DNA of 64,000 nucleotides from assembly GCA_023957475.1 (NCBI GenBank), contig JAMLHA010000010.1:1-64000 (forward strand), read 5' to 3'. How positions within the stretch are numbered: position 1 is the stretch's first letter; each line of letters opens with the position of its first letter. The notes beneath the pieces were generated by a model, which had not been told where the DNA came from, made no database searches, and worked only from the letters and a program-made list of their open reading frames with translations. The position numbers and the translations under genes are program-made. Positions 1-64,000 of this stretch are shown here, piece after piece. This DNA is from Crocinitomicaceae bacterium (GTDB lineage Bacteria; Bacteroidota; Bacteroidia; Flavobacteriales_D; Crocinitomicaceae).

Positions 1-39
1 TTTTTTTATATTTGTTTTAACCGTTTAATAATTGCCAGC

Positions 40-435
40 ATGAAAAAATTTACAAACATATTCATTGCTATTGTTTTAACAACTGTTTTGCTTGGTTGCA
101 AAAAGAAACTATTCGACTATAGGAATAACTACTTAGGTGAGTATCAAATCACCTACCATTATAGCTATTGGAAGATGGGAAACATAACAGGAGACACAAC
201 CATCAATTACATTGGTCAAATAAACTATGGCGATAAAGGAAACATCAAAATAGACTGGTATGATGGTACTGAATATGAATTTACAGTTTCTAAATATGGT
301 ACAATAACAAAGTGTCTTTCCAAATTAGGAACAATAAATAAGAAAAATTTTGAATTGTCCTTTACAGATGACTTGTGTGGACCGGGTCCATTGGGAGCTA
401 ATTACACGATTACTTTAACTGGAAACAAGCAATAA
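40..435 (+). CDS. Small lipoprotein of unknown function
   Basis: 131 residues. The N-terminus is a lipoprotein signal: two Lys, a hydrophobic stretch and a lipobox-like LLGC with Cys at about residue 20, followed by KKK. The mature part is rich in Tyr, Asn and Thr and looks like a short beta-rich domain, with two further Cys near the end (SKCL.. and DDLCG). I recognise no family. It stands alone on the plus strand ahead of the isomerase gene. The lipoprotein call is firm; the function is unknown. Confidence 0.6.
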   Translation: MKKFTNIFIAIVLTTVLLGCKKKLFDYRNNYLGEYQITYHYSYWKMGNITGDTTINYIGQINYGDKGNIKIDWYDGTEYEFTVSKYGTITKCLSKLGTINKKNFELSFTDDLCGPGPLGANYTITLTGNKQ

Positions 436-512
436 ACGCTTTCTTTCAAATTTATTGTTAAAAAAACACAACTATCTTTTTCTATCTGTATTAAATATCG
501 TAATTTTGATTT

Positions 513-998
513 ATGAAAGCAGCAAAACATACAGTAGTTTCGTTGGACTACACATTAAAAAACAACGCAGGTCAAGTGATGGACTCTTCTGAAGGTCAAG
601 AGCCACTTGTTTATTTACATGGGGTTGGATTTTTAATCCCAGGTTTGGAACAAGAAATTGAAGGAATGGAAAAAGGTCAAGCGAAATCGGTTACTGTTCA
701 ACCAGAACATGCTTACGGATTGAGAAGAGACGATTTACTTTATGTTGTTCCTAAAAGTGGATTCCAAGGCGAAGAAGAAATGGTTGTTGGAATGCAAGTT
801 GAATTGGATACTGAAAACGGTCCAGCATTAGCTTATATTGAAAAAATTGATGGCGATAATGTAACGTTGGATTTGAACCACCCATTGGCTGGTGAAGTGT
901 TAACGTTTGACATTAAAATTTCAGATGTACGTGAAGCATCTGCTGATGAAATTGATCACGGTCACGTTCATGGCCCTCACGGACACCACCATCATTAA
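513..998 (+). CDS. FKBP-type peptidyl-prolyl isomerase, SlyD-like
   Basis: 161 residues, the usual SlyD length. The order is an N-terminal FKBP half (VSLDYTLKN, PLVYLHG, LIPGLEQEIEGM), an inserted flap (about residues 65-120, EHAYGLR to LDTENGPALAYI) and a return to the FKBP fold (NHPLAGEVLTFDIKI). The C-terminus is His-rich (HGHVHGPHGHHHH), which in SlyD proteins binds Ni or Zn. Known SlyD enzymes catalyse Xaa-Pro isomerisation and act as cytoplasmic chaperones and metal donors. There is no signal peptide. The gene is followed by a clear intrinsic terminator. Confidence 0.88.
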   Translation: MKAAKHTVVSLDYTLKNNAGQVMDSSEGQEPLVYLHGVGFLIPGLEQEIEGMEKGQAKSVTVQPEHAYGLRRDDLLYVVPKSGFQGEEEMVVGMQVELDTENGPALAYIEKIDGDNVTLDLNHPLAGEVLTFDIKISDVREASADEIDHGHVHGPHGHHHH

Positions 999-1013
999 AA
1001 ATTAATAACAACG

Positions 1014-1044
1014 AGCCAAATCAAAAAAAAGATTTGGCTTTTTT
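1014..1044 (+). terminator. Intrinsic terminator after the SlyD-like gene
   Basis: A perfect 9-bp stem (AGCCAAATC with GATTTGGCT) around an A-rich loop is followed by six T. It lies 15 bp after the stop codon. Confidence 0.85.
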
Positions 1045-1056
1045 AATTGGTCAACC

Positions 1057-1626
1057 ATGAAAGCGCTATTTACAATCCTCTCCATTTCCTTAGTGTTGTT
1101 TTCTTGCACAACAACCTATTTTACTCAAATTCAACCCAAAGACGGGGCGATATTATCTGAAATACCCAAAGAATATCAAGGAGAATGGATTGTTGATGAC
1201 TCTCGTTTAACCATAAAACCCTCTACTGTTACACTCAGTGAAGACATAGAAAAAGTCAACGACAAAAAGTCAATCAGAGGTACTGAAACATACACTATTT
1301 CGGATAGTTTTGTTGTAAAATCAGCAGGAAAATACTGTGTTTTCAACGTGAAAGAAGATTCTATGTGGGTGATATTCATTTTTAAACACGTTGCAGATGA
1401 TAATATCGAAATATATCACCCTTACATTAACGACAAACGTATTAAAAAAACTGGCTTGAGCTACCTACACCCTCAAAACCAATCTATAGAAGATTCTTTG
1501 GAGGTTAAGGATCGAAACACTTATATCGGTGGACAAATACCATCCAATAAACTCAAAAAGATAATCGATAAAAACGACCGTATTACATTGCTTAAAAACG
1601 GAAAGAGTTATATTTTAAAAAGATAA
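1057..1626 (+). CDS. Lipoprotein of unknown function
   Basis: 189 residues with a lipoprotein signal peptide (MKALFTILSISLVLFSC, lipobox LFSC, Cys about residue 17). The rest is a soluble periplasmic domain with many Lys, Ile and Asp and no recognisable motif. It repeats a theme of short beta segments (WIVDDSRLTIKPSTVTL, YCVFNVKEDSMWVIF). It resembles the small outer-membrane lipoproteins common in Flavobacteriales, but I cannot name a family. The gene ends directly at a convergent terminator shared with the DUF3108 gene. Confidence 0.6.
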   Translation: MKALFTILSISLVLFSCTTTYFTQIQPKDGAILSEIPKEYQGEWIVDDSRLTIKPSTVTLSEDIEKVNDKKSIRGTETYTISDSFVVKSAGKYCVFNVKEDSMWVIFIFKHVADDNIEIYHPYINDKRIKKTGLSYLHPQNQSIEDSLEVKDRNTYIGGQIPSNKLKKIIDKNDRITLLKNGKSYILKR

Positions 1627-1630
1627 AAAA

Positions 1631-1660
1631 AGTGACGCAATTGCTTACGTCACTTCTATT
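1631..1660. terminator. Bidirectional intrinsic terminator
   Basis: AGTGACG (1631-1637) pairs with CGTCACT (1648-1654). An A run precedes the stem and a T-rich stretch follows it, so it can serve the plus-strand lipoprotein gene and the convergent minus-strand DUF3108 gene. Confidence 0.7.
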
Positions 1661-1679
1661 TATGATTTTATATAAATGA

Positions 1680-2462
1680 TTACTGAACTTTACTAATCAA
1701 TTCATTTTTCAATCCACTCCAATCAACCAAGTGTAATTTCACAATACCAACTGGTATTTTAGCTTTTACCAATAATGGAATTTTATTCTCGTCTGCTGTA
1801 ATCCAAAACTGCACATCGTCCTCACTCTTGAAGTAACGTCCTTTTTGAACAACTGGCACGAATTTGTGTGCTTTAAACTTACCCTTACGAACTTTTACCA
1901 CTTCGTCTCCAACGTATTTTATTTTCAAATTATAGATTTCATCGTCCATAAAACATTTGAATGAAAACACTTGACCAATTTTAATGTTGGTAAAATCAAT
2001 TGTACGTGCCTTGTAGAACGAAGAAATCATATCTTGAATTTCCATCGGTGTTGTAAACGATTTTTTACCATTGTTTACATTGTTTTTATCTTGATTAAAG
2101 GTATATTTTTGATTGATTTTATACCCTCCTTCATTGACATTTCTAATAAAATACCAAGGCATGATTGATTTTTGATCAATAAATGACTCATACACATCGT
2201 GTACTTTATAAAAAGAGTTGAATCCACCGAGTGTTCGTCCAGTTCCAACAACGTGATAAAGAGGTCTGCTAGCACCTTTTCGGTCGGTGTTTTTGACTTC
2301 AATAACAGCTTCTCCTGCATCCACTAAACCATAAGTAACCCTATATTTTAGTACTTCACCAGCTTGAAAAGCTCCATTTCTATAGTGCGGATATTTTAAA
2401 TCAGAACTTGTCATTCCGATAAACAATCCCAATGCTCCAATAAATACTACTAACTTTTTCAT
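1680..2462 (-). CDS. DUF3108 domain protein, exported
   Basis: 260 residues. The N-terminal signal peptide (MKKLVVFIGALGLFIGMTSS) is followed by the DUF3108 hallmark region: F..GE.LKYRVTYG...AGEAVIEV, a GTGRT turn, then YKVHDVYESFID, and a C-terminal PVVQKGRYFKSEDDVQFWITADENKIPLLVKAKIPVG. Members are predicted periplasmic or outer-membrane-associated beta proteins of unknown role. The gene lies 101 bp downstream of lnt on the same strand and may be co-transcribed with it. The family is clear; the function is not. Confidence 0.82.
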   Translation of the reverse strand: MKKLVVFIGALGLFIGMTSSDLKYPHYRNGAFQAGEVLKYRVTYGLVDAGEAVIEVKNTDRKGASRPLYHVVGTGRTLGGFNSFYKVHDVYESFIDQKSIMPWYFIRNVNEGGYKINQKYTFNQDKNNVNNGKKSFTTPMEIQDMISSFYKARTIDFTNIKIGQVFSFKCFMDDEIYNLKIKYVGDEVVKVRKGKFKAHKFVPVVQKGRYFKSEDDVQFWITADENKIPLLVKAKIPVGIVKLHLVDWSGLKNELISKVQ

Positions 2463-2563
2463 GGCATTTAATTTTATACTAAGCTAAAATCAAACTGCGT
2501 GCCAAAAATTGAAATTTTGAAAAAAAAATGACATCAATAATCAAAAAACTTTATCCAATCACG

Positions 2564-4174
2564 CTATATCTCTCGTTTTTCCAACGGTTTGACTTTTCTG
2601 AAAATTGCATAAGCAAAGAAAATAACGGCACAAATTAATCCCAATTTTCCGATAATATCGCCCAACGTCATGTACACTGTTTTGATTTTATTGACAAAAA
2701 CAGTCCCTCTTAGACCACTTGTTACCCACCATTTTGAAGACTGAACAACATCTCCACGTTGATTGATGAATCCACTCGTTCCTGTATTGGCAGAGCGTGC
2801 AACCGATTTTCTATTTTCAATAGCTCGCAAACGTGCAAAACTAAAGTGCTGCTTATAACCAGGCGTATCTCCCCACCAACCATCATTTGTAATTACAAAA
2901 ATAGCACCCGCACCTAAACGTGTTTGCTGAGCAGTGTATTCACCATAGATGGATTCGTAGCAAATGCTTGGTGTAAATGAAAAAACACTGTTGTCATAAA
3001 TTGTTGGTTGCGCCTCCACACCCAATGTTCCGCTTGTTCCTCCAAAATCCAACGACAAATCTTCTAAAAATGGAAACCAATGTGAAAATGGAACTTTCTC
3101 TGCCCCAAGTACCAATTTGGATTTGTGAACAATTTTTGGTGACAATGAATTGCCCATCAACAAGGAAGAATTGTAATATTCTACAAAGTCATCACCTCCA
3201 TAAGGATCTTTTTTGGCAGCTCTCGATACTTTCTTTTCAAAACGTTTTTCTGTTGATGCACCTAAGAATAATTGAACAGCACCCCAATCTTTCATGCGCT
3301 CTCTTAAGATATGGTAACCAATATCGTAATCAATCACAGCTTCATCAAATGAAACAGGAATAGCTGTTTCTGGTGCAACAACAATTTTTGTATTCACTGT
3401 TTTCGTTTGATCGGCAATATCCATAATGCGATGCAATTGCTGATCGGGCGTAATGGTTGTAAATTTATAATACGGATCGATATTTGGCTGCACCAACACC
3501 ACTTCGGCAGCAGTACCTTCGTCGGTATTCATTGAATACATCCACAAAGAAGTGGAAATAGGTAACAATAGAATAACAACTGGTAGTGCAATTTGTCGAG
3601 ACGAAAAGGGCGATTTTGTTGTATCAAAATAATTAAAAAACACTACTTTAAACAATAAATAGTTGATCAACAAAATCCATAAACTACCACCTAAAACGCC
3701 TGAAAACTCATACCATTGTACCAAAGAGGGAGTTATTGAAAAAACATTTCCCAACGTGAGCCAAGGCCATGACAATTCCCAATTGAAATGCAAGTATTCA
3801 AATCCAAGCCAAACACTAATAAATGTTACCAAGCCATATTGAGCTCCAATGTGTTTTTTAATAAAATGGTAACATTGAAATGCTAGTGCCATCAATAGTG
3901 AGTTTAAGACAAAAGCCATAATTGCTCCATTGATATCCGCATTCCAAATCCACCAAGTGGTACCAATGTTATACACGATAAATGTAATATAAGCATGGAT
4001 AAATACCTTTGAAGATTTATATCGTTGCTTAAAAATGGAATGTTCAACCAATAAAAGTGGTATTAGTGCCACAAAAATCAAAGGAGTTAAGCTTCCTGTG
4101 TAAGGAAATGAAAGGGTTAATAATACACCTGACAAAAAACTCAACAAATATCGCCAACTACGTGAAATCTTCAT
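2564..4174 (-). CDS. lnt: Apolipoprotein N-acyltransferase
   Basis: 536 residues. Lnt transfers an acyl chain to the free amino group of the lipid-modified Cys of lipoproteins in the inner membrane. About six hydrophobic segments occupy residues 1-210 and a nitrilase-like periplasmic domain follows. The catalytic triad can be seen: Glu in VVAPETAIPV, Lys in LVLGAEKVPFSHW, and Cys in PSICYES. A last hydrophobic segment (LGLICAVIFFAYAIF) closes the protein. The length matches the family. The many lipoproteins in the window are its expected substrates. Confidence 0.93.
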   Translation of the reverse strand: MKISRSWRYLLSFLSGVLLTLSFPYTGSLTPLIFVALIPLLLVEHSIFKQRYKSSKVFIHAYITFIVYNIGTTWWIWNADINGAIMAFVLNSLLMALAFQCYHFIKKHIGAQYGLVTFISVWLGFEYLHFNWELSWPWLTLGNVFSITPSLVQWYEFSGVLGGSLWILLINYLLFKVVFFNYFDTTKSPFSSRQIALPVVILLLPISTSLWMYSMNTDEGTAAEVVLVQPNIDPYYKFTTITPDQQLHRIMDIADQTKTVNTKIVVAPETAIPVSFDEAVIDYDIGYHILRERMKDWGAVQLFLGASTEKRFEKKVSRAAKKDPYGGDDFVEYYNSSLLMGNSLSPKIVHKSKLVLGAEKVPFSHWFPFLEDLSLDFGGTSGTLGVEAQPTIYDNSVFSFTPSICYESIYGEYTAQQTRLGAGAIFVITNDGWWGDTPGYKQHFSFARLRAIENRKSVARSANTGTSGFINQRGDVVQSSKWWVTSGLRGTVFVNKIKTVYMTLGDIIGKLGLICAVIFFAYAIFRKVKPLEKREI

Positions 4175-4220
4175 GGAACAAATTTAATTTTTCTTGATGA
4201 ATATGATTGAATAAAACAAA

Positions 4221-4793
4221 TTAATTATGCGTTGGATCTAACGGAACATCGGCAAGAACTTTGTATTTTGTTCCTTGTGCACTCATCAATTCTTTCCACA
4301 AATCATCGTTTGAAGTATCCATAATTTGGTGAATGGTATGATTTTCGGCAACAATCCATGAGTGTTGTTTAATTTCATCTTCCAACTGACCGGCATCCCA
4401 ACCAGAATAACCTGCAAAAAATCGAATTTTAGAACTATTCTCTTCCGATTCATTCATTTTTTTGACTATTTCTAAAAAATCACCTCCAAAATACACTCCA
4501 TCCGTTACATATTCACTTCCTTCTATATCCTCAAATTGATGAATATAAAACAAATTATTATTATCAACTGGGCCACCAATACTAATTCGACCATCGTAAT
4601 CAACCAATTGATCACTGATGCTATCAGCTGAAATATTCAAATAATTATTAAGCACAAATCCAAACGTTCCTTTGTCGTTGTAATCACAAATTAAAACAAC
4701 AGCACGTGTGAAAAACGCTCCCATTTCAAACGGGTCAGACAATAGCAACGCTCCTTTTTTAGGAGTATTCTTATTTTTAAATGAAAAATCCAT
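4221..4793 (-). CDS. YqgE/AlgH family protein
   Basis: 190 residues of the UPF0301 family. Motifs: GALLLSDPFEMGAFFTRAVVLICDYN near the N-terminus, GTFGFVLN, ISIGGPV, and FFAGYSGWDAGQLEDEI with the usual W in SWIVAE. Members are small cytoplasmic proteins whose biochemical role is unresolved. It precedes lnt on the minus strand, 46 bp away. The length fits the family. Confidence 0.88.
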   Translation of the reverse strand: MDFSFKNKNTPKKGALLLSDPFEMGAFFTRAVVLICDYNDKGTFGFVLNNYLNISADSISDQLVDYDGRISIGGPVDNNNLFYIHQFEDIEGSEYVTDGVYFGGDFLEIVKKMNESEENSSKIRFFAGYSGWDAGQLEDEIKQHSWIVAENHTIHQIMDTSNDDLWKELMSAQGTKYKVLADVPLDPTHN

Positions 4794-4863
4794 TCTATTC
4801 GACTTGATTTAGTCAAATATAGTTTTTTTAAAGACACAAAAAAGTACTCGTATCAGAAAAAAA

Positions 4864-6012
4864 TTAACAAACTGTCAACATACAGTAAACGTATGAAAAA
4901 CGGGAACTTTCAGGAACACCTAATAATATTTTTTGCCCTTTTTGGAGTTTACCACTGTTAAACAGCTCATCCAACATTAAATAAATTGATGCAGCTCCTA
5001 CATTTCCTTTCGTTCCTAAATTTGTAAACCATTTTTCTTTCGGAATTTCTATTCCCAAAGATTTCATTTCATTGTACATTTTATCTTCGAAGAAGAAACT
5101 GGACATGTGTGGTAAGAAGTGATCGATTTCGTTCACATCCATTCCTTTTGATTCAATGCTCGATTTTAATTTCTTAAATCCTAAAGAAACAATGTTAGCT
5201 CCTAGCAATTTAACATCTTGCTTGATGCTCAATATTGATTTATTGACGATTTCCTGAGGTGTATAATCCAAGTAGCTTTTTAACGTGCCATCTTCTAATT
5301 TATCAGCTCCCATATACATACAAGCTTCCATCTCATTGGCAAAAGAAAACCCTTCTATCCAATCAATTCGCAAAGAAATTCCAGAATTATTTAGTTGACT
5401 TTCTAATAAAAAAGCACCTGCACCATCGGAAAGCATCCAACGAAGAAAGTCTTTGTCAAAAGAAACATAAGGATTTGCCTCCAATTCACTCAATTTTTTC
5501 ACCTCCAATTCAAACTTATCAGCTCTTAAAGAGGGAGATAAACGCTCTGAAGCAGAAGATACCGCACGATGAGCTTGTCCAAGTTTTACCGACATATAGG
5601 CATATTTCAAAGCATGCATTCCTGCACAACATACACCAGAAGGAGAAACAACTTCTACATTCCCTGTTTCAGGTAAATGACCATGAACCATCACTGCATG
5701 AGAAGGCATCAATTGTTCTGGAGAAGAGGTAGCGCAACTAATCAAATCAATTGATGCCAATTCTTCTTTATTATTATTCATTAACTTTTTAATTGCCAAT
5801 GAAGCCATTTCGGAATTTGTATGTGTGCTTACACCTTCTCTTGTTAGCGCATAATAGCGTGTCTTGATGCCATTATTTCGCAAAACAATTCTTCTTGACT
5901 TAGAAGCTTGTTGATTGATTACACCAAGATATTTTTCCATATCATCGTTTGAGATTGGCTCATTCGGTAGAAAAGAAGCTATCCGTGTTATGTAAACGTC
6001 TTTCAAACTCAT
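4864..6012 (-). CDS. darB: Beta-ketoacyl-ACP synthase III-like, DarB type
   Basis: 382 residues of the thiolase fold with a FabH-like layout. The active-site Cys lies in SGVCCAGMHALKYA (about residue 127). His occurs in DHFLPHMSSFF, and Asn in TNLGTKGNVGAASIY. The opening DVYITRIASFLPNEP and the SRRIVLRNNGIKTRYYAL stretch are typical of DarB, which with DarA joins two beta-ketoacyl units into a dialkylresorcinol or its cyclohexanedione precursor, as in flexirubin-type pigments. The DarA-like gene lies 110 bp upstream on the same strand, which supports the call. It differs from the housekeeping fabH at 45.9-46.9 kb. Confidence 0.8.
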   Translation of the reverse strand: MSLKDVYITRIASFLPNEPISNDDMEKYLGVINQQASKSRRIVLRNNGIKTRYYALTREGVSTHTNSEMASLAIKKLMNNNKEELASIDLISCATSSPEQLMPSHAVMVHGHLPETGNVEVVSPSGVCCAGMHALKYAYMSVKLGQAHRAVSSASERLSPSLRADKFELEVKKLSELEANPYVSFDKDFLRWMLSDGAGAFLLESQLNNSGISLRIDWIEGFSFANEMEACMYMGADKLEDGTLKSYLDYTPQEIVNKSILSIKQDVKLLGANIVSLGFKKLKSSIESKGMDVNEIDHFLPHMSSFFFEDKMYNEMKSLGIEIPKEKWFTNLGTKGNVGAASIYLMLDELFNSGKLQKGQKILLGVPESSRFSYVYCMLTVC

Positions 6013-6122
6013 TATAATTTTTCTAATCTAATACGATATTATCATGTTTATATTTTGCAAAATTAATCCATTTCTTTTAATAATCACCATTTTGTTAAAA
6101 ACTCCCCCAAAACATTCCACTT

Positions 6123-7028
6123 TTATTGAAGGTCAACACCTTGATAATAGGTCTTTCGTTTCTGAACTTTCTTAAATGAAAATGGGTAAATCAGAATAGT
6201 ATAAAAGAGTAATAAAATAGGAGAAACAACAAACAAAACAAAAATCAAATAATATTTGAAAGCATTGACCCAGAATTTACGCTTACCCTGTTTGGATTTC
6301 TTTTGAATTAAATTCGCCCAGATAATAAATAAACGTTTTGCTTTTCGTTCAATAAACAAAATATTAGTCCGAATCTCTACCCCTCCTTTTGAAGCTATTT
6401 TTGCTTGTAAATGCTCCAAATCATTCTGTTCAAAAGCCGATTGAGCCAATTCTCCATATATTTTCACCTGTTCAATGTCTTCATCAGAAACACCCGGTTT
6501 TGGTAAAATACCCCATTTTTTCGTTTTTTTTCCGGTCAACATCCAATGCAAAATAGTGATGACACCAATCAAGTTATCACCTCTATCCGCTAACGCAACA
6601 TTGCCTACCAATTGCCCACCTGCATTCGCAATCATCATCTTAACACTTTCTTGGGAGTTTAACCACATATTTCGAGAACCGATAAGAGTTATAACTGGTG
6701 TATCTTCTACTATTTTTTGAAAAGTTGCATCTTTTAATAAGGATGTAATTGGAATGGATGGTGACAAAAACCAAGGTTGGTAACCAATAATGATTAAATC
6801 ATATTTCTCATGCTTGTATTGAATCGGCTCTATTTCACACGGAATTTCCAATACCGAATTGGGCATGGTATCAAAAAAAGTGGGAACATCCCATGGAAAT
6901 GGATATGATTTACTAGGCACAATCATCTGATAATCAAACTCAGCATCTTTAAATGGTGAAGAAAAATTGGTGAGAATATCTGTAAGTTGACCAGATTGAG
7001 AAAAATGGAGTGTTAGAATTTTCATCAT
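6123..7028 (-). CDS. darA: Dialkylresorcinol condensing enzyme-like, DarA type
   Basis: 301 residues. The N-terminal half looks like a flavodoxin or NAD(P)H dehydrogenase fold: ILTLHFSQSGQLTDIL at the start, a KYDLIIIGYQPWFLSPS strand-loop, and PVITLIGSRNMW. A hydrophobic C-terminal segment (KYYLIFVLFVVSPILLLFYTILIYPFSF) suggests membrane anchoring. This arrangement and the neighbour DarB match the DarA/DarB pair of dialkylresorcinol and flexirubin synthesis in Bacteroidota. The start could be either of two adjacent ATG codons (7028 or 7025). No other aryl-polyene genes are visible nearby. Confidence 0.72.
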   Translation of the reverse strand: MMKILTLHFSQSGQLTDILTNFSSPFKDAEFDYQMIVPSKSYPFPWDVPTFFDTMPNSVLEIPCEIEPIQYKHEKYDLIIIGYQPWFLSPSIPITSLLKDATFQKIVEDTPVITLIGSRNMWLNSQESVKMMIANAGGQLVGNVALADRGDNLIGVITILHWMLTGKKTKKWGILPKPGVSDEDIEQVKIYGELAQSAFEQNDLEHLQAKIASKGGVEIRTNILFIERKAKRLFIIWANLIQKKSKQGKRKFWVNAFKYYLIFVLFVVSPILLLFYTILIYPFSFKKVQKRKTYYQGVDLQ

Positions 7029-7139
7029 TATTCAATTAAAGTTCAAAAGTACAAAGTTTTGTTATCAATTGACAATTATTTACTGAGAGAGCGCAATAAT
7101 ATCAAAAAAAAATCACAACTATCCGAAACTTTTTAAAAT

Positions 7140-7312
7140 GAAACGCAAAAAGGAAATATCTAGGATTTCTCACTTCGTTCGAAATGACCGTAGAACTGTC
7201 ATATATGAGGGAAAAATGGGGCTTTTTTTCTTGACTTTGTAAAAACACACATGAAAAACAAAGGGATATGGAAGAATGTTGTCTAAAATTGGATAACTTT
7301 CGGATGAATGTC
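7140..7312. repeat. Dispersed repeat, copy 1 (inverted copy at 52.25-52.35 kb)
   Basis: The gap between darA and ssb holds no convincing gene. Bases 7213-7312 are, as reverse complement, near-identical to 52249-52347: both share a CATTCATCCGAAA start, an AATTTTAGACAAC block, a TATCCCTTTGTTTTTCAT block and ACAAAGTCAAGAAAAAAAG, about 88-90% by eye. Beside it, 7155-7186 carries a TTTCTCACTTCGTTCGAAATGAC-type element related to the palindrome at 52.4-52.5 kb. It is probably a non-coding repetitive element of this genome. Confidence 0.75.
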
Positions 7313-7389
7313 AAAAAAAATTAAAAAAAATGATAAATTTTCTAACAGTTGATTATTTTTTTGTAATTTCATAGACTAAAATATTCATA

Positions 7390-7839
7390 ATGGCCACAGT
7401 ATTTGAAACAAAATTAATCGGAAACATCGGTAAAGATGCAACAGTGAAACCAATGAGCAGTGGTATGATTGCTATTAATTTCCCAGTCGCTCACAATAAA
7501 AATTGGAAAGATAAACGAACAGGGGAGCAACGAACCAACACAACTTGGATCAATTGTACCATCTGGAAACGAGAAGGTGCTAATCTTCGTGTGGTTGACT
7601 ACTTGAAAAAAGGGACATTGGTAGAATTGTCTGGTACTCCATTTGCAAAAGCTTATTCAAGTGAAGACGGTTCTATTCGCACAGAAATTAGATTAAATGT
7701 ATTTAAAACAAATATTCTGCGTACAGCTCCATCGGTAAACAACTCAAATGATGCTGATATGTATAGCGAAGACGATTCAGATGAAGATGATTTCAATTCA
7801 AACTTATCTGATTTTTCATTGGATGAAGATGATTTTTAA
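7390..7839 (+). CDS. ssb: Single-stranded DNA-binding protein
   Basis: 149 residues. The OB-fold fills residues 1-112 with the family features KLIGNIGKDATVK, FPVAHNKNW, TTWINCTIWKREGANLRVVDYLKKG and a LVELSGTPFAKAY strand. The C-terminal tail is acidic and ends DFSLDEDDF, the partner-docking tip of SSB proteins with a terminal Phe. It binds ssDNA in replication, repair and recombination. The gene lies ahead of tRNA-Asn, which has its own promoter. Confidence 0.92.
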   Translation: MATVFETKLIGNIGKDATVKPMSSGMIAINFPVAHNKNWKDKRTGEQRTNTTWINCTIWKREGANLRVVDYLKKGTLVELSGTPFAKAYSSEDGSIRTEIRLNVFKTNILRTAPSVNNSNDADMYSEDDSDEDDFNSNLSDFSLDEDDF

Positions 7840-7879
7840 AGACTTATAAAAAAGTTTAAAAAAATTTTCGTTTTCGTGC

Positions 7880-7908
7880 TTGTATTTCATAAAAATCATT
7901 TATATTTG
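7880..7908 (+). promoter_or_regulatory. Promoter of tRNA-Asn
   Basis: A Bacteroidota-type promoter: -33 TTG at 7880-7882 and -7 box TATATTTG at 7901-7908, 18 bp apart. It lies 24 bp before the tRNA. Confidence 0.65.
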
Positions 7909-7932
7909 CACTCGCATTTGAAAAAATGAGAT

Positions 7933-8006
7933 TCCTCCTTAGCTCAGTTGGTTAGAGCATCTGACTGTTAATCAGAGGGTCGCTGGTTCAAGTCCAGCAG
8001 GGGGAG
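7933..8006 (+). tRNA. tRNA-Asn (anticodon GTT)
   Basis: A 74-nt cloverleaf. Acceptor arm 7933-7939 pairs with 7999-8005 (one G-T pair); D stem GCTC/GAGC; anticodon stem TCTGA/TCAGA with loop CTGTTAA, giving anticodon GTT; T arm GCTGG-TTCAAGT-CCAGC. CCA is not encoded. A TAnnTTTG promoter precedes it and an intrinsic terminator follows. Confidence 0.97.
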
Positions 8007-8012
8007 CTAAAA

Positions 8013-8046
8013 AATCCGATTATCAGTAGATAGTCGGATTTTTTTA
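8013..8046 (+). terminator. Intrinsic terminator of tRNA-Asn
   Basis: AATCCGATTATC pairs with GATAGTCGGATT (12 bp, one wobble) around a 4-nt loop and is followed by a T run. Confidence 0.85.
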
Positions 8047-8108
8047 TTAAAATATGTTGAAAAGAACATATACTATTCCACATTTTCAACTTATCTTTGA
8101 ACCGCAAA

Positions 8109-8195
8109 ATGGACAGTTTACGAAATCAAATTGATTGTTTTCTAAACTTAAAAAACCAAAATCAAACTAAAGTTGAAGAATTGTCTGTTATTTAG
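8109..8195 (+). CDS. Possible 28-codon leader ORF before arginase
   Basis: ATG at 8109 opens 28 codons (MDSLRNQIDCFL and on, ending VEELSVI) and stops two bases before the arginase start codon at 8198. The spacing would allow translational coupling. The peptide has one Arg and four Gln and no family. It may be chance; only its position makes it worth recording. Confidence 0.25.
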   Translation: MDSLRNQIDCFLNLKNQNQTKVEELSVI

Positions 8196-8197
8196 CT

Positions 8198-9151
8198 ATG
8201 AAAAATATTAAATTTTTATTCAATCGATCTGAAATTACTGCTGGCACAAGAGGATCATCCCTTGGTCCGGATGCACTAAAGATTGTAGCCTGGAAACAAG
8301 GAAAAACAATTTTTGGAGATTATCCGTTTTCCGATATTAAAACTGAAAATCAATTATTAAACATTCATCCAAAGCATCAATTTGCTAAAAGAATTGAAGG
8401 TTTAATCGCTGTTTACAAAGATGTTAGTCAACAAATACAAGAAACAATCGCCAATCAGCAATTTCCTTTACTACTTTCTGCTGACCACGGTTCGGCAGGT
8501 GGTACAATAGCTGGTATTAAAGCTGCATTTCCAGATAAACGATTAGGTGTTATTTGGGTAGATGCTCATGGTGATTTACACTCGCCCTACACTACTCCAT
8601 CTGGCAATATGCACGGTATGCCATTGAGTACGGCATTAAACGACAACAACACTGAATGTCAACGCAATCAATTGCCAAAAGAAACAAGTGATTTGTGGGA
8701 AGAACTAAAATCAGTTGGCTTCAAAGGTGCAAAAGTAGCTCCTGAATATTTGATTTTTATTGGCGTTCGTGATGTAGAAGAAGAAGAAATAGCTATAATG
8801 AATCGCCTTAATCTACGCAATTACACCGTTGAAGAAGTGAAAGATAAAGGAGCAGCAACAATTGTTTCAGAAATCAATCACCATTTGGCCGATTGCGATA
8901 TTATTTACGTGTCTTTTGACGTAGATTCAATGGATCCAATCGAAACAAGTCATGGAACTGGTACTCCCGTACCAAATGGTCTTGGTGTTGCCGAAACTAA
9001 AGCAATTTTGAAAGGATTGGTAGCAAACCCCAAATTGGTTTGCTTCGAAGTGGTTGAAATCAACCCTTGTTTGGACGAAAAAACCAATAAAATGGCAGAA
9101 ACCGCTTTTGAAATTTTAGAAGAAGTAATAACAACAATAGAAAACAAATAA
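8198..9151 (+). CDS. Arginase/ureohydrolase family enzyme
   Basis: 317 residues. The two-metal site of ureohydrolases is complete: a first His in SADHGSAGG, then WVDAHGDLH, and FDVDSMDP. The loop GNMHGMPLS is also typical. Arginase hydrolyses arginine to ornithine and urea; formimidoylglutamase and agmatinase share the fold. Arginase is favoured because the next gene, six bases away, is argS, so both act on arginine, but the substrate cannot be proved from sequence alone. Cytoplasmic; no signal peptide. Confidence 0.82.
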   Translation: MKNIKFLFNRSEITAGTRGSSLGPDALKIVAWKQGKTIFGDYPFSDIKTENQLLNIHPKHQFAKRIEGLIAVYKDVSQQIQETIANQQFPLLLSADHGSAGGTIAGIKAAFPDKRLGVIWVDAHGDLHSPYTTPSGNMHGMPLSTALNDNNTECQRNQLPKETSDLWEELKSVGFKGAKVAPEYLIFIGVRDVEEEEIAIMNRLNLRNYTVEEVKDKGAATIVSEINHHLADCDIIYVSFDVDSMDPIETSHGTGTPVPNGLGVAETKAILKGLVANPKLVCFEVVEINPCLDEKTNKMAETAFEILEEVITTIENK

Positions 9152-9157
9152 ATTTTA

Positions 9158-11056
9158 ATGGAAAATCTAATCAAATCGAAGATTCTTGAAAACGCTGAAT
9201 CGTTATTTCAAACAACCATCAGTGAACAACAAGTGCAACTTCAAAAAACGCGCAAAGATGTTGAAGGCGACTTGACGTTGGTAATCTTTCCTTTTGTTAA
9301 GATGATGCGCTGCTCTCCTTTGGAAGCTGGCGCAAAAATCGGCGATTTTCTATTAAAAGAAATTCCTGCTATCTCCAACTACGAAGTAGTCAATGGTTTT
9401 TTGAACTTAGTGATTGGAAACGATTTTTGGGTAGAACAATTAAAAACAATCAACGATACTGCCAATTATGGATTGGTTGCACCAAATTCAAAAGCAGCTA
9501 TCATGGTGGAGTATTCTTCACCAAACACCAATAAACCACTGCATTTAGGACATTTAAGAAACAATTTCTTAGGCTACTCTGTTGCCGAAATTCTGAAAGC
9601 GAATGGTCATAAAGTTATAAAAACACAAATCATCAACGATAGAGGAATTCACATTTGCAAAAGCATGTTGGCTTGGCAAAAATTTTCTCCAATCAATGAA
9701 AGTGGTGAGCGAGAAACTCCTCAAAACACTGGATTAAAAGGCGATAAATTGGTGGGTAAATACTATGTGGAATTTGACAAACATTTCAATACAGAAGCCA
9801 AAGCAATTATTACCAATTGGGAACAAGGTCAATTTGACGCTGTTTCAACAGAAGTAAAAGATGAATTTATTCGATTAACCGAAGCCAAAGCTGGCAAAGA
9901 CGAAAAAGCAGTCAAAGGTATCGATGATAAAATTAAAGATTTAGCAAAAAACCAAACATCTATTCTTAAAGAAGCCAAAGAAATGTTGGTGAAATGGGAA
10001 GCAAAAGATCCAGAAGTTTATGCTTTATGGACAACCATGAATCAATGGGTGTATGACGGTTTTGCAGTTACCTATAAAGAAATGGGCGTTGATTTTGACA
10101 AGTTGTATTACGAATCTGACACGTTTATTTTAGGCAAAGACATCGTTGAAAAAGGTTTGAACAGTGGCGTTTTCTTCAAAAAGGAAGACGGTTCTGTTTG
10201 GATTGACCTAACAGCCGATGGTTTGGACAAAAAATTGGTGCTTCGTTCTGATGGTACTGCTGTTTACATGACACAGGACATGGGAACGGCCGTAGAACGT
10301 TTCAATGACTTCAACGATTTATCGGGTATCGTTTACACTGTTGGAAATGAACAAGATTACCATTTCAAAGTATTGTTTTTAATTCTTGAAAAATTGGGCT
10401 ACTCTTGGGCGAAGAATTGTTTTCACCTTTCTTACGGAATGGTTGATTTACCAGAAGGTAAAATGAAATCACGTGAAGGAACAGTTGTTGATGCCGATGA
10501 TTTAATGGAAGAAGTAGTAAAAACTGCTTTTGAAATGACAAAAGAACGAGGACACATCGAAGGATTGTCTGATGATGAACTAAATGCGCTGTGCAAAATG
10601 ATTGGTTTGGGTGGATTAAAATACTTCTTATTAAAAGTTGATCCTAAAAAACGAATGAAATTTAATCCAGCAGAATCGGTTGAATTAAACGGAAACACTG
10701 CTCCATTCATCCAATACACACACGCTCGAATTCAATCGTTACTAGCAAAATCAGCTATGGATTTATCGTCAATCGCGCCTTCATCCATCAATGATTCTGA
10801 AAAAGAAATCATCAAACAGTTGAATGATTTCCCAACAATCATTGCGGAGGCCGGAAAAGATTATTCTCCTGCTGTAATAGCCAATTATTCGTATGAATTG
10901 GTAAAATTGTACAATCAATTCTATCAATCGGTAACCATACTCAATGAATCTGATGAAAGTTTGAAGCAATTTAGACTGATTTTGAGTAAAAATGTAGCAA
11001 CAGTTATCAAAACAGCTATGCGTTTATTAGGTATTGATGTACCAAATAGAATGTAG
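9158..11056 (+). CDS. argS: Arginyl-tRNA synthetase
   Basis: 632 residues, class I synthetase. Residues 1-110 form the ArgRS N-terminal domain. The HIGH-type signature lies in SSPNTNKPLHLGHLRNN, the KMSKS-type loop in GKMKSREGTVVDADDL, and the C-terminal anticodon-binding DALR domain from about residue 510 (TAPFIQYTHARIQSLL) to the end (RLLGIDVPNRM). It charges tRNA-Arg. It is slightly longer than usual because of an insertion rich in Lys and Asp between about residues 180 and 290. It follows arginase with a 6-bp gap, probably in one operon. Confidence 0.95.
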   Translation: MENLIKSKILENAESLFQTTISEQQVQLQKTRKDVEGDLTLVIFPFVKMMRCSPLEAGAKIGDFLLKEIPAISNYEVVNGFLNLVIGNDFWVEQLKTINDTANYGLVAPNSKAAIMVEYSSPNTNKPLHLGHLRNNFLGYSVAEILKANGHKVIKTQIINDRGIHICKSMLAWQKFSPINESGERETPQNTGLKGDKLVGKYYVEFDKHFNTEAKAIITNWEQGQFDAVSTEVKDEFIRLTEAKAGKDEKAVKGIDDKIKDLAKNQTSILKEAKEMLVKWEAKDPEVYALWTTMNQWVYDGFAVTYKEMGVDFDKLYYESDTFILGKDIVEKGLNSGVFFKKEDGSVWIDLTADGLDKKLVLRSDGTAVYMTQDMGTAVERFNDFNDLSGIVYTVGNEQDYHFKVLFLILEKLGYSWAKNCFHLSYGMVDLPEGKMKSREGTVVDADDLMEEVVKTAFEMTKERGHIEGLSDDELNALCKMIGLGGLKYFLLKVDPKKRMKFNPAESVELNGNTAPFIQYTHARIQSLLAKSAMDLSSIAPSSINDSEKEIIKQLNDFPTIIAEAGKDYSPAVIANYSYELVKLYNQFYQSVTILNESDESLKQFRLILSKNVATVIKTAMRLLGIDVPNRM

Positions 11057-11118
11057 TGATTATCAATTAATTACATCTAAAAATAGAATTTTAACATTTT
11101 TTATTGATAAATATTTTT

Positions 11119-11145
11119 TTGAACTAAACTTTTGACGTATCTTTG
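11119..11145 (+). promoter_or_regulatory. Promoter of a short transcript upstream of the GSCFA gene
   Basis: TTG at 11119-11121 and TATCTTTG at 11138-11145 fit the Bacteroidota -33/-7 pattern, with a slightly short 16-bp spacer. It lies 62 bp after the argS stop and points into a 100-bp stretch that ends in a strong terminator. Confidence 0.55.
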
Positions 11146-11151
11146 TGGTAT

Positions 11152-11253
11152 CTAAATAACACAATTCATAGTTGTAGTTTTAGGGTTTTATAGTTTTAGC
11201 ATGGTTTAGCGAAAAGAGGAAGTAATTACGAGGGTTTTACTTCCTCTTTTTGT
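11152..11253 (+). ncRNA. Candidate small RNA or attenuated leader
   Basis: The stretch between the promoter at 11119-11145 and the terminator at 11212-11251 would give an RNA of about 100 nt without an ORF. It contains the repeated word TAGTTTTAG or close forms (about 11174-11200). It could be a free small RNA, or a leader in which the terminator controls read-through into the GSCFA gene at 11270. I recognise no known RNA family. Confidence 0.4.
11212..11251 (+). terminator. Strong intrinsic terminator or attenuator
   Basis: A perfect 14-bp stem, AAAAGAGGAAGTAA (11212-11225) with TTACTTCCTCTTTT (11237-11250), 11-nt loop, T-rich tail. It sits 19 bp before the next start codon, so it may attenuate that gene. 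Confidence 0.85.
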
Positions 11254-11269
11254 TTATACAAAGAATACA

Positions 11270-12202
11270 ATGGATCATTTTTTCTTACAATACGATATTC
11301 CAAAAGCAGATTTAACCATTCAACATGGAGATGGGGTTTGCCTAATTGGAAGTTGCTTTTCAGATGAAATTGCAAAGAAATTACAATTGGCTGGTCATAC
11401 CCTACTCTCTAATCCTTATGGAACGATCTTCCACCCTTCTGTTTTGGCCTATCAAGTATTGGACTGTTTTAATGACAATGTAGAACAATCTATTTTTGAA
11501 CGTGCGGGAAGTTTTTATTCGTGGAATACCAGCACATTGATTTCGGGTACTACAAAAGAAGAACTTCAAGCAACTTTACAAGCAACTAAAAAAGAGTTCA
11601 AAAACTTTTTAAAAGAAGCTAAATTGCTTATTGTAACCTTTGGAACGGCTTGGGGATATGAATTAATCGAAGAAGAAAAGATTGTTGCAAATTGCCACAA
11701 AATGCCTGCTCAATTGTTTACAAAATTCTTATCAAGTCCTTATGAACTTGTACAAGATTGGGTGTTAGCTTTGGAAAAATTGCATGCTTTTAATCCCGAA
11801 TTGAAAGTGATTTTCACCGTTAGCCCAGTTCGACATACGAAAGATGGCCTGCCAGAAAACAACTTATCAAAAGCACGATTGATAGAAGCTGTTCACCAGT
11901 TGTCGTTTGAAGAAAATTGCCGTTATTTCCCATCGTATGAACTCATTATCGATGTATTGCGTGATTACCGATTTTACAAATCCGATAAAATACACCCCAC
12001 ACAAGAAGCCATTGATTTTGTTTGGAAACAATTTGAAAACACCCACTTTTCTGATTCAACAATTGAATTAAACAAAAAAGTTGAAAAGATCAATCTGATG
12101 AAACTTCATAAAACAAACAATCAAGACGCAAATAATCAATTAATTAAAGAAAAAGAAAGTGAACTTTCTGCCTTAAATAACAAGATTTTTTGGATGAAAT
12201 AA
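11270..12202 (+). CDS. GSCFA domain protein
   Basis: 310 residues. The hallmark is CLIGSCFSDEIAKKL at residues 25-39, which gives the family its name and probably carries the nucleophilic Ser of an SGNH-like fold; NPYGTIFHPSVL, TFGTAWGYE, FTVSPVRH and a late YKSDKIHPTQEAIDFVW (possible catalytic Asp-His) agree. GSCFA proteins are widespread in Bacteroidota and their substrate is unknown. The C-terminal 40 residues are Lys/Asn-rich and look helical. Cytoplasmic by sequence. Confidence 0.87.
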   Translation: MDHFFLQYDIPKADLTIQHGDGVCLIGSCFSDEIAKKLQLAGHTLLSNPYGTIFHPSVLAYQVLDCFNDNVEQSIFERAGSFYSWNTSTLISGTTKEELQATLQATKKEFKNFLKEAKLLIVTFGTAWGYELIEEEKIVANCHKMPAQLFTKFLSSPYELVQDWVLALEKLHAFNPELKVIFTVSPVRHTKDGLPENNLSKARLIEAVHQLSFEENCRYFPSYELIIDVLRDYRFYKSDKIHPTQEAIDFVWKQFENTHFSDSTIELNKKVEKINLMKLHKTNNQDANNQLIKEKESELSALNNKIFWMK

Positions 12203-12267
12203 ATAACACTATTTAAGACTAACTATCCGTTTATTATTTATTTTTGTAGTTCTAAAGTGTAGTAGTT

Positions 12268-14079
12268 ATGATGGGGCCCAAAAAACGTAAAAACGAAGAA
12301 AAGGTAAAAATCACGAAAGAAAGCATTCAACGTGCGAAAGGAATCTTCACTTATTTAAAACCATACAGAACTACTTATTTTATAGGTTGGATTTTCCTTG
12401 TTTTATCGACCTCTGCAGGGTTTGCTTTTCCCTATTTAATGGGACAGTTGCTTGGAGGAGAATCAACCGAGCCTATGTCCATGCAAGATTCGATATCAAA
12501 CATCAATTTGACAAACATCAATACCGTTGCATTTATATTATTCATGCTCTTTATTGGGCAAGCTGTATTCTCCTATTTTAGAGTCGTTTTATTTACCAAT
12601 GCCACTGAAAATGCGTTGCGTGATATGAAAAACGATGCCTTTCATAAATTGGTTTATATGCCTATGGACTTCTTTAATTCCAACAAAGTAGGTGAATTGA
12701 CCAACCGTATTTCAAATGACATCACACAAATTCAAGAAACATTACGTACAACTGTTGCAGAGTTTTTCAGACAGGTCGTAATTGTTGTTGGGGGCATTAT
12801 CTTATTGTTCTACTTTTCATGGAAATTGGCTTTGATTATGCTTTCTACTGTTCCTGTTATGGCTATAATTGCTGTTGTTTTTGGTAAATTCATCAAAAAA
12901 TTATCCAAACAAGCACAAGATCATGCAGCCGTGAGCAATTCTGTATTGGAAGAAGCGTTGATGGGTATTTCCAACGTCAAATCGTTTACCAATGAGGTAT
13001 TTATGTTCAATAAATTTCAACATTCTACACAAGAAATTAGAAATTTGAACGTAAAAAGTGGTTTGTGGCGCGGTGCTTTTATTTCATTTATCATTTTTTG
13101 TTTGTTTGGAGCAATCGTATTCATTATCTGGCAAGGTTTATTGATGACACAAGGTGCAAACCCCGAATTGGCAAAGGGTGATTTCTTCTCCTTTGTTATG
13201 TACACCATCATGATGGGTGCTTCTGTTGGAACATTACCTGATATGTATGCCAATATTCAAAAAGCAATTGGTGCTACAGAACATTTAATGATTATCATCA
13301 ATGAGAAATCAGAAAAAGACAGTCATTTTGGCAAAGAAAAACCAGCAATTTCTGGAGTTGTATCGTTTGAAAATGTTGCTTTTAAATATCCACAACGTCC
13401 AGATGCAACCGTCTTAAAAGATGTTTCTTTTGCTGCCAATAAAAATGAAACCATTGCTTTTGTGGGACAATCCGGTGCAGGTAAATCAACGTTGGCTTCT
13501 TTACTGTTAAATTACTACCATTTGACAAGCGGTAAAATCAGTTTTGATGGTGTAAATGTTGAAGACATTGATTTGACGCACTTGCGTTCACACATTGCAA
13601 TTGTACCACAAGAAGTGATTTTATTTGCAGGTACCATTCGTGAAAATATTTTATTTGGTAACCCAGATGCTTCGGACGAACAAATCATTGAGGCTGCAAA
13701 GCAAGCCAATGCCTACGATTTTATTTCTTCATTTCCTGGAGGTTTTGATACGCAGGTTGGAGATAGAGGAATCCAGTTATCTGGTGGACAAAAACAACGA
13801 ATTGCCATTGCAAGAGCGATTCTGAAAAATCCTACCATTTTAATTCTGGACGAAGCTACCTCTGCATTGGACAATGAATCAGAACGATTGGTACAAGATG
13901 CACTTGACAAATTAATGGAAGGAAGAACTAGCTTTGTTATTGCGCACCGTTTATCCACTATCAGAAATGCAGATAAAATATTTGTGCTAAGCGAAGGTAA
14001 AATCGTAGAAAACGGAAATCATGAAGAATTAATTGCTCGCCGTGGAATCTATTCTGGATTGGTTGAATTGCAAGGATAA
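12268..14079 (+). CDS. ABC transporter, fused permease and ATPase (MsbA-like)
   Basis: 603 residues, the length of a half-transporter. Six membrane segments lie in residues 30-330. The nucleotide-binding domain follows: Walker A GQSGAGKST, Q-loop VPQEVILFAGTIREN, signature LSGGQKQR, Walker B ILILDEATSALD, and His in IAHRLST. It should work as a homodimeric exporter in the inner membrane, for lipids or hydrophobic compounds; the substrate is not readable. A TATTTTTG -7 box at 12239-12246 lies 21 bp before the start. Confidence 0.9.
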   Translation: MMGPKKRKNEEKVKITKESIQRAKGIFTYLKPYRTTYFIGWIFLVLSTSAGFAFPYLMGQLLGGESTEPMSMQDSISNINLTNINTVAFILFMLFIGQAVFSYFRVVLFTNATENALRDMKNDAFHKLVYMPMDFFNSNKVGELTNRISNDITQIQETLRTTVAEFFRQVVIVVGGIILLFYFSWKLALIMLSTVPVMAIIAVVFGKFIKKLSKQAQDHAAVSNSVLEEALMGISNVKSFTNEVFMFNKFQHSTQEIRNLNVKSGLWRGAFISFIIFCLFGAIVFIIWQGLLMTQGANPELAKGDFFSFVMYTIMMGASVGTLPDMYANIQKAIGATEHLMIIINEKSEKDSHFGKEKPAISGVVSFENVAFKYPQRPDATVLKDVSFAANKNETIAFVGQSGAGKSTLASLLLNYYHLTSGKISFDGVNVEDIDLTHLRSHIAIVPQEVILFAGTIRENILFGNPDASDEQIIEAAKQANAYDFISSFPGGFDTQVGDRGIQLSGGQKQRIAIARAILKNPTILILDEATSALDNESERLVQDALDKLMEGRTSFVIAHRLSTIRNADKIFVLSEGKIVENGNHEELIARRGIYSGLVELQG

Positions 14080-14160
14080 TTTCACTTATCAATAACTTAT
14101 TGTTTAAAGTTTTGTTTCTCAACAACAAAATTATAGCAATTATTAAAGCATATTTGTACT

Positions 14161-15396
14161 ATGTTATTGAACCGTATTTTCATCGGAATGTTTCTCATTC
14201 CATTTATTGTTGCCTTGTGTAAATTAACATTTTGGGGCGATATCAACATCTTTGAAAACATGGTCAACTCGTTGTTTGATGCCGCTAAAAGTGGTTTTGA
14301 ACTATCGTTATTTCTCACTGGTGCACTTTGTTTGTGGATGGGAATCATGAAGGTTGGTGAAGAAGGTGGAGCTGTAAAATTGCTTTCCAAAGCTGTTTCT
14401 CCGTTGTTTTCAAAGTTATTTCCTGAAGTGCCAAAAGATCATCCTGCTGTTGGCTCCATTATGATGAATTTCAGTGCAAACATGCTTGGTTTGGACAATG
14501 CGGCAACACCTATTGGATTGAAAGCAATGAAAGAGTTGCAGGAATTAAATCCAGAAAAAGAGAAAGCATCCAATGCACAAATCATGTTTTTGGTGATCAA
14601 CACTGCTGGTATTACGATTATTCCTGTTTCTATCTTGGCTTTTCGTTCGGCTGCTGGATCCAGTTCACCTTCAGAAGTCTTTATACCTATTTTATTTACC
14701 ACATTTTTCTCTTTGTTGATTGGAATTGCTGTAGTCGCATTTAAACAAAAAATCAGTTTACTGAACAAAACAATTATTTCCTACTTGGGAGGAATGACTG
14801 TCTTATTGGTTACATTGCTTTTATTCATTGTCTATAAACCACAATACACCGACTATGTATCAAAAGTAGGTGGAAATATTTTCTTACTTTCCATCATTGT
14901 GCTTTTCATCGTTTTGGCGATGCGTAAAAAAGTCAATGTTTACGAAACGTTTATTGAAGGCGCCAAAGGTGGTTTTCAAGTAGCCATTGATATCATTCCT
15001 TATTTAGTTGCAATTCTTGCCGCCATTGCTTTGTTGCGTTCATCTGGTTCATTAGACGCTTTTCAAGATGGGATTAAGTGGTGCTTACATACAATGGGCA
15101 TTTACGCCGATTCTATCGTTGATGCTTTGCCTGTTGCATACATGCGACCGTTTAGCGGATCTGGTGCAAGAGGATTGATGTTAGAGCTTTTTGACACGTA
15201 TGGTGTAGATTCTTTTACAGCAAAATTAGCAGCCACGTTTCAAGGAAGTACGGAAACAACGTTCTATGTACTGGCTGTTTATTTTGGTTCGGTTAAAATT
15301 AAGAACATACGCTATGCAGCCGGTGTAGGCTTAATTGCAGATATAGCTGCAGCTATTATCGCAATCATTATTGCATTAATTTTCTATCCACATTGA
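14161..15396 (+). CDS. Nucleoside recognition domain membrane protein (SpmA-SpmB-like)
   Basis: 411 residues, strongly hydrophobic, with two gate domains: SLFLTGALCLWMGIMKVGEEGG near residue 50 and GGFQVAIDIIPYLVAILAAI near 275. It contains the conserved NMLGLDNAATPIGLKAM and LPVAYMRPFSGSGARGLM stretches, as in SpmA and SpmB of spore formers, which are joined here in one chain as is common in Bacteroidota. The role in non-spore formers is unknown. The next gene overlaps or abuts it. Confidence 0.85.
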   Translation: MLLNRIFIGMFLIPFIVALCKLTFWGDINIFENMVNSLFDAAKSGFELSLFLTGALCLWMGIMKVGEEGGAVKLLSKAVSPLFSKLFPEVPKDHPAVGSIMMNFSANMLGLDNAATPIGLKAMKELQELNPEKEKASNAQIMFLVINTAGITIIPVSILAFRSAAGSSSPSEVFIPILFTTFFSLLIGIAVVAFKQKISLLNKTIISYLGGMTVLLVTLLLFIVYKPQYTDYVSKVGGNIFLLSIIVLFIVLAMRKKVNVYETFIEGAKGGFQVAIDIIPYLVAILAAIALLRSSGSLDAFQDGIKWCLHTMGIYADSIVDALPVAYMRPFSGSGARGLMLELFDTYGVDSFTAKLAATFQGSTETTFYVLAVYFGSVKIKNIRYAAGVGLIADIAAAIIAIIIALIFYPH

Positions 15397-15398
15397 TT

Positions 15399-15878
15399 AT
15401 GTTTGGATTTTTTAAACGTAAAAAAACAGCACCCGTTGCAACCAAAGCAGTTGCAACAACGTTAATGCCTATTGACTACGATGCAAAAATCATCATTGCA
15501 TGGGCAAAAGCCATTGAAGGCGATGAAAAGTTTACATTGTGGCTGAAAGAAAATTATTTTGAATTGTTCATGGCTACTTATGCCATTTATTTAAAAGAAG
15601 AAGCCAGGGATTGGTTGATGAAAAATGGCTATGCACATCTAATGGCCTTCATCAATGCCGCAGAAGGCTTGGAAAATGCACAAAAATGGTTGTTAGCTCA
15701 CAAATTTGACTTGTTGTTCCACATGGCCATGGCTATTGAAGGAGAGCAAGAACACTGGCAGTGGCTCAATCAAAATTCTTCACAAGACATCTTTATTTTA
15801 ACAAAATCCATCAAGGAAGTGAAAGATAAAATAGAAGAAAACCACAACGACATTCACACCTTCAGAAAAGATTTTTAG
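15399..15878 (+). CDS. Helical-repeat protein of unknown function
   Basis: 159 residues from the ATG at 15399 (a TTG at 15393 is also in frame). After a basic N-terminus (FKRKKTAPVATK) the chain holds four tandem units of about 25 residues, each with a pattern A-[IL]-x(3)-E-x(4)-W-L-x(4)-[FYL]: around AKAIEGDEKFTLWLKENY, AIYLKEEARDWLMKNGY, NAAEGLENAQKWLLAHKF and AMAIEGEQEHWQWLNQN. The end is coiled-coil-like. This would form a small helical solenoid. It is coupled to the nucleoside-recognition protein, three bases after its stop. I recognise no family. Confidence 0.6.
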   Translation: MFGFFKRKKTAPVATKAVATTLMPIDYDAKIIIAWAKAIEGDEKFTLWLKENYFELFMATYAIYLKEEARDWLMKNGYAHLMAFINAAEGLENAQKWLLAHKFDLLFHMAMAIEGEQEHWQWLNQNSSQDIFILTKSIKEVKDKIEENHNDIHTFRKDF

Positions 15879-16088
15879 TTTTTTTCTCTTTTGTATATAC
15901 TTTCAAGTTAAGAGGAGTTAAACCTATTGAGAAGTTTGGTTTTTCGCCCTTCATCTGAGAGATATTTTGCGCTTTAAACTTGCTTAACTTGTCATACGAT
16001 CATAGTGCCAACAAATTAAAATATTCATTTCAAATTTTGTTATGCTTTGAAAAAAAATCTTATATTTAATACAACCAAAACCTTTTTT

Positions 16089-17129
16089 ATGTACACAGCT
16101 AAGCTTCTACAACACGACGGTAATCAACGTATTGCAGTATATTTTGAAAACAAGAAAGAGTTGATTCAACGATTCAAATTATTAAAAGGCGCCAAATGGA
16201 GTCGAACTCTTCGTTGTTGGCATCTGCCAGACACACATGAATACCGTAAATTATTCAAAATATCCATTTATAAAAACGGGCAATTATCAGTTGAAAAACT
16301 ACAACTGCTAGAACAATTTGAAAAATGGTTAACATCCAAACGCTACAGTGATAATACTATCAAAACTTACATAGGAGTAGTTTCTGTTTTTCACACTTAT
16401 TTCAAAGAAAAGCCTGTTGAATCTATCACAAATGATGACATTATTTTATTCAACAATGATTACATTTTAAAGCACAAACTCTCCTCTACTTATCAGAATC
16501 AATTTGTAAATGGGTTAAAATTATTTTACCGTATCGTTGAAAACAGATCTTTGGAAATCGACATCATTCATCGTCCACGAACGGAGCGAAAATTACCTCG
16601 AGTTTTAAGTAAAGAAGAAGTAAAAGCCATTTTAACTGCGCATGGAAATTTAAAACACCGCACAATGTTAAGTTTGATCTACGCTTGTGGTTTGCGGCGT
16701 TCCGAATTATTAAACATCACTTTCAAAGACATAAACAGAGATCGTTTGACTTTGCACGTTTTTCAAAGTAAGGGAAATAAAGATCGAATTGTACCACTTT
16801 CTCCAAAGATTTTAGAAATGATAGAAGATTATTATCGTGCATATCGCCCAAAGGTTTGGTTGTTTGAGGGGTATGAACAAGGAACGCAGTATAGTGGGAG
16901 AAGTTTACAACTAGTCTTAAAAAGTGCTTTAAAAAAATCAAACATTAAAAAACCTGCGACTTTACACTGGTTAAGGCACAGTTACGCAACTCATTTAGTA
17001 GAAAACGGAACGGACATTAGTTTAATTAAAGAACTTTTAGGACATAACAGCATCAATACTACTCAAATATATACACACGTTTCTCAAAAATTTATTGAAA
17101 AAATTAGAAGTCCTTTTGATGATTTGTAA
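16089..17129 (+). CDS. Tyrosine recombinase, candidate integron integrase
   Basis: 346 residues from ATG 16089 (an in-frame TTG lies at 16047). Residues 1-60 form an extra N-terminal domain (RFKLLKGAKWSRTLRCWHLP) seen in Bacteroidota integrases; 65-150 is the SAM-like core-binding domain. The catalytic set is complete: Arg in ACGLRRSELL, Lys in SKGNKDRIV, H293-R296 in HWLRHS, H319 in LLGH, and nucleophile Y328 in IYTHV. The C-terminal part (KPATLHWLRHSYAT and the ending IRSPFDDL) is closer to IntI proteins (KPATPHTLRHSFAT, VRSPLDAL) than to XerC/D, but the IntI-specific insertion before HxxR is absent. It lies 99 bp from the first cassette boundary and in the same orientation as the cassettes. 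Confidence 0.85.
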   Translation: MYTAKLLQHDGNQRIAVYFENKKELIQRFKLLKGAKWSRTLRCWHLPDTHEYRKLFKISIYKNGQLSVEKLQLLEQFEKWLTSKRYSDNTIKTYIGVVSVFHTYFKEKPVESITNDDIILFNNDYILKHKLSSTYQNQFVNGLKLFYRIVENRSLEIDIIHRPRTERKLPRVLSKEEVKAILTAHGNLKHRTMLSLIYACGLRRSELLNITFKDINRDRLTLHVFQSKGNKDRIVPLSPKILEMIEDYYRAYRPKVWLFEGYEQGTQYSGRSLQLVLKSALKKSNIKKPATLHWLRHSYATHLVENGTDISLIKELLGHNSINTTQIYTHVSQKFIEKIRSPFDDL

Positions 17130-17236
17130 TTTTTTTATTATTATTGTACAATGAATAGGCGAAACATTTTATCTCTTTAGAAAGGAATTTTTAGCTAAAG
17201 GGAAGTTTTGACTGAATATATAAAAGAGTTATGCAC
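17130..17236 (+). other. Candidate attI site and first cassette boundary
   Basis: The GTTATGCAC box at 17228-17236 matches the right-hand box of the palindromes downstream, but here it has no palindromic partner on its left. This is what an attI-by-cassette junction looks like: a lone recombination box directly after the integrase gene. The 98 bp before it are AT-rich and hold no ORF. The true extent of the site cannot be read from sequence. Confidence 0.6.
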
Positions 17237-17394
17237 AAGCGTAGGGCGACAGTGCTACTATCAACAGACAGGACAAAAGACAAACAAAAATCCCACAGAA
17301 AAATCGGTTATTAACAGGTCAACACAAAATTTGTTGAAAAATATTTTCGTTTATTTTATTAACTGCAAGTAATAATTTCTTATCTTTGCAACAT

Positions 17395-17640
17395 AGTTCT
17401 TTGAAAAGTGCTTTGGCTCTGACAACTAAATGGAGTTAAACTGACAGTCCGAAAGGACAACCCGAAAGGGTAATTTACAGGCACAACTGCATATCCCCCT
17501 ATCTGTCAATAGATATATGCCTTATTGCCGTAATTATTGTTCTGTTAATGATTATTGATATTATTTAATGGAGCAGGAAGTTAAGACAGCGTAACGAGAA
17601 CATCGCCTACACATTTAGTTACAGACAATCTTGTAAAGGA
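17395..17640 (+). ncRNA. Candidate retron msr-msd RNA
   Basis: No ORF. A TATCTTTG -7 box lies at 17381-17388. Then follow two small hairpins with GAAA loops (GTCC-GAAA-GGAC at 17447-17458; ACCC-GAAA-GGGT at 17460-17471) and one long imperfect hairpin at 17472-17535 (AATTTACAGGCA with TGCCGTAATT outside, GCATA with TATGC and TATCT with AGATA inside). AACTAAATG at 17424-17432 is complementary to CATTTAGTT at 17612-17620, which could be the a1/a2 pair. Short stem-loops, a long hairpin and flanking complementary arms are the layout of retron RNAs. The RT gene is 0.6 kb downstream, beyond two small genes. Confidence 0.5.
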
Positions 17641-17678
17641 GCAGGACGATATTGTCCTGTAACTTAATATTTTTTACA

Positions 17679-17927
17679 ATGAGTAGAATTAAACAAGCTC
17701 AAAGCATTGATAGTTTGATACAAGGAATCAAAACTATCACACAGAACCGGTGTTCTCTTTCGGAAACGGACTTAACAGTCCTAACTCAAGCGGAAACGCT
17801 ACTGAACGAGTTAAAACGGAAGAAAGGAAGAACAAACGAACAAATACTACAATGTGTAGTTGATGTAGTTGTTTTACTTTCCAAGTTTTTCAGTAATTCA
17901 GACGAAAAAAGCGAAATGCAACAGTAA
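17679..17927 (+). CDS. Small helical protein of the retron/R-M operon
   Basis: 82 residues from ATG 17679; an upstream in-frame TTG at 17652 lies in the hairpin region and is unlikely. The protein is all-helical by appearance (SIDSLIQGIKTIT, LTVLTQAETLLNELKRKKG, EQILQCVVDVVVLLSKFF), with no Cys pair, signal or known motif. It is the first gene of a run of five that are closely spaced or overlapping on the plus strand. It could be an accessory or effector of the RT, or an antitoxin-like factor. I do not recognise it. Confidence 0.55.
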   Translation: MSRIKQAQSIDSLIQGIKTITQNRCSLSETDLTVLTQAETLLNELKRKKGRTNEQILQCVVDVVVLLSKFFSNSDEKSEMQQ

Positions 17928-17962
17928 TCCGAACGCTTCTTAATTTTTTTTAAAACAAGAAA

Positions 17963-18253
17963 ATGGACTTAGGTAACGTCATAAAAAATATAAGAAAACA
18001 AAAAGGGCTAACTCAAAATGAGTTTGCCTCTTTGTGTGGTATCACACAAACTTATTTATCCCAAATAGAGAGTAATTTAAAAGAACCTAATCTTTCAACT
18101 CTCAAAAGTATTGGCGAACAACTAAATGTTCCTTTGCCTATCCTGTTTTTTCTTTCTATGACTGAAGAAGATGTTCAGCCAAACAAAAGAAAAGCGTTTC
18201 AAATTGTAAGCCCATCTGTTAAATCGTTAGTCAATGAATTTTTCGCAGTATAA
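17963..18253 (+). CDS. XRE-family HTH regulator
   Basis: 96 residues. Residues 5-60 form a Cro/CI-type helix-turn-helix: IRKQKGLTQNEFASLCGITQTYLSQIESNLKEPNLSTL. The C-terminal 35 residues are not familiar. The RT gene starts inside its last codons (20-bp overlap). The size and position, ahead of a type II methylase and nuclease, also fit a controller (C) protein of an R-M system, so it may regulate the whole operon; XRE proteins are also known as partners of some retrons. Confidence 0.85.
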   Translation: MDLGNVIKNIRKQKGLTQNEFASLCGITQTYLSQIESNLKEPNLSTLKSIGEQLNVPLPILFFLSMTEEDVQPNKRKAFQIVSPSVKSLVNEFFAV

Positions 18254-19103
18254 AAATAATGAAGTAAAAAAACTATCTGCGATAGTTGGTTTTAAGCCCG
18301 ATTTTATCGGGCAACTGACCAATGATATTGACAAATATTACAACGAATGGGTTGAAGAAAAAACAGACAAGAAAACAGGAAAGCCAAAAACTTTCAAAGA
18401 CGGAACAATAAAGAAACGAGTAATCAGACCGTCAAAAGGGGAATTAAAAATTATTCAGACAAGAATAAAAAATAAAATTCTTTCAAAAATTGAGTTGCCA
18501 AATAATGTTCACGGTGGTGTAAAAAAACGTAGTAACATTTCAAACGCTAAACCACATCAAGGGAACAAATATCAGTTTACAACTGACTTACAAGATTTTT
18601 ATCCAAATATTTCAGCAAAACGAGTTTACGAAACATTTGTAGAATTAAAGTATTCAACTCACTTTTCACGCCTAATAACAAAACTTACAACGTGGAAATA
18701 TGAATTACCACAAGGCACACCGACAAGCACTCACATAGCAAATCTTGTTTTTCTAAAAACTGACATTGCTTTGATTGAGTTGTGCAACAAATTCGGAATT
18801 ACATATACACGATACGTTGATGATTTAACCTTCTCATCTCAACAGGACTTTAAGCCACACTTGAATACAATTTTAGAAATCGTAAAATCAGGTGGTTTTA
18901 ATATCAGTTACCGAAAAACAAAGTATAAAGGCGAGCAGAACATCACAGGAATTGATGTTTTTCTTCACAAAATAGACGCACCTCAAAAAATAATTGAACG
19001 AGTTACACAAGAGCGAACGTCTAATTCGGGAACAAAACCACTAACGAACTATCTGAACAACATCAGAAAGACGAACAGAATAAAAAAACAAAAAGTAAAT
19101 TAA
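18234..19103 (+). CDS. Retron-type reverse transcriptase
   Basis: 289 residues, the size of a stand-alone retron RT. The retron-specific NAxxH motif is at 104-108 (SNAKPHQG), in region X between RT blocks 2 and 3. Block 3 is TTDLQDFYPNIS (116-126), block 4 LPQGTPTSTHIANLVF (158-173), the catalytic YVDD is at 194-197, block 6 NISYRKTKY, and the VTG-like triplet ITG is at 237-239. Such enzymes copy part of a folded RNA into multicopy single-stranded DNA and are known antiphage components. It overlaps the XRE gene and is followed after two bases by the methylase gene, so all are likely co-translated. No maturase or DGR features are present. Confidence 0.86.
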   Translation: MNFSQYKNNEVKKLSAIVGFKPDFIGQLTNDIDKYYNEWVEEKTDKKTGKPKTFKDGTIKKRVIRPSKGELKIIQTRIKNKILSKIELPNNVHGGVKKRSNISNAKPHQGNKYQFTTDLQDFYPNISAKRVYETFVELKYSTHFSRLITKLTTWKYELPQGTPTSTHIANLVFLKTDIALIELCNKFGITYTRYVDDLTFSSQQDFKPHLNTILEIVKSGGFNISYRKTKYKGEQNITGIDVFLHKIDAPQKIIERVTQERTSNSGTKPLTNYLNNIRKTNRIKKQKVN

Positions 19104-19105
19104 AA

Positions 19106-20209
19106 ATGTTATTTGAAGAATACAAATATTTCAACTACAATTTCCCTGAACCACAATATTTGGGAGCTAAGCACACACATTTAGCGTGGATTAAAGAATT
19201 TATTCCCGAAACTGTGAATGTGGCTTTGGATGCTTTTGCAGGTTCGCAGTCGGTTGCGTTTTTGTTTAAGCAAATGGGATTACAAACCATTACTAACGAT
19301 TTTTTGAATTTCAATAATCAAATCGGTTTGGCATTGATTGAAAACGGAAATGAAAAATTGACACACGAAGATTTATCCATTTTGTTTCAACCTGCAAAAA
19401 ACAAAGACGATTTTCAACTAATGAAATCCGTTTTTACAAATGTGTTTTTTGAAGAAATTGAAGCGGAATTTTTAGACAATTTTAGGGCAAATATTCCTTT
19501 GTTAGCTTCCCCATACAAACAGGCATTGGCTTACGCAGTCATCAACCGAAGTATGACCCGAAAAATAACAATGGGGCATTTCGGACATACACAAGCCTTG
19601 AAATATGCAAGCGACCCTGAACGCATTAAACGAAATAGAAGCTTAATAAGACCCGTCAAAGATATTTTTGAAGAATTATTACCAAAATACAACGAAGCGG
19701 TTTTTGACAACAAGCAGGACAATCAAAGCTACAATCAAAATATTTTAGATTTGTTGCCAACGCTTGAAAACGTTGATTTGGCTTACTTTGACCCACCTTA
19801 TTGCGACAGCCACGCAGATTACCAAAGTTTCTATCACTTGTTGGAAACCTTTACGGAGTATTGGAAAGACAAAGAATTTATAAACGGAATTAAACGCTAC
19901 GAGCCACAACGATTTAGCGGATTTGATAAAAAACGAGATGTGATTGAGTCGTTTGAAAAGTTATTTGAGTATTCACAAGAAATTCCACATTGGTTAATCA
20001 GCTATAATGACAGAAGCTATCCGAGTGTGGAGGAATTATCAAAAATAATTTCCAAATACAGAGAAGTAACGGTTGAAGCAAAAGCATACCACAACGGCAG
20101 AGGCGGAAAAGGAAGCGTAGCAGGAAGCCACGAAGTTTTGTTTGTGTGCAAACCAAAGAAAAAACATTTTATAACAACACAGGAAGAAGTCGTAAATGAA
20201 AGATTTTAA
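19106..20209 (+). CDS. Adenine-specific DNA methyltransferase (D12 class)
   Basis: 367 residues. The SAM-binding motif lies in DAFAGSQSVAFLFKQMG (about residues 41-57; the usual FxGxG is altered to FAGSQ) and the catalytic motif is DPPYCDSHADYQSFYH (about 229). This order, with YLGAKHTHLAWI at the N-terminus, is that of D12/Dam-like N6-adenine methylases of type II R-M systems. It starts two bases after the RT stop and its last 14 bases overlap the next gene, the putative nuclease. Its modification probably protects host DNA from that enzyme. Confidence 0.88.
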   Translation: MLFEEYKYFNYNFPEPQYLGAKHTHLAWIKEFIPETVNVALDAFAGSQSVAFLFKQMGLQTITNDFLNFNNQIGLALIENGNEKLTHEDLSILFQPAKNKDDFQLMKSVFTNVFFEEIEAEFLDNFRANIPLLASPYKQALAYAVINRSMTRKITMGHFGHTQALKYASDPERIKRNRSLIRPVKDIFEELLPKYNEAVFDNKQDNQSYNQNILDLLPTLENVDLAYFDPPYCDSHADYQSFYHLLETFTEYWKDKEFINGIKRYEPQRFSGFDKKRDVIESFEKLFEYSQEIPHWLISYNDRSYPSVEELSKIISKYREVTVEAKAYHNGRGGKGSVAGSHEVLFVCKPKKKHFITTQEEVVNERF

Positions 20210-21302
20210 TTATTGGAAGAAGTTACACGAAAGTGAACAATTGGAAGAATTTAGTTCAGACAGTATTGGTTTGCTTTGGCTGAAAACAAAATCAATAGTT
20301 CGTAAAGAATTGATTGCAGAATTTGTTGAGCAGAATAAAATTGCACTCAAAGAAACCGCTTTGGGAAAACAGTTTATTGAACTCTTTGAATTGCTCTGTA
20401 AAAACGTTGATAATTCTCACAAGATTTTAGACAGTTACATCAAAGAGAAAAACAAATTTCAAGTTGAAGAACTGAATACGGAACAATTGGTTTCTGAATT
20501 ATACAAACTCAAAAACTTTGATTGGGGTGGCGACTACCAAAATTCGTTGGATAAGTATTTGGTAAGTAGATATGTAAAAGTCAATAAATCTTACGATACG
20601 CTTGTTTCAAAATTTGAAACAGAAATTCAAGTCGCTGTTCAAGGTTATGTTTTGAATAGTTGGTACAACCATTGGAGCAGTATTTTGATTGAACATATTT
20701 TCAAATCGCATCCAACTGTTTTGCCAACAGTCGGACAAATCAAAAGTGTTGATTTCTTCATAAATAACGTCCCTTTTGATTTGAAAGTAACGTATTTGCC
20801 AGCCGAATACATCAAATTCAAACGAAAAGAAAAAGGATTACCTGTTGAACTTACATTTCTGAAAAACAAAGCGAAAGAAGCAAATATCATTTTTGACAAG
20901 AAAGCCAAAGACACAACAATTTTCTATGAGATAACAGAGAAAATGAAAGATAAGAATGACGAATTTTGCAACAATGTTTTAACAACATTGAAAAATGAAA
21001 AACTTAACATTCTAAAAGAAGTTCAAGATAACCCGAAAATATTAGCAACGTGGCTTTACGAAAATCAAGGCGAAATGCGTTTTGGCTCTGAAAATCGTTT
21101 ATTTCTTGTGCTTGTTGATACAGACGATTTTGGTAATTCTTGGAAACTAAAAAGAAACCTTGACCTTTTGAAACCGACCATTATGAACTATTTGGACAAT
21201 TTCAAAAACAAGAAAATTGACGACTTGAAAGTTTCATTTGGCTACAAAGGAAAACCACAGACTTTTACAGCATTGACAGACATAATATTTGTAGTAAAAT
21301 AA
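20196..21302 (+). CDS. Putative type II restriction endonuclease
   Basis: 368 residues with no close family that I recognise. A PD-(D/E)xK-like core is visible in the middle: Glu in SSILIEHIF, then VDFFINNVPFDLKVTYL (Asp, then D-x-K) at about residues 189-205. The start overlaps the methylase gene by 14 bases, the usual M-R arrangement, and this context is the main reason for the call. The remaining sequence is Lys-rich and helical. The stop is 22 bases before the attC-like site that closes cassette 1. Confidence 0.68.
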   Translation: MKDFNYWKKLHESEQLEEFSSDSIGLLWLKTKSIVRKELIAEFVEQNKIALKETALGKQFIELFELLCKNVDNSHKILDSYIKEKNKFQVEELNTEQLVSELYKLKNFDWGGDYQNSLDKYLVSRYVKVNKSYDTLVSKFETEIQVAVQGYVLNSWYNHWSSILIEHIFKSHPTVLPTVGQIKSVDFFINNVPFDLKVTYLPAEYIKFKRKEKGLPVELTFLKNKAKEANIIFDKKAKDTTIFYEITEKMKDKNDEFCNNVLTTLKNEKLNILKEVQDNPKILATWLYENQGEMRFGSENRLFLVLVDTDDFGNSWKLKRNLDLLKPTIMNYLDNFKNKKIDDLKVSFGYKGKPQTFTALTDIIFVVK

Positions 21303-21324
21303 AACGACTGACAGAAGAACGCCT

Positions 21325-21460
21325 GTGCATAACAAGAGCTTGGCGTAATGGCGGGCGAAGTGCTACTATTGAACTTTTGTGCCGTAACAAACAGTAGTGC
21401 ATCTATTAAACATTTGTGCTATAAATCCGCCACTACGCCAAGCCCCGAACCGTTATGCAC
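21325..21460 (+). other. attC-like site 1 (closes cassette 1)
   Basis: 136 bp. Left box GTGCATAAC (21325-21333) pairs with right box GTTATGCAC (21452-21460). The inner arm GCTTGGCGTAATGGCGG pairs with CCGCCACTACGCCAAGC (16 of 17). The centre contains AAGTGCTACTATTGAAC and TTTGTGCT, words shared with other sites of the array. The left box is the exact complement of the cassette start at 17228. Confidence 0.85.
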
Positions 21461-21539
21461 AAGTAAATTTAACAATAAAACATTTGGATTTAATAAAAAT
21501 AAGTTGTAATATTGATTATTAATCTTAAAAACAAGTATT

Positions 21540-21893
21540 ATGGGATGCATTTGGAATGGCGAAAACGCAAAATTAAAATTGAATGAATTATACGTTCTAC
21601 CAGACAGTGAGCGAATAAAACAAGCGCAGATGATTAGGAATGATTTGAAAATGTGGGCAAAGGAAAATTTCTGCTTTTCTGAATTGCAGAATAGATGCTT
21701 ACAAAGTGTGTCCGAGGCATATATTGAAGAAATTAGTTTAATTATTGCTAGAGCAATTGAAAAGAAATATCCTATAGATATTATTGTAACTGACGACACT
21801 CTTCCTGTTCCTCAAAGACTTAGGAAAGGGGGTGTTGATGTTGGATGGTCAAAAGAAGAAGGATTTTATTTTAGAATATGGGTTAGGTGGTAA
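21540..21893 (+). CDS. Unknown protein, cassette 2
   Basis: 117 residues. The N-terminus MGCIWNGENAKLKLNELYVLPDSERI has no signal peptide; the middle is helical (MIRNDLKMWAKENF, ISLIIARAIEKKYPIDIIVTDDT) and the end is WSKEEGFYFRIWVRW. I recognise no family. It is the first gene of cassette 2, 80 bp after the boundary box, the usual distance of a cassette gene. The protein may be enzymatic or a small immunity factor; nothing decides this. Confidence 0.55.
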   Translation: MGCIWNGENAKLKLNELYVLPDSERIKQAQMIRNDLKMWAKENFCFSELQNRCLQSVSEAYIEEISLIIARAIEKKYPIDIIVTDDTLPVPQRLRKGGVDVGWSKEEGFYFRIWVRW

Positions 21894-21959
21894 ATTAATA
21901 AGCACCTACATCAATGATGTGGGTGCTTATCTTTTTATATTATTTTAATTTTTAAAGCT

Positions 21960-23021
21960 ATGCTAAAGATATTACTTCTTCTCATATATTTGTATATATC
22001 GGCTATTTTCTCTTTATCCTTTTGTCAAAATAAATTAATGGAGAAATATTCTACGAATAAAGACTCAACTCTAATTATTGTTACAGTAAAAATTGACAAC
22101 AAACCATTCCCTTTCATATTTGATACTGGTAGTCAAATAAATTTATTATTCAACGATGGTAGTTTTGATTTGTCTAAAGCCAAAGACATTAAAATTCTTG
22201 ACTCTAAAAACAACTCTTCAAAGGCACAAATAGTAAGAAAACATATTGAACTTCCATTCTTTAATATAAAAAGTAAAGGTCTTTGTGTTATCATAGAAAG
22301 CAAACCAAAACTTTTTGAAAGGTTAAATATTCACGGAATTCTAGGTGCCGATATTATTAATAAATTTAATTGGAGAATAGACACTAGAAATTTAGAGATT
22401 TATCGTATCAACGAAAAAGATATAAAAACCCTAGATACCAACTCATATATTATTAATACTTTTATTGATAAAAACAATACACTTAGTGCAAGTGCTGATA
22501 TTAATAACAATAATTCAAATACCTTTATTTTTGATACAGGTTATAATGGAATACTAAGCATCTCTTCACCACGTAAAACAACTACAAACAAACAACATTT
22601 TATTGAACATGTCGGTGTTGAAAGCACAATTAATGGAGATAAGATGGATACGAGTTTTATTAATTTAGACACTCTTAGAATAGGAAATTTTATAATAGAA
22701 AATATTCCCATCTCATATTATTCATTTGATGATAAAAATGAGTTAAACACAATAGGAATGGGCTTCTTTAAAACATTCGAAGAAATAAATATAATTAACT
22801 CAAAAAGGTTGATTATTCTTTCAAAAATCAAACAATATCAATATACTTTTCCTAATTTCACTGATTTTGATGGCAAAGTAATGTCTCAAAACACAAAACT
22901 TGGACAGAAATCAAATTTTATTATAGGAAAAGATTCGAAAACCATAAAATTAGACTTAATAAATGCTCCTATTACTAAATTCACATTGAATAACAATATA
23001 CCTGTGCATAACATCAAATAA
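21960..23021 (+). CDS. Retropepsin-like aspartyl protease, exported
   Basis: 353 residues. A signal peptide (MLKILLLLIYLYISAIFSLSFC) is followed by two lobes, each with an aspartic protease active-site triad: FIFDTGSQINLLF (about residue 53) and FIFDTGYNGILSIS (about 190). Hydrophobic-hydrophobic-Gly turns also occur (GILGADIINKFNW and GMGFFKTFEEINII). This is the bacterial aspartyl-protease family with duplicated halves. The last codons (PVHNIK) are encoded by the left box of the closing attC-like site, so the gene runs into the recombination site, as often in integron cassettes. Confidence 0.82.
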   Translation: MLKILLLLIYLYISAIFSLSFCQNKLMEKYSTNKDSTLIIVTVKIDNKPFPFIFDTGSQINLLFNDGSFDLSKAKDIKILDSKNNSSKAQIVRKHIELPFFNIKSKGLCVIIESKPKLFERLNIHGILGADIINKFNWRIDTRNLEIYRINEKDIKTLDTNSYIINTFIDKNNTLSASADINNNNSNTFIFDTGYNGILSISSPRKTTTNKQHFIEHVGVESTINGDKMDTSFINLDTLRIGNFIIENIPISYYSFDDKNELNTIGMGFFKTFEEINIINSKRLIILSKIKQYQYTFPNFTDFDGKVMSQNTKLGQKSNFIIGKDSKTIKLDLINAPITKFTLNNNIPVHNIK

Positions 23022-23138
23022 GCACCAGCCACAATAAATGCTTCGTGTAATGTTTTTCACAAAGATAAAATTTGTAGCTTCGTATTTTAGGTTTAACGTA
23101 AAAATGTGGCCGTTGCCTATTTGAGAACCGTTGTGCGT
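23004..23138 (+). other. attC-like site 2 (closes cassette 2)
   Basis: 135 bp. Left box GTGCATAAC (23004-23012), exact complement of the cassette start box at 21452. Right box GTTGTGCGT (23130-23138). Inner arms CAAATAAGCACCAGCCACA and TGTGGCCGTTGCCTATTTG pair in 16 of 19. The left box pairs only in part with the right box because the latter belongs to the next cassette. Confidence 0.82.
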
Positions 23139-23213
23139 CATTGTATCGGACGACAAAAAAGTCGTCTGCGATACGTCTGACGAGTGAACCGAAAAATTTG
23201 TAAAATTGAACCT

Positions 23214-23663
23214 ATGAAAGTAAAAGTTTTTCATATTAGACTGACAAAAGAAAATTTGCAAAGCGACCAAGACAACTTAAACAACTTCTTGGACAGCGTG
23301 ACAGTAAAAAAGATTGCAACCGAACTTATAAACGGTCAACCAAATTTTTGGTCAATTTTAGTTTTCTATGACGAACAAAAAACAGAAAAACAAGAAAAAA
23401 CTTCTGACAAAATATCAATTACAGACGAGAACGAACTGACAGACGAAGAGAAAAGAATTTTTGCAACATTGAAACAGTGGCGACAAGACAAAGCAACTCA
23501 ACTTAACATACCAAATTTTATGGTTTGCCACAACACTGAACTACTGACAATCTCAAAAATAAAACCTCAGACATTAGACGAACTCTCAAATATTAAAGGT
23601 TTTGGTGGACAGAAAATTGCAAAATTTGGAGACGACATTTTAGCACTTTTAAACTCAATATAA
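23214..23663 (+). CDS. HRDC domain protein, cassette 3
   Basis: 149 residues from ATG 23214. Residues about 70-149 form an HRDC domain: DEEKRIFATLKQWRQDKATQL, VCHNTELLTISKIKP, TLDELSNIKGFGGQKIAKFGDDILALL. HRDC modules bind nucleic acids and usually sit at the C-terminus of RecQ helicases or RNase D; here the domain is almost alone, with only a short N-terminal beta-alpha part (KVFHIRLTKENLQSDQDNLNNFL). The gene is 12 bases before the Kunitz gene. The role is unknown. Confidence 0.8.
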   Translation: MKVKVFHIRLTKENLQSDQDNLNNFLDSVTVKKIATELINGQPNFWSILVFYDEQKTEKQEKTSDKISITDENELTDEEKRIFATLKQWRQDKATQLNIPNFMVCHNTELLTISKIKPQTLDELSNIKGFGGQKIAKFGDDILALLNSI

Positions 23664-23675
23664 ATTTATAAGCAT

Positions 23676-23927
23676 ATGACTATTAAAATTTTAATCCCAG
23701 CAATTGTCCTTTTTTTGACAGCAGGTCTAACAAGTTGTTCTAAGGACTGTGAACCAAAACTCGCTACTTGTAGCGAAACTCCACCGACAAATGAACTTTG
23801 CCAAGCAGCATTTAACAGATGGTTTTACAACAAAGAGAAAAACAAATGTGAACAAATTGGATATAGCGGTTGCTCACAGAAAGGTTTTGCGACACAACAA
23901 GAATGTGAAGAATGCAAATGCAAGTAA
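23676..23927 (+). CDS. Kunitz/BPTI-type lipoprotein
   Basis: 83 residues. A lipoprotein signal ends in LTSC (Cys about 21). The mature part has the Cys spacing of a Kunitz protease-inhibitor domain: C-x9-C-x15-C-x7-C-x10-C, with the conserved FNRWFYN and CEQIGYSGC segments; the last two gaps are shorter than in BPTI. Such domains inhibit serine proteases. It probably sits on the cell surface. The gene follows the HRDC gene in cassette 3, and the boundary site starts 27 bp after its stop. Confidence 0.75.
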   Translation: MTIKILIPAIVLFLTAGLTSCSKDCEPKLATCSETPPTNELCQAAFNRWFYNKEKNKCEQIGYSGCSQKGFATQQECEECKCK

Positions 23928-23953
23928 TGACGGACGGCAGAAAAGAACAACGA

Positions 23954-24089
23954 ACGCACAACAGCCGTTTGCCGCAATGGGGGCAGTCGTGGTTAAATCA
24001 AGTGCAGTGCTTCTATCAGCATTTGTGCTTGGTTGACAGTGAAGTGCTCCGAAATCCCCCACTGCGGCAAGCGGCAAAACGTTAGTGGT
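23954..24089 (+). other. attC-like site 3 (closes cassette 3)
   Basis: 136 bp. Left box ACGCACAAC (23954-23962), exact complement of the cassette start GTTGTGCGT at 23130. Right box GTTAGTGGT (24081-24089). Inner arms CCGTTTGCCGCAATGGGGG and CCCCCACTGCGGCAAGCGG pair in 17 of 19. Confidence 0.85.
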
Positions 24090-24101
24090 AAAAAGAAAAA
24101 T

Positions 24102-24704
24102 ATGATAAATAATTTATACAAAACACTTATTATTTGGGTTATACATTTTGTATTAATCTCAAACACAAATATTAATGCACAAGAACCACAATCAACTTGG
24201 CTAAACTTAACATATAATGGATTTCTTCCAAAAGTATTTGACATTAAGGATAAAACCACTGCTGAATTATATAATAAAGCGGTTGAGTGGGCTAATTCAT
24301 TCTATCCGAACATTAAGAATGACCTAATATTTGACAGTACCAATTATCAACTTAAAATTCGGACAATCAAGACTGAAGCTTTCTATATTGGATTAAAAAG
24401 AAATTTATATGACGTTGATTATACCTTAACAATATCGTTTAAAGATCAGAAATACCGAGTTCAAGTTGATTTAAACACATTCTATTATAACCCGAGAAAT
24501 ACAAAATATAGATCAGGTGGTGAACCACAAAAGACTGGTTGGGATCAAAGAGAATTTTATCTTTCAGAAAAAGAAATAGACCCAAAAAATAGTTTGGCTT
24601 ATTCCGAATTGTATTTTGCAATGTATGAAGTTTCAACTTCGCTATTTCAAGCAATGAATTCAAAAACATTTGTAATTGAAAAACAAAAAAATGATGACTG
24701 GTAA
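24102..24704 (+). CDS. Exported protein of unknown function, cassette 4
   Basis: 200 residues from ATG 24102. It has a signal peptide (MINNLYKTLIIWVIHF, cleavage probably at NINA-QEP). The mature part is a single alpha/beta-looking domain (FDIKDKTTAELYNKAVEWANSFYP, KIRTIKTEAFYIGL, YRVQVDLNTFYYNP). It recalls the DUF4468-type and TBP-like exported domains of Bacteroidota, but I am not certain of the family. It is the only gene of cassette 4; the closing site starts four bases after its stop. Confidence 0.65.
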   Translation: MINNLYKTLIIWVIHFVLISNTNINAQEPQSTWLNLTYNGFLPKVFDIKDKTTAELYNKAVEWANSFYPNIKNDLIFDSTNYQLKIRTIKTEAFYIGLKRNLYDVDYTLTISFKDQKYRVQVDLNTFYYNPRNTKYRSGGEPQKTGWDQREFYLSEKEIDPKNSLAYSELYFAMYEVSTSLFQAMNSKTFVIEKQKNDDW

Positions 24705-24707
24705 AAT

Positions 24708-24788
24708 ACCACTAACAGCAAATAAACAAAAGCGCCGAAACGATTATATTTGAAAGGCGCCTTTGCCTATTTGCAAACCGTTATGCGT
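24708..24788 (+). other. attC-like site 4, short form (closes cassette 4)
   Basis: 81 bp, the short member of the set. Left box ACCACTAAC (24708-24716), exact complement of the cassette start GTTAGTGGT at 24081. Right box GTTATGCGT (24780-24788). Inner arms GCAAATAAACAAAAGCGCC and GGCGCCTTTGCCTATTTGC pair in 16 of 19. The central region of the long sites is missing. Confidence 0.82.
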
Positions 24789-24933
24789 CACCTTAAAAAG
24801 ACATACTAACGGTTCAAGGCAGGCTAACCACCTATAATGACATAAAAAAAATGGAGACAAGAAAACCATCTAAAAAAACAGCGAGAAATCTGAAAATCGA
24901 AAAGAGTAAGAAAAACAAATTAAAAAACTACAA

Positions 24934-26211
24934 ATGGCTAAAATATTTCAAGGGGATAGCACCTCTTCAAGCAAAATCGTTTTTACTTTTGATGGCAAAT
25001 ACGTTTACCAAGGCGACAGCACATCTTCAAGTAAAAGAATATACACTTGGGATGGTAAACACATTTTTCAAGGAGACAGCACTTCTTCAAGTAAGATAAT
25101 GTATACTTGGGATGGAAAATACCTCTATCAAGGCGACTCTACTTCATCAAGTAAAAGACTTTATACTTGGGATGGAAAATACTTTTACCAAGGTGACAGC
25201 AGTTCCTCAAGTAAAAGAATTTACACTTTTGATGGAAAACATTTGTATCAAGGTGATTCCACTTCTTCAAGTAGAATAATGTATACTTTTGATTCACCAG
25301 TTCCGCCAGCAGGGCATATTCAGCAAGTTGTTTTAGCAAATTCACCTGTATCTCAAGAGGTGTTGAATGTCTTAAACAGTATGAATATTCCAAACGGAAT
25401 AAAAAACCAAATCAACAATGCACAAACAGGTGTTTCTGCTATGACGTATTTGAACAACGAAATATCCTTTGCATCAACAGAACGAAATAGTCTGATTGAT
25501 GAGCGTATTCGTTTATTCTTAAATGATACGTTAATTCAAAATCCTTTGGACAGCATCGCTATAATCCTAAAAGAGGAAAAAAGGGAAATACGTAAAAAAC
25601 AGCTTTGTGATACTTACATTGGCAAAGGTGATACTGTTAAAGCCACTGAAACAAGAGATACTTTAGCATTGGAATATGGATATAATAATTACGTAAAAAT
25701 GGCTGATGTTCAACTAGAAGTTTTTAGTTTGCCTTCATCTTGCTTTGCGGTTATTACCGACCCCAACATTAAACAGGAAGTAGAATACGTGGCTTACGAC
25801 CCTAACGACCGCATCAATGCTGTTCGTGGAGAAGCCCTGCTTGCCGTTGCTTTTGATAGTTTATTTTTAGCGAACATAGAACCGCTTGAACCCATCGGCA
25901 GCGGTTTACGAATGGGACAGAATAATCTAGAACAGCAAAAAGTTTCAGCTAAAGAAAGTTCTTTATCTATCTATCCGAATCCTTCGGATGGTGGTATCGT
26001 AAACTTAGAAATTAAAGGTGATGAATTGTTAAACAATGTAAGCCTTGAAATCTATACTATCACAGGTCAGTTAGTTGCTTCGTATTCGTTCAGTGGTGAG
26101 AACAGAATGGTTACTATAAACACCAACAAATTAATACCCGGTGTTTATTTTGTAAAACTGTTCAGCAATACCCAACTTATCGAAACTAAAAAACTCTTGA
26201 TTAATAATTAA
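24934..26211 (+). CDS. T9SS type A sorting-domain protein with 20-residue repeats
   Basis: 425 residues. Residues 5-124 hold six near-perfect 20-residue units of the form [YF]QGDSTSSSKRIYTWDGKHI. A helical middle part follows, and residues 345-425 form the type IX secretion C-terminal signal: SLSIYPNPSDGG, then VSLEIYTITGQLV, and LIPGVYFVKLFS with a KKLLINN end. Such proteins are moved over the outer membrane and fixed on the surface. Odd: from ATG 24934 there is no signal peptide, which T9SS cargo needs; the first gene part may be lost or fused. A reading frame from 24851 overlaps in another phase and may mark the old 5' end. Confidence 0.75.
   Translation: MAKIFQGDSTSSSKIVFTFDGKYVYQGDSTSSSKRIYTWDGKHIFQGDSTSSSKIMYTWDGKYLYQGDSTSSSKRLYTWDGKYFYQGDSSSSSKRIYTFDGKHLYQGDSTSSSRIMYTFDSPVPPAGHIQQVVLANSPVSQEVLNVLNSMNIPNGIKNQINNAQTGVSAMTYLNNEISFASTERNSLIDERIRLFLNDTLIQNPLDSIAIILKEEKREIRKKQLCDTYIGKGDTVKATETRDTLALEYGYNNYVKMADVQLEVFSLPSSCFAVITDPNIKQEVEYVAYDPNDRINAVRGEALLAVAFDSLFLANIEPLEPIGSGLRMGQNNLEQQKVSAKESSLSIYPNPSDGGIVNLEIKGDELLNNVSLEIYTITGQLVASYSFSGENRMVTINTNKLIPGVYFVKLFSNTQLIETKKLLINN
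24946..25305 (+). repeat. Six tandem 60-bp repeats within the T9SS protein gene
   Basis: Six copies of a 60-bp unit encode the QGDSTSSSK..YTWDGK repeats. Synonymous differences among copies are scattered, so the array is not the product of a very recent duplication. Copy number could vary between strains. Confidence 0.85.
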
Positions 26212-26218
26212 ATTTCAA

Positions 26219-26254
26219 ATCCCTGTTCTGCCAAGCAGAACAGGGATTATTTTT
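26219..26254 (+). terminator. Intrinsic terminator between the two T9SS genes
   Basis: A perfect 12-bp stem, ATCCCTGTTCTG with CAGAACAGGGAT, 5-nt loop, then TATTTTTAT. It ends directly at the ATG of the next gene (26255), so the next gene needs read-through or its ribosome site lies in the terminator tail. Confidence 0.8.
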
Positions 26255-28171
26255 ATGAAACGATTCGTTTTACATATCGCTTTGTTTTTTTCTTTCCTTG
26301 TTATAAGAGTCAATTTTGTTTCTGCCCAAAATCTTTTCCATCAGGATATTTTTTATGGCGGAGTTACGGCTGGTGGGTTTTCAACAGGGCAAGGACAAGG
26401 TTCAGGTACTTTAAACCTATACATTGAACCAGGTAGCACCATTAGAAAAGCCTATTTGTTTTCGTATAGGCAAGGCTACGCTCCCGCAGTACCAATTACA
26501 GTAAACAGCACTCCTTATGTTTTCGATACAATTAATTGTGTTATGACCGCATCTCATATAAGTCCTCTTGTTAATCCGATAAAACTTTATTTTAAAGATA
26601 TCACAACAGATTTAAATACTGTCATTACTTCAACTTTTAATATAACCATTCCTAATCAGTTTGGACTTCCTATTGGTTGGGGTTGGTTTACTGCGTTTAT
26701 TTACATTGAATACGAAAACCTTTCTTTACCAAAAGTTGCTTCATCGCTTTTTATTAATGATAAAGATTTTAACGGGAATGAATCCTACTCTATGGCAGGA
26801 ATGAATCCGATAAATACTGCTAATCCAGTTGGTTTATCATTAATGATAGACAGGGCTTGCAACAATACTAATGATGGTACAATTGTAACATTAAACAGTA
26901 ACAATCTTGGTATTATTGGAACTCCTGATGCCGTTAATAATCTTTTTTCGTGTAGTGGAACAAAAGGACATTTTTATTATCAAAACAATACCTTATTTGG
27001 CTTAGATGATGATACGGCAAACAATACTATGAATGGAGCAGATGCTTTAGCTGATATTTCTTCGTATATTTTAAATGGGTCAACTGGTTTTACAACTAAT
27101 TTAAATCTTAATATACTAGGAGGTGATCCAAATTCTAATCTTCTTTTCATCAACGCCTATACCACACCCTGCGATACTATTACAACTAGCATTATAACTG
27201 ATACCGTAATTTGTAAAGGTGATAGCATACAGCTTTTAGCAAGCGGTGGTACTAATTATTATTGGCTGCCTGCCACGGGCTTGGATAATTCAAACATTGC
27301 CAACCCTATGGCTTCACCTGATAGCACCACGCTATACATTGTTCGTATTGAAGATAGTTTAGACTGCTCCCGTACAGAAAAAGTATTGGTAAAGGTTAAT
27401 GAACCTCCTAAAATAAGTGCTATTAATATCACTCCTTCGGTTTGTGGTAATGATGATGGAAAGATAATTATTTCTGCAAGCGGAGCAAATTCATTGCAAT
27501 ATTCAATCGGCAATGGCTTTCAAAATAGTAACACCTTTGCTAACCTGTCTACAGGCAATTACACCCTTAGCATTTTAGACAACAATGGCTGCTCTTTTGA
27601 CTCCACTGTTTTTGTACCTGAGATAAATCCGGTAAGTGCTTTATTTAACGCTAATCCTGAAATTGGAGTTGAACCCCTTTTTGTTGACTTAAATAATCAA
27701 TCAAACAATGCAAATAATTATGTTTGGTATGTTGACAATATTTCTTTTTCAAATTCTTACAATACCTCTTACACCTTTGACAGTTCTGGAGTTTATACAA
27801 TAATGCTCATCGCCTATAACAACCTGCCCCAATGTGCCGACACGTTTTCTTTGCAAATCATAGTGTACGACTCTTTAATGATTCAAATACCAAATGTTTT
27901 TACTCCTAACAATGACGGCATTAATGACAATTTCTCTATAAAAGTGAAGGGTATTAAAGAAATATCATTTTCTGTTTTTAACCGTTGGGGAAATTTATTG
28001 ACAGAATATAGCAACACAATTACTGTAAGCCCAACGACAATTGATTTATGGGACGGACGGACTTCGGCAGGGGAAAAAGTTTCTGATGGTGTTTACTTTT
28101 ACATTATCTATGTAACCGATATACAAGACAAAAAACATAATTTTAATGGAACAATTCATTTATTCAGATGA
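26255..28171 (+). CDS. T9SS type B sorting-domain surface protein with PKD-like domain
   Basis: 638 residues. It has a signal peptide (MKRFVLHIALFFSFLVIRVNFVSAQ), a large N-terminal beta region (about 30-310), Ig-like/HYR-type repeats (DTVICKGDSIQLLASGGTNYYWLP), a PKD-like domain (FNANPEIGVEPLFVDLNNQSNNANNYVWYVD) and the CHU_C gliding-motility C-terminal domain (IPNVFTPNNDGINDNF, FNRWGNLL, WDGRTSAGEKVSDGVYFY). It is exported by the type IX system and attached to the surface, with a probable adhesive role. It is the last gene of cassette 5. Confidence 0.85.
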   Translation: MKRFVLHIALFFSFLVIRVNFVSAQNLFHQDIFYGGVTAGGFSTGQGQGSGTLNLYIEPGSTIRKAYLFSYRQGYAPAVPITVNSTPYVFDTINCVMTASHISPLVNPIKLYFKDITTDLNTVITSTFNITIPNQFGLPIGWGWFTAFIYIEYENLSLPKVASSLFINDKDFNGNESYSMAGMNPINTANPVGLSLMIDRACNNTNDGTIVTLNSNNLGIIGTPDAVNNLFSCSGTKGHFYYQNNTLFGLDDDTANNTMNGADALADISSYILNGSTGFTTNLNLNILGGDPNSNLLFINAYTTPCDTITTSIITDTVICKGDSIQLLASGGTNYYWLPATGLDNSNIANPMASPDSTTLYIVRIEDSLDCSRTEKVLVKVNEPPKISAINITPSVCGNDDGKIIISASGANSLQYSIGNGFQNSNTFANLSTGNYTLSILDNNGCSFDSTVFVPEINPVSALFNANPEIGVEPLFVDLNNQSNNANNYVWYVDNISFSNSYNTSYTFDSSGVYTIMLIAYNNLPQCADTFSLQIIVYDSLMIQIPNVFTPNNDGINDNFSIKVKGIKEISFSVFNRWGNLLTEYSNTITVSPTTIDLWDGRTSAGEKVSDGVYFYIIYVTDIQDKKHNFNGTIHLFR

Positions 28172-28221
28172 CATGAAAATGAGGAAAACCAAGAAGTAGC
28201 ACCGAAGGTAAACTAATTGCC

Positions 28222-28292
28222 AATGCTGGTCATACACATTTGCAAAGCCACGAAAAATCTGCCCACACTCCAAAGCTTTGCAAAAGAGCATT
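28222..28292 (+). repeat. Second-type palindrome after cassette 5 genes
   Basis: AATGCT (28222-28227) pairs with AGCATT (28287-28292), and TTTGCAAAG (28239-28247) with CTTTGCAAA (28276-28284). A similar palindrome lies at 39892-39957, also after the last gene of a cassette and before an attC-like site. It lacks the AAC and GTT boxes. It may be a decayed recombination site or an RNA-level element. Confidence 0.6.
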
Positions 28293-28322
28293 CCCTCCGA
28301 CACACGGACAGAATTGCACGAT

Positions 28323-28457
28323 TTGCTAACATGGGCTAAAATCAAGTGGGCATTTGTAGGTCATTCAAGTTCAGTACTTTTTATCTACTTTTGTGGTGGT
28401 GGACAATGAAGTGGTTATCAATTGCCCACCAGCTTTTAGCCCAAGCCCGTTAGCTAC
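28323..28457 (+). other. attC-like site 5 (closes segment 5)
   Basis: 135 bp. Left box TTTGCTAAC region (28322-28330), right box GTTAGCTAC (28449-28457). Inner arms GGGCTAAAA with TTTTAGCCC and GTGGGCA with TGCCCAC pair perfectly. The left box does not fit the segment start GTTATGCGT at 24780, so a boundary has probably been lost within segment 5. Confidence 0.78.
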
Positions 28458-28485
28458 AATGCGTGAAAACCGAAATAAAACGACA

Positions 28486-29847
28486 ATGACAAAAACAACA
28501 TATTTATTTTTTTCTTTTTTGTTTTGCTTAACAAGCTACTCACAAAACTTAACAGGTAAGTGGAAACTTAATGCTAACATTCAAGGTATGGGCGAAATAC
28601 AAATGTTGCTTGACTTTTCAAAAACAACTGACACAACATTTTATGCTTCATCAAGACCTAAAGCATTAAAAGATATTATCGGAGGTATAAAGTACGCTGT
28701 TGCTAAAAACAATAAAATCTATAAAAACGGGGCTATTGTTCATATTTACAAAGGTGTTATCAGAGAAGACAGTTTAAGAGGTGTTTTGACAACACCAATG
28801 ATGAACTTGTATTTTGCAGCAGAGTTAAAAAATGGAAAAATGAGAGGTGCTTTATTTGGCGCAGACAAAACCAAAACATATTACGAATTTACGGCTGAAC
28901 CTTACGACAAAGAATTTGTGAATTATGATTATGTATCACTAATTGCAAGTATAAAAAACACATTTCAAAAAAATATTTACGATTCGGAAATTCTGAAAAC
29001 AAAAGAATGGACAGACTTTTTTAAATCGTTAGACGACATTGCTCCAAAAATTCACGATGATTTAGAAATGTATATGGACTTTTCATTTTTGGCGGGTAAA
29101 ATTAAAATGTCGCACATTGCGATTTTAAAAAATAATCCTTGGGACAGTTACGATGACGAAGACACCTCAAAATATGTTACACAAGTATCTCACAAAATGA
29201 TTAACGAAAAAACAGCATACATAAAATTTGAAGGTTTTCAATTAGCTGACACGTTAGTTGTTCGACAGTTTTTCAGAACAATCATTGAACAAAAAATTCC
29301 AAATTTAATTTACGACCTTAGAGGTTGTAGCGGAGGCGACTATTCATCAATGTTTTTAGCACAATATTTGACAAATGAAACAAATGAAGCAGGTTTCTTC
29401 ATTGGCAATAAATATTATCAAAGTAATCGTAACTTGCCAGATGAAAATACAATCAAGAATTTACCCGACTACAACGGAAAATCACTAAAAGAATTTTTGC
29501 AAACTATTGTGGACAACGGTTTATTGAAAGGTAAAGTTTCACCCGACAGAGAACTTCATTATAACGGGAAAGTGTATACACTTATTGACAATAACTCTGC
29601 AAGTGCGACTGAGCCGATTGCCTATTTTTTAAAACAGCATAATTTAGCAACTTTGGTAGGCGAAACAACAGCAGGAAAAATGTTATCATCAACAGTAATT
29701 ACAGTAAAAGACAAATGGAGTTTAATGCTTCCTATTGCGGACTATTACACGTCCGCCAGATTTCGCATTGAACAAAATGGTGTAAGTCCGAACATTAAAG
29801 TAAAATCAAAAGACGCATTAGATTATGTATTAAAAATCGCACAGTAG
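28486..29847 (+). CDS. S41 family peptidase, exported
   Basis: 453 residues from ATG 28486 (signal peptide MTKTTYLFFSFLFCLTSYSQ); an upstream in-frame start would put 31 polar residues before the signal and is rejected. Residues about 20-140 form a lipocalin-like N-terminal domain (LTGKWKLNANIQGMGEIQMLLDF). The tail-specific protease domain follows with YIKFEGFQ, NLIYDLRGCSGGDYSSM and the catalytic Ser in YTLIDNNSASATEP. It probably degrades peptides outside the cytoplasm. Its stop codon lies inside the left box of the next attC-like site. Confidence 0.85.
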   Translation: MTKTTYLFFSFLFCLTSYSQNLTGKWKLNANIQGMGEIQMLLDFSKTTDTTFYASSRPKALKDIIGGIKYAVAKNNKIYKNGAIVHIYKGVIREDSLRGVLTTPMMNLYFAAELKNGKMRGALFGADKTKTYYEFTAEPYDKEFVNYDYVSLIASIKNTFQKNIYDSEILKTKEWTDFFKSLDDIAPKIHDDLEMYMDFSFLAGKIKMSHIAILKNNPWDSYDDEDTSKYVTQVSHKMINEKTAYIKFEGFQLADTLVVRQFFRTIIEQKIPNLIYDLRGCSGGDYSSMFLAQYLTNETNEAGFFIGNKYYQSNRNLPDENTIKNLPDYNGKSLKEFLQTIVDNGLLKGKVSPDRELHYNGKVYTLIDNNSASATEPIAYFLKQHNLATLVGETTAGKMLSSTVITVKDKWSLMLPIADYYTSARFRIEQNGVSPNIKVKSKDALDYVLKIAQ

Positions 29848-29979
29848 CTAACATCGTATTGGCAATAGGCGGGCTAAACGGCTTCGTATCAACGATAGTG
29901 CAAAATTCAACTTTCGTTCTTCGATTAAAGTTCAGTGCTAAAAATCCCGCCCATCGCCAATACGAGGCACGTTATGGGC
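29844..29979 (+). other. attC-like site 6 (closes cassette 6)
   Basis: 136 bp. Left box GTAGCTAAC (29844-29852), exact complement of the cassette start GTTAGCTAC at 28449. Right box GTTATGGGC (29971-29979). Inner arms CGTATTGGCAATAGGCGGG and CCCGCCCATCGCCAATACG pair in 17 of 19. Confidence 0.85.
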
Positions 29980-30063
29980 AAGTGTAACGGACGACCGTAA
30001 AAAGTAAAACAATGATTGACACGAAATTATTTTGACAATTAACTTTATCATTTGCCTACACAA

Positions 30064-30858
30064 ATGAAAATTCAGATTTTTAAATATAAATCCACACACC
30101 CAATAATTCACGAAATCCGATTGATACAATCAGATAGTGCTACTGATACACTTACCCATTTCATTCCACCATTAGGGAATCCTGAACTTTTATTTTACAT
30201 CGGGACTGAGAGCCAAATCAAAAATACAACATGCAAAAATGGTTTCATAAAAGGACAATATACATCTATTCAAAAAATTGATTTTATTCCTAACTATCAT
30301 TTTCTTTCTGTTTCGCTTTATCCTTACGGACTTAAACAATTATTTAATGTCAATGCAAGTGATTTTGTAAACACGGTTGTTGACATAGAAGCACATCCCT
30401 TAACAAATTCGCTATTAAATCTTTTCCAAAACAGAAAAGAGATTGAAGCTTCATTTATTGAAGAACTTGGACAAAAAATCAGCACGTTCCCTTTGTATCC
30501 TGTTTCATCAATAACAAAAGATTTTATTAAAACTGCTGAACACAGAGATATTTCGCATTCGGTTAAGGTCATTGCCAAAGAAAAAGGACTTGGATTGCGC
30601 ACGCTACAAAGAAACTTTAAAACTGAAGTTGGATTAACTACAAAGGAATATTTACGCATTATCCGAATGAAAAGAATTGAACAACGACTAAAAGATAAAC
30701 CCAACGTGTTTGAACTGATTTCAGATTTTGATTTTGCCGACCAATCACATTTTATCAGAGAAGTAAAACAATGGCGAAATTATGCACCATGTGAGCTGTT
30801 AAAACGAAAATTATTGCTGTCCGACCAATTAGCAACTCCAGAAATTATCAAAATTTAA
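30064..30858 (+). CDS. AraC-family transcriptional regulator
   Basis: 264 residues from ATG 30064. The N-terminal 150 residues form a sensor-like domain similar to DUF6597-type AraC regulators (HPIIHEIRLIQSDSATDTLTHFIPP, ELLFYIG). Residues 165-255 hold the two HTH of AraC proteins: VKVIAKEKGLGLRTLQRNFKTEVGLTTKEYLRIIRMKR and LISDFDFADQSHFIREVKQWRNYAPCEL. It is the first gene of cassette 7 and precedes a methyltransferase and a DinB gene, which it may control. Confidence 0.87.
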   Translation: MKIQIFKYKSTHPIIHEIRLIQSDSATDTLTHFIPPLGNPELLFYIGTESQIKNTTCKNGFIKGQYTSIQKIDFIPNYHFLSVSLYPYGLKQLFNVNASDFVNTVVDIEAHPLTNSLLNLFQNRKEIEASFIEELGQKISTFPLYPVSSITKDFIKTAEHRDISHSVKVIAKEKGLGLRTLQRNFKTEVGLTTKEYLRIIRMKRIEQRLKDKPNVFELISDFDFADQSHFIREVKQWRNYAPCELLKRKLLLSDQLATPEIIKI

Positions 30859-30935
30859 TGTTGTCGCTTTTATACAATGAAAAATCATGTTTTCCATAGA
30901 ATTTTGTAACTTAATAACATTAAATCATTGTTAAT

Positions 30936-31709
30936 ATGAGGAGATTTCATGCATTAGAATGGGAGGATTTGAAGTGGTTCCCAACCAGTTGGAGAGATTT
31001 TGGCACAGATTATCTAAAATTCATAGCCACAAAGTTTGATATATACAAACCAATATTGCCGCTTATTCGCAAAGCAATGGAGAAGAGTGAACAAAACCAC
31101 TGGGTAGATCTGGCTTCAGGAGGAGGCAGCGCATTGGTTCAATTGGCAAAGGTGTTAAAAGCGGAAAATCCGGAATTGAAAATAACACTCACTGATTATT
31201 ATCCTAATATTCGAGCATTCGAATTGTTACAGAAGGAGTTTCCCACTATTTTTTCGTTTGAAAAAACATCAATCAATGCAATGCAACCTCCCAAACACTT
31301 AGAGGGTACACTTAAAACAATTTTTGGTGCTTTTCATCATTTTCGTCCAAAGGATGCAAAGCAAGTTTTGCAAGATACAATAGATTCCAATTCAACCATT
31401 GCAGTATTTGAACCGGTAGGTAGAAATATTGGAAGTTGGTTTTCTATGTTGTTTGTACCTCTTAACGTATTTGTTTTCACGCTTTTCATCAGACCCGTTA
31501 GATTAAAAGTTTTGCCATTTATATATCTTTTGCCTTTGGTGCCACTTTATATCCTATGGGACGGAATTGCTTCAATTTTACGGACTTATTCAGAAAAAGA
31601 ACTCAAAGCATTGGTAAGTTCCCTAAACAATACTGAGAGCTACCATTGGGAAATAGGAAAAACGAAAGGCGCAATGCCTATTCGATATTTAATTGGATAT
31701 AAGAAATGA
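30936..31709 (+). CDS. SAM-dependent methyltransferase, membrane-associated
   Basis: 257 residues. The class I SAM-binding loop is WVDLASGGGSALVQLAKVL (about residues 54-72) followed by an acidic residue in LTDYYPNI. GAFHHFRPKDAKQVL is a post-motif helix typical of small-molecule methylases. Unusually, residues about 165-210 are very hydrophobic (MLFVPLNVFVFTLFI and FIYLLPLVPLYILW) and could hold the protein at the membrane. The next gene overlaps it by four bases. Substrate unknown. Confidence 0.78.
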   Translation: MRRFHALEWEDLKWFPTSWRDFGTDYLKFIATKFDIYKPILPLIRKAMEKSEQNHWVDLASGGGSALVQLAKVLKAENPELKITLTDYYPNIRAFELLQKEFPTIFSFEKTSINAMQPPKHLEGTLKTIFGAFHHFRPKDAKQVLQDTIDSNSTIAVFEPVGRNIGSWFSMLFVPLNVFVFTLFIRPVRLKVLPFIYLLPLVPLYILWDGIASILRTYSEKELKALVSSLNNTESYHWEIGKTKGAMPIRYLIGYKK

Positions 31710-32254
31710 GTTGGAGTAGGGACATAGATAAGATTACTAAGGATTTCAATTCTCAATTTGGACATCTAAGCATCGAGCAATTGAATTGGAAACCTAATCA
31801 GCAAACGTGGAGTATTGCTCAAAATATGGAACATTTAATCGTAGTTAACGAAACGTATTATCCGGTTTTGGCTTCATTGAATATAAAGACATATAAAACA
31901 CCATTGATCGGCAAGATTGGTTTTATAGTTTCATTCTTAGGTAAGACTGTGCTTAATGCAGTTAAGCCCGACAGAAAGAAAAAGATGAAAACATTTTCTA
32001 TATGGGAGCCAACCAAAAGTGAAATCAATGACGATATCCTTAAACGATTTGAGAACCATCAGACCATACTAAAGCAAAAGATAGATGCATCGAAAGAATT
32101 TATTGAAAAAGGAGTGGTAATTTCATCACCTGCGAACAGAAATATTGTATATAAATTGGAAACGGCTTTTGATATTATTATTTCTCACGAGCAACGGCAT
32201 TTAGAACAAGCAAGAGAGATTTTGCTATTACTGACAAAGAATACCAGCCACTAA
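31706..32254 (+). CDS. DinB family protein
   Basis: 182 residues. The four-helix bundle of DinB/DUF664 proteins is suggested by LNWKPNQQTWSIAQNMEHLIVVNETYYPVL near the N-terminus (His of a metal site) and IIISHEQRHLEQAREILLLL at the end (two further His). Members are metal-dependent enzymes, often thiol transferases, or stress-related proteins of unknown activity. The start overlaps the methyltransferase gene (ATGA), and the stop lies inside the left box of the closing attC-like site. Confidence 0.8.
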   Translation: MSWSRDIDKITKDFNSQFGHLSIEQLNWKPNQQTWSIAQNMEHLIVVNETYYPVLASLNIKTYKTPLIGKIGFIVSFLGKTVLNAVKPDRKKKMKTFSIWEPTKSEINDDILKRFENHQTILKQKIDASKEFIEKGVVISSPANRNIVYKLETAFDIIISHEQRHLEQAREILLLLTKNTSH

Positions 32255-32383
32255 CAAACAAATTGGCAATAGAGCCGGTGAAGTGCTTCTATTGAGCTTT
32301 TGTTCAAGGTTGAAGAGTAGTAATTCAATTCAGCATTTGTGCTAAAAGTCGGCTCCATCGCCAATTTGCCGCACGTTAGCACT
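32247..32383 (+). other. attC-like site 7 (closes segment 7)
   Basis: 137 bp. Left box GCCACTAAC (32247-32255), right box GTTAGCACT (32375-32383). Inner arms CAAATTGGCAATAGAGCCGG and TCGGCTCCATCGCCAATTTG pair in 17 of 20. The left box does not match the start box GTTATGGGC at 29971, so segment 7 may be a fusion of two cassettes. No gene lies between here and hsdM at 32549; I see no clear promoter there. Confidence 0.82.
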
Positions 32384-32548
32384 CACCCTAAAAGACCGAC
32401 ACGACCAATAAAAACGAACAGAAAAATGACAGACAAAATGCCAACCCACCACCCTAAAAGCGGTCAAATGACAATTTGAAGGCAACTTGTGTCAGTAATG
32501 GAATTATAAAAACTAACTTTACGACCTAAAAAAATAAAGACAATCTCA

Positions 32549-34147
32549 ATGAGTGAAGAATATAAAAGAATACTAGAAGCCCAACTTTGGAACATTGCCA
32601 ATACGCTACGTGGCAAAATGAATGCTGACGAATTTCGTGACTACATTTTGGGTTTCATTTTCTATAAATACCTAAGCGAGAAAATGAACATTTTCGCTGA
32701 CGAAATATTGAAACAAGACGGCATTAAGTTCAAAGACATTACTCCAAAGACCGAAAACGGAGCAGCATTTATTGAAGCTATAAAGGAAGAAGCTTTGGAG
32801 AAATTGGGCTACTTTTTAAGACCCGAAGAACTCTTTACAGAAGTTGCCAAACGAGGCAAAGGCGACAATGAAGAGGATGGTCAAAACTTTGATGAAAGCA
32901 AAACCAATTTCATTTTAGAGGACTTACAAAAAATCCTTATCAATATCCAGTTGAGTACAATGGGTACTGAAAGTGAAGAAGATTATGAAAATCTCTTTGA
33001 GGATATGGATTTGAACAGTTCTAAATTGGGTAAAACTCCCGAAGCAAGAAATGCAATCATTGCAAAGGTGTTGACGCATCTTGACAAAATTGATTTCAAG
33101 TTAAATGACCTTAACGAAGTTGATGTATTAGGTGATGCTTACGAATACCTGATTGGGCAATTTGCCAGTGGAGCAGGTAAAAAAGCAGGTGAATTTTATA
33201 CCCCGCAACAAGTTTCTTCCATACTTGCAAAACTCGTAACGACAGGAAAACAAAAACTAAAATCGGTTTACGACCCCACTTGTGGTTCGGGTTCTTTGTT
33301 GCTTCGTGTGGCAAGAGAAGTAGAAGATGTAAGTAATTTTTACGGACAGGAAATGAACCGTACTACTTACAACCTTGCCCGAATGAATATGATTTTGCAC
33401 GGTGTACATTACCGCCAATTTGATATAAAGCAAGACGATACACTTGAACACCCACAGCACATTGACAAACAATTTGAAGCCATTGTAGCCAATCCGCCAT
33501 TTTCGGCTCAATGGAGTGCAAACCCTTTGTTTACAAGTGACGACCGCTTTAGCCAATACGGAAGACTAGCACCAAGCAGCAAAGCCGACTTTGCTTTTGT
33601 GCAACATATGATTTACCATTTGGCTGACAATGGCACTATGGCAATTGTATTGCCTCACGGTGCTTTGTTTCGTGGTGGTGCAGAGCAACACATTCGCAAG
33701 TATTTGATAGAAAACAAAAACTTTTTAGATGCTGTCATTGGCTTACCAGCCAATATATTTTACGGTACAAGCATTCCGACTTGTATTTTGGTTTTCAAAA
33801 AGTGCAGAGAAAATCCTGATGATATTTTATTTATTGATGCCAGCCAGCATTTTGAAAAGGTAAAAACCCAAAATGTATTGCGTAAGCAAGATATTGATTT
33901 GATTGTTGAAACCTACCGCAACAGAACAGAAACGCCAAAATACAGCAAGAAAGCAACTTTAGAAGAAATTGCGAAAAACGATTACAACCTGAACATACCA
34001 CGCTATGTAGATACGTTTGAGGCAGAAGAAAATATTGACATTGAAGCCATTGCCCAGGAAATAAAAGCATTGGACGAAACGATGGCTACTACAGACAAAA
34101 CCATTGCAACTTTTTGTGCTGAACTGAATATCTCAACACCTTTTTAA
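32549..34147 (+). CDS. hsdM: Type I restriction-modification system, methylase subunit
   Basis: 532 residues. The N-terminal HsdM domain (LWNIANTLRGKMNADEFRDYILGFIFYKYLSEK) is followed by the N6-adenine methylase domain with motif I YDPTCGSGSLLLRVA (about residue 241) and motif IV VANPPFSAQW (about 315). With HsdS it methylates the target; with HsdR it forms the nuclease complex. It opens the large cassette 8. Length and domain order are normal. Confidence 0.95.
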   Translation: MSEEYKRILEAQLWNIANTLRGKMNADEFRDYILGFIFYKYLSEKMNIFADEILKQDGIKFKDITPKTENGAAFIEAIKEEALEKLGYFLRPEELFTEVAKRGKGDNEEDGQNFDESKTNFILEDLQKILINIQLSTMGTESEEDYENLFEDMDLNSSKLGKTPEARNAIIAKVLTHLDKIDFKLNDLNEVDVLGDAYEYLIGQFASGAGKKAGEFYTPQQVSSILAKLVTTGKQKLKSVYDPTCGSGSLLLRVAREVEDVSNFYGQEMNRTTYNLARMNMILHGVHYRQFDIKQDDTLEHPQHIDKQFEAIVANPPFSAQWSANPLFTSDDRFSQYGRLAPSSKADFAFVQHMIYHLADNGTMAIVLPHGALFRGGAEQHIRKYLIENKNFLDAVIGLPANIFYGTSIPTCILVFKKCRENPDDILFIDASQHFEKVKTQNVLRKQDIDLIVETYRNRTETPKYSKKATLEEIAKNDYNLNIPRYVDTFEAEENIDIEAIAQEIKALDETMATTDKTIATFCAELNISTPF

Positions 34148-34181
34148 ACCATGATTTTAAAGATTAAATGATTACTTGATT

Positions 34182-34562
34182 ATGAAACATGAGGATTTAA
34201 CTAGAAAAATTATTGGATGTGCAATGGAAGTACATAAACAGCTAGGCAATGGCTTTCAGGAAGTTATATACCAAAGGGCACTTTCTATCGAATTACAATT
34301 ACAAGGCTTGGAATTTAGCAGAGAACACGAAATGCAAATACAGTACAAAGGACATGAAATTGGCACTAGACGTGTTGATTTTTTTGTAGAAAATGTAATA
34401 ATGGTGGAATTGAAAGCAATCATTAATTTGGAAGATGTACACTTGGCACAGGCAATGAACTATGTGGAAGCCTACGATTTGGAAATCGGACTGCTTCTCA
34501 ATTTTGGGGCAAAAAGCCTACAATTCAAACGGGTTCATAACAACAAAAAAGAAATCAAGTAA
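34182..34562 (+). CDS. GxxExxY protein
   Basis: 126 residues from ATG 34182 (an upstream TTG at 34176 is also in frame). The family motif is GNGFQEVIYQRAL, with a PD-(D/E)xK-like core RVDFFVENVIMVELKA and the late INLEDVHLAQAMNYVEAYDLEIGLLLNFG. Such proteins are common in Bacteroidota and occur near or inside R-M loci; the activity is unproved, though the core resembles nucleases. It stands between hsdM and hsdS with gaps of 34 and 2 bases, so it is part of the operon. Confidence 0.85.
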   Translation: MKHEDLTRKIIGCAMEVHKQLGNGFQEVIYQRALSIELQLQGLEFSREHEMQIQYKGHEIGTRRVDFFVENVIMVELKAIINLEDVHLAQAMNYVEAYDLEIGLLLNFGAKSLQFKRVHNNKKEIK

Positions 34563-34564
34563 TC

Positions 34565-35809
34565 ATGCCAATCAAAAATAATCAAGGTTCAGACAACATA
34601 CCACAATTGCGTTTCCCTGAATTCAAAGACAAATGGAATGAGGAAAAAATGGGTGAAATATATTCATTCAAAGTAACAAACTCACTTTCAAGAGACAATT
34701 TGAATTATGAGGAAGGAACTGTAAAAAATATACATTACGGAGATATTCACACCAAATTCCAAACGCTTTTTGATATTACAAAGGAAAATGTTCCTTTCAT
34801 TAACTCTGAGATTTCAATTGATAGAATTTCAGAGGATAACTATTGCAAGGAAGGCGATTTGATACTTGCAGATGCTTCCGAAGACTTAAATGATGTAGGT
34901 AAATCAATTGAGGTATTTAATTTAAACAACGAAAAATTGTTAGCAGGACTGCATACCATTTTAGCAAGACCTAATTTGGAAAAGTTCGATATTGGTTTTG
35001 GTGGATACTTATTCAAGTCAAATAAAGTAAGAACGAAAATTCAGAAAGAGGCACAAGGCTCAAAAGTGTTGAGTATTTCAGCAACACGACTATCAAATAT
35101 TTCTTTAGACTTTCCTTCAAAAGACGAGCAAAAGAAAATTGTGGAGTGCTTTAGTTCCATTGACGAAAAAATCCAAGCCCTCAAAAAGAAACACAGTCTT
35201 TTAGAGCAATACAAAAAAGGCGTAATGCAAAAACTCTTTTCGCAAGAAATTAGATTTAAGGATAAAAAAGGAAATGATTTTCCGGAGTGGGAAGAAAAGC
35301 AAGTTAAAGACTTATTCAAAGTTACAAGAGGTGATGTACTTGCAATGTCATTAGTTAGCGATGAAATAGAAAACGACCATATTTATCCAGTCTACTCCTC
35401 GCAAACAAAAAATAGAGGATTAGCAGGTTACTACAATGAATACTTATTTGAAGATGCTATAACTTGGACAACGGACGGTGCAGGTGCAGGAGATGTCAAT
35501 TTCAGAGAAGGAAAATTTTATTGCACAAATGTATGTGGAGTTTTATTGAGTGAAGAAGGTTATGCTAATCTATTTATAGCAGAATTGCTCAATTCAGTTT
35601 CAAGAAAATATGTGTCTTATGTTGGAAATCCCAAGTTAATGAATAATGTAATGGCTGAAATTTCAATCATTATTCCAGTGTCTGTTGAAGAACAACAAAA
35701 GATTTCCAATTTTTTAAAATCACTCAATTTAAGGATTAAGCAGTTAGAAATTGAAATTGCCAAAACAGAAAATTGGAAAAAAGGGCTTTTACAAAAAATG
35801 TTTTGTTAA
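34565..35809 (+). CDS. hsdS: Type I restriction-modification system, specificity subunit
   Basis: 414 residues with two target-recognition domains. TRD1 covers about 10-180 and opens with LRFPEFKDKWNEEKMGEIYSF. A coiled-coil spacer follows (EQKKIVECFSSIDEKIQALKKKHSLLEQYKKGVMQKLF), then TRD2 from about 240 (FPEWEEKQVKDLFKVTRG) and a second helix (VEEQQKISNFLKSLNLRIKQLEIEI). The repeated ends (KKGVMQKLF and KKGLLQKMF) are typical of HsdS. It defines the bipartite DNA target. The target itself cannot be read from sequence. Confidence 0.93.
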   Translation: MPIKNNQGSDNIPQLRFPEFKDKWNEEKMGEIYSFKVTNSLSRDNLNYEEGTVKNIHYGDIHTKFQTLFDITKENVPFINSEISIDRISEDNYCKEGDLILADASEDLNDVGKSIEVFNLNNEKLLAGLHTILARPNLEKFDIGFGGYLFKSNKVRTKIQKEAQGSKVLSISATRLSNISLDFPSKDEQKKIVECFSSIDEKIQALKKKHSLLEQYKKGVMQKLFSQEIRFKDKKGNDFPEWEEKQVKDLFKVTRGDVLAMSLVSDEIENDHIYPVYSSQTKNRGLAGYYNEYLFEDAITWTTDGAGAGDVNFREGKFYCTNVCGVLLSEEGYANLFIAELLNSVSRKYVSYVGNPKLMNNVMAEISIIIPVSVEEQQKISNFLKSLNLRIKQLEIEIAKTENWKKGLLQKMFC

Positions 35810-35904
35810 GGAATGAAGCAGACGAAAGACATATTAAAAGCCCTGAAAATTAATGGCATTAAAAATTTAACTTTGAAAATGTTTACAGAATTCAAAAAAA
35901 GTAT

Positions 35905-35912
35905 TACCTTTG
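35905..35912 (+). promoter_or_regulatory. -7 box ahead of the tandem hairpin RNA
   Basis: TACCTTTG fits the Bacteroidota -7 consensus TAnnTTTG and lies 11 bp before the first hairpin unit. No good -33 TTG stands at the right distance. Confidence 0.45.
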
Positions 35913-35917
35913 CACTA

Positions 35918-36044
35918 ACAGTACCTGTGTTGCTTCCCGTTAGAACAGCTCACGGGTCTTTCTTTTTTATAGGGTTTACCACAAAATTAATACACCTCTT
36001 CTGCCTCTCCACGATGCACACTGAAGGGGTCTTTTCTTTTAATA
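35918..36044 (+). ncRNA. Two tandem hairpin units upstream of the Abi gene
   Basis: Unit 1: ACCTGTG (35923-35929) pairs with CACGGGT (35951-35957). Unit 2: ACCTCTTC (35994-36001) pairs with GAAGGGGT (36023-36030). Both loops are 21 nt, both 3' arms end in GGGTCTTT with a T-rich tail, and the units are 71 bp apart. Loop sequences also agree in part (TGC-YT-YCC, then ACA or CAC and CT). The repeated architecture indicates a structured RNA rather than a protein gene. Its place directly before an Abi_2/AbiF-like HEPN gene suggests the guide-like antitoxin RNA described for AbiF systems. Confidence 0.6.
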
Positions 36045-36056
36045 ACACATTGCACA

Positions 36057-36950
36057 ATGGCTAAACCTTCACATTCAATACAACAACAAATTGCTTTACT
36101 ACAAAGTAGAGATATGCAATTTAGAAACATTGCAGATGCTCCCCATTTTTTAAGTAATATTAGCTATTATCGATTAAAAGGCTATTGGTGGGAGATGCAG
36201 GAAGATAAAGTAAATCATCATTTCGCCCCCAATAGTTATTTTGAAGATGTAATTGATTTATACAATTTCGACAGGCATTTCAGGCTTATTGCTTTTAATG
36301 CCATAGAAAGAATTGAAATTGCATTAAGAACTAAATTGATTTATCACTTATCACAAACTTATGGCTCGCATTGGTATTTGATACCTTCTATATTTCAGGA
36401 CCCAAAAAGATTTAATTCTTTCTTAGGCAAAATCAATATGGATATGAGTAATAGTAGTGAAGAGTTTATTGTAAAGCATTTTGATAATCATCCTGATGAA
36501 ATGCCCGAAAGTTGGAAAGCTCTTGAAGTATTAACATTAGGTACTTTATCAAAATTGTATAGTAATTTAAAACATCAGCTTCCAGAGAAAAATAAAATTG
36601 CAAACGAATTTGGATTGAATAATCAAAAATATTTAGTGAGTTGGTTATTAACCATCACAGTAATTAGAAATATAATAGCTCACCATAGCAGATTATGGAA
36701 TAGAGTAATAATCAATAAATATGATTGGCCACCAACATCACCTAAACCTATATTAAATTATATCCCAAACAATCATCAACGCAGAAAGATATTTCCAATT
36801 CTTTCTGCCATTATTTATTTGAATGATGAAATAAGCCCAGGTCATCAAATTAAACAAGAACTTTTTAGCCTATTTGCAAAATTCCCTAATGTACAATTAA
36901 GCAAAATGGGATTCCCTGCAAATTGGCAAAACGAACCCCTTTGGAAATAA
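36057..36950 (+). CDS. Abi_2 (AbiD/AbiF-like) HEPN protein
   Basis: 297 residues. The Abi_2 family start is evident (QQIALLQSRDMQFRNIADAPHFLSNISYYRLKGYWW, FEDVIDLYNFDRHFRLIAFNAIERIEIALRTKLIYH). The HEPN ribonuclease motif R-x4-H is RNIIAH at 204-209, in ITVIRNIIAHHSRLWNRV. Family members are abortive-infection proteins, and the HEPN motif implies RNA cleavage. It lies between hsdS and hsdR, two bases before hsdR, and behind the tandem hairpin RNA, so it is an R-M-embedded toxin candidate. Confidence 0.87.
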   Translation: MAKPSHSIQQQIALLQSRDMQFRNIADAPHFLSNISYYRLKGYWWEMQEDKVNHHFAPNSYFEDVIDLYNFDRHFRLIAFNAIERIEIALRTKLIYHLSQTYGSHWYLIPSIFQDPKRFNSFLGKINMDMSNSSEEFIVKHFDNHPDEMPESWKALEVLTLGTLSKLYSNLKHQLPEKNKIANEFGLNNQKYLVSWLLTITVIRNIIAHHSRLWNRVIINKYDWPPTSPKPILNYIPNNHQRRKIFPILSAIIYLNDEISPGHQIKQELFSLFAKFPNVQLSKMGFPANWQNEPLWK

Positions 36951-36951
36951 T

Positions 36952-39882
36952 ATGAGCAGACAATCCGAACAAATATTAGAAGAACAATTAATTGCCCAAT
37001 TGCAAAAATTGGGTTATAGCTATGTTGTAATCAACAGTGAAAAGGATTTATTGCTCAACCTGAAAGGGCAATTAGAAAAACATAATCAAGCTGCACTTGC
37101 TAAAACAGGAAGCGAACAACTCACCCAAACAGAGTTTGAGAAGATTTTAAATTTATTGAGTAAAGGTTCCGTTTTTGAAAAGTCAAAAATGCTTCGCCAA
37201 AAGCAGCACCTTGTTCGGGATAATGGCGACAATCTTTATTTTGAATTTCTGAATGTAGAGCATTGGTGTCAAAATCAATATCAAGTAACCAACCAAGTAA
37301 GCCAGGAAGGGAAATTTAAAAACCGTTATGATGTAACCATTCTCATAAACGGTTTACCTTTAGTTCAAATAGAACTCAAACGCAGGGGCTTAGAACTTAA
37401 AGAAGCCTTCAATCAAATTAATCGCTATCAAAGACATTCATTTGGTGCAAATTCGGCTTTGTTTCAATATGTGCAGATTTTCATTATCAGCAACGGAGTA
37501 AATACAAAGTATTACGCCAACAACCGAAATCAAAGTTTCAAACAAACCTTCTATTGGACTGATGTAAACAACAAACGACTTTCCAATATTTTAAATGGCT
37601 TTACCGATACCTTTTTAGAGCCTTGCCATTTGAGTAAAATGATATGCAAATACATTGTATTGAACGAAGCCTATAAAATTCCAATGGTGCTTCGTCCGTA
37701 TCAATTTTACGCAGTAGAAGCCCTAATTGAAAGAGTAAAAAACTCAACCAAAAACGGCTATATATGGCACACCACAGGTTCAGGCAAAACCCTAACCAGT
37801 TTTAAAGCCAGTCAGATTTTGATGAGTTTGCCACAAGTTCACAAAGTGGTTTTTGTGGTAGATAGAAAGGATTTAGATTACCAAACCACCAAGGAATTTA
37901 ACAGCTTTCAAGAAGGTTGTATTGACGGAACAGACAACACCCAAAACTTAGTAAAGCAGTTTACAGGAACTTACGTTGATAAAAAAGGAGAAGCCAAAAA
38001 TTCAAAACTCATTGTTACCACCATTCAAAAACTCAATACAGCCATTAGCAAATTGAAGTATGAGGCGAAAATGGCTGAACTCAAAGATAAACGCATTATA
38101 TTCATATTTGACGAGTGCCACCGAAGCCAGTTTGGAGACACCCACAAACGCATAAAAGATTTCTTCAACAATGCCCAAATGTTTGGTTTTACAGGTACTC
38201 CCATTTTTGCGGACAATGCAGCTAAAAACGAACACGGCAAACGAACCACCAAAGATTTATTTGAAGACTGTTTGCACAAATATGTGATTACAGATGCAAT
38301 CAAAGACGAAAACGTGTTGAAGTTTTCTGTTGAATATGTGGGCAGATACAAGCACAAAGACGGAAGAGAAACCAATATTGATATTGAGGTAGAAGACATT
38401 GACACCAAAGAGTTGATGGAAGATGAAACCCGTTTAGAAAAAATAACGGATTACATTATTGCACACCACAACCGCAAAACACATAGCCGAGAGTTTACGG
38501 CAATGTTTTGTATCAACAATGTGCCAACGCTTATCAAATACGTTGACTTATTCAAAAAGAAAAAAGCGGAAGGTTTACACAACTTGAACATTGCAACCAT
38601 TTTCAGCTACGGAGCAAATGAAGATGATGCAGATGCAAATGGTTTTATAAACTTTGAAGAAAATTTTGATAGCGTTGATTTCAATGTAGTTGCCGAGCCA
38701 ACAGTAGAATACAATATCAATCAACACAGCCGAGATAAATTAGAAGAATACATACAAGATTACAACAAACTTTTTGGCGACAACTTCACAACCAAAGACA
38801 GTCAAAGCTTTTATAACTATTACAACGACATTTCAAAGAAAGTAAAAGAACGTAAAATTGATATTTTGGTAGTTGTAAATATGTTTCTCACAGGTTTTGA
38901 CAGCCCGACATTGAACACATTGTACGTTGACAAAAACCTAAGGTATCACGGACTTATTCAGGCATATAGCCGAACGAACCGAATTTTAAATGAGCAAAAA
39001 AGTCAGGGCAATATTGTTGCGTTCCGCAACTTGAAAAATCGTACAGACGAAGCCATTACTTTATTTAGCAACAAAGAAGCTATTGAAGTAATCATAATGA
39101 AACCTTATGAAGACTACACAGCCAAGTTTGATGAAGCGTTTGAGCATTTAATTTCACTAACGCCAACAACAGACAGCGTTGATGATTTAGAAACAGAAGA
39201 TGACGAACTTGAATTTATAAAAGCATTCAGAGATTTGATGAGAATAAAAAACATTCTCACCGCTTTTACAGACTTCAAATGGACGGACTTGAAAATGACT
39301 GAACAGCAATTTGAAGATTTTAAAAGCAAGTATCTTGACCTTTACGATAAAGTAAAAAGCAATCACCAAAAAGAGAAAGTTTCCATTTTGGAAGATGTGG
39401 ACTTTGAATTGGAATTAATCCACCGTGACGAAATCAATGTTGCTTATATCATTCAGCTTTTAATAAAACTCAAAGCACAAGCACAAAAAGACACGACCAA
39501 AGCCGAGCAAGAAATATTCAACTTGTTAAGCACAGAAACGACTTTGCGTAGCAAACGAGAATTGATAGAGAAATTTATCAAAGAGAATTTGCCAGTAATA
39601 GTTGACACAGACGAAGTTGCTCCTGAGTTTGACAAGTTTTGGAACGCAGAACAACAAAAAGCATTTAACAAACTTGTAGAAGAAGAAAAACTATCAGCAG
39701 ACAGAACAGAAAAACTCATTGAGGACTATCTATTTGCAGAACGACCACCATTGAGAGACGAAGTATTAGAACTCATTGACGGAGCAAAACCAAGTTTACT
39801 TGAACGCAAAAAATTAGGCGATAGAATTTTAAAAAGAATTATGGACTTTGTAGAGACATTTATTAACGGAATGACAGGATAG
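36952..39882 (+). CDS. hsdR: Type I restriction-modification system, nuclease/translocase subunit
   Basis: 976 residues. The N-terminal nuclease domain carries a PD-(D/E)xK site (NRYDVTILINGLPLVQIELKRRG, about residues 123-145). The SF2 motor follows: Walker A IWHTTGSGKTLTSF (about 275), DECH box FIFDECHRSQFGD, motif III GFTGTPIF, and late motifs VVNMFLTGFDSPTLNTLYVDK and IQAYSRTNRI. The C-terminal helical region binds the methylase core. It starts one base after the Abi stop codon. Order here: hsdM, GxxExxY, hsdS, Abi, hsdR. Confidence 0.95.
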   Translation: MSRQSEQILEEQLIAQLQKLGYSYVVINSEKDLLLNLKGQLEKHNQAALAKTGSEQLTQTEFEKILNLLSKGSVFEKSKMLRQKQHLVRDNGDNLYFEFLNVEHWCQNQYQVTNQVSQEGKFKNRYDVTILINGLPLVQIELKRRGLELKEAFNQINRYQRHSFGANSALFQYVQIFIISNGVNTKYYANNRNQSFKQTFYWTDVNNKRLSNILNGFTDTFLEPCHLSKMICKYIVLNEAYKIPMVLRPYQFYAVEALIERVKNSTKNGYIWHTTGSGKTLTSFKASQILMSLPQVHKVVFVVDRKDLDYQTTKEFNSFQEGCIDGTDNTQNLVKQFTGTYVDKKGEAKNSKLIVTTIQKLNTAISKLKYEAKMAELKDKRIIFIFDECHRSQFGDTHKRIKDFFNNAQMFGFTGTPIFADNAAKNEHGKRTTKDLFEDCLHKYVITDAIKDENVLKFSVEYVGRYKHKDGRETNIDIEVEDIDTKELMEDETRLEKITDYIIAHHNRKTHSREFTAMFCINNVPTLIKYVDLFKKKKAEGLHNLNIATIFSYGANEDDADANGFINFEENFDSVDFNVVAEPTVEYNINQHSRDKLEEYIQDYNKLFGDNFTTKDSQSFYNYYNDISKKVKERKIDILVVVNMFLTGFDSPTLNTLYVDKNLRYHGLIQAYSRTNRILNEQKSQGNIVAFRNLKNRTDEAITLFSNKEAIEVIIMKPYEDYTAKFDEAFEHLISLTPTTDSVDDLETEDDELEFIKAFRDLMRIKNILTAFTDFKWTDLKMTEQQFEDFKSKYLDLYDKVKSNHQKEKVSILEDVDFELELIHRDEINVAYIIQLLIKLKAQAQKDTTKAEQEIFNLLSTETTLRSKRELIEKFIKENLPVIVDTDEVAPEFDKFWNAEQQKAFNKLVEEEKLSADRTEKLIEDYLFAERPPLRDEVLELIDGAKPSLLERKKLGDRILKRIMDFVETFINGMTG

Positions 39883-39891
39883 CCCAAGCAT

Positions 39892-39957
39892 TTGGTGGCA
39901 CATTTGCAAAACCGCACAAGCCCACGCTAAAGCCATGTTTTGCAAAAGAGCCACCAA
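39892..39957 (+). repeat. Second-type palindrome after hsdR
   Basis: TTGGTGGC (39892-39899) pairs with GCCACCAA (39950-39957), and TTGCAAAAC (39904-39912) with GTTTTGCAA (39937-39945). The core resembles the palindrome at 28222-28292 (shared ACATTTGCAAA and TTTGCAAAAGAGC). It starts nine bases after the hsdR stop and has no recombination boxes. Confidence 0.65.
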
Positions 39958-40018
39958 GCCAACGCACCAAAAACAGACACGAAATGACACGAACAAACAC
40001 GACAGAAAAGAAGGGCGA

Positions 40019-40155
40019 AGTGCTAACAGCGGTTTTGCGTAATGGCGGGTGCAGTGCTTCGTATGACAGTTTTGTGGTAGGTTCAAGTGCAGTACTTCGA
40101 TTGAACTTTTGTGCTAAAAATCCCCCACAACGCAAAGCCGCAAACCGTTGGCATC
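40019..40155 (+). other. attC-like site 8 (closes cassette 8)
   Basis: 137 bp. Left box AGTGCTAAC (40019-40027), exact complement of the cassette start GTTAGCACT at 32375. Right box region GTTGGCATC (40147-40155). Inner arms GCGGTTTTGCGTAATGG and CCCACAACGCAAAGCCGC pair well. The centre shares AGTGCTTCGTATGACAG and TTTGTGCTAAAAAT with other sites. Confidence 0.83.
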
Positions 40156-40272
40156 AGGCGGGGCGTACGTACACGTTCGACACTTTTTTTATATATTTAT
40201 ACTCTATCTCTCGCACGGAATTTTCAGCGGAAAATCCCGCCCGAACGCCGAACCGAGGCAGACGTTATACAC
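40137..40272 (+). other. Merged attC-like site 9 at the array end
   Basis: GTTGGCATCAGGCGGG (40147-40162) pairs imperfectly with CCCGCCCGAACGCCGAAC (40236-40253), and the region ends with the box GTTATACAC (40264-40272). No separate left box is visible: the left arm overlaps the right end of site 8. It looks like a hybrid left by deletion between two sites. The following bases (AAGCGTAGGACGACC) resemble the start of cassette 1. Confidence 0.55.
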
Positions 40273-40303
40273 AAGCGTAGGACGACCGAACTACACAGAC
40301 AAT

Positions 40304-40388
40304 TGTCTTGTCCTAAAATAAGTTTACACATTTAAAGAATTTAAAATGCGTAAAAATGAAAAAAGTAAAGTTATTTTAGGACAAGACA
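40304..40388. mobile_element. MITE-like element or insertion sequence remnant
   Basis: Perfect 18-bp inverted repeats, TGTCTTGTCCTAAAATAA (40304-40321) and TTATTTTAGGACAAGACA (40371-40388), enclose 49 bp without coding potential. Their form (TGT start, ACA end) fits terminal repeats of an insertion sequence. I see no clear target duplication. The rest of the gap to 40563 holds nothing recognisable. Confidence 0.6.
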
Positions 40389-40563
40389 GAATAAAAATTT
40401 CCTTCTCTTCTGAAAATAAAAAAATACGCAAACGCACAAACCAACACGACAATAAAACCAAGACTTGACAACACGACAGACAGAACGCCAGCCCATAATC
40501 GAGTTGCCTGCCCTACCCGATTCAATCAACAGGGAGAGCTTCGAGTGTTTAAATTTGTTTTTT

Positions 40564-41547
40564 CTAAAAATAAATCCATTTTCCACTCCATTTGTTTCCT
40601 GTGACAACAATGGTAGGAAATGGTAATTTCAGATAATTGAATTGCTTTACAATTGCTTTTAGCCATTTTTGTTTGATGGGCAGCTTACTAAAGTCAATAT
40701 CCAATGAAAACAATACTTGCCTTTTTGCTTCAAAAGTGAGTGGTGTTCCAAAATCCGTCTCAACTGTATAAAAATTATCAGAACCATGCAATTTAGCATC
40801 AACACTGTAACCTATAGAAAAACACAACCAAGCAGGAAATTTTGAGTTTTTTAGAAAAGAACCCGGGCTTACACTCAGCCAATACGTTTGTCCATTGTAA
40901 TCTTTCAATAATCGTTCTGGAAAGGTGCTTCCCAACGTATTTGGTCGGTATTGAGCATAAGGAGAATTGTGGTAAGAGAATTTCAAAAGAAATCGCTGAT
41001 CTTCCCAAGCCAATTGTTGCGCTAAATAAACACCAGAACCCAAAAAATTAGCTCCCATATCGCTCCAAGAAAAGCCCCATTTTTTTCCGGTTGCATCCAA
41101 GCATTCTAAGGTGAATTGATAACCAAAACCAACACCAAACCCCATCAATGCGGCATATTCATTCTTCCAACCCGACCATTTATACAAATCTCCCATTAAG
41201 GAAGATATTTTATTAGCCGTATAGAAATGCCCCATTTTATCCATTTGCAGCCATTCTCTTGAATCATCAAACGAATGCCATGGAGATTTTTCCATTCCTT
41301 TGTACCAAATTTGATGCAAACCAATCATGCTACCCGCCCAAGCAGTACCAATTCCAACTGTCACACCAATGGTTCTGCCTTTGTTGTATGAAAATTTAGC
41401 TGGTTGTTTCAATAGGGAATCCGTAACAAGATTATCTTCTTGTGCGTGACAAAAGAATGTCGCAAACAGTAAAATAAATATGGTATTTTTTGGAATCACT
41501 ATACGAAAGTAAAAAAAATCCCCCGATAAACTACCGAGGGATTTCAA
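40564..41547 (-). CDS. DUF2279 family protein, exported
   Basis: 327 residues as drawn. The conserved core is WHSFDDSREWLQMDKMGHFYTANKISSLMGDLYKWSGW, then FGVGFGYQFTLECLDATGKKWGFSWSDMGANFLGSGVYLAQQL, typical of DUF2279 (YfiM-like) proteins. The first 16 codons overlap the terminator of the neighbouring operon (41510-41543); the GTG at 41499 (VIPKNTIFILLFATFFCHAQ, a good signal peptide) may be the true start. The protein probably sits in the outer membrane or periplasm. Function unknown. Confidence 0.78.
   Translation of the reverse strand: MKSLGSLSGDFFYFRIVIPKNTIFILLFATFFCHAQEDNLVTDSLLKQPAKFSYNKGRTIGVTVGIGTAWAGSMIGLHQIWYKGMEKSPWHSFDDSREWLQMDKMGHFYTANKISSLMGDLYKWSGWKNEYAALMGFGVGFGYQFTLECLDATGKKWGFSWSDMGANFLGSGVYLAQQLAWEDQRFLLKFSYHNSPYAQYRPNTLGSTFPERLLKDYNGQTYWLSVSPGSFLKNSKFPAWLCFSIGYSVDAKLHGSDNFYTVETDFGTPLTFEAKRQVLFSLDIDFSKLPIKQKWLKAIVKQFNYLKLPFPTIVVTGNKWSGKWIYF
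41510..41543 (-). terminator. Terminator of the RRM-hydratase operon
   Basis: On the minus strand an imperfect stem (AATCCCTCGGTA with TATCGGGGGATT) is followed by eight T. It lies 22 bp after the hydratase stop codon. Confidence 0.75.
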
Positions 41548-41564
41548 TTTTAAACAGATTTCTC

Positions 41565-42341
41565 TTATTTCTTCTTAAATTGATTGATTGCATTCACAGT
41601 AAAATCGCTTAATACAAGGCGACCGCTCATGCCTGCTCTTTCCGCCAATAAATCATCCCAATTTTCTGTTCCCTCCCAAAAAATCTGTTTTAACAAACGC
41701 ATAGCTTCAGGGTTTGAGTTGGACAATTTATCTGCTAAGATTCCAATTTCTTTGTCCATTTCATCAACAGTATCAAATACTTGCGCATACAATCCTTTTC
41801 TATAAGCCCAATCAGCAGAACGCCATTCTGTAGCATTGATAGCCAATTCACTCATAGCAGAAACGCCAATTTTACGTTCTACAGCAGGACCAACAACAAA
41901 TGGACCAATTCCAACTGCAAGTTCAGACAATTTCACGTCAGCATGCTTTGTTGCAAAACAATAATCAACTGCAGAGGCAACACCTACTCCACCACCAACA
42001 GCTTTTCCATGAACGCGACCAATAATTAATTTCGGTGCTTTTCTACAAGCATTGATAACTTTAGCAAAACCAGAGAAAAATTGTTGACCCGTTTCTAAGT
42101 CTTTAATCGAAATCAGTTCATCAAAACTGGCTCCTGCACAAAATGCTTTTTCGCCAGAAGAACGAATTACAATAACCTTTACAGCAGCATCATTTCCTAA
42201 TGTTGTAATGGTATCTGCTAATTTTTGTAAGATTTTACCTGGTAAGGAATTACTTAATGGGTGTCCAAATTCAATTGTAGCGATTCCAGCATCACTTATA
42301 TTGTATTCAACATGACCTTGATTTACTGCTTGTTCTGACAT
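41565..42341 (-). CDS. Enoyl-CoA hydratase/isomerase family protein
   Basis: 258 residues of the crotonase fold. The oxyanion-hole regions are KAFCAGASFDELI (about 68) and HGKAVGGGVGVASAVDYCFAT (about 112). The two Glu usual in hydratases are not both evident: the second region reads VKLSELAVGIGPFVVGPAVERKIG, with one Glu. It could be a hydratase, isomerase or other CoA-ester enzyme. It lies two bases after the RRM protein gene on the same strand. Confidence 0.83.
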   Translation of the reverse strand: MSEQAVNQGHVEYNISDAGIATIEFGHPLSNSLPGKILQKLADTITTLGNDAAVKVIVIRSSGEKAFCAGASFDELISIKDLETGQQFFSGFAKVINACRKAPKLIIGRVHGKAVGGGVGVASAVDYCFATKHADVKLSELAVGIGPFVVGPAVERKIGVSAMSELAINATEWRSADWAYRKGLYAQVFDTVDEMDKEIGILADKLSNSNPEAMRLLKQIFWEGTENWDDLLAERAGMSGRLVLSDFTVNAINQFKKK

Positions 42342-42343
42342 AA

Positions 42344-42919
42344 TTATTCTTTATTATCGTCGATACGTTTTGTGAAACGTTCAACTTTTTCATAACCTTT
42401 ATTATCATCTCCCCCCTCGTGCATTCTTTTTCGAGGACGCATGGTTCTTTCTGACGAAGAATTATCGTTGTTGTATCGATTGCTTCTTTCGTTATTATAA
42501 TCTTCGTTGCTTCGTTGGTTATTGTAACCTTCTCCACCACTTCTGCGGTTGTTGTAACCTCCTTCACGTCTTTCTCTATTGAAGCCACCTTGTCCTCCAC
42601 CTCTATTTTGACCAAAAGGTTTCTTTTTGAAAGGCTTGTTTTCTTGCGGCTTATTTTCTTTTTTAGGGCGATTTGTTTTTGGAGACGCAATTTTCACATC
42701 AATTGCACGTCCATTAATTTCAATCCCATTCAATGCACCAATAGCGGCAATTGCTGCACTTGGATCTTCCATTTCAACGTACCCGTATCCACGAGATCTT
42801 TTTGTATCTTTTTCAAATACTACGTGTGCATAGCTCACCTCACCGAATGATGAAAAGGTGGTTTTTAAATCTTCAGAGGTAATCGACCAATCAAGATTTG
42901 CGATAAAAATATTAACCAT
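42344..42919 (-). CDS. RRM-type RNA-binding protein with Arg/Gly-rich tail
   Basis: 191 residues. One RNA recognition motif fills residues 1-82: RNP2 NIFIANLDW, then RNP1 RSRGYGYVEM. The tail is low-complexity: Lys/Pro/Asn-rich at first (KKENKPQENKPFKKKPFG), then Gly/Arg/Asn/Tyr repeats (GGYNNRRSGGEGYNNQRS) and a charged end. Such proteins bind RNA in the cytoplasm and may act in cold adaptation or RNA turnover. The tail looks disordered. Confidence 0.88.
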   Translation of the reverse strand: MVNIFIANLDWSITSEDLKTTFSSFGEVSYAHVVFEKDTKRSRGYGYVEMEDPSAAIAAIGALNGIEINGRAIDVKIASPKTNRPKKENKPQENKPFKKKPFGQNRGGGQGGFNRERREGGYNNRRSGGEGYNNQRSNEDYNNERSNRYNNDNSSSERTMRPRKRMHEGGDDNKGYEKVERFTKRIDDNKE

Positions 42920-42955
42920 CTAACTAAACTAAATTATATATTACCTAAATTAAAA

Positions 42956-43909
42956 TTATTTCAATGTAAAATTGTCTTTTCCAATTAAACTTCCGTCACA
43001 ATAAATTTTTACTGTATAATTTCCTTTTTGAGCTTCTTCGCCACGCAAATCATAATAAATTGCCATGCTAACAGCTTCTCCGGTATAATCAACATCTTTT
43101 TTATCAGAATAGGCTACATTTCCTTGTTCTGTTGACAAAATATTTGAAGATCTGCTTTGGAAAATAGATCCATCTGGTTTCGTAATTTGCAAATAAACAG
43201 GTTTCATTCCTTTTGTTGCAATCGGGTTTGCACCAATTGTAAAAGAAGACTTAAACTGAACTGTTCCTTTGGCTTTATTTGTTTCCGCTGTTGTATTGTT
43301 CAATTTAGAACGCAAAGCAACAGATGAAAAACCATACGCTTGCAACTTACTACCTTCTTTCACACGAGCTTTAGACTCTTCAGCTTCTTGTTTGAAATTA
43401 TCTCTTTCTGTAGTTGTTGTTGTCAATTCTGTACGTGTTTGATCCAAATCCGAAGTCAACTTTAAATTCAACGTGTTCAATGAGTCAATTTGATAAACAT
43501 ATCCTTTCATGATGCTTCTCAATGTTTCATTTTCACGACGCATTTTTGCCAACTCAGAAGCTGTCCATTTTCCTTTTTCAACCTTGTCTAACAAGTCTTT
43601 AATTTGTGAACGTTGCTCTTCTATTTCAGCGGCTTGTTGCTCATTCAAATCACCTTGATCCTTTGCTTTTTTCTCAAGTGCATTGTAAGTTTCCAACATG
43701 TTTTTCAAATCAGCAGATAAATCTTTTGAGATTTCACCTGTGTACTGAGACAACATAGAAGACATTGTTTCTAATTGAGAATTACTTTCACTCAATTCTG
43801 TTCTAGTGGAAGACCACAAATAAGTCATAACACCAATTCCAGCTAATAATAACAGCATTAGTACGGTGTTAAGTCCATTCTTTTTTGGTGATTGTTCAAT
43901 TTCTGACAT
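42956..43909 (-). CDS. Membrane-anchored coiled-coil protein
   Basis: 317 residues. One membrane segment at 15-30 (TVLMLLLLAGIGVMTYLW) near the N-terminus is followed by a long coiled coil (about 35-190; LEKKAKDQGDLNEQQAAEIEEQRSQIKDLLDKVEKG and on), then a C-terminal beta domain (KGTVQFKSSFTIGANPIATKGMKPVYLQITKPDG). It probably spans from the inner membrane into the periplasm. Conserved in Flavobacteriales by appearance; function unknown. It lies 36 bp upstream of the RRM gene. Confidence 0.7.
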   Translation of the reverse strand: MSEIEQSPKKNGLNTVLMLLLLAGIGVMTYLWSSTRTELSESNSQLETMSSMLSQYTGEISKDLSADLKNMLETYNALEKKAKDQGDLNEQQAAEIEEQRSQIKDLLDKVEKGKWTASELAKMRRENETLRSIMKGYVYQIDSLNTLNLKLTSDLDQTRTELTTTTTERDNFKQEAEESKARVKEGSKLQAYGFSSVALRSKLNNTTAETNKAKGTVQFKSSFTIGANPIATKGMKPVYLQITKPDGSIFQSRSSNILSTEQGNVAYSDKKDVDYTGEAVSMAIYYDLRGEEAQKGNYTVKIYCDGSLIGKDNFTLK

Positions 43910-44006
43910 ACAAGTTGAATTTAAAAACTAATTGTTCTATACAAAAATAGGCTTTTCTTTATTAACGTAAAAAAATTAAGATTATTTGTAATTAACAAAT
44001 TTTAGC

Positions 44007-45341
44007 TTAAAACTTAAATGTTTCCATAAATTTGGTTGTAAACTCACCTTTTTTGAAATTCTCATCCTCCATTAATTTCTGATGGAAAGGTATCGTTGTT
44101 TTCACTCCTTCGATAACATATTCATCCAATGCACGACGCATTTTTAAAATTGCTTCTTCACGAGATTGAGCAACAACAATCAATTTCGAAATCATTGAGT
44201 CATAATTTGACGGAATGGTATATCCAGAATAAACATGTGTATCAATTCTAACGCCTAAACCACCTGGACAATGGTATGTTGTGATTGTCCCTGGTGATGG
44301 TCTAAAATCATTGTATGGGTCTTCTGCATTAATACGGCATTGGATAGCATGCATTTGTGGGTAATAGTTATTACCTGAAATCTTTTCTCCTGCCGCAATT
44401 TTGATTTGCTCTTTAACTAAGTCGTAATTAATTACTTCCTCGGTAATAGTATGCTCTACTTGAATACGCGTATTCATTTCCATGAAGTAAAAATCCCTGT
44501 TTTTATCCACTAAGAACTCAATAGTACCTACTCCTTCGTAATTAACCGCTTTACAAGCTTTAATAGCTGCTTGTCCCATTCTCTCACGCAATTCATCTGT
44601 CATAAATGGAGAAGGTGTTTCTTCTACCAATTTTTGGTGACGACGTTGAATAGAACAATCTCTTTCTGACAAGTGACAAGCATTTCCATATTGATCACCT
44701 GCAATTTGAATTTCAATGTGATGTGGTTCTTCGATGTATTTTTCCATGTAAATACCATCGTTACCAAAAGCTGCTCCTGCTTCTTGTTTAGCAGAATCCC
44801 ATGCGTGTTGGATTTCATCTTCTTTCCACACAATACGCATTCCTTTTCCACCACCACCTGCTGTAGCTTTCAAAATAACAGGGTACTTAATCGTTTTAGC
44901 AATCTTTTTAGCCTCTGCAACATCTTTCAATAAACCTTCAGAACCAGGAATACAAGGTACACCTGCTTTAATCATTGTAGCTTTCGCATTAGCTTTATCT
45001 CCCATTCCAGCAATTTGCTCAGGAGTTGCCCCAATAAATTTAATACCACTTTCTTGGCACACTTTAGAAAACTTTTCATTTTCAGAAAGGAAACCATATC
45101 CAGGGTGAATAGCATCGGCATTTGTAATTTCTGCTGCAGCAATAATATTCGGGATACTTAAATAAGACTTACTGCTCAAAGCTGGTCCGATACACACAGC
45201 TTCATCAGCAAAACGAACTGGTAAACTATCTTTATCAGCAGTGGAATAAACAGCAACTGTCTTAATTCCCATTTCCTTACATGTTCGAATAACACGCAAA
45301 GCAATTTCGCCTCTATTAGCGATTAATATCTTTTTAAACAT
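44007..45341 (-). CDS. accC: Acetyl-CoA carboxylase, biotin carboxylase subunit
   Basis: 444 residues. The ATP-grasp enzyme has its N-terminal domain [23 protein letters not shown] loop [32 protein letters not shown], the catalytic [14 protein letters not shown] and the C-terminal [18 protein letters not shown]. It carboxylates biotin on AccB in the first step of fatty-acid synthesis. It lies downstream of accB; a small 7-bp hairpin (45369-45390) lies between them and may tune expression. Confidence 0.96.
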
Positions 45342-45368
45342 AATACTTTAATATGTGTATAAAATATA

Positions 45369-45390
45369 AAAGGAGCACTAAGTCTCCTTT
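45369..45390 (-). promoter_or_regulatory. Hairpin between accB and accC
   Basis: AAAGGAG (45369-45375) pairs with CTCCTTT (45384-45390) around an 8-nt loop; on the minus strand AT-rich sequence follows. It may be a weak terminator or a processing site inside the operon. Confidence 0.4.
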
Positions 45391-45406
45391 CTTTATAATC
45401 TTCTTA

Positions 45407-45901
45407 TTAAGGTTCTACTAAGAACAATGGTTGATCGTATTCAACTGGTGTTGCGTCATCAACAAGAACTTTAACGATTTTACCAGAAATTTCTGATTCA
45501 ATTTCGTTAAACAATTTCATTGCTTCAATGATGCAAACAGTATCTCCTTTGTTGATTGTTTGTCCAACCGACACAAATGGGTCTTTATCAGCTCCTGGTG
45601 CACGGTAAAAAGTACCAATCATTGGTGATTTTATAGTAATCAATTTAGAATCATCTGCTGCTGGGGCTGGTGTTGCTGGTGTTGCTGGTGTTGCTGGTGG
45701 AGCCGCTACTGGAGATGGCGCAACCACTGCTGGTGCTAATTGTTGAACTGGTGCCGCTGCTTGAACTACAATCTGACGTTCAATTGGTTCACCATTACAT
45801 GCTTTAATTGTAATTTTAAAGTCTTTTTGTTCAATTTCAACTTCTGTTACACCTGATTTTGCAACAAATTTGATTAAATCTTGTATCTCTCTAATATTCA
45901 T
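45407..45901 (-). CDS. accB: Acetyl-CoA carboxylase, biotin carboxyl carrier protein
   Basis: 164 residues. An N-terminal helix-rich part ([22 protein letters not shown]), an Ala/Pro/Thr-rich linker (about 48-85, with [13 protein letters not shown]), and the biotinyl domain with the acceptor Lys in [15 protein letters not shown]. It carries the carboxyl group between AccC and the transferase. The gene stands between fabH and accC on the minus strand. Confidence 0.96.
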
Positions 45902-45936
45902 TTTGAGTAAATTTTATCGTGTAAATATAATTATTT

Positions 45937-46926
45937 TTATGAATTGTAAGCCCATTTAACATAAACAGCTCCCCAAGTAAAACCACCTCCAAAAGCAGAC
46001 AAGATGATATTGTCCCCTTTTTTTAATTGTTTTTCATAATCCCACAAACACAATGGCAACGTACCAGCTGTTGTATTTCCGTATTTTTGAATATTGATCA
46101 TTACCTTTTCTTTTGGTAATCCCATTCGATCGGCAGTAGCATCAATAATTCTTAAGTTTGCTTGATGAGGAACCAACCAATCAACATCGTCACTGGTTAA
46201 GTTGTTTTTCTCCATTATTTGAGCAGAAACTTCTGCCATGTTTGTAACAGCAAATTTGAAAACAGTTTTTCCTTCTTGCTTCACATAGTGCATTCTTTTC
46301 TCTACTGTTTCAATAGAGGCTGGGCTAACAGAACCTCCAGCTGGTTGTAATAGATATTGACGACCAGCACCATCAGCATGCAATATAAAATCTTTAATTC
46401 CTACGTCTTCGCTTGTTGGCTCTAACAAAACAGCTCCACCTCCATCACCAAAGATAACACATGTTGAACGATCTTGATAATCTAAAATGGCTGACATTTT
46501 ATCAACACCTACAACGATTACTTTTTTATAGCGACCTGTTTCTACAAACTGAGCACCTGTTGCCAATCCGTATATAAAACCAGAACATGCGGCAATTAAA
46601 TCATAGCCCCATGCGTTTTTCATACCAAGTTTATCGCAAACAACATTTGAGGTACTTGGAAAAGGATAATCTGGTGTAACTGTTGCTACGATTAACAAAT
46701 CAATATCCATAGGATCCAATCCTTTCTTTTCCAACAATCCTTTTACAGCTGCTGCTGCAATATCCGAACACCCCCCTTCTCTTAGAATTCTTCTTTCCTT
46801 AATTCCTGTTCGTGTAGTAATCCATTCATCAGAAGTATCAACGAATTTAGCCAAATCATCATTTGTCACTATTTCGTCTGGTACATAACCACAAACTCCT
46901 GTAATTGCTGCTGCTATTTTTTCCAT
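45937..46926 (-). CDS. fabH: Beta-ketoacyl-ACP synthase III
   Basis: 329 residues. The Cys-His-Asn triad is visible: Cys in [13 protein letters not shown] (about 113), His in [13 protein letters not shown], Asn in [11 protein letters not shown]. It begins fatty-acid chains by joining acetyl-CoA and malonyl-ACP. It follows plsX by one base in the rpmF-plsX-fabH order seen in many bacteria. It is the housekeeping enzyme, unlike the DarB-type gene at 4.9-6.0 kb. Confidence 0.95.
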
Positions 46927-46927
46927 T

Positions 46928-47869
46928 TTAATTAAAAGCTTCGTTTATCTTTAAAGGTAAATTTGACTTAGCTGTTTCGTTGGCTAAAAGAATCATATTT
47001 TTCACTGCAACATCATTTGATATCCCGTGACCAATGATTACATTTCCATTTACACCCAAAACAGGTGTTCCTCCGTAATTTTCGTAATTGAAACGATCAA
47101 AATAAGCATCATTTTTAATTCCTCTTTTTCTGACCAATGCATACATACCTTCTGCTTGTTTCAATACGATATTACCTGTAAAACCATCACACACAATTAC
47201 ATCTGCCTTTCCAGTAAAAAGATCTCTTCCTTCAATGTTACCAATAAAATTAACATCGTTAGAAGAAGCTATAATCTTATGTGCTGCTACAGTTGCAATA
47301 TTTCCCTTCGATTCCTCTTCGCCTATACTCAATAACGCAACTTTTGGATCTTTATTGCCATAAACGTGTTTTGAGTACAAAGCACCCAATACTGCAAATT
47401 GGTGCAAGACTTCTGGTTTACAATCAGAATTTGCTCCAATATCTAAAAGAATCGACTGTCCTCCATTAATTGTAGGAACAACAGTAGTAATACAAGGTCG
47501 TAAAATTGCTGGAATTGTGCCTAATTTAAAGATGGAACCAACCAACATCGCTCCTGTATTTCCTGTACTAGCAAAAACATCTAATTCTTTTTTTGCCAAC
47601 AAATCAAACCCGACAGCAATACTACTATTTGGTTTTGACGGAATTGCTTTAGTAGGATGGTCATGCATCGTAATTACATCGGGTGCATGAACGATTTCAT
47701 AATTCGCAGGATTTTCACCCAACGAAGAAAGGCCACTAAAGATTTGCTCTTTGTCGCCTATCAATACTAACTGAGCGTCAGCTGAAAGTTCTTTTCTTGC
47801 TAAGACTGCACCAGAAATATTTGCATCTGGAGCGAAATCGCCTCCTAAGATGTCTATTCCAATCTTCAT
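46928..47869 (-). CDS. plsX: Phosphate acyltransferase
   Basis: 313 residues. Family motifs: [22 protein letters not shown] at the N-terminus, [53 protein letters not shown], and [16 protein letters not shown]. PlsX converts acyl-ACP to acyl-phosphate for phospholipid synthesis. It lies 23 bp after rpmF and one base before fabH on the same strand. Confidence 0.95.
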
Positions 47870-47892
47870 AAAGAAGTGTTTTTTACAGTATA

Positions 47893-48084
47893 TTAAACTG
47901 CAACTTCTTTCTCAGCAACTACTTTCCCTTTGTAATACAATTTCCCCTCATGCCAGTATGCATGGTGAAATAAATGCGGCTGACCTGTTGTTGGACATGT
48001 TGCAATATTATTTGCTACAGCCTTGAAATGTGTTCTTCTTTTGTCTCTTCTTGTTGTTGAGACTCTTCGTTTTGGATGTGCCAT
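47893..48084 (-). CDS. rpmF: 50S ribosomal protein L32
   Basis: 63 residues, start [19 protein letters not shown] as in all L32. The zinc-ribbon of other bacteria is not kept: there is one Cys ([17 protein letters not shown]), so this is the metal-free form. It lies 21 bp after the DUF177 gene, the classical pair. Confidence 0.95.
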
Positions 48085-48105
48085 TTTACTTTATATATTA
48101 AATTT

Positions 48106-48720
48106 TTAATTCAAATTTTTCAATATTGACCATCGTGGATCAATATCATCATCATCAGGAGTGTCATTATCGTCAAAGTCGTCATCGATATCATCATCGA
48201 AATCGTCTTCATCCCAATCCTCGTCATCCCAATCCTCGTCATCCCAATCTTCATCTTCATCCTCATCATTTACCAAATATTGATGTAGTTGTTCAACCAT
48301 TTCTTCGTTGCATTCTCCTTCTGGATGAATCTTTCTGAAAGGCAATGAAACCGTTATCAACTCGTAAATATAAGGTGTAACATCCAATTCATAAGCTTCT
48401 GGTGGCAAAATTATCAACGATTCATCGTCTGAATTTTGCGTACTGAGCTTAAAAATCAATTGAAATGAACCTTTTACCGGAACATTTAACGGATCGTTAC
48501 AGCGGTCACAATAAGTGGAAACCTCTCCCTCACAAGAGAAATTACCAATCATCATGGTTTCTTTTTTTTCAAGTACCAAATCCACATGCACATTGGCTTC
48601 GTGGATAATTGAATACTCAATACTATCAAAGAACGAAGACGAAATGTCATACTCAAAAGTGTGACTTCCTATTTTCAAACCTATGAAAGGTATCACAAAT
48701 TCACGTTTACTATTCGCCAC
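48106..48720 (-). CDS. DUF177/YceD family protein with acidic repeat tail
   Basis: 204 residues. The DUF177 core has the Cys pairs CEGEVSTYCDRCNDPLNVPVKGSF and LPPEAYELDVTPYIYELITVSLPFRKIHPEGEC. The tail from about 150 is a run of Asp, Glu and Trp (DEDWDDEDWDDEDWDEDDF) encoded by 15-bp repeats, ending DPRWSILKNLN, which is the family's usual end. YceD proteins act with L32/23S rRNA metabolism in several bacteria and in plastids. The acid insert before the end is much longer than usual. Confidence 0.85.
   Translation of the reverse strand: MANSKREFVIPFIGLKIGSHTFEYDISSSFFDSIEYSIIHEANVHVDLVLEKKETMMIGNFSCEGEVSTYCDRCNDPLNVPVKGSFQLIFKLSTQNSDDESLIILPPEAYELDVTPYIYELITVSLPFRKIHPEGECNEEMVEQLHQYLVNDEDEDEDWDDEDWDDEDWDEDDFDDDIDDDFDDNDTPDDDDIDPRWSILKNLN
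48208..48252 (-). repeat. Three 15-bp tandem repeats in the DUF177 gene
   Basis: Copies of TCATCCCAATCCTCG (plus strand) encode DEDWD units of the acidic tail. Such short in-frame repeats can gain or lose copies by slippage. Confidence 0.75.
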
Positions 48721-48888
48721 TTTACATAAAAATTGGAGGGCAAAGTTAAGTAAATATCAATTATAAAAAAGTATTTTGGGTAAAATTATTTTAAAAGTTG
48801 AAAACAAAACTCATAAATGATGCGCTAAATGGTAATTTTTAATCAAATTCGGACAAATGTTTTATTTTTACCACCAAAATAAATAACA

Positions 48889-49257
48889 ATGAAAGCTTTT
48901 CTAACTATTTCCATGCTTGTTGCCTCTAACGCCTTTATGACTTTTGCATGGTATGGCCATCTAAAACTAAAAGAATACAGTTGGTTTTCCAACCTCAATC
49001 TTTTCAAAATCATTTTATTGAGCTGGGCAATTGCATTTTTTGAATATTCCATCATGATTCCCGCCAACCGTATAGGTTTTGAAGGCAACAATGGCCCTTT
49101 TTCTCTTTGGCAACTCAAAGTCATTCAAGAAGTTATAACGTTGGTCGTTTTTACCATTTTTACCATTGTCTTTTTCAAAGAAGAATCTTTTAAAACCAAT
49201 CACCTTATTGGTTTTGTGTTTTTAATATTGGCTGTTTATTTTATTTTTAAAAAATAG
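48889..49257 (+). CDS. DMT/DUF486 family membrane protein
   Basis: 122 residues with four membrane segments: FLTISMLVASNAFMTFAWYGHL, FKIILLSWAIAFFEYSIMIPANRIG, LKVIQEVITLVVFTIFTIVFF, and LIGFVFLILAVYFIF. The order and the motif EYSIMIPANRIG are those of DUF486, a small relative of drug/metabolite transporters. The substrate is unknown. It is divergent from DUF177. Confidence 0.87.
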   Translation: MKAFLTISMLVASNAFMTFAWYGHLKLKEYSWFSNLNLFKIILLSWAIAFFEYSIMIPANRIGFEGNNGPFSLWQLKVIQEVITLVVFTIFTIVFFKEESFKTNHLIGFVFLILAVYFIFKK

Positions 49258-49365
49258 TACTCATTTTCCTTTAAACCTGAAATTCTGCATTAATCTTAGG
49301 TTTTACATCTAGGTATTTCAATTTGCACCAACTATTTTCCGTAATTTTGTTCAAAATTTTATACG

Positions 49366-50601
49366 ATGGCAATTTTATCAATTCCTGAAAAAAACACGGT
49401 AATTACCAATCCCGATGAAATTAGATCTTTTTTCAATGATCGAGGGATTTATTTTGACCAATGGAAATGCAACGTTGAATTCACCAATCAATCATCTCAA
49501 GAGGAAATTTTAGCAGCTTATGACAAGGATTTAACACCTTTTATGCAGAAAGGAGGCTATAAAACAGCCGATGTTATCAATATTTTCCCTGAAATTGAAA
49601 ATTACGACGCCATTCGTGTTAAATTCTTAGCAGAACACACCCATTCCGAAGATGAAATTCGCTTTTTTGTAGATGGTCAAGGGTTATTTTGGTTCAACTT
49701 GGAAACCGAACCTGTTTTTAACCTTTTGTGTGAACGTGGTGACTTGATTTCTGTGCCTGCTGGTACCAAACATTGGTTTGATGCTGGTGAATTTAGACCT
49801 TTCGTTAAGGCCATTCGTATTTTTATTGAAATGAGCGGTTGGACACCTCATTACACGGATACCAAAATTGAATCACAATTCCATGACTTTAAAATTCCTT
49901 TAAAACACCCGGTAAACTATATTTTAACGGATATTGAAGGTACAACAAGTTCCATTTCATTTGTTACAGAAACCTTATTTCCATATTTCAACGAAAATAT
50001 AGAGAAATTAAAATCGCTAACTCATCTTCCTGAGGTGCAACAAGCTTTTGAGGAAACAAAGCGTTTAGCAAAAGAAAGTGAAAACAAAACCATCAACACT
50101 GATGATGAAATCATTGCTCAACTGAAAGCATGGAGTTTGGCTGATAAGAAAATTACTCCTTTAAAATCGGTACAAGGAATAATTTGGGACAACGGTTACA
50201 AAAGTGGCATTTTAAATGGTCATGTTTATGCTGATGTTGCTCCACAATTCAAAAAATGGCAACAATCCAATATAAAAATGGGTGTTTTTTCCAGTGGTTC
50301 TATCGCTGCTCAAAAATTGCTATTTGGTTTTTCAGAAGCAGGTGATTTAACCAACTATTTTTCCAATTATTTTGACACTACAACAGGAGGAAAACGTGAA
50401 GCTGCAACATATAGTAAAATCGCAACAAATTTAACGATAGCACCTGAAAACATATTGTTTCTCTCCGATATAGTTGAGGAATTAGTTGCTGCAAAATTGG
50501 CTGGTTTTCAAACGATTCAATTAGTAAGACAAGGTAATTCGGGTAATTGGGACAGGACTGCTAAAGATTTTAACGAAGTAGCTAAAATGATCAAACAATG
50601 A
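49366..50601 (+). CDS. Acireductone dioxygenase fused to enolase-phosphatase E1
   Basis: 411 residues with two methionine-salvage enzymes in one chain. Residues 1-175 are acireductone dioxygenase, a cupin with metal ligands in HTHSEDEIRFFVDG and GTKHWFDAG. Residues 180-411 are enolase-phosphatase E1 of the HAD family, with DIEGTTSSISFVTETLFPYF, GVFSSGSIAAQKLLF and LFLSDIVEELVAAKLAG. The phosphatase makes the acireductone that the dioxygenase then oxidises to the keto-acid precursor of methionine, so the fusion joins successive steps (MtnC and MtnD). No other salvage gene is nearby. Confidence 0.9.
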   Translation: MAILSIPEKNTVITNPDEIRSFFNDRGIYFDQWKCNVEFTNQSSQEEILAAYDKDLTPFMQKGGYKTADVINIFPEIENYDAIRVKFLAEHTHSEDEIRFFVDGQGLFWFNLETEPVFNLLCERGDLISVPAGTKHWFDAGEFRPFVKAIRIFIEMSGWTPHYTDTKIESQFHDFKIPLKHPVNYILTDIEGTTSSISFVTETLFPYFNENIEKLKSLTHLPEVQQAFEETKRLAKESENKTINTDDEIIAQLKAWSLADKKITPLKSVQGIIWDNGYKSGILNGHVYADVAPQFKKWQQSNIKMGVFSSGSIAAQKLLFGFSEAGDLTNYFSNYFDTTTGGKREAATYSKIATNLTIAPENILFLSDIVEELVAAKLAGFQTIQLVRQGNSGNWDRTAKDFNEVAKMIKQ

Positions 50602-50966
50602 TTAAGGACTTCTTTCAACAAGAAATAGAACGTTTAGGCAAAGCGGTTCAAGCTGTCGTTGGAAAATTCACAAGTATCAACCCTGATTTTGATTCAACAG
50701 AAATCTGTGTACTTATCCAAGCCAACGGAAATTTGAATGCTTTGTATGCTGAAACAGATTTAGACAAATTTGCTCAATTGGTGAACGAACCAGTTGTAAG
50801 TAGCAAAACAAAATTGGATTTGATCAAACTATTTTACGAATTATCGATAAATGGTGATATTGAAAATAGGGAGTTAAATCGTAAAAAGTGTTTGATTACA
50901 TTAGATCATTCTGATATTATATCATTTGAAACACTTCACATCAAGCAGGCGCTTGAAAAAAAATAA
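50598..50966 (+). CDS. Small protein of unknown function between mtnDC fusion and hemW
   Basis: 122 residues, helical (IKDFFQQEIERLGKAVQAVVGKF, DLDKFAQLVNEP, TKLDLIKLFYELSINGDIENREL). The first codon overlaps the previous stop (ATGA) and the next gene starts at the base after its stop, so it is co-translated with both neighbours. It recalls the short helical proteins of Bacteroidota with no known role. No motif or signal. Confidence 0.6.
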   Translation: MIKDFFQQEIERLGKAVQAVVGKFTSINPDFDSTEICVLIQANGNLNALYAETDLDKFAQLVNEPVVSSKTKLDLIKLFYELSINGDIENRELNRKKCLITLDHSDIISFETLHIKQALEKK

Positions 50967-52094
50967 ATGGCAGGTATTTACATTCATATTCCATTTTGCA
51001 AACAAAAATGCACGTATTGTGATTTTCATTTTAGCACTACCTATCATGGATATCAAAATCGGATGATTGCCGCAATTTGCAAAGAAATTGAATTGCAAAA
51101 ACGGTATTTGAACAACCAACCGATACAAACGATTTATTTTGGAGGTGGTACGCCCAGTTTGCTTTCTAAAAAAGAATTAACTCAATTACTTTCAACCATT
51201 CACACCCATTTTGATACTTCCAACATGCAAGAAATTACACTTGAAGCAAATCCTGACGATATTTCAAACGAATCGGTTAGCTTTTGGAAAAAAATAGGTA
51301 TTAATCGATTGAGTGTTGGCTTGCAATCGTTTAAAGAAGATGATTTAAAATGGATGAATCGTGCGCACACTGTAAATGAAGCACTTCATTGTGTTGAAAT
51401 AGCTGTAAAAAGTGGAATTCCCAACATTACAGTTGATTTAATCTATGGATTGCCCGGCTTGACGAATGAAGAATGGAAAAACCATATTGAAACTGCAATT
51501 AATATGGGCGTTCAACACATTTCAGCCTATTGTTTAACGGTGGAACAAGGAACAGGATTGAGTCACCACATTAAAATAGGGAAAATAACACCTGCTACTG
51601 AGCAAAACCAAATCGATCAATTTTTAATCTTGGTTGACACACTTGAAGAATACGGTTTTAAACAATACGAAATTTCCAATTTCTGTTTACCTGGATTTGA
51701 ATCCAAACACAATTCGAGTTATTGGAAAGGAATACCTTATTTGGGTATTGGTCCATCTGCTCATTCCTACAACGGCACAAAACGTTCTTGGAATATTCGC
51801 AACAATCACGGCTATATGAATGCCCTAGAAAATGAAGAAAACTGGTTTGAAGAAGAACTACTGACTCCAAATGATATTTTTAATGAAACACTTTTGATTG
51901 GTCTTAGAATTTCAGAGGGTGTCGATTTGAATGTATTGGCGAAAATACGCCCCCTCAATGCTAGTTTCAACAAGCAATTGGAAACATTTATTTTGGATCA
52001 ATTAATTATACAAAACGGTAGCATTATTCAACTAACGAAAGAAGGTCGCCTACAAGCCGATCGCATTGCTTCTGATTTATTTTACGTTGATTAA
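50967..52094 (+). CDS. hemW: Radical SAM heme chaperone HemW
   Basis: 375 residues. The radical SAM cluster motif is CKQKCTYCDFHFS (residues 11-23), in the HemW form IYIHIPFCxxxCxYCDF. The family features FGGGTPSLL, LEANPD, NRLSVGLQSF, DLIYGLPG, and GPSAHSYNGTKRSWN agree, as does the HemN C-terminal domain. HemW inserts heme into respiratory proteins; it lacks the extra Cys of oxygen-independent coproporphyrinogen dehydrogenase. Confidence 0.9.
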   Translation: MAGIYIHIPFCKQKCTYCDFHFSTTYHGYQNRMIAAICKEIELQKRYLNNQPIQTIYFGGGTPSLLSKKELTQLLSTIHTHFDTSNMQEITLEANPDDISNESVSFWKKIGINRLSVGLQSFKEDDLKWMNRAHTVNEALHCVEIAVKSGIPNITVDLIYGLPGLTNEEWKNHIETAINMGVQHISAYCLTVEQGTGLSHHIKIGKITPATEQNQIDQFLILVDTLEEYGFKQYEISNFCLPGFESKHNSSYWKGIPYLGIGPSAHSYNGTKRSWNIRNNHGYMNALENEENWFEEELLTPNDIFNETLLIGLRISEGVDLNVLAKIRPLNASFNKQLETFILDQLIIQNGSIIQLTKEGRLQADRIASDLFYVD

Positions 52095-52113
52095 CAATAG
52101 GTCTATACAAAGG

Positions 52114-52226
52114 TGTCGCTCCGGAGTTTATATATAGATATTCTTTGATTTTGAAGTCCCAACGGGACGATACCTTTATAGATTAACATTCCCCACCTCA
52201 TCAAACGCCGTAAGTGCGACATTTTA
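52114..52226. repeat. Non-coding palindromic repeat with a CGTAAGTGCGAC end
   Basis: AAAGGTGTCG pairs with CGATACCTTT around a 45-nt centre; GTCCCAACGGGAC is an inner hairpin. The right part (52156-52226: GTCCCAACGGGACGA-TACCTTT through CCGTAAGTGCGACATTTT) has a second copy at 53841-53910. Both flank the CAP-domain gene region. Confidence 0.7.
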
Positions 52227-52248
52227 TTTCAATTATTCATTAAATACC

Positions 52249-52347
52249 CACATTCATCCGAAAATTTTTCAATTTTAGACAACTTTCTTCTATATCCCTT
52301 TGTTTTTCATGGGTGTTTTACAAAGTCAAGAAAAAAAGTCCACTTTT
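52249..52347. repeat. Dispersed repeat, copy 2 (inverted copy at 7.2-7.3 kb)
   Basis: The stretch is the reverse complement of 7213-7312 with about ten differences by eye. It lies in a 573-bp gap without genes. Confidence 0.75.
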
Positions 52348-52417
52348 TAGAATAAATATAACTGTTTTGGGGCGTTTTTCTATTTTCAATTGACAGCCAA
52401 ACTATCAAGTAGGAGGA

Positions 52418-52531
52418 TTTCTCCAAACAAGTTTGTCGAAATGACTTCATTCTAGTGAGGTTATTATCGCGCTACGCGCGAAATAGACACTTATTGCGAT
52501 TTGTCATTTCGACACGTGAAACGTGGAGAAA
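52418..52531. repeat. Large nested palindrome
   Basis: Outer arms TTTCTCC (52418-52424) and GGAGAAA (52525-52531), middle arms GTCGAAATGAC (52435-52445) and GTCATTTCGAC (52503-52513), and a central hairpin TCGCGC-TAC-GCGCGA (52467-52481). This is a REP-like element of the kind spread through Bacteroidota intergenic regions; a partial relative is at 7155-7186. Confidence 0.75.
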
Positions 52532-52667
52532 ACTTTATTTTTACCATTTTGAAAGTTAAGAGTGGTATGTTTGTGAATACTCAAATACCGAATTATTTTT
52601 TTCTAATAACACAATTTTCTTTAACATTTTTCGTTAAAAGTGTTATAAACCTCTAAAATAAAAAGCC

Positions 52668-53675
52668 ATGCGTACTCTCCTTATTTCCACGCTTTTGGTA
52701 TTTGCTGTATCCACAAGTTGGGGCAACCAAAAATTGTACAACAAATTAAATAAGTTGTACTTAACTGACAGAAACAAATGTTTAGATGTTTCCAAGAAAA
52801 TCATCGAGAAAAAGCCAACCGAATCGATTCCGTATTATTTTTCATCGGTTATATACTACGATAAAAGCAAAGAATCTCGTACGTTAAAAGGTGCGTATTT
52901 GCAGTTGTATCGTTCTGCAACCAATGCGGCAAAATTTGAAAAAACATGCAGTGATAGTGAAAAGAGCATGGTTAATTGGGATGAACACATTGCTTCATTA
53001 AAAAACAGAGCTGGCAAATTGATTTCCTCACTAAATCGAAATGAAATGGGAGATTTAAGTGAAAATTTAACTGCCAGTTTAAACAAAATTGAGTCCATTG
53101 CATCTGGTATCAATTTGGCTCAATACGATGTTATTGAAAATCAAGAACCATTTGCTTTTGAAGCAGATGTTACAAAAGTTGTGGAGAATACCAATGTTAT
53201 CTACACTGTTCCAACCAATCAGTTTTTTGGTATGCCTTCTGGCAAAGAAATGATTCTTTCTTCCAATACTGCCGAAGAAACAAGATTATTGGAACTCATC
53301 AATATTGAAAGAGCTAAGAATGGATCCTCACCATTGGTTTGGAGCGAGGATTTAGCTCGTGCTTGTCGCTACCATGCTTACGACCAAGGAAGTCAGGGTT
53401 ATTTTAGTCACGATACATACGATGTTTCCAACAACAAACAAAACAAAATAGGAGGCACTTTTGACCGTATCAACAAGTTTTCTAAACGAGCTGTTGATGG
53501 TGAATGCATTGCTGCAGGTAATAGTACAGCCGAAGCAACCTTTCAACAATGGATGGATAGTCCAAGTCACCGCTCAATCATCTTAGAGAAAAGTTCAAAA
53601 ACGATTGGAATAGGTTATCAATCAGTTGATGGAAGTCCGTTTACACATTATTGGGTGTTGGCAACAGGGAAATAA
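52668..53675 (+). CDS. CAP-domain (SCP/PR1-like) exported protein
   Basis: 335 residues. A signal peptide (MRTLLISTLLVFAVSTSWG) is followed by a helical N-terminal half (20-190) and a CAP domain from about 205: LELINIERAKNGSSPLVWSEDLARACRYHAYDQGSQGYFSHDTYD, GECIAAGNSTAEATFQQWMDSPSHRSIILEKSSKTIGIG, HYWVLATGK. The His and Glu of the CAP cavity are present. Bacterial members are secreted; the function is not known. It lies between two repeat-rich gaps. Confidence 0.87.
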   Translation: MRTLLISTLLVFAVSTSWGNQKLYNKLNKLYLTDRNKCLDVSKKIIEKKPTESIPYYFSSVIYYDKSKESRTLKGAYLQLYRSATNAAKFEKTCSDSEKSMVNWDEHIASLKNRAGKLISSLNRNEMGDLSENLTASLNKIESIASGINLAQYDVIENQEPFAFEADVTKVVENTNVIYTVPTNQFFGMPSGKEMILSSNTAEETRLLELINIERAKNGSSPLVWSEDLARACRYHAYDQGSQGYFSHDTYDVSNNKQNKIGGTFDRINKFSKRAVDGECIAAGNSTAEATFQQWMDSPSHRSIILEKSSKTIGIGYQSVDGSPFTHYWVLATGK

Positions 53676-53840
53676 AAAATAGTCAAGTATTGAATAAATC
53701 ATTTTACTACATAACATTTTTCAAACAATGTAGATAGACTCAACTGAATGTTATTGGGTTTTCGCTTCCCGCTATTTTCATGGGGTCAACGCACTTTTTC
53801 TACTCCTAGTAAGAACTATCGTTTTGGGGGTTGTTTTTTA

Positions 53841-53910
53841 GTCCCATGGGGGACGAAACCTTTGTAAAAATTGATGCCCCTCACACCAAATCTCCGTAGG
53901 TGCGACATTT
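53841..53910. repeat. Second copy of the GTGCGAC-ended repeat
   Basis: GTCCCATGGGGGACGAAACCTTTG through CTCCGTAGGTGCGACATTTT matches 52156-52226 in order and spacing. The remainder of the 420-bp gap (53676-54096) is AT-rich with no gene that I can support. Confidence 0.65.
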
Positions 53911-54096
53911 TTTTTATTGATAATTGATTCAACAAAGAAATAAAAGCACCTTCCATCTCAAATTTTAATTTTTGTCATGTATTAAAAAATTAGTTCCAAA
54001 AGTCAAAACCACAAATTATACTTTTAAAAACAGTAAAAAATAGCAAAAGTTCAAATTATAATTTGAGGTTTTGCATGTTTCGAATCAATTAGGATT

Positions 54097-55509
54097 TTAT
54101 GGTTTTAATCCCATCTCCTTCCCTACTTTCAGCATGTATTGATACGCTGCATCGTATTCATTGGGGATAACTCCTTCCAAAATAGCATCTTTGATTTTAT
54201 TTTTGATATCACCTATTTCTTGGCAAGGCCCTAAATTAAATGTTTTGATAATTTCTTCTCCTCCTATTGGTGGTTGAAAATTGCGCACTCGATCTTTCTC
54301 TTCTACAGCTTTTAATTTCTCACGAACCAATTCAAAATTTTGGCGGTAACGCTTGACTTTAAACTCATTTTTGGAAGTAATATCTGCATTACACAAGGTC
54401 ATTAAATCATCAATATCATCACCTGCTTCGAAGAGTAAACGACGTACAGCCGAATCGGTAACATCTCCTTTAACTAAAGAAATGGGACGCAGATGCAACC
54501 GCACCAATTTTTGCACATACCTCATTTTGGTATCCAATGGCAATTTAAGACGGGCAAAAATTTTAGGAGTCATTCGAGCACCTAATTCTTCGTGTCCATG
54601 AAACGTCCAGCCTACTTTTGGGTCAAAACGTTTTGTTGGTGGTTTTGCAATATCGTGCATAATTGCTGCCCAGCGCAACCAAAGGTTATCACTATTTCCA
54701 GCTACATTGTCCAACACCTCAAGCGTATGGTAAAAATTATCTTTATGCGATTTGCCATCAATCGTTTCCACACCTTGAAGAGCAATCATTTCTGGAAAAA
54801 ACTGATGCAATAATTTGGTTGAATACAACAACTTAAATCCTCTGGAAGGTTCATCTGAAAGGATAATTTTATTCAATTCATCCATGATGCGTTCATTGGA
54901 AATAATCTCCAAACGATTGGAATTTCTTAAAATTGCTTCCAAGCATTTGGGTTCAATTTTAAAATTCAATTGTGAAGCAAAACGAATTGCTCGCATCATT
55001 CGCAATGGATCGTCACTAAACGTAACATCTGGATCTAACGGTGTACGAATAATTCCTTTTTCCAAATCATTCACTCCATTAAATGGATCCATTAATTCAC
55101 CAAAATTGTGATCTTGCAACGAAAATCCCATTGCATTGATCGTAAAATCTCTCCGATTTTGGTCGTCTTGCAGCGTACCATTCTCTACAATTGGTTTTCG
55201 AGAATCACGTTGATAGGATTCCTTTCTTGCACCAACAAACTCTACGTCAATATCTTTGTATTTAAACGAAGCTGTTCCAAAATTTTTAAAGAAAGCTACT
55301 TTTTTTACGCGCAATTTTTCTGCTGCTTTTTGAGCCAAATCCAATCCACTTCCAACAACAACAATATCAATATCTTTTCTATCCCTTTCTAAAAAAGTAT
55401 CACGTACAAAACCTCCAATAACATACACTTCCAACTGCTCTTCTTGAGAAATGGAGCGAATTACTTTAAATATTGGATGTGATAGATACTCGGAATAGTT
55501 TTTCATCAA
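54097..55509 (-). CDS. CCA tRNA nucleotidyltransferase or poly(A) polymerase, HD-containing
   Basis: 470 residues. The nucleotidyltransferase head has VIGGFVRDTFLERDRKDIDIVVVG (the GG and DxD signature), then RRDFTINAMGFSL and the RMMRAIRFASQLNF basic motif. An HD phosphohydrolase domain follows: KSHKDNFYHTLEVLDNVA, AIMHDIAKPPTKRF, FHGHEELGARM. It adds CCA to tRNA 3' ends; tRNA-Asn at 7.9 kb, which lacks an encoded CCA, is one such client. Its ATG overlaps the stop of the upstream 232-residue gene by four bases. Confidence 0.9.
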   Translation of the reverse strand: MMKNYSEYLSHPIFKVIRSISQEEQLEVYVIGGFVRDTFLERDRKDIDIVVVGSGLDLAQKAAEKLRVKKVAFFKNFGTASFKYKDIDVEFVGARKESYQRDSRKPIVENGTLQDDQNRRDFTINAMGFSLQDHNFGELMDPFNGVNDLEKGIIRTPLDPDVTFSDDPLRMMRAIRFASQLNFKIEPKCLEAILRNSNRLEIISNERIMDELNKIILSDEPSRGFKLLYSTKLLHQFFPEMIALQGVETIDGKSHKDNFYHTLEVLDNVAGNSDNLWLRWAAIMHDIAKPPTKRFDPKVGWTFHGHEELGARMTPKIFARLKLPLDTKMRYVQKLVRLHLRPISLVKGDVTDSAVRRLLFEAGDDIDDLMTLCNADITSKNEFKVKRYRQNFELVREKLKAVEEKDRVRNFQPPIGGEEIIKTFNLGPCQEIGDIKNKIKDAILEGVIPNEYDAAYQYMLKVGKEMGLKP

Positions 55510-56204
55510 TCTTCTTGAATGTTTTTATATAAGAATCCTAAACGCTTACCGATCGCTGAACGTTCATTGTGTCCAATCGTTTGCACCTGTTCTACATTTA
55601 ACTCCTGCATCATTTCGTAAGGAGGAACGTATAAATCAGAAGAAATAGCGTACGCAAAAGACACTTGAATAATGTGACGAATCGCATCTTCACTCCACTC
55701 TCCTTCTGCTAAATCTTTAAATAAAAATCCTAACTGACCACTTCCTTCCACAAAAAACTTACCTTCCATATTGACAAAAATGCGACCAATTAGATGTCCC
55801 AAATCACTCAACCTGTTTTGCAAGAACGATTCAGCAAGAAAGTTGTAAATATGAATAATTCCAAAAAAGCCTCTACTCGGGTTTTCTTTTAAATAATCTG
55901 TTTGCCACAATGGATGTTCTTCTGGTAAGCGAAAAATATTGGTATGCACTTGATACACCAACACATCACTACCAACATACGTATGAAATTCATTTTGCCC
56001 TCTTTCACTAAGTGACAAACGAATACGGTTATCATCAATTTTATTTCGAAGTAAATCCAATTCATTTCTTACCAATTCTTTAAATTCATTAAACGCTTTT
56101 AAAGAATAGGCATAAACATCTTGTTTAAGTGATGCTTTATCCAATAACAAGTTGACAATTTGCTGAGAATTGAGACTGTGCGAATTATCCGATTTTTTAC
56201 CCAT
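55506..56204 (-). CDS. Conserved protein of unknown function between proS and the CCA enzyme
   Basis: 232 residues, soluble. Features: a helical N-terminus (SQQIVNLLLDKASLKQDVYAYSLKAFNEFKELVRNEL), FHTYVGSDVLVYQVHTNIFRLPEEHPLW, and FGIIHIYNFLAESFLQNRLSDLGHLIGRIFVNMEGKFFVEG. I recognise no domain. It overlaps the CCA enzyme gene by four bases and starts one base after the proS stop codon, so all three are translated together and it may act on tRNA. Confidence 0.65.
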   Translation of the reverse strand: MGKKSDNSHSLNSQQIVNLLLDKASLKQDVYAYSLKAFNEFKELVRNELDLLRNKIDDNRIRLSLSERGQNEFHTYVGSDVLVYQVHTNIFRLPEEHPLWQTDYLKENPSRGFFGIIHIYNFLAESFLQNRLSDLGHLIGRIFVNMEGKFFVEGSGQLGFLFKDLAEGEWSEDAIRHIIQVSFAYAISSDLYVPPYEMMQELNVEQVQTIGHNERSAIGKRLGFLYKNIQED

Positions 56205-56205
56205 T

Positions 56206-57681
56206 TTAGTATGCTTTAGCTATTACTACTCGTTGTTTTGACGGTTTTCCTGTTACCATACATACACCTTCTTCTTTTTCATCAAAAGGCAAACAACGTA
56301 TAGTAGCTTGGGTTTCCTCTTTTATTTTAGCTTCTGTTTCTACCGTTCCATCCCAATGAACTAAGTAAAAACCACCCTTTTGAGCCATTTGTTGCTTAAA
56401 TTCATCATACGATTCCACTTTATGCAGGTTTTTCTTTCTAAAATCCACTGCTTTTTGAAACAAACTCGTTTGGATAGTCTCCAATAAATTTTGAATAAAT
56501 ACATCCAATCCCTCAAATGACACTACTTCTTTCGTTTTGGTATCTCTTCGAGCCACTTCTATGTTGCCGTTTTCTAGATCTCTTGGTCCCATTGCCAAGC
56601 GGATTGGAACTCCTTTCGCTTCGTATTCAGCAAATTTCCATCCCGGACGTTTTTGCTTATCGCTATCGTATTTAAACGAAATACCCAAAGATTTCAATTT
56701 AGCGGCCAATTCATCAAATTTTTGACCAATTGCTAGGTATTCTTCATCTGTTTTAAAGATTGGCACACCAACCACTTGGATAGGTGCTAATTTTGGAGGA
56801 AGTACCAAACCTTCATCATCCGAATGCGTCATAATTAAAGCACCCATTAAACGCGTAGAAACACCCCAAGAAGTTGCCCAAACGTGTTCTTGTTTACCTT
56901 CATCGTTGCTAAATTTCACATCAAAAGCTTTGGCAAAATTTTGCCCCAAGAAATGAGATGTTCCTGCTTGCAAGGCCTTTCCATCTTGCATCATCGCTTC
57001 GATACACAAGGTATCATCGGCACCAGCAAAACGTTCTGATTCTGATTTTCTACCGCGAATAACTGGCATTGCCATAAAATTTTCTGCAAATTCAGCATAC
57101 ACACCCAACATACGCTCTGTTTCTTCGTAAGCTTCTTGTTTGGTAGCATGAGCAGTGTGACCTTCTTGCCATAAAAACTCAGCAGTGCGCAAGAACAAAC
57201 GAGTACGCATTTCCCAGCGAACCACATTTGCCCATTGATTGATTAATATAGGTAAATCACGGTAGGATTGAATCCAACCTTTATAAGTATTCCATATAAT
57301 TGCTTCAGAAGTAGGGCGGACAACCAATTCTTCTTCCAACTTTGCTTCTGGATCAACAATTAATTTTCCAGGATTTTTATCGTCTGTTTTCAAACGGTAG
57401 TGCGTAACTACAGCACACTCTTTAGCAAATCCTTCAGCATTTTTTTCTTCGGCTTCAAATAAACTTTTGGGAACAAAAAGAGGAAAATAAGCATTTTGGT
57501 GACCAGTTTCTTTAAACATTTTATCCAATTGCGCTTGTATTTTTTCCCAAATAGCATATCCATATGGTTTTATAACCATACATCCTCTCACACCTGAATT
57601 TTCAGCTAAATCCGCTCTTTCAATGGTTTCATTGTACCATTTAGAGTAATCCTCTTCTCTTGTAGCATATTTTTGAGCCAT
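56206..57681 (-). CDS. proS: Prolyl-tRNA synthetase, archaeal/eukaryote type
   Basis: 491 residues, class II. This is the short ProRS without the bacterial editing insertion. Motifs: [21 protein letters not shown], motif 2 [54 protein letters not shown], and the C-terminal zinc-like domain with [17 protein letters not shown], ending in Tyr as in this class. It charges tRNA-Pro. It heads a minus-strand unit with the 232-residue protein and the CCA enzyme. Confidence 0.95.
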
Positions 57682-57785
57682 AAATTATAATACTGTTAAA
57701 ATTAATTATTTGTTAAAAAGCCCTTTTTGAGCTTCTCAAGTTTGCAAAGTTACAAATTTAGTCGTACTTTTAATCTATAAAATTA

Positions 57786-59216
57786 ATGGTCATGAAATAT
57801 TTAGTTTCTTTTTTAGCTATTGCAAGTTTCTTAGTTACCTCATGTTCAGTAACTAATAACTTCGAAAATGATGATATCTATTCTGTTCGTGCGAGCAATT
57901 TACCTCTTGGTGAATCCACTACAGATGAATTGTCTTATGCCTCTTATAAAACAAGAAAAGAGGGTCAATACGAAGAACGTTTGGCCTATTCTGACGATAT
58001 TGCGTATGAAAATCGTCAAAATTGTTTGAATCAATGGAGATGGTATGACGGTTGTGGCTGTTCTTACTCAGACTGGTCCAGATACAGTCGTTACTCATCT
58101 TTTAACAATTATGGATACATATCTGTTCAACCAAATTATTATTTCTATCAAAGTCACCCTTACGGTGGTTATGGTGTAGGATTTGGTTATGGAATGTACT
58201 ACAGTTGGGGTTATCCTTATTACCACAATCCTTATTTGTATTCAAATCCTTGGTATTACAACGGATGGGGTTACAACCCTTATAGACCGTATCATTATGG
58301 TTACCCTTATGGCAATTACGGTTACAATTATGGCTATGGACACAGTTATGGCTATGGTGGTTATGGATACGGTGGATACGGCTATGGTGGTTATGGATAC
58401 GGTGGATACGGCTATGGTGGTTATGGAAATTATGGCTATAACGGCGTTTATGGACAAGGTGGATATGGTTATGGTGGTAACTCAAATGGTTGGAGTAACA
58501 GTGGAACAAACGCTTCAAATGTCATAACAAGTCACAGAGGCTCACCTTCTTCTGGTTATTACAATCCAAATGGAAGAACAACTTCTTCAAATTCTGTTTT
58601 ATCTCCAAAAAAACCAAACACAGATAATGTTAAAGAGCCTTCTGGTAAATCCGATAAAACATTTGTAAAAAGTGGTAGGACTTTTGAAGTAAAAGAAGTA
58701 GCAAATTCTGACTTGGTTTTCAAGCTTTCTAAAGAAACGATTAATAGAAATAATGCATCTTCTACATCACAACCTGAAAGAAGTAACGCATCAACAGTTA
58801 TCAATAGAAATATCGACAACCTTAATAAAGGTATTGAGAATAGTGTAAATGGAAATGCGACAAATACAACAATTGATAGAAGTAGAACTAATCCAACAAA
58901 CTCTTCAGTAGATAAAAGCCGAACAAGTTCTCCTAATACAGATTATTACCGTACTTATCCTGATAGAAATGTTGCACCTTCTAATACGACTCCGTCCAAT
59001 TCTAGAGGGAATAGTTCTAACTATAGAGAGATTCCTAGTGGTAACAGAACTACAACATCTCCATCAAGAGAACCTGCTTATAGAGCGCCTTCTAACTCTG
59101 GCTCCTTTGAAAGAAGAACTCCTTCATCGTCGCCAAGTAACAGTAGTCGTTCAACGAGCGAAAGTGGTAGTCGTTCATTTAGTGGTAGTTCAAATTCAAA
59201 CGGAGGAAGAAGATAA
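57786..59216 (+). CDS. Gly/Tyr-rich and Ser/Asn-rich lipoprotein
   Basis: 476 residues (ATG 57786, or the second ATG at 57792). Lipobox LVTSC after a normal signal. Residues 90-235 are dominated by Tyr and Gly (YGGYGYGGYGYGGYG; DNA unit of 30 bp at about 58356-58430), and residues 290-476 by Ser, Asn, Thr and Arg (NRTTTSPSREPAYRAPSN). Both parts appear disordered. Such proteins are common in Bacteroidota surface layers; a structural or adhesive role is likely. The FadL-like gene starts five bases after its stop. Confidence 0.7.
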   Translation: MVMKYLVSFLAIASFLVTSCSVTNNFENDDIYSVRASNLPLGESTTDELSYASYKTRKEGQYEERLAYSDDIAYENRQNCLNQWRWYDGCGCSYSDWSRYSRYSSFNNYGYISVQPNYYFYQSHPYGGYGVGFGYGMYYSWGYPYYHNPYLYSNPWYYNGWGYNPYRPYHYGYPYGNYGYNYGYGHSYGYGGYGYGGYGYGGYGYGGYGYGGYGNYGYNGVYGQGGYGYGGNSNGWSNSGTNASNVITSHRGSPSSGYYNPNGRTTSSNSVLSPKKPNTDNVKEPSGKSDKTFVKSGRTFEVKEVANSDLVFKLSKETINRNNASSTSQPERSNASTVINRNIDNLNKGIENSVNGNATNTTIDRSRTNPTNSSVDKSRTSSPNTDYYRTYPDRNVAPSNTTPSNSRGNSSNYREIPSGNRTTTSPSREPAYRAPSNSGSFERRTPSSSPSNSSRSTSESGSRSFSGSSNSNGGRR

Positions 59217-59221
59217 CATTT

Positions 59222-60703
59222 ATGACATCTTATTTGCACAGTTCATTGGCATTTTTGATGCTGTTAATCGTAAGTTTACCAGCATCATTTGCCCAAAATG
59301 ACGCCGATTTATTTATTCTATCTAAAGAGTATTACAGTGGCTCGGCACGCTTTAATGCTATGGGGGGAGCTTTTGGTTCTCTTGGGGCTGATATAAGTTC
59401 TGTGCAAATAAATCCCGCAGCAATGGGTCGATTTTCATCTTCTCAGGCAACAATTTCGTTGGGAACAGCTTTGAACAACACGGCATCTAATTTTATCGAT
59501 ACAAAAAGCAAGGCAAACAATGCCAGTTTTTCCTTACCTTCCATAGGAATTGTTCTTACTCGTGATTTATCCGACAGAAACAAAGGAGATATGTACTCCC
59601 AATTTGGATTTGGTATGAATCGATTGGCTCATTTCAACCGAAAAACAATTATTGAAGGGCAACAATTCCCCTCCATGTTGGACAACTTTATTGGGCAAGC
59701 TGATGGAGTTTATCCCGACCAGTTAAGTAGTTTGTTTCCTTTTTCAACTTCATTGGCATGGGAATCCTATGTGATTGACTTTGATTCTACAAATTTATAC
59801 TACACCTCACATTTGAATAGTGGCGACATGAAAATGAAACGCACCATTACCACAACTGGAGGGATCAATGAATTTTTCATATCGTATTCCAGAAACCGAT
59901 TGAATAAATTGTATTATGGTGGTTCGATTGGAATACGTACATACAACCGTTTTGAAGGCTACACACACTCCGAAGATTTGGTATTAGAAGACCCAACATT
60001 TAACGGTTTCGATTATGAATACCAACTAAAAACCAGTGGATTTGGTGCTAATTTGAAACTGGGTATCATTTACCTTGTTACGGATGGTTTTAGACTTGGC
60101 TTTTCCCTTCATTCTCCAACTATCAGTTCTTTAACAGACAAATGGACAGCCACCATGACTGGCCGTTTCAATGATAATCTAAGCATTAGCGTTCCTACTG
60201 ATTTAGTACCAAAAGGACAATTCAAATACCGAATGCTAACTCCATTTAGAGCAAACGCTTCGGCTTCTTATGTAATTGGTCTAAACGCATTGTTAAGTGC
60301 AGACATTGAATACGTTGGATACAATCAAGGGCGTTTATTACCAACAAAAGATATAACGTATCAAGCTTACGGTTTTGGAATAGAAAATGAAGATATCAAA
60401 AAAAGGTTAACAAATGCTGTTAATTTTCGATTGGGAGCGGAATTTAACATCCAGCAAAAGTTATTTCTACGAGCAGGATTTGCTTTTTATGGAAATGCGT
60501 ATAAAAAATCAGAAAACGTAGATCCAAAACCAGATTTATCCTACAGTGGTGGTTTGGGTTATAAATACGGTAGATTCAGTATTGACTTATCTTATGTATA
60601 TCGCAATATGAAACGGGTTTACTATCCATTTCCAGGAAGTAGCACAGCAAATACTAAGTTGACCGATAATTTAATTACCGTTACTGGTTCAATTCGCTTT
60701 TAA
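59222..60703 (+). CDS. OmpP1/FadL-like outer membrane protein
   Basis: 493 residues. A signal peptide (MTSYLHSSLAFLMLLIVSLPASFAQ) is followed by ARFNAMGGAFGSLGADISSVQINPAAMGRFSSSQATISLG, the hatch region typical of FadL/OmpP1. The chain then alternates in the manner of a beta barrel and ends SIRF with terminal Phe, the outer-membrane insertion signal. FadL proteins move hydrophobic compounds such as fatty acids into the cell. Its last 15 bases overlap the convergent next gene. Confidence 0.87.
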   Translation: MTSYLHSSLAFLMLLIVSLPASFAQNDADLFILSKEYYSGSARFNAMGGAFGSLGADISSVQINPAAMGRFSSSQATISLGTALNNTASNFIDTKSKANNASFSLPSIGIVLTRDLSDRNKGDMYSQFGFGMNRLAHFNRKTIIEGQQFPSMLDNFIGQADGVYPDQLSSLFPFSTSLAWESYVIDFDSTNLYYTSHLNSGDMKMKRTITTTGGINEFFISYSRNRLNKLYYGGSIGIRTYNRFEGYTHSEDLVLEDPTFNGFDYEYQLKTSGFGANLKLGIIYLVTDGFRLGFSLHSPTISSLTDKWTATMTGRFNDNLSISVPTDLVPKGQFKYRMLTPFRANASASYVIGLNALLSADIEYVGYNQGRLLPTKDITYQAYGFGIENEDIKKRLTNAVNFRLGAEFNIQQKLFLRAGFAFYGNAYKKSENVDPKPDLSYSGGLGYKYGRFSIDLSYVYRNMKRVYYPFPGSSTANTKLTDNLITVTGSIRF

Positions 60704-62224
60704 AATTTTGATAATCTCTTGTTCGTAAGTGGTATTACTCAACTTTGACTCAATCCAAGCATTCAAGTTGAAATACTCTAAAATGGCCTGCTCGTGCTTG
60801 TCTTTGAACAATTCTTTTAAATCTTTTTTCAACGATTTAAAGATCACTAATTGTTCTTCTGGTTTATTGGCTTTTGAAAGACTTTTTATGACTTTAATTA
60901 AAAGTGTTTCCGTTTCATAATCACGTTCACGTTTTGATAAATAGCGATTCACAGATTTAATGGCATATTCTGTAAAATCATAATTTCCCAACTCAAAATG
61001 TAATACCAAATTAAAGATTCTCGCAAAGCTAAAAATATCTTGACGTACAATTTTTTCATTGTCGTTCAAAATCTCATTTACGCTCAATAATGATTTTTTA
61101 AACTCACCAACAGCAAAGTAACTAACGGATTTGTAATACATAAATAAAATTCGTTGTTCTTTGGTTAGTGTTTCTTCATATTCAGCAATGAATTTCCCGA
61201 TATTATCAATTAAGTCAATTGTTTTTTGAAACTTACCTTGTCGTTGCAATAATAATAGCTCCATCAAGTACGAATTTGACATGATACGAATTTCATGACT
61301 CACCGATTTAAATCCTTTTTCTTCTCGTAGATTTCTTAAATCAATGATTAATTGTTCTGCTTTATCAAACTGTTCACCATCAATGTAGCAACGTAGCAAA
61401 TGCGTCAATCCTTGAATGTAACGGGTTGCTAAATCCGCTTTGATTATTGGATTTCTATCCAATACATCTCTGGTTTTATTAAAATAGAGGTAACTATCTT
61501 CGTAATTTCTATTAGTAGCAGCACACAATCCTTTGATGTAATAACACATCGAAGTTGCACGTACAGAAAGTGCTGTGTTTTTACCTTTTATCAAATGATA
61601 ATCGGCAATAGAAGCAACTTGTTCCTCTTCTTTTTTGCTTCGAATGAAACCACCAGATCGAAAGATATTATTGATTCTGGAATATATAATTTGGTATTCG
61701 GCTAGATTTCTTAGTTTTTCTACTACTTCAATTTCTTCTTTGATTAATTCTTCCAACAACACTTCGTTCAACGTTTCTTGGATGCCGTCTTCAATCAACC
61801 ATTTTTCCCAAGAAATAATTTCATTCCAATAGTAAAAATTTTCTGTTCCTTTGGCCAATTCTTTGGCTCGTTGAATGTATTTTCCACATTCTTTGTAAAG
61901 TGCTTTACTAAATAAAATTTCAATGTTTTTTATTTCTTGCTTTAAGATACTCTCTGGAGATTCTTCACTGTAAAAATTTCGTAAACTTTTTAAAATCAGC
62001 TTGTATAAATAATTCTTCTCAGAAGAAAGGTGCTTTACAAATACTTCATTTTTAAATTCTTGTTTCAATGATTCTTCATTATACTCTTTTTGAGCGTCAA
62101 TAAAATCAAAGATTTTGATATAATTTTTTTCTCCAGATTGCAGTGAAGAAGAAAGTTTAAAAAAGCGTTTTTCAGATTTTGAAAGCGATTTAATTAACTT
62201 AAATAATTCTACAGAGGGTTTCAT
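60689..62224 (-). CDS. Large helical protein, TPR-like
   Basis: 511 residues, all alpha by appearance, with many Leu, Lys and Glu and paired helices of the TPR type (ALYKECGKYIQRAKELAKGTEN, YNFxxSLLSVNEILNDNEK, ADLATRYIQGLTHLLRCYIDGEQFDKAEQLIIDLRNLREEKG). N-terminus MKPSVELFKLIKSLSKSEKRFFKLSS. No signal or catalytic motif. It is a conserved type in Flavobacteriales by its features; function unknown. The 3' end overlaps the FadL-like gene by 15 bp. Confidence 0.7.
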   Translation of the reverse strand: MKPSVELFKLIKSLSKSEKRFFKLSSSLQSGEKNYIKIFDFIDAQKEYNEESLKQEFKNEVFVKHLSSEKNYLYKLILKSLRNFYSEESPESILKQEIKNIEILFSKALYKECGKYIQRAKELAKGTENFYYWNEIISWEKWLIEDGIQETLNEVLLEELIKEEIEVVEKLRNLAEYQIIYSRINNIFRSGGFIRSKKEEEQVASIADYHLIKGKNTALSVRATSMCYYIKGLCAATNRNYEDSYLYFNKTRDVLDRNPIIKADLATRYIQGLTHLLRCYIDGEQFDKAEQLIIDLRNLREEKGFKSVSHEIRIMSNSYLMELLLLQRQGKFQKTIDLIDNIGKFIAEYEETLTKEQRILFMYYKSVSYFAVGEFKKSLLSVNEILNDNEKIVRQDIFSFARIFNLVLHFELGNYDFTEYAIKSVNRYLSKRERDYETETLLIKVIKSLSKANKPEEQLVIFKSLKKDLKELFKDKHEQAILEYFNLNAWIESKLSNTTYEQEIIKILKAN

Positions 62225-62376
62225 TTCAAGTGTTTTAATAAAAACTTAACACAAAAATACGGTTTATTCTTGAAATCCTAAAATTAGCTTTAAAATTATT
62301 TATTCAAAAAGAAATAGTAACATTTTTTAACTTAATTCAAATATTACATTTAGATAAAGAATCCTATTTTTTTTAC

Positions 62377-62384
62377 TATTTTTG
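62377..62384 (+). promoter_or_regulatory. -7 box of the antiporter gene
   Basis: TATTTTTG fits TAnnTTTG and lies 27 bp before the ATG at 62412. A -33 TTG is not evident. Confidence 0.4.
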
Positions 62385-62411
62385 TAAACCTAAACAGTAA
62401 CAATTGGAATA

Positions 62412-64000
62412 ATGACAGATTTTTTTAATCAATTAGCACACGGTTTTGAATTGCCTTTACAGAATTTGATTTTAGTTTTTTCTGTAATCTTATTAATCAT
62501 TCTTCTTTCACCTATTTTATTAAAAAAATTAAATATCCCAGGTATTATTGGGTTGATTATTGCTGGAGTTGCCATTGGGCCACATGGATTTAATGTCATT
62601 GAAAAAAACTCTGCCATTGATTTATTTTCTTTAATTGGTTTGCTCTACATCATGTTTATCGCTGGACTGGAGTTGGATATGAATGAATTTAAGGTCAACA
62701 AAAACAAAAGTCTGGTATTTGGTTTCTTTACATTTATCATTCCCTTAGGAATTGGATTTCCTGTAGTACACTATTTTTTAGGCTATGATTTTAATACTAG
62801 CTTTTTAACAGCCAGTATGTTTGCTACACACACATTGGTAGCCTACCCCATCGTGAGTAAATTAGGGGTTTCAAAAAATCAAGCTGTTGCCGTTGCTGTA
62901 GGCGGTACCATCTTAACAGACACTGCTGTTTTGATAATATTAGCTGTTATAATCGGTAATGCACATGGAAACTTAAACACAGCCTTTTGGTTACAATTAA
63001 TTGTTTCTTTAGCCATTTTCTCAGCCATTATGTTCTTCCTTATTCCACGTATTGCAAAATGGTTTTTCAAAAAATTGGAAAGTGAGAAGCATTCACATTA
63101 TATTTTTGTATTGTCAGTTGTCTTTTTTGCTGCCTTTTTAGCTGAAGTAGCAGGTGTAGAACCAATTATTGGAGCTTTCGTTGCCGGATTGGCTTTAAAC
63201 AAGTTAATACCACATTCTTCTGCCTTGATGAACCGCATTGAGTTTATGGGAAATTCATTGTTTATTCCATTTTTCTTAATCAGCGTTGGGATGTTGGTGG
63301 ATGTAAAAGTAATTTTAAGTGGATGGAATGCTTGGATTATTGCTGGAGCACTAACAATTGTGGCGATTATTGGTAAATGGGTAGCTGCATTTATCACACA
63401 AAAGGTATTTAAATATTCGGGAGCTCAACGTCAATTGATATTTGGATTAAGTTCTGCTCATGCTGCTGCAACTTTGGCTATTATTCTAGTTGGTTATAAC
63501 GTAATTATCGGTACGGATGCTTCTGGAAATGCCATTCGATTATTGGATGACAACATTTTGAATGGAACAATTATTCTGATTTTAATTACATGTATTGTTG
63601 CTTCATTTGCCACTGAAAACGCCAGTAAAGAAATTTTAGCTCAATCGGAAGAAGAAGAGGTAAAAATCTCAGAAAATTCTTGGGCTGCTGCCGAACAAAT
63701 ATTGGTGCCTATTGAAAAAGTTTCTAAAATTCAACGTATTTTAGAGTTTACTACGTTGATTAAAAACAAAAAATCAGAAAATCCAATTTCTGTTTTAACT
63801 GTTGTTTCTAACAATAGCGATGCCGAGGCGAACATTGTTAAAGCCAAAGGAAAATTGGAAGACATTGTTAAAGAGGCTTGTGCTTCCGAAACAAAAGTAA
63901 AGGTATTGACAACCATCGACCACAACGTTGCTAGTGGTATTGCTCGTGTTTCAAGAGAAATTGTTGCCGATTTAATTGTTCTTGGATGGCCACATCAGGC
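62412..64000 (+). CDS. Cation:proton antiporter, CPA2 family (partial)
   Basis: The reading frame runs from ATG 62412 to the window edge with no stop (529 codons seen). The first 400 residues hold about twelve membrane segments; landmarks are NIPGIIGLIIAGVAIGPHGF, FIAGLELDMNEF, GGTILTDTAVLIILAVI and EVAGVEPIIGAFVAGLALN, as in Na+/H+ exchangers of the KefB/NapA group. A cytoplasmic C-terminal part with a universal-stress-like fold begins near residue 430 (AAAEQILVPIEKV, then DLIVLGWP). It exchanges Na+ or K+ for protons. The 3' end is outside the window. Confidence 0.88.
   Translation, partial: MTDFFNQLAHGFELPLQNLILVFSVILLIILLSPILLKKLNIPGIIGLIIAGVAIGPHGFNVIEKNSAIDLFSLIGLLYIMFIAGLELDMNEFKVNKNKSLVFGFFTFIIPLGIGFPVVHYFLGYDFNTSFLTASMFATHTLVAYPIVSKLGVSKNQAVAVAVGGTILTDTAVLIILAVIIGNAHGNLNTAFWLQLIVSLAIFSAIMFFLIPRIAKWFFKKLESEKHSHYIFVLSVVFFAAFLAEVAGVEPIIGAFVAGLALNKLIPHSSALMNRIEFMGNSLFIPFFLISVGMLVDVKVILSGWNAWIIAGALTIVAIIGKWVAAFITQKVFKYSGAQRQLIFGLSSAHAAATLAIILVGYNVIIGTDASGNAIRLLDDNILNGTIILILITCIVASFATENASKEILAQSEEEEVKISENSWAAAEQILVPIEKVSKIQRILEFTTLIKNKKSENPISVLTVVSNNSDAEANIVKAKGKLEDIVKEACASETKVKVLTTIDHNVASGIARVSREIVADLIVLGWPHQ

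What the first reader, a model, noticed from the sequence alone, without database searches (positions are those of the whole stretch)
17228..21460. Cassette 1: retron-type RT placed between an XRE/controller gene and a type II methylase-nuclease pair
An 82-aa gene, XRE, RT, D12 methylase and putative nuclease form one operon with a 20-bp overlap (XRE/RT), a 2-bp gap (RT/methylase) and a 14-bp overlap (methylase/nuclease), all inside one mobile cassette. Type II R-M systems often have a C-protein gene in front; here the RT sits between it and the enzymes. Retrons are known with many effectors, but a tight union with a complete type II R-M system is not one I know. The RT-DNA might sense or regulate the R-M activity, or R-M might be the effector.
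Basis: partly seen in the sequence, partly recalled or inferred. Interest (0 to 1): 0.92.

Follow-up and report, generated by a model that had tools for sequence, protein, structure and literature searches.

The report
Retron and restriction system fused together
A mobile integron cassette in a Bacteroidota genome carries a known kind of phage-defence retron (type VI) with a restriction-modification gene pair joined to its tail; relatives carry each half alone as its own cassette, so this looks like two defence systems fused onto one transcript rather than a single new machine.

Summary
The gene order, overlaps and cassette ends are as described. The other two are a D12 adenine methylase and an unfamiliar PD-(D/E)xK-like nuclease. 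The whole is an integron-type cassette, first after an integrase and closed by an attC at 21325-21460.

The "tight union" is not a conserved system. None of 80 type VI RT relatives carries this R-M pair. Three (L061, L076, L077) are retron-only cassettes with attC at the RT stop. A same-genus genome (G395) carries the R-M pair (methylase 80% identical) as a cassette of its own without a retron. Other R-M systems do lie near type VI retrons (11 of 80 loci within 4 kb, all co-directional), including unrelated type II pairs directly downstream (BanI, HinP1I), but equally upstream, as in defence islands.

Best reading: a fused cassette whose two independent defence systems share the retron promoter. 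That promoter carries a conserved palindrome seen only where the HTH is present, so the HTH probably sets R-M expression too. R-M as retron effector is unlikely and untested.

The parts
16047..17129 (+). tyrosine recombinase of the integron/XerA kind, presumed cassette integrase
   Evidence: Phage_integrase 1e-38; XerA_Arch 213.6 bits (cut-off 220) and integron integrase TIGR02249 195 bits (cut-off 265)
17229..17240 (+). cassette left junction GTTATGCACAAG
   Evidence: same 12-mer as at the right junction 21452-21463
17359..17372 (+). operator-like palindrome TTAACTGCAAGTAA in the retron promoter
   Evidence: consensus TTAACTGNCAGTAA with at most 2 mismatches in 40 of 79 type VI loci against 0.8 expected; 39 of 64 loci with an HTH hit, 0 of 13 without
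17381..17388 (+). -7 promoter element TATCTTTG (Bacteroidota type)
   Evidence: the only -7-like match upstream of the R-M genes in the cassette
17395..17672 (+). retron ncRNA; starts with conserved AGTTCTTTGA; terminal stem 17423-17432 with 17612-17621
   Evidence: fold z = -3.1; 12 of 21 pairs with changes on both sides, 0 of 500 shuffles as high
17679..17927 (+). small protein SP, 82 aa
   Evidence: PADLOC SP_VI 3.9e-22
17963..18253 (+). XRE/Cro-type HTH protein
   Evidence: PADLOC HTH_VI 6.4e-30; Pfam HTH_3 2e-16
18234..19103 (+). retron reverse transcriptase with YVDD, NAKPH and ITG motifs
   Evidence: PADLOC RT_VI 3.9e-75; alignment
19106..20209 (+). D12-class adenine methyltransferase (DPPY)
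   Evidence: Pfam MethyltransfD12 1.8e-17, PADLOC MTase_II 8e-53; 80% identical to the methylase of the G395 cassette
20196..21302 (+). putative PD-(D/E)xK restriction endonuclease
   Evidence: no family hit; invariant E166/D186/D195-L-K197; paired with D12 or N6_N4 methylases in other genomes
21325..21460 (+). attC recombination site closing the cassette
   Evidence: R boxes GTGCATAAC/GTTATGCAC, L boxes GCTTGGCGTAATGGCG/CGCCACTACGCCAAGC; bottom-strand fold z = -5.9

Best explanation
A composite integron cassette: a complete type VI retron (ncRNA, SP, HTH, RT) fused at its 3' end to a type II-like R-M pair that elsewhere forms its own cassette. The attC that once closed the retron cassette is gone, and the R-M genes now begin 2 bp after the RT stop. 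Biochemically the two systems probably act independently: the R-M cuts unmodified incoming DNA, while the retron RT makes RT-DNA that guards a toxic activity of the SP/HTH side. They share one transcript starting at about 17390. The HTH probably binds the TTAACTGNCAGTAA palindrome in that promoter and regulates the retron, and so incidentally also sets R-M expression. Shown: gene order, families, ncRNA covariation, attC, retron-only and R-M-only cassettes in relatives, conserved palindrome. Inferred: fusion by loss of an attC, co-transcription, HTH binding, independent action, any phage protection.
For: Type VI identity. Covarying ncRNA. None of 80 RT relatives has this R-M pair. Retron-only cassettes with attC at the RT stop in L061, L076, L077; a retron without R-M on a Riemerella plasmid. 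Same-genus G395 has integrase, then methylase (80%), nuclease (34%) and attC, with no retron; no RT relative in either same-genus genome. The R-M pair occurs elsewhere without a retron: L043 (fused, behind a promoter-like site) and L044 (behind lepA). No -7 promoter element between the ncRNA promoter and the methylase. Palindrome tracks the HTH.
Against: Two other type VI retrons are followed at 9 bp and 119 bp by unrelated complete type II systems (BanI, HinP1I), and others by type IIG, type III, type I and BREX genes, so the neighbourhood is more than a one-off; it could mean selection for coupling. No expression or phage data exist here.
Confidence: 0.68

Rival explanations
1. Selected regulatory coupling: the retron HTH has taken over the job of a controller (C) protein, so that the R-M genes are expressed with the delay or induction dictated by the retron promoter, perhaps switched on when phage disturbs the retron.
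For: HTH scores against PADLOC Control_protein models (1e-7, though HTH_VI is far better, 6e-30); palindrome in the shared promoter; no other promoter seen before the methylase; all 11 loci with R-M neighbours within 4 kb of type VI RTs are co-directional (binomial 0.0013).
Against: R-M neighbours are about as common upstream (5 loci) as downstream (6), where the retron promoter cannot drive them; the palindrome is also present in loci without R-M; this R-M pair lives without the HTH in G395, L043 and L044.
Confidence: 0.2
2. R-M as retron effector: the RT-ncRNA-DNA complex restrains or guides the nuclease, and methylation of the RT-DNA or phage damage releases it.
For: Tight gene spacing; retrons are known to exchange effectors for whole defence modules (HipA/DUF3037 in Retron-Sda1, Septu in type I; PMC12548924) and some are triggered by adenine methylation of RT-DNA (same paper).
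Against: The nuclease has its own methylase and a stand-alone life; SP and HTH are kept, so nothing has been replaced; no RT relative has this pair.
Confidence: 0.05
3. Mere adjacency: the R-M genes have a promoter of their own inside the RT gene that the consensus scan missed, so even transcription is separate.
For: The promoter consensus is short and the scan was simple; in L043 the pair has its own promoter-like site.
Against: No TAnnTTTG between 17388 and the methylase start; 2-bp RT/methylase gap.
Confidence: 0.07

Closest known systems
Type VI retron (PADLOC SP_VI / HTH_VI / RT_VI; classification of Mestre et al. 2020, known to me only from memory and the model names)
   Same: all three proteins, gene order and spacing; structured ncRNA upstream
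   Different: R-M pair joined to the RT at 2 bp; carried in an integron cassette
Type II R-M systems with a controller (C) gene
   Same: small HTH gene upstream, methylase and nuclease in tandem
   Different: HTH belongs to the retron; an RT gene lies between; the palindrome is in front of the ncRNA, not of the R-M genes
Retron-Sda1 (type III RT with HipA/DUF3037; PMC12548924)
   Same: a retron associated with a complete second defence module
   Different: there the usual effector is replaced; here SP and HTH remain and an R-M pair is added
Defence cassettes of integrons (Darracq et al. 2025, as summarised in PMC12409362)
   Same: attC-bounded defence genes near the integrase
   Different: five genes and two systems in 4.2 kb with its own promoter, whereas integron defence cassettes are described there as streamlined, with larger systems of more than two genes notably absent

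Membership tests
Type VI retron | RT of the type VI clade | tested here: met
   RT_VI 3.9e-75, next best RT_III-A 6e-53
Type VI retron | associated SP and HTH genes | tested here: met
   SP_VI 3.9e-22, HTH_VI 6.4e-30
Type VI retron | conserved structured ncRNA with paired ends upstream | tested here: met
   10-bp terminal stem, 8 of its 10 pairs with two-sided changes, 91.5% of cells paired
Type VI retron | makes RT-DNA (msDNA) | not testable with these tools
   needs RT-DNA isolation
Type II R-M system | DNA methyltransferase | tested here: met
   MethyltransfD12 1.8e-17; DPPY
Type II R-M system | cognate restriction endonuclease | tested here: inconclusive
   PD-(D/E)xK-like invariant residues and methylase pairing, but no family hit and a low-confidence model, pLDDT 42.8
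Integron gene cassette | attC with complementary R and L boxes at its 3' end | tested here: met
Integron gene cassette | bona fide IntI integrase | tested here: not met
   TIGR02249 hit is split in two stretches and below the curated cut-off (195 against 265 bits); XerA_Arch scores higher. So 'integron-like', not a proven integron
C-protein-controlled R-M | controller gene with its operator in front of its own and the R-M genes | tested here: inconclusive
   palindrome in the shared promoter, but it belongs to the retron in relatives without R-M; binding untested

The most novel reading that the evidence does not exclude
A retron operon that doubles as the inducible controller of a restriction system: when phage disturbs the retron, HTH repression of the shared promoter changes and the attached R-M pair is induced, so type VI retrons act as portable, regulated expression slots for different R-M modules.
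Probability: 0.12. Interest if true: 0.75.

Novelty: new variant of a known kind. Interest (0 to 1): 0.45.

Why it matters
It shows that retrons travel as integron-type cassettes in Bacteroidota and can be fused with a restriction system into one multi-gene cassette, larger than integron defence cassettes are described to be (PMC12409362). It also offers a directly testable idea for the poorly understood type VI retrons: a conserved palindrome in the ncRNA promoter that tracks the HTH protein, suggesting autoregulation. If that regulation also governs attached R-M genes, it would be a new way to keep restriction in check.

Tried and rejected
Structure prediction of the nuclease from two sequences gave a useless model (pLDDT 42.8), so no fold search was run. 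Solved-structure searches with nuclease and methylase gave nothing useful beyond a weak MboIIA match for the methylase. No relatives of the nuclease in plasmids or phages, one in viral contigs. Rfam has no match to the ncRNA. Idea that R-M is enriched specifically downstream of type VI RTs: rejected, 6 downstream against 5 upstream loci within 4 kb. Idea that the 76-aa ORF before the methylase in L043 is a controller gene: not pursued; the translation shows no recognisable HTH (read by eye). Operator-like matches elsewhere in the window (52761, 53067, 62805): those at 52761 and 53067 fall inside a 335-aa gene and are taken as chance; 62805 was not followed up. Prior report of a retron-R-M operon: none found; a Psychrobacter plasmid with an RT gene and type II R-M has a different arrangement, with RT and methylase on opposite strands (PMC3346939). 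Mestre et al. 2020 is not in the library.

Full report
What is there. The coordinates and junctions in the finding are exact: SP 17679-17927, HTH 17963-18253, RT 18234-19103, methylase 19106-20209, nuclease 20196-21302, with a 20-bp overlap, a 2-bp gap and a 14-bp overlap. PADLOC models name the first three SP_VI (4e-22), HTH_VI (6e-30) and RT_VI (4e-75), that is, a type VI retron. The RT keeps YVDD, the retron-type NAxxH stretch (NAKPH) and ITG. The methylase is D12 class. The nuclease matches no Pfam, NCBIfam or PADLOC family, but eight homologues share invariant E166, D186 and D195-L-K197, the layout of a PD-(D/E)xK nuclease, and it is paired with D12 or, in L054, N6_N4-type methylases. Calling it a restriction enzyme is therefore inference with good support, not proof.

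In front of SP lies a conserved ncRNA of about 280 nt, starting with AGTTCTTTGA (17395). Across 20 relatives its consensus structure keeps 93% of pairs, and 12 of 21 pairs have changes on both sides (0 of 500 shuffles as high; sliding the partners destroys it). The paired ends are 17423-17432 with 17612-17621. Just upstream is a Bacteroidota -7 element (17381) and, 8 bp before it, a palindrome, TTAACTGCAAGTAA (17359). The consensus TTAACTGNCAGTAA is present with at most 2 mismatches in 40 of 79 type VI loci (window included) against 0.8 in shuffled sequence. It occurs in 39 of 64 loci with an HTH hit and in 0 of 13 without (Fisher 3e-5; sequences are related, so the value is indicative). I infer that the HTH protein binds there and regulates the ncRNA promoter.

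The cassette. A tyrosine recombinase (16047-17129) precedes the cassette; it scores as XerA/integron-like, but below the curated cut-off for a bona fide IntI. The attC at 21325-21460 has complementary R and L boxes and folds at z = -5.9. Further attC-like hairpins occur at about 22990-23140, 24690-24790, 29850-29976, 32250-32378 and 40021-40153, so this is the first cassette of an array.

Are the two halves one system? A scan of 85,000 species genomes found 142 RT relatives, of which 80 were kept. Most show SP and HTH in the same order, and none has this methylase or nuclease. In three of them, L061, L076 and L077, an attC sits at or immediately after the RT stop: the retron alone is the cassette. 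Conversely the R-M pair occurs without a retron in L043 (as a fused protein) and L044 (behind lepA). In G395, of the same genus as the window's genome, it is the first cassette beside the integrase: methylase 80% identical, nuclease 34%, then an attC, no retron. The G395 nuclease is closer (57%) to the one in L055, which stands next to a different, 539-aa upstream gene, so even the R-M pair is mosaic. The window cassette is thus best read as a retron module joined to an R-M cassette.

Is the combination recurrent? Within 4 kb of the RT, 11 of 80 loci carry R-M or BREX genes, all on the RT's strand. Downstream are R.BanI plus a C5 methylase (L064, 9 bp), a C5 methylase plus R.HinP1I (L062, 119 bp), an N6/N4 methylase plus an Eco57I-like type IIG enzyme (L126, 30 bp), a type III system (L134), BrxA of BREX (L128) and a type I system (L115). 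But five loci have such genes upstream, where the retron promoter cannot drive them, and downstream neighbours in general are on the same strand in exactly half of cases (37 of 74). This is the pattern of defence islands with co-directional modules; a special functional bond is neither shown nor excluded. These counts rest on my own seeds and ORF calls and on related genomes, so they are rough.

Mechanism. Most likely two defence systems on one regulated transcript: the R-M pair acts on incoming DNA; the retron guards an SP/HTH-linked response by RT-DNA, as retrons do in general (PMC12548924). No other -7 element lies between the ncRNA promoter and the methylase, so HTH control of the shared promoter would also set R-M dosage. 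Two sites resembling the -7 element lie inside the methylase gene, so separate expression of the nuclease cannot be excluded.

Novelty. The components are known kinds. I found no report of a type VI retron in an integron cassette or fused to type II R-M in the open library, but subscription papers, including the main retron classification, were not available. [quoted passage not shown] this 4.2-kb, five-gene cassette would be an exception, as would the type I system further along the array, if this integron-like array counts as an integron.

Noticed in passing
window 32549-39882, attC-like sites at about 32250-32378 and 40021-40153: A complete type I R-M system (HsdM, HsdS, an Abi_2-like gene, HsdR, named by reading the translations) lies between two attC-like sites, so it may itself be a 7.6-kb integron cassette, far larger than usual.
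   Followed up: partly
window 16047-17129: The integrase scores higher as XerA_Arch than as integron integrase and is split across the IntI model, as if it lacked the IntI-specific insertion; an integron-like array run by a Xer-type enzyme would be unusual.
   Followed up: partly
L064 1623-3997; L062 8981-10766; L126 2437-6214; L134 8866-14913; L128 9001-13969; L115 4268 onward: Type VI retrons followed by complete but unrelated R-M or BREX systems of type II, IIG, III and I.
   Followed up: partly
L182 (G395:C49) 716-2928: In the same genus the methylase is 80% conserved but the partner nuclease only 34%, as if the nuclease had been swapped while the methylase stayed.
   Followed up: yes
type VI loci, e.g. 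window 17395-17404: The ncRNA starts with nearly invariant AGTTCTTTGA, resembling a boxA antitermination signal (from memory); its role is untested.
   Followed up: partly
window 28324-28455: An attC-like hairpin on the minus strand inside the array, opposite to the other sites.
   Followed up: no
window 24888-25293: Five 60-nt tandem repeats encoding a YQGDSTSSSK-like motif in a 425-aa protein.
   Followed up: no
L099 8869-13438; L088 2147-3178; L066 9019-9804: Other tightly or closely linked genes behind type VI RTs: a caspase-like gene overlapping the RT, a DUF4365 gene 4 bp behind, a trypsin-like gene.
   Followed up: no
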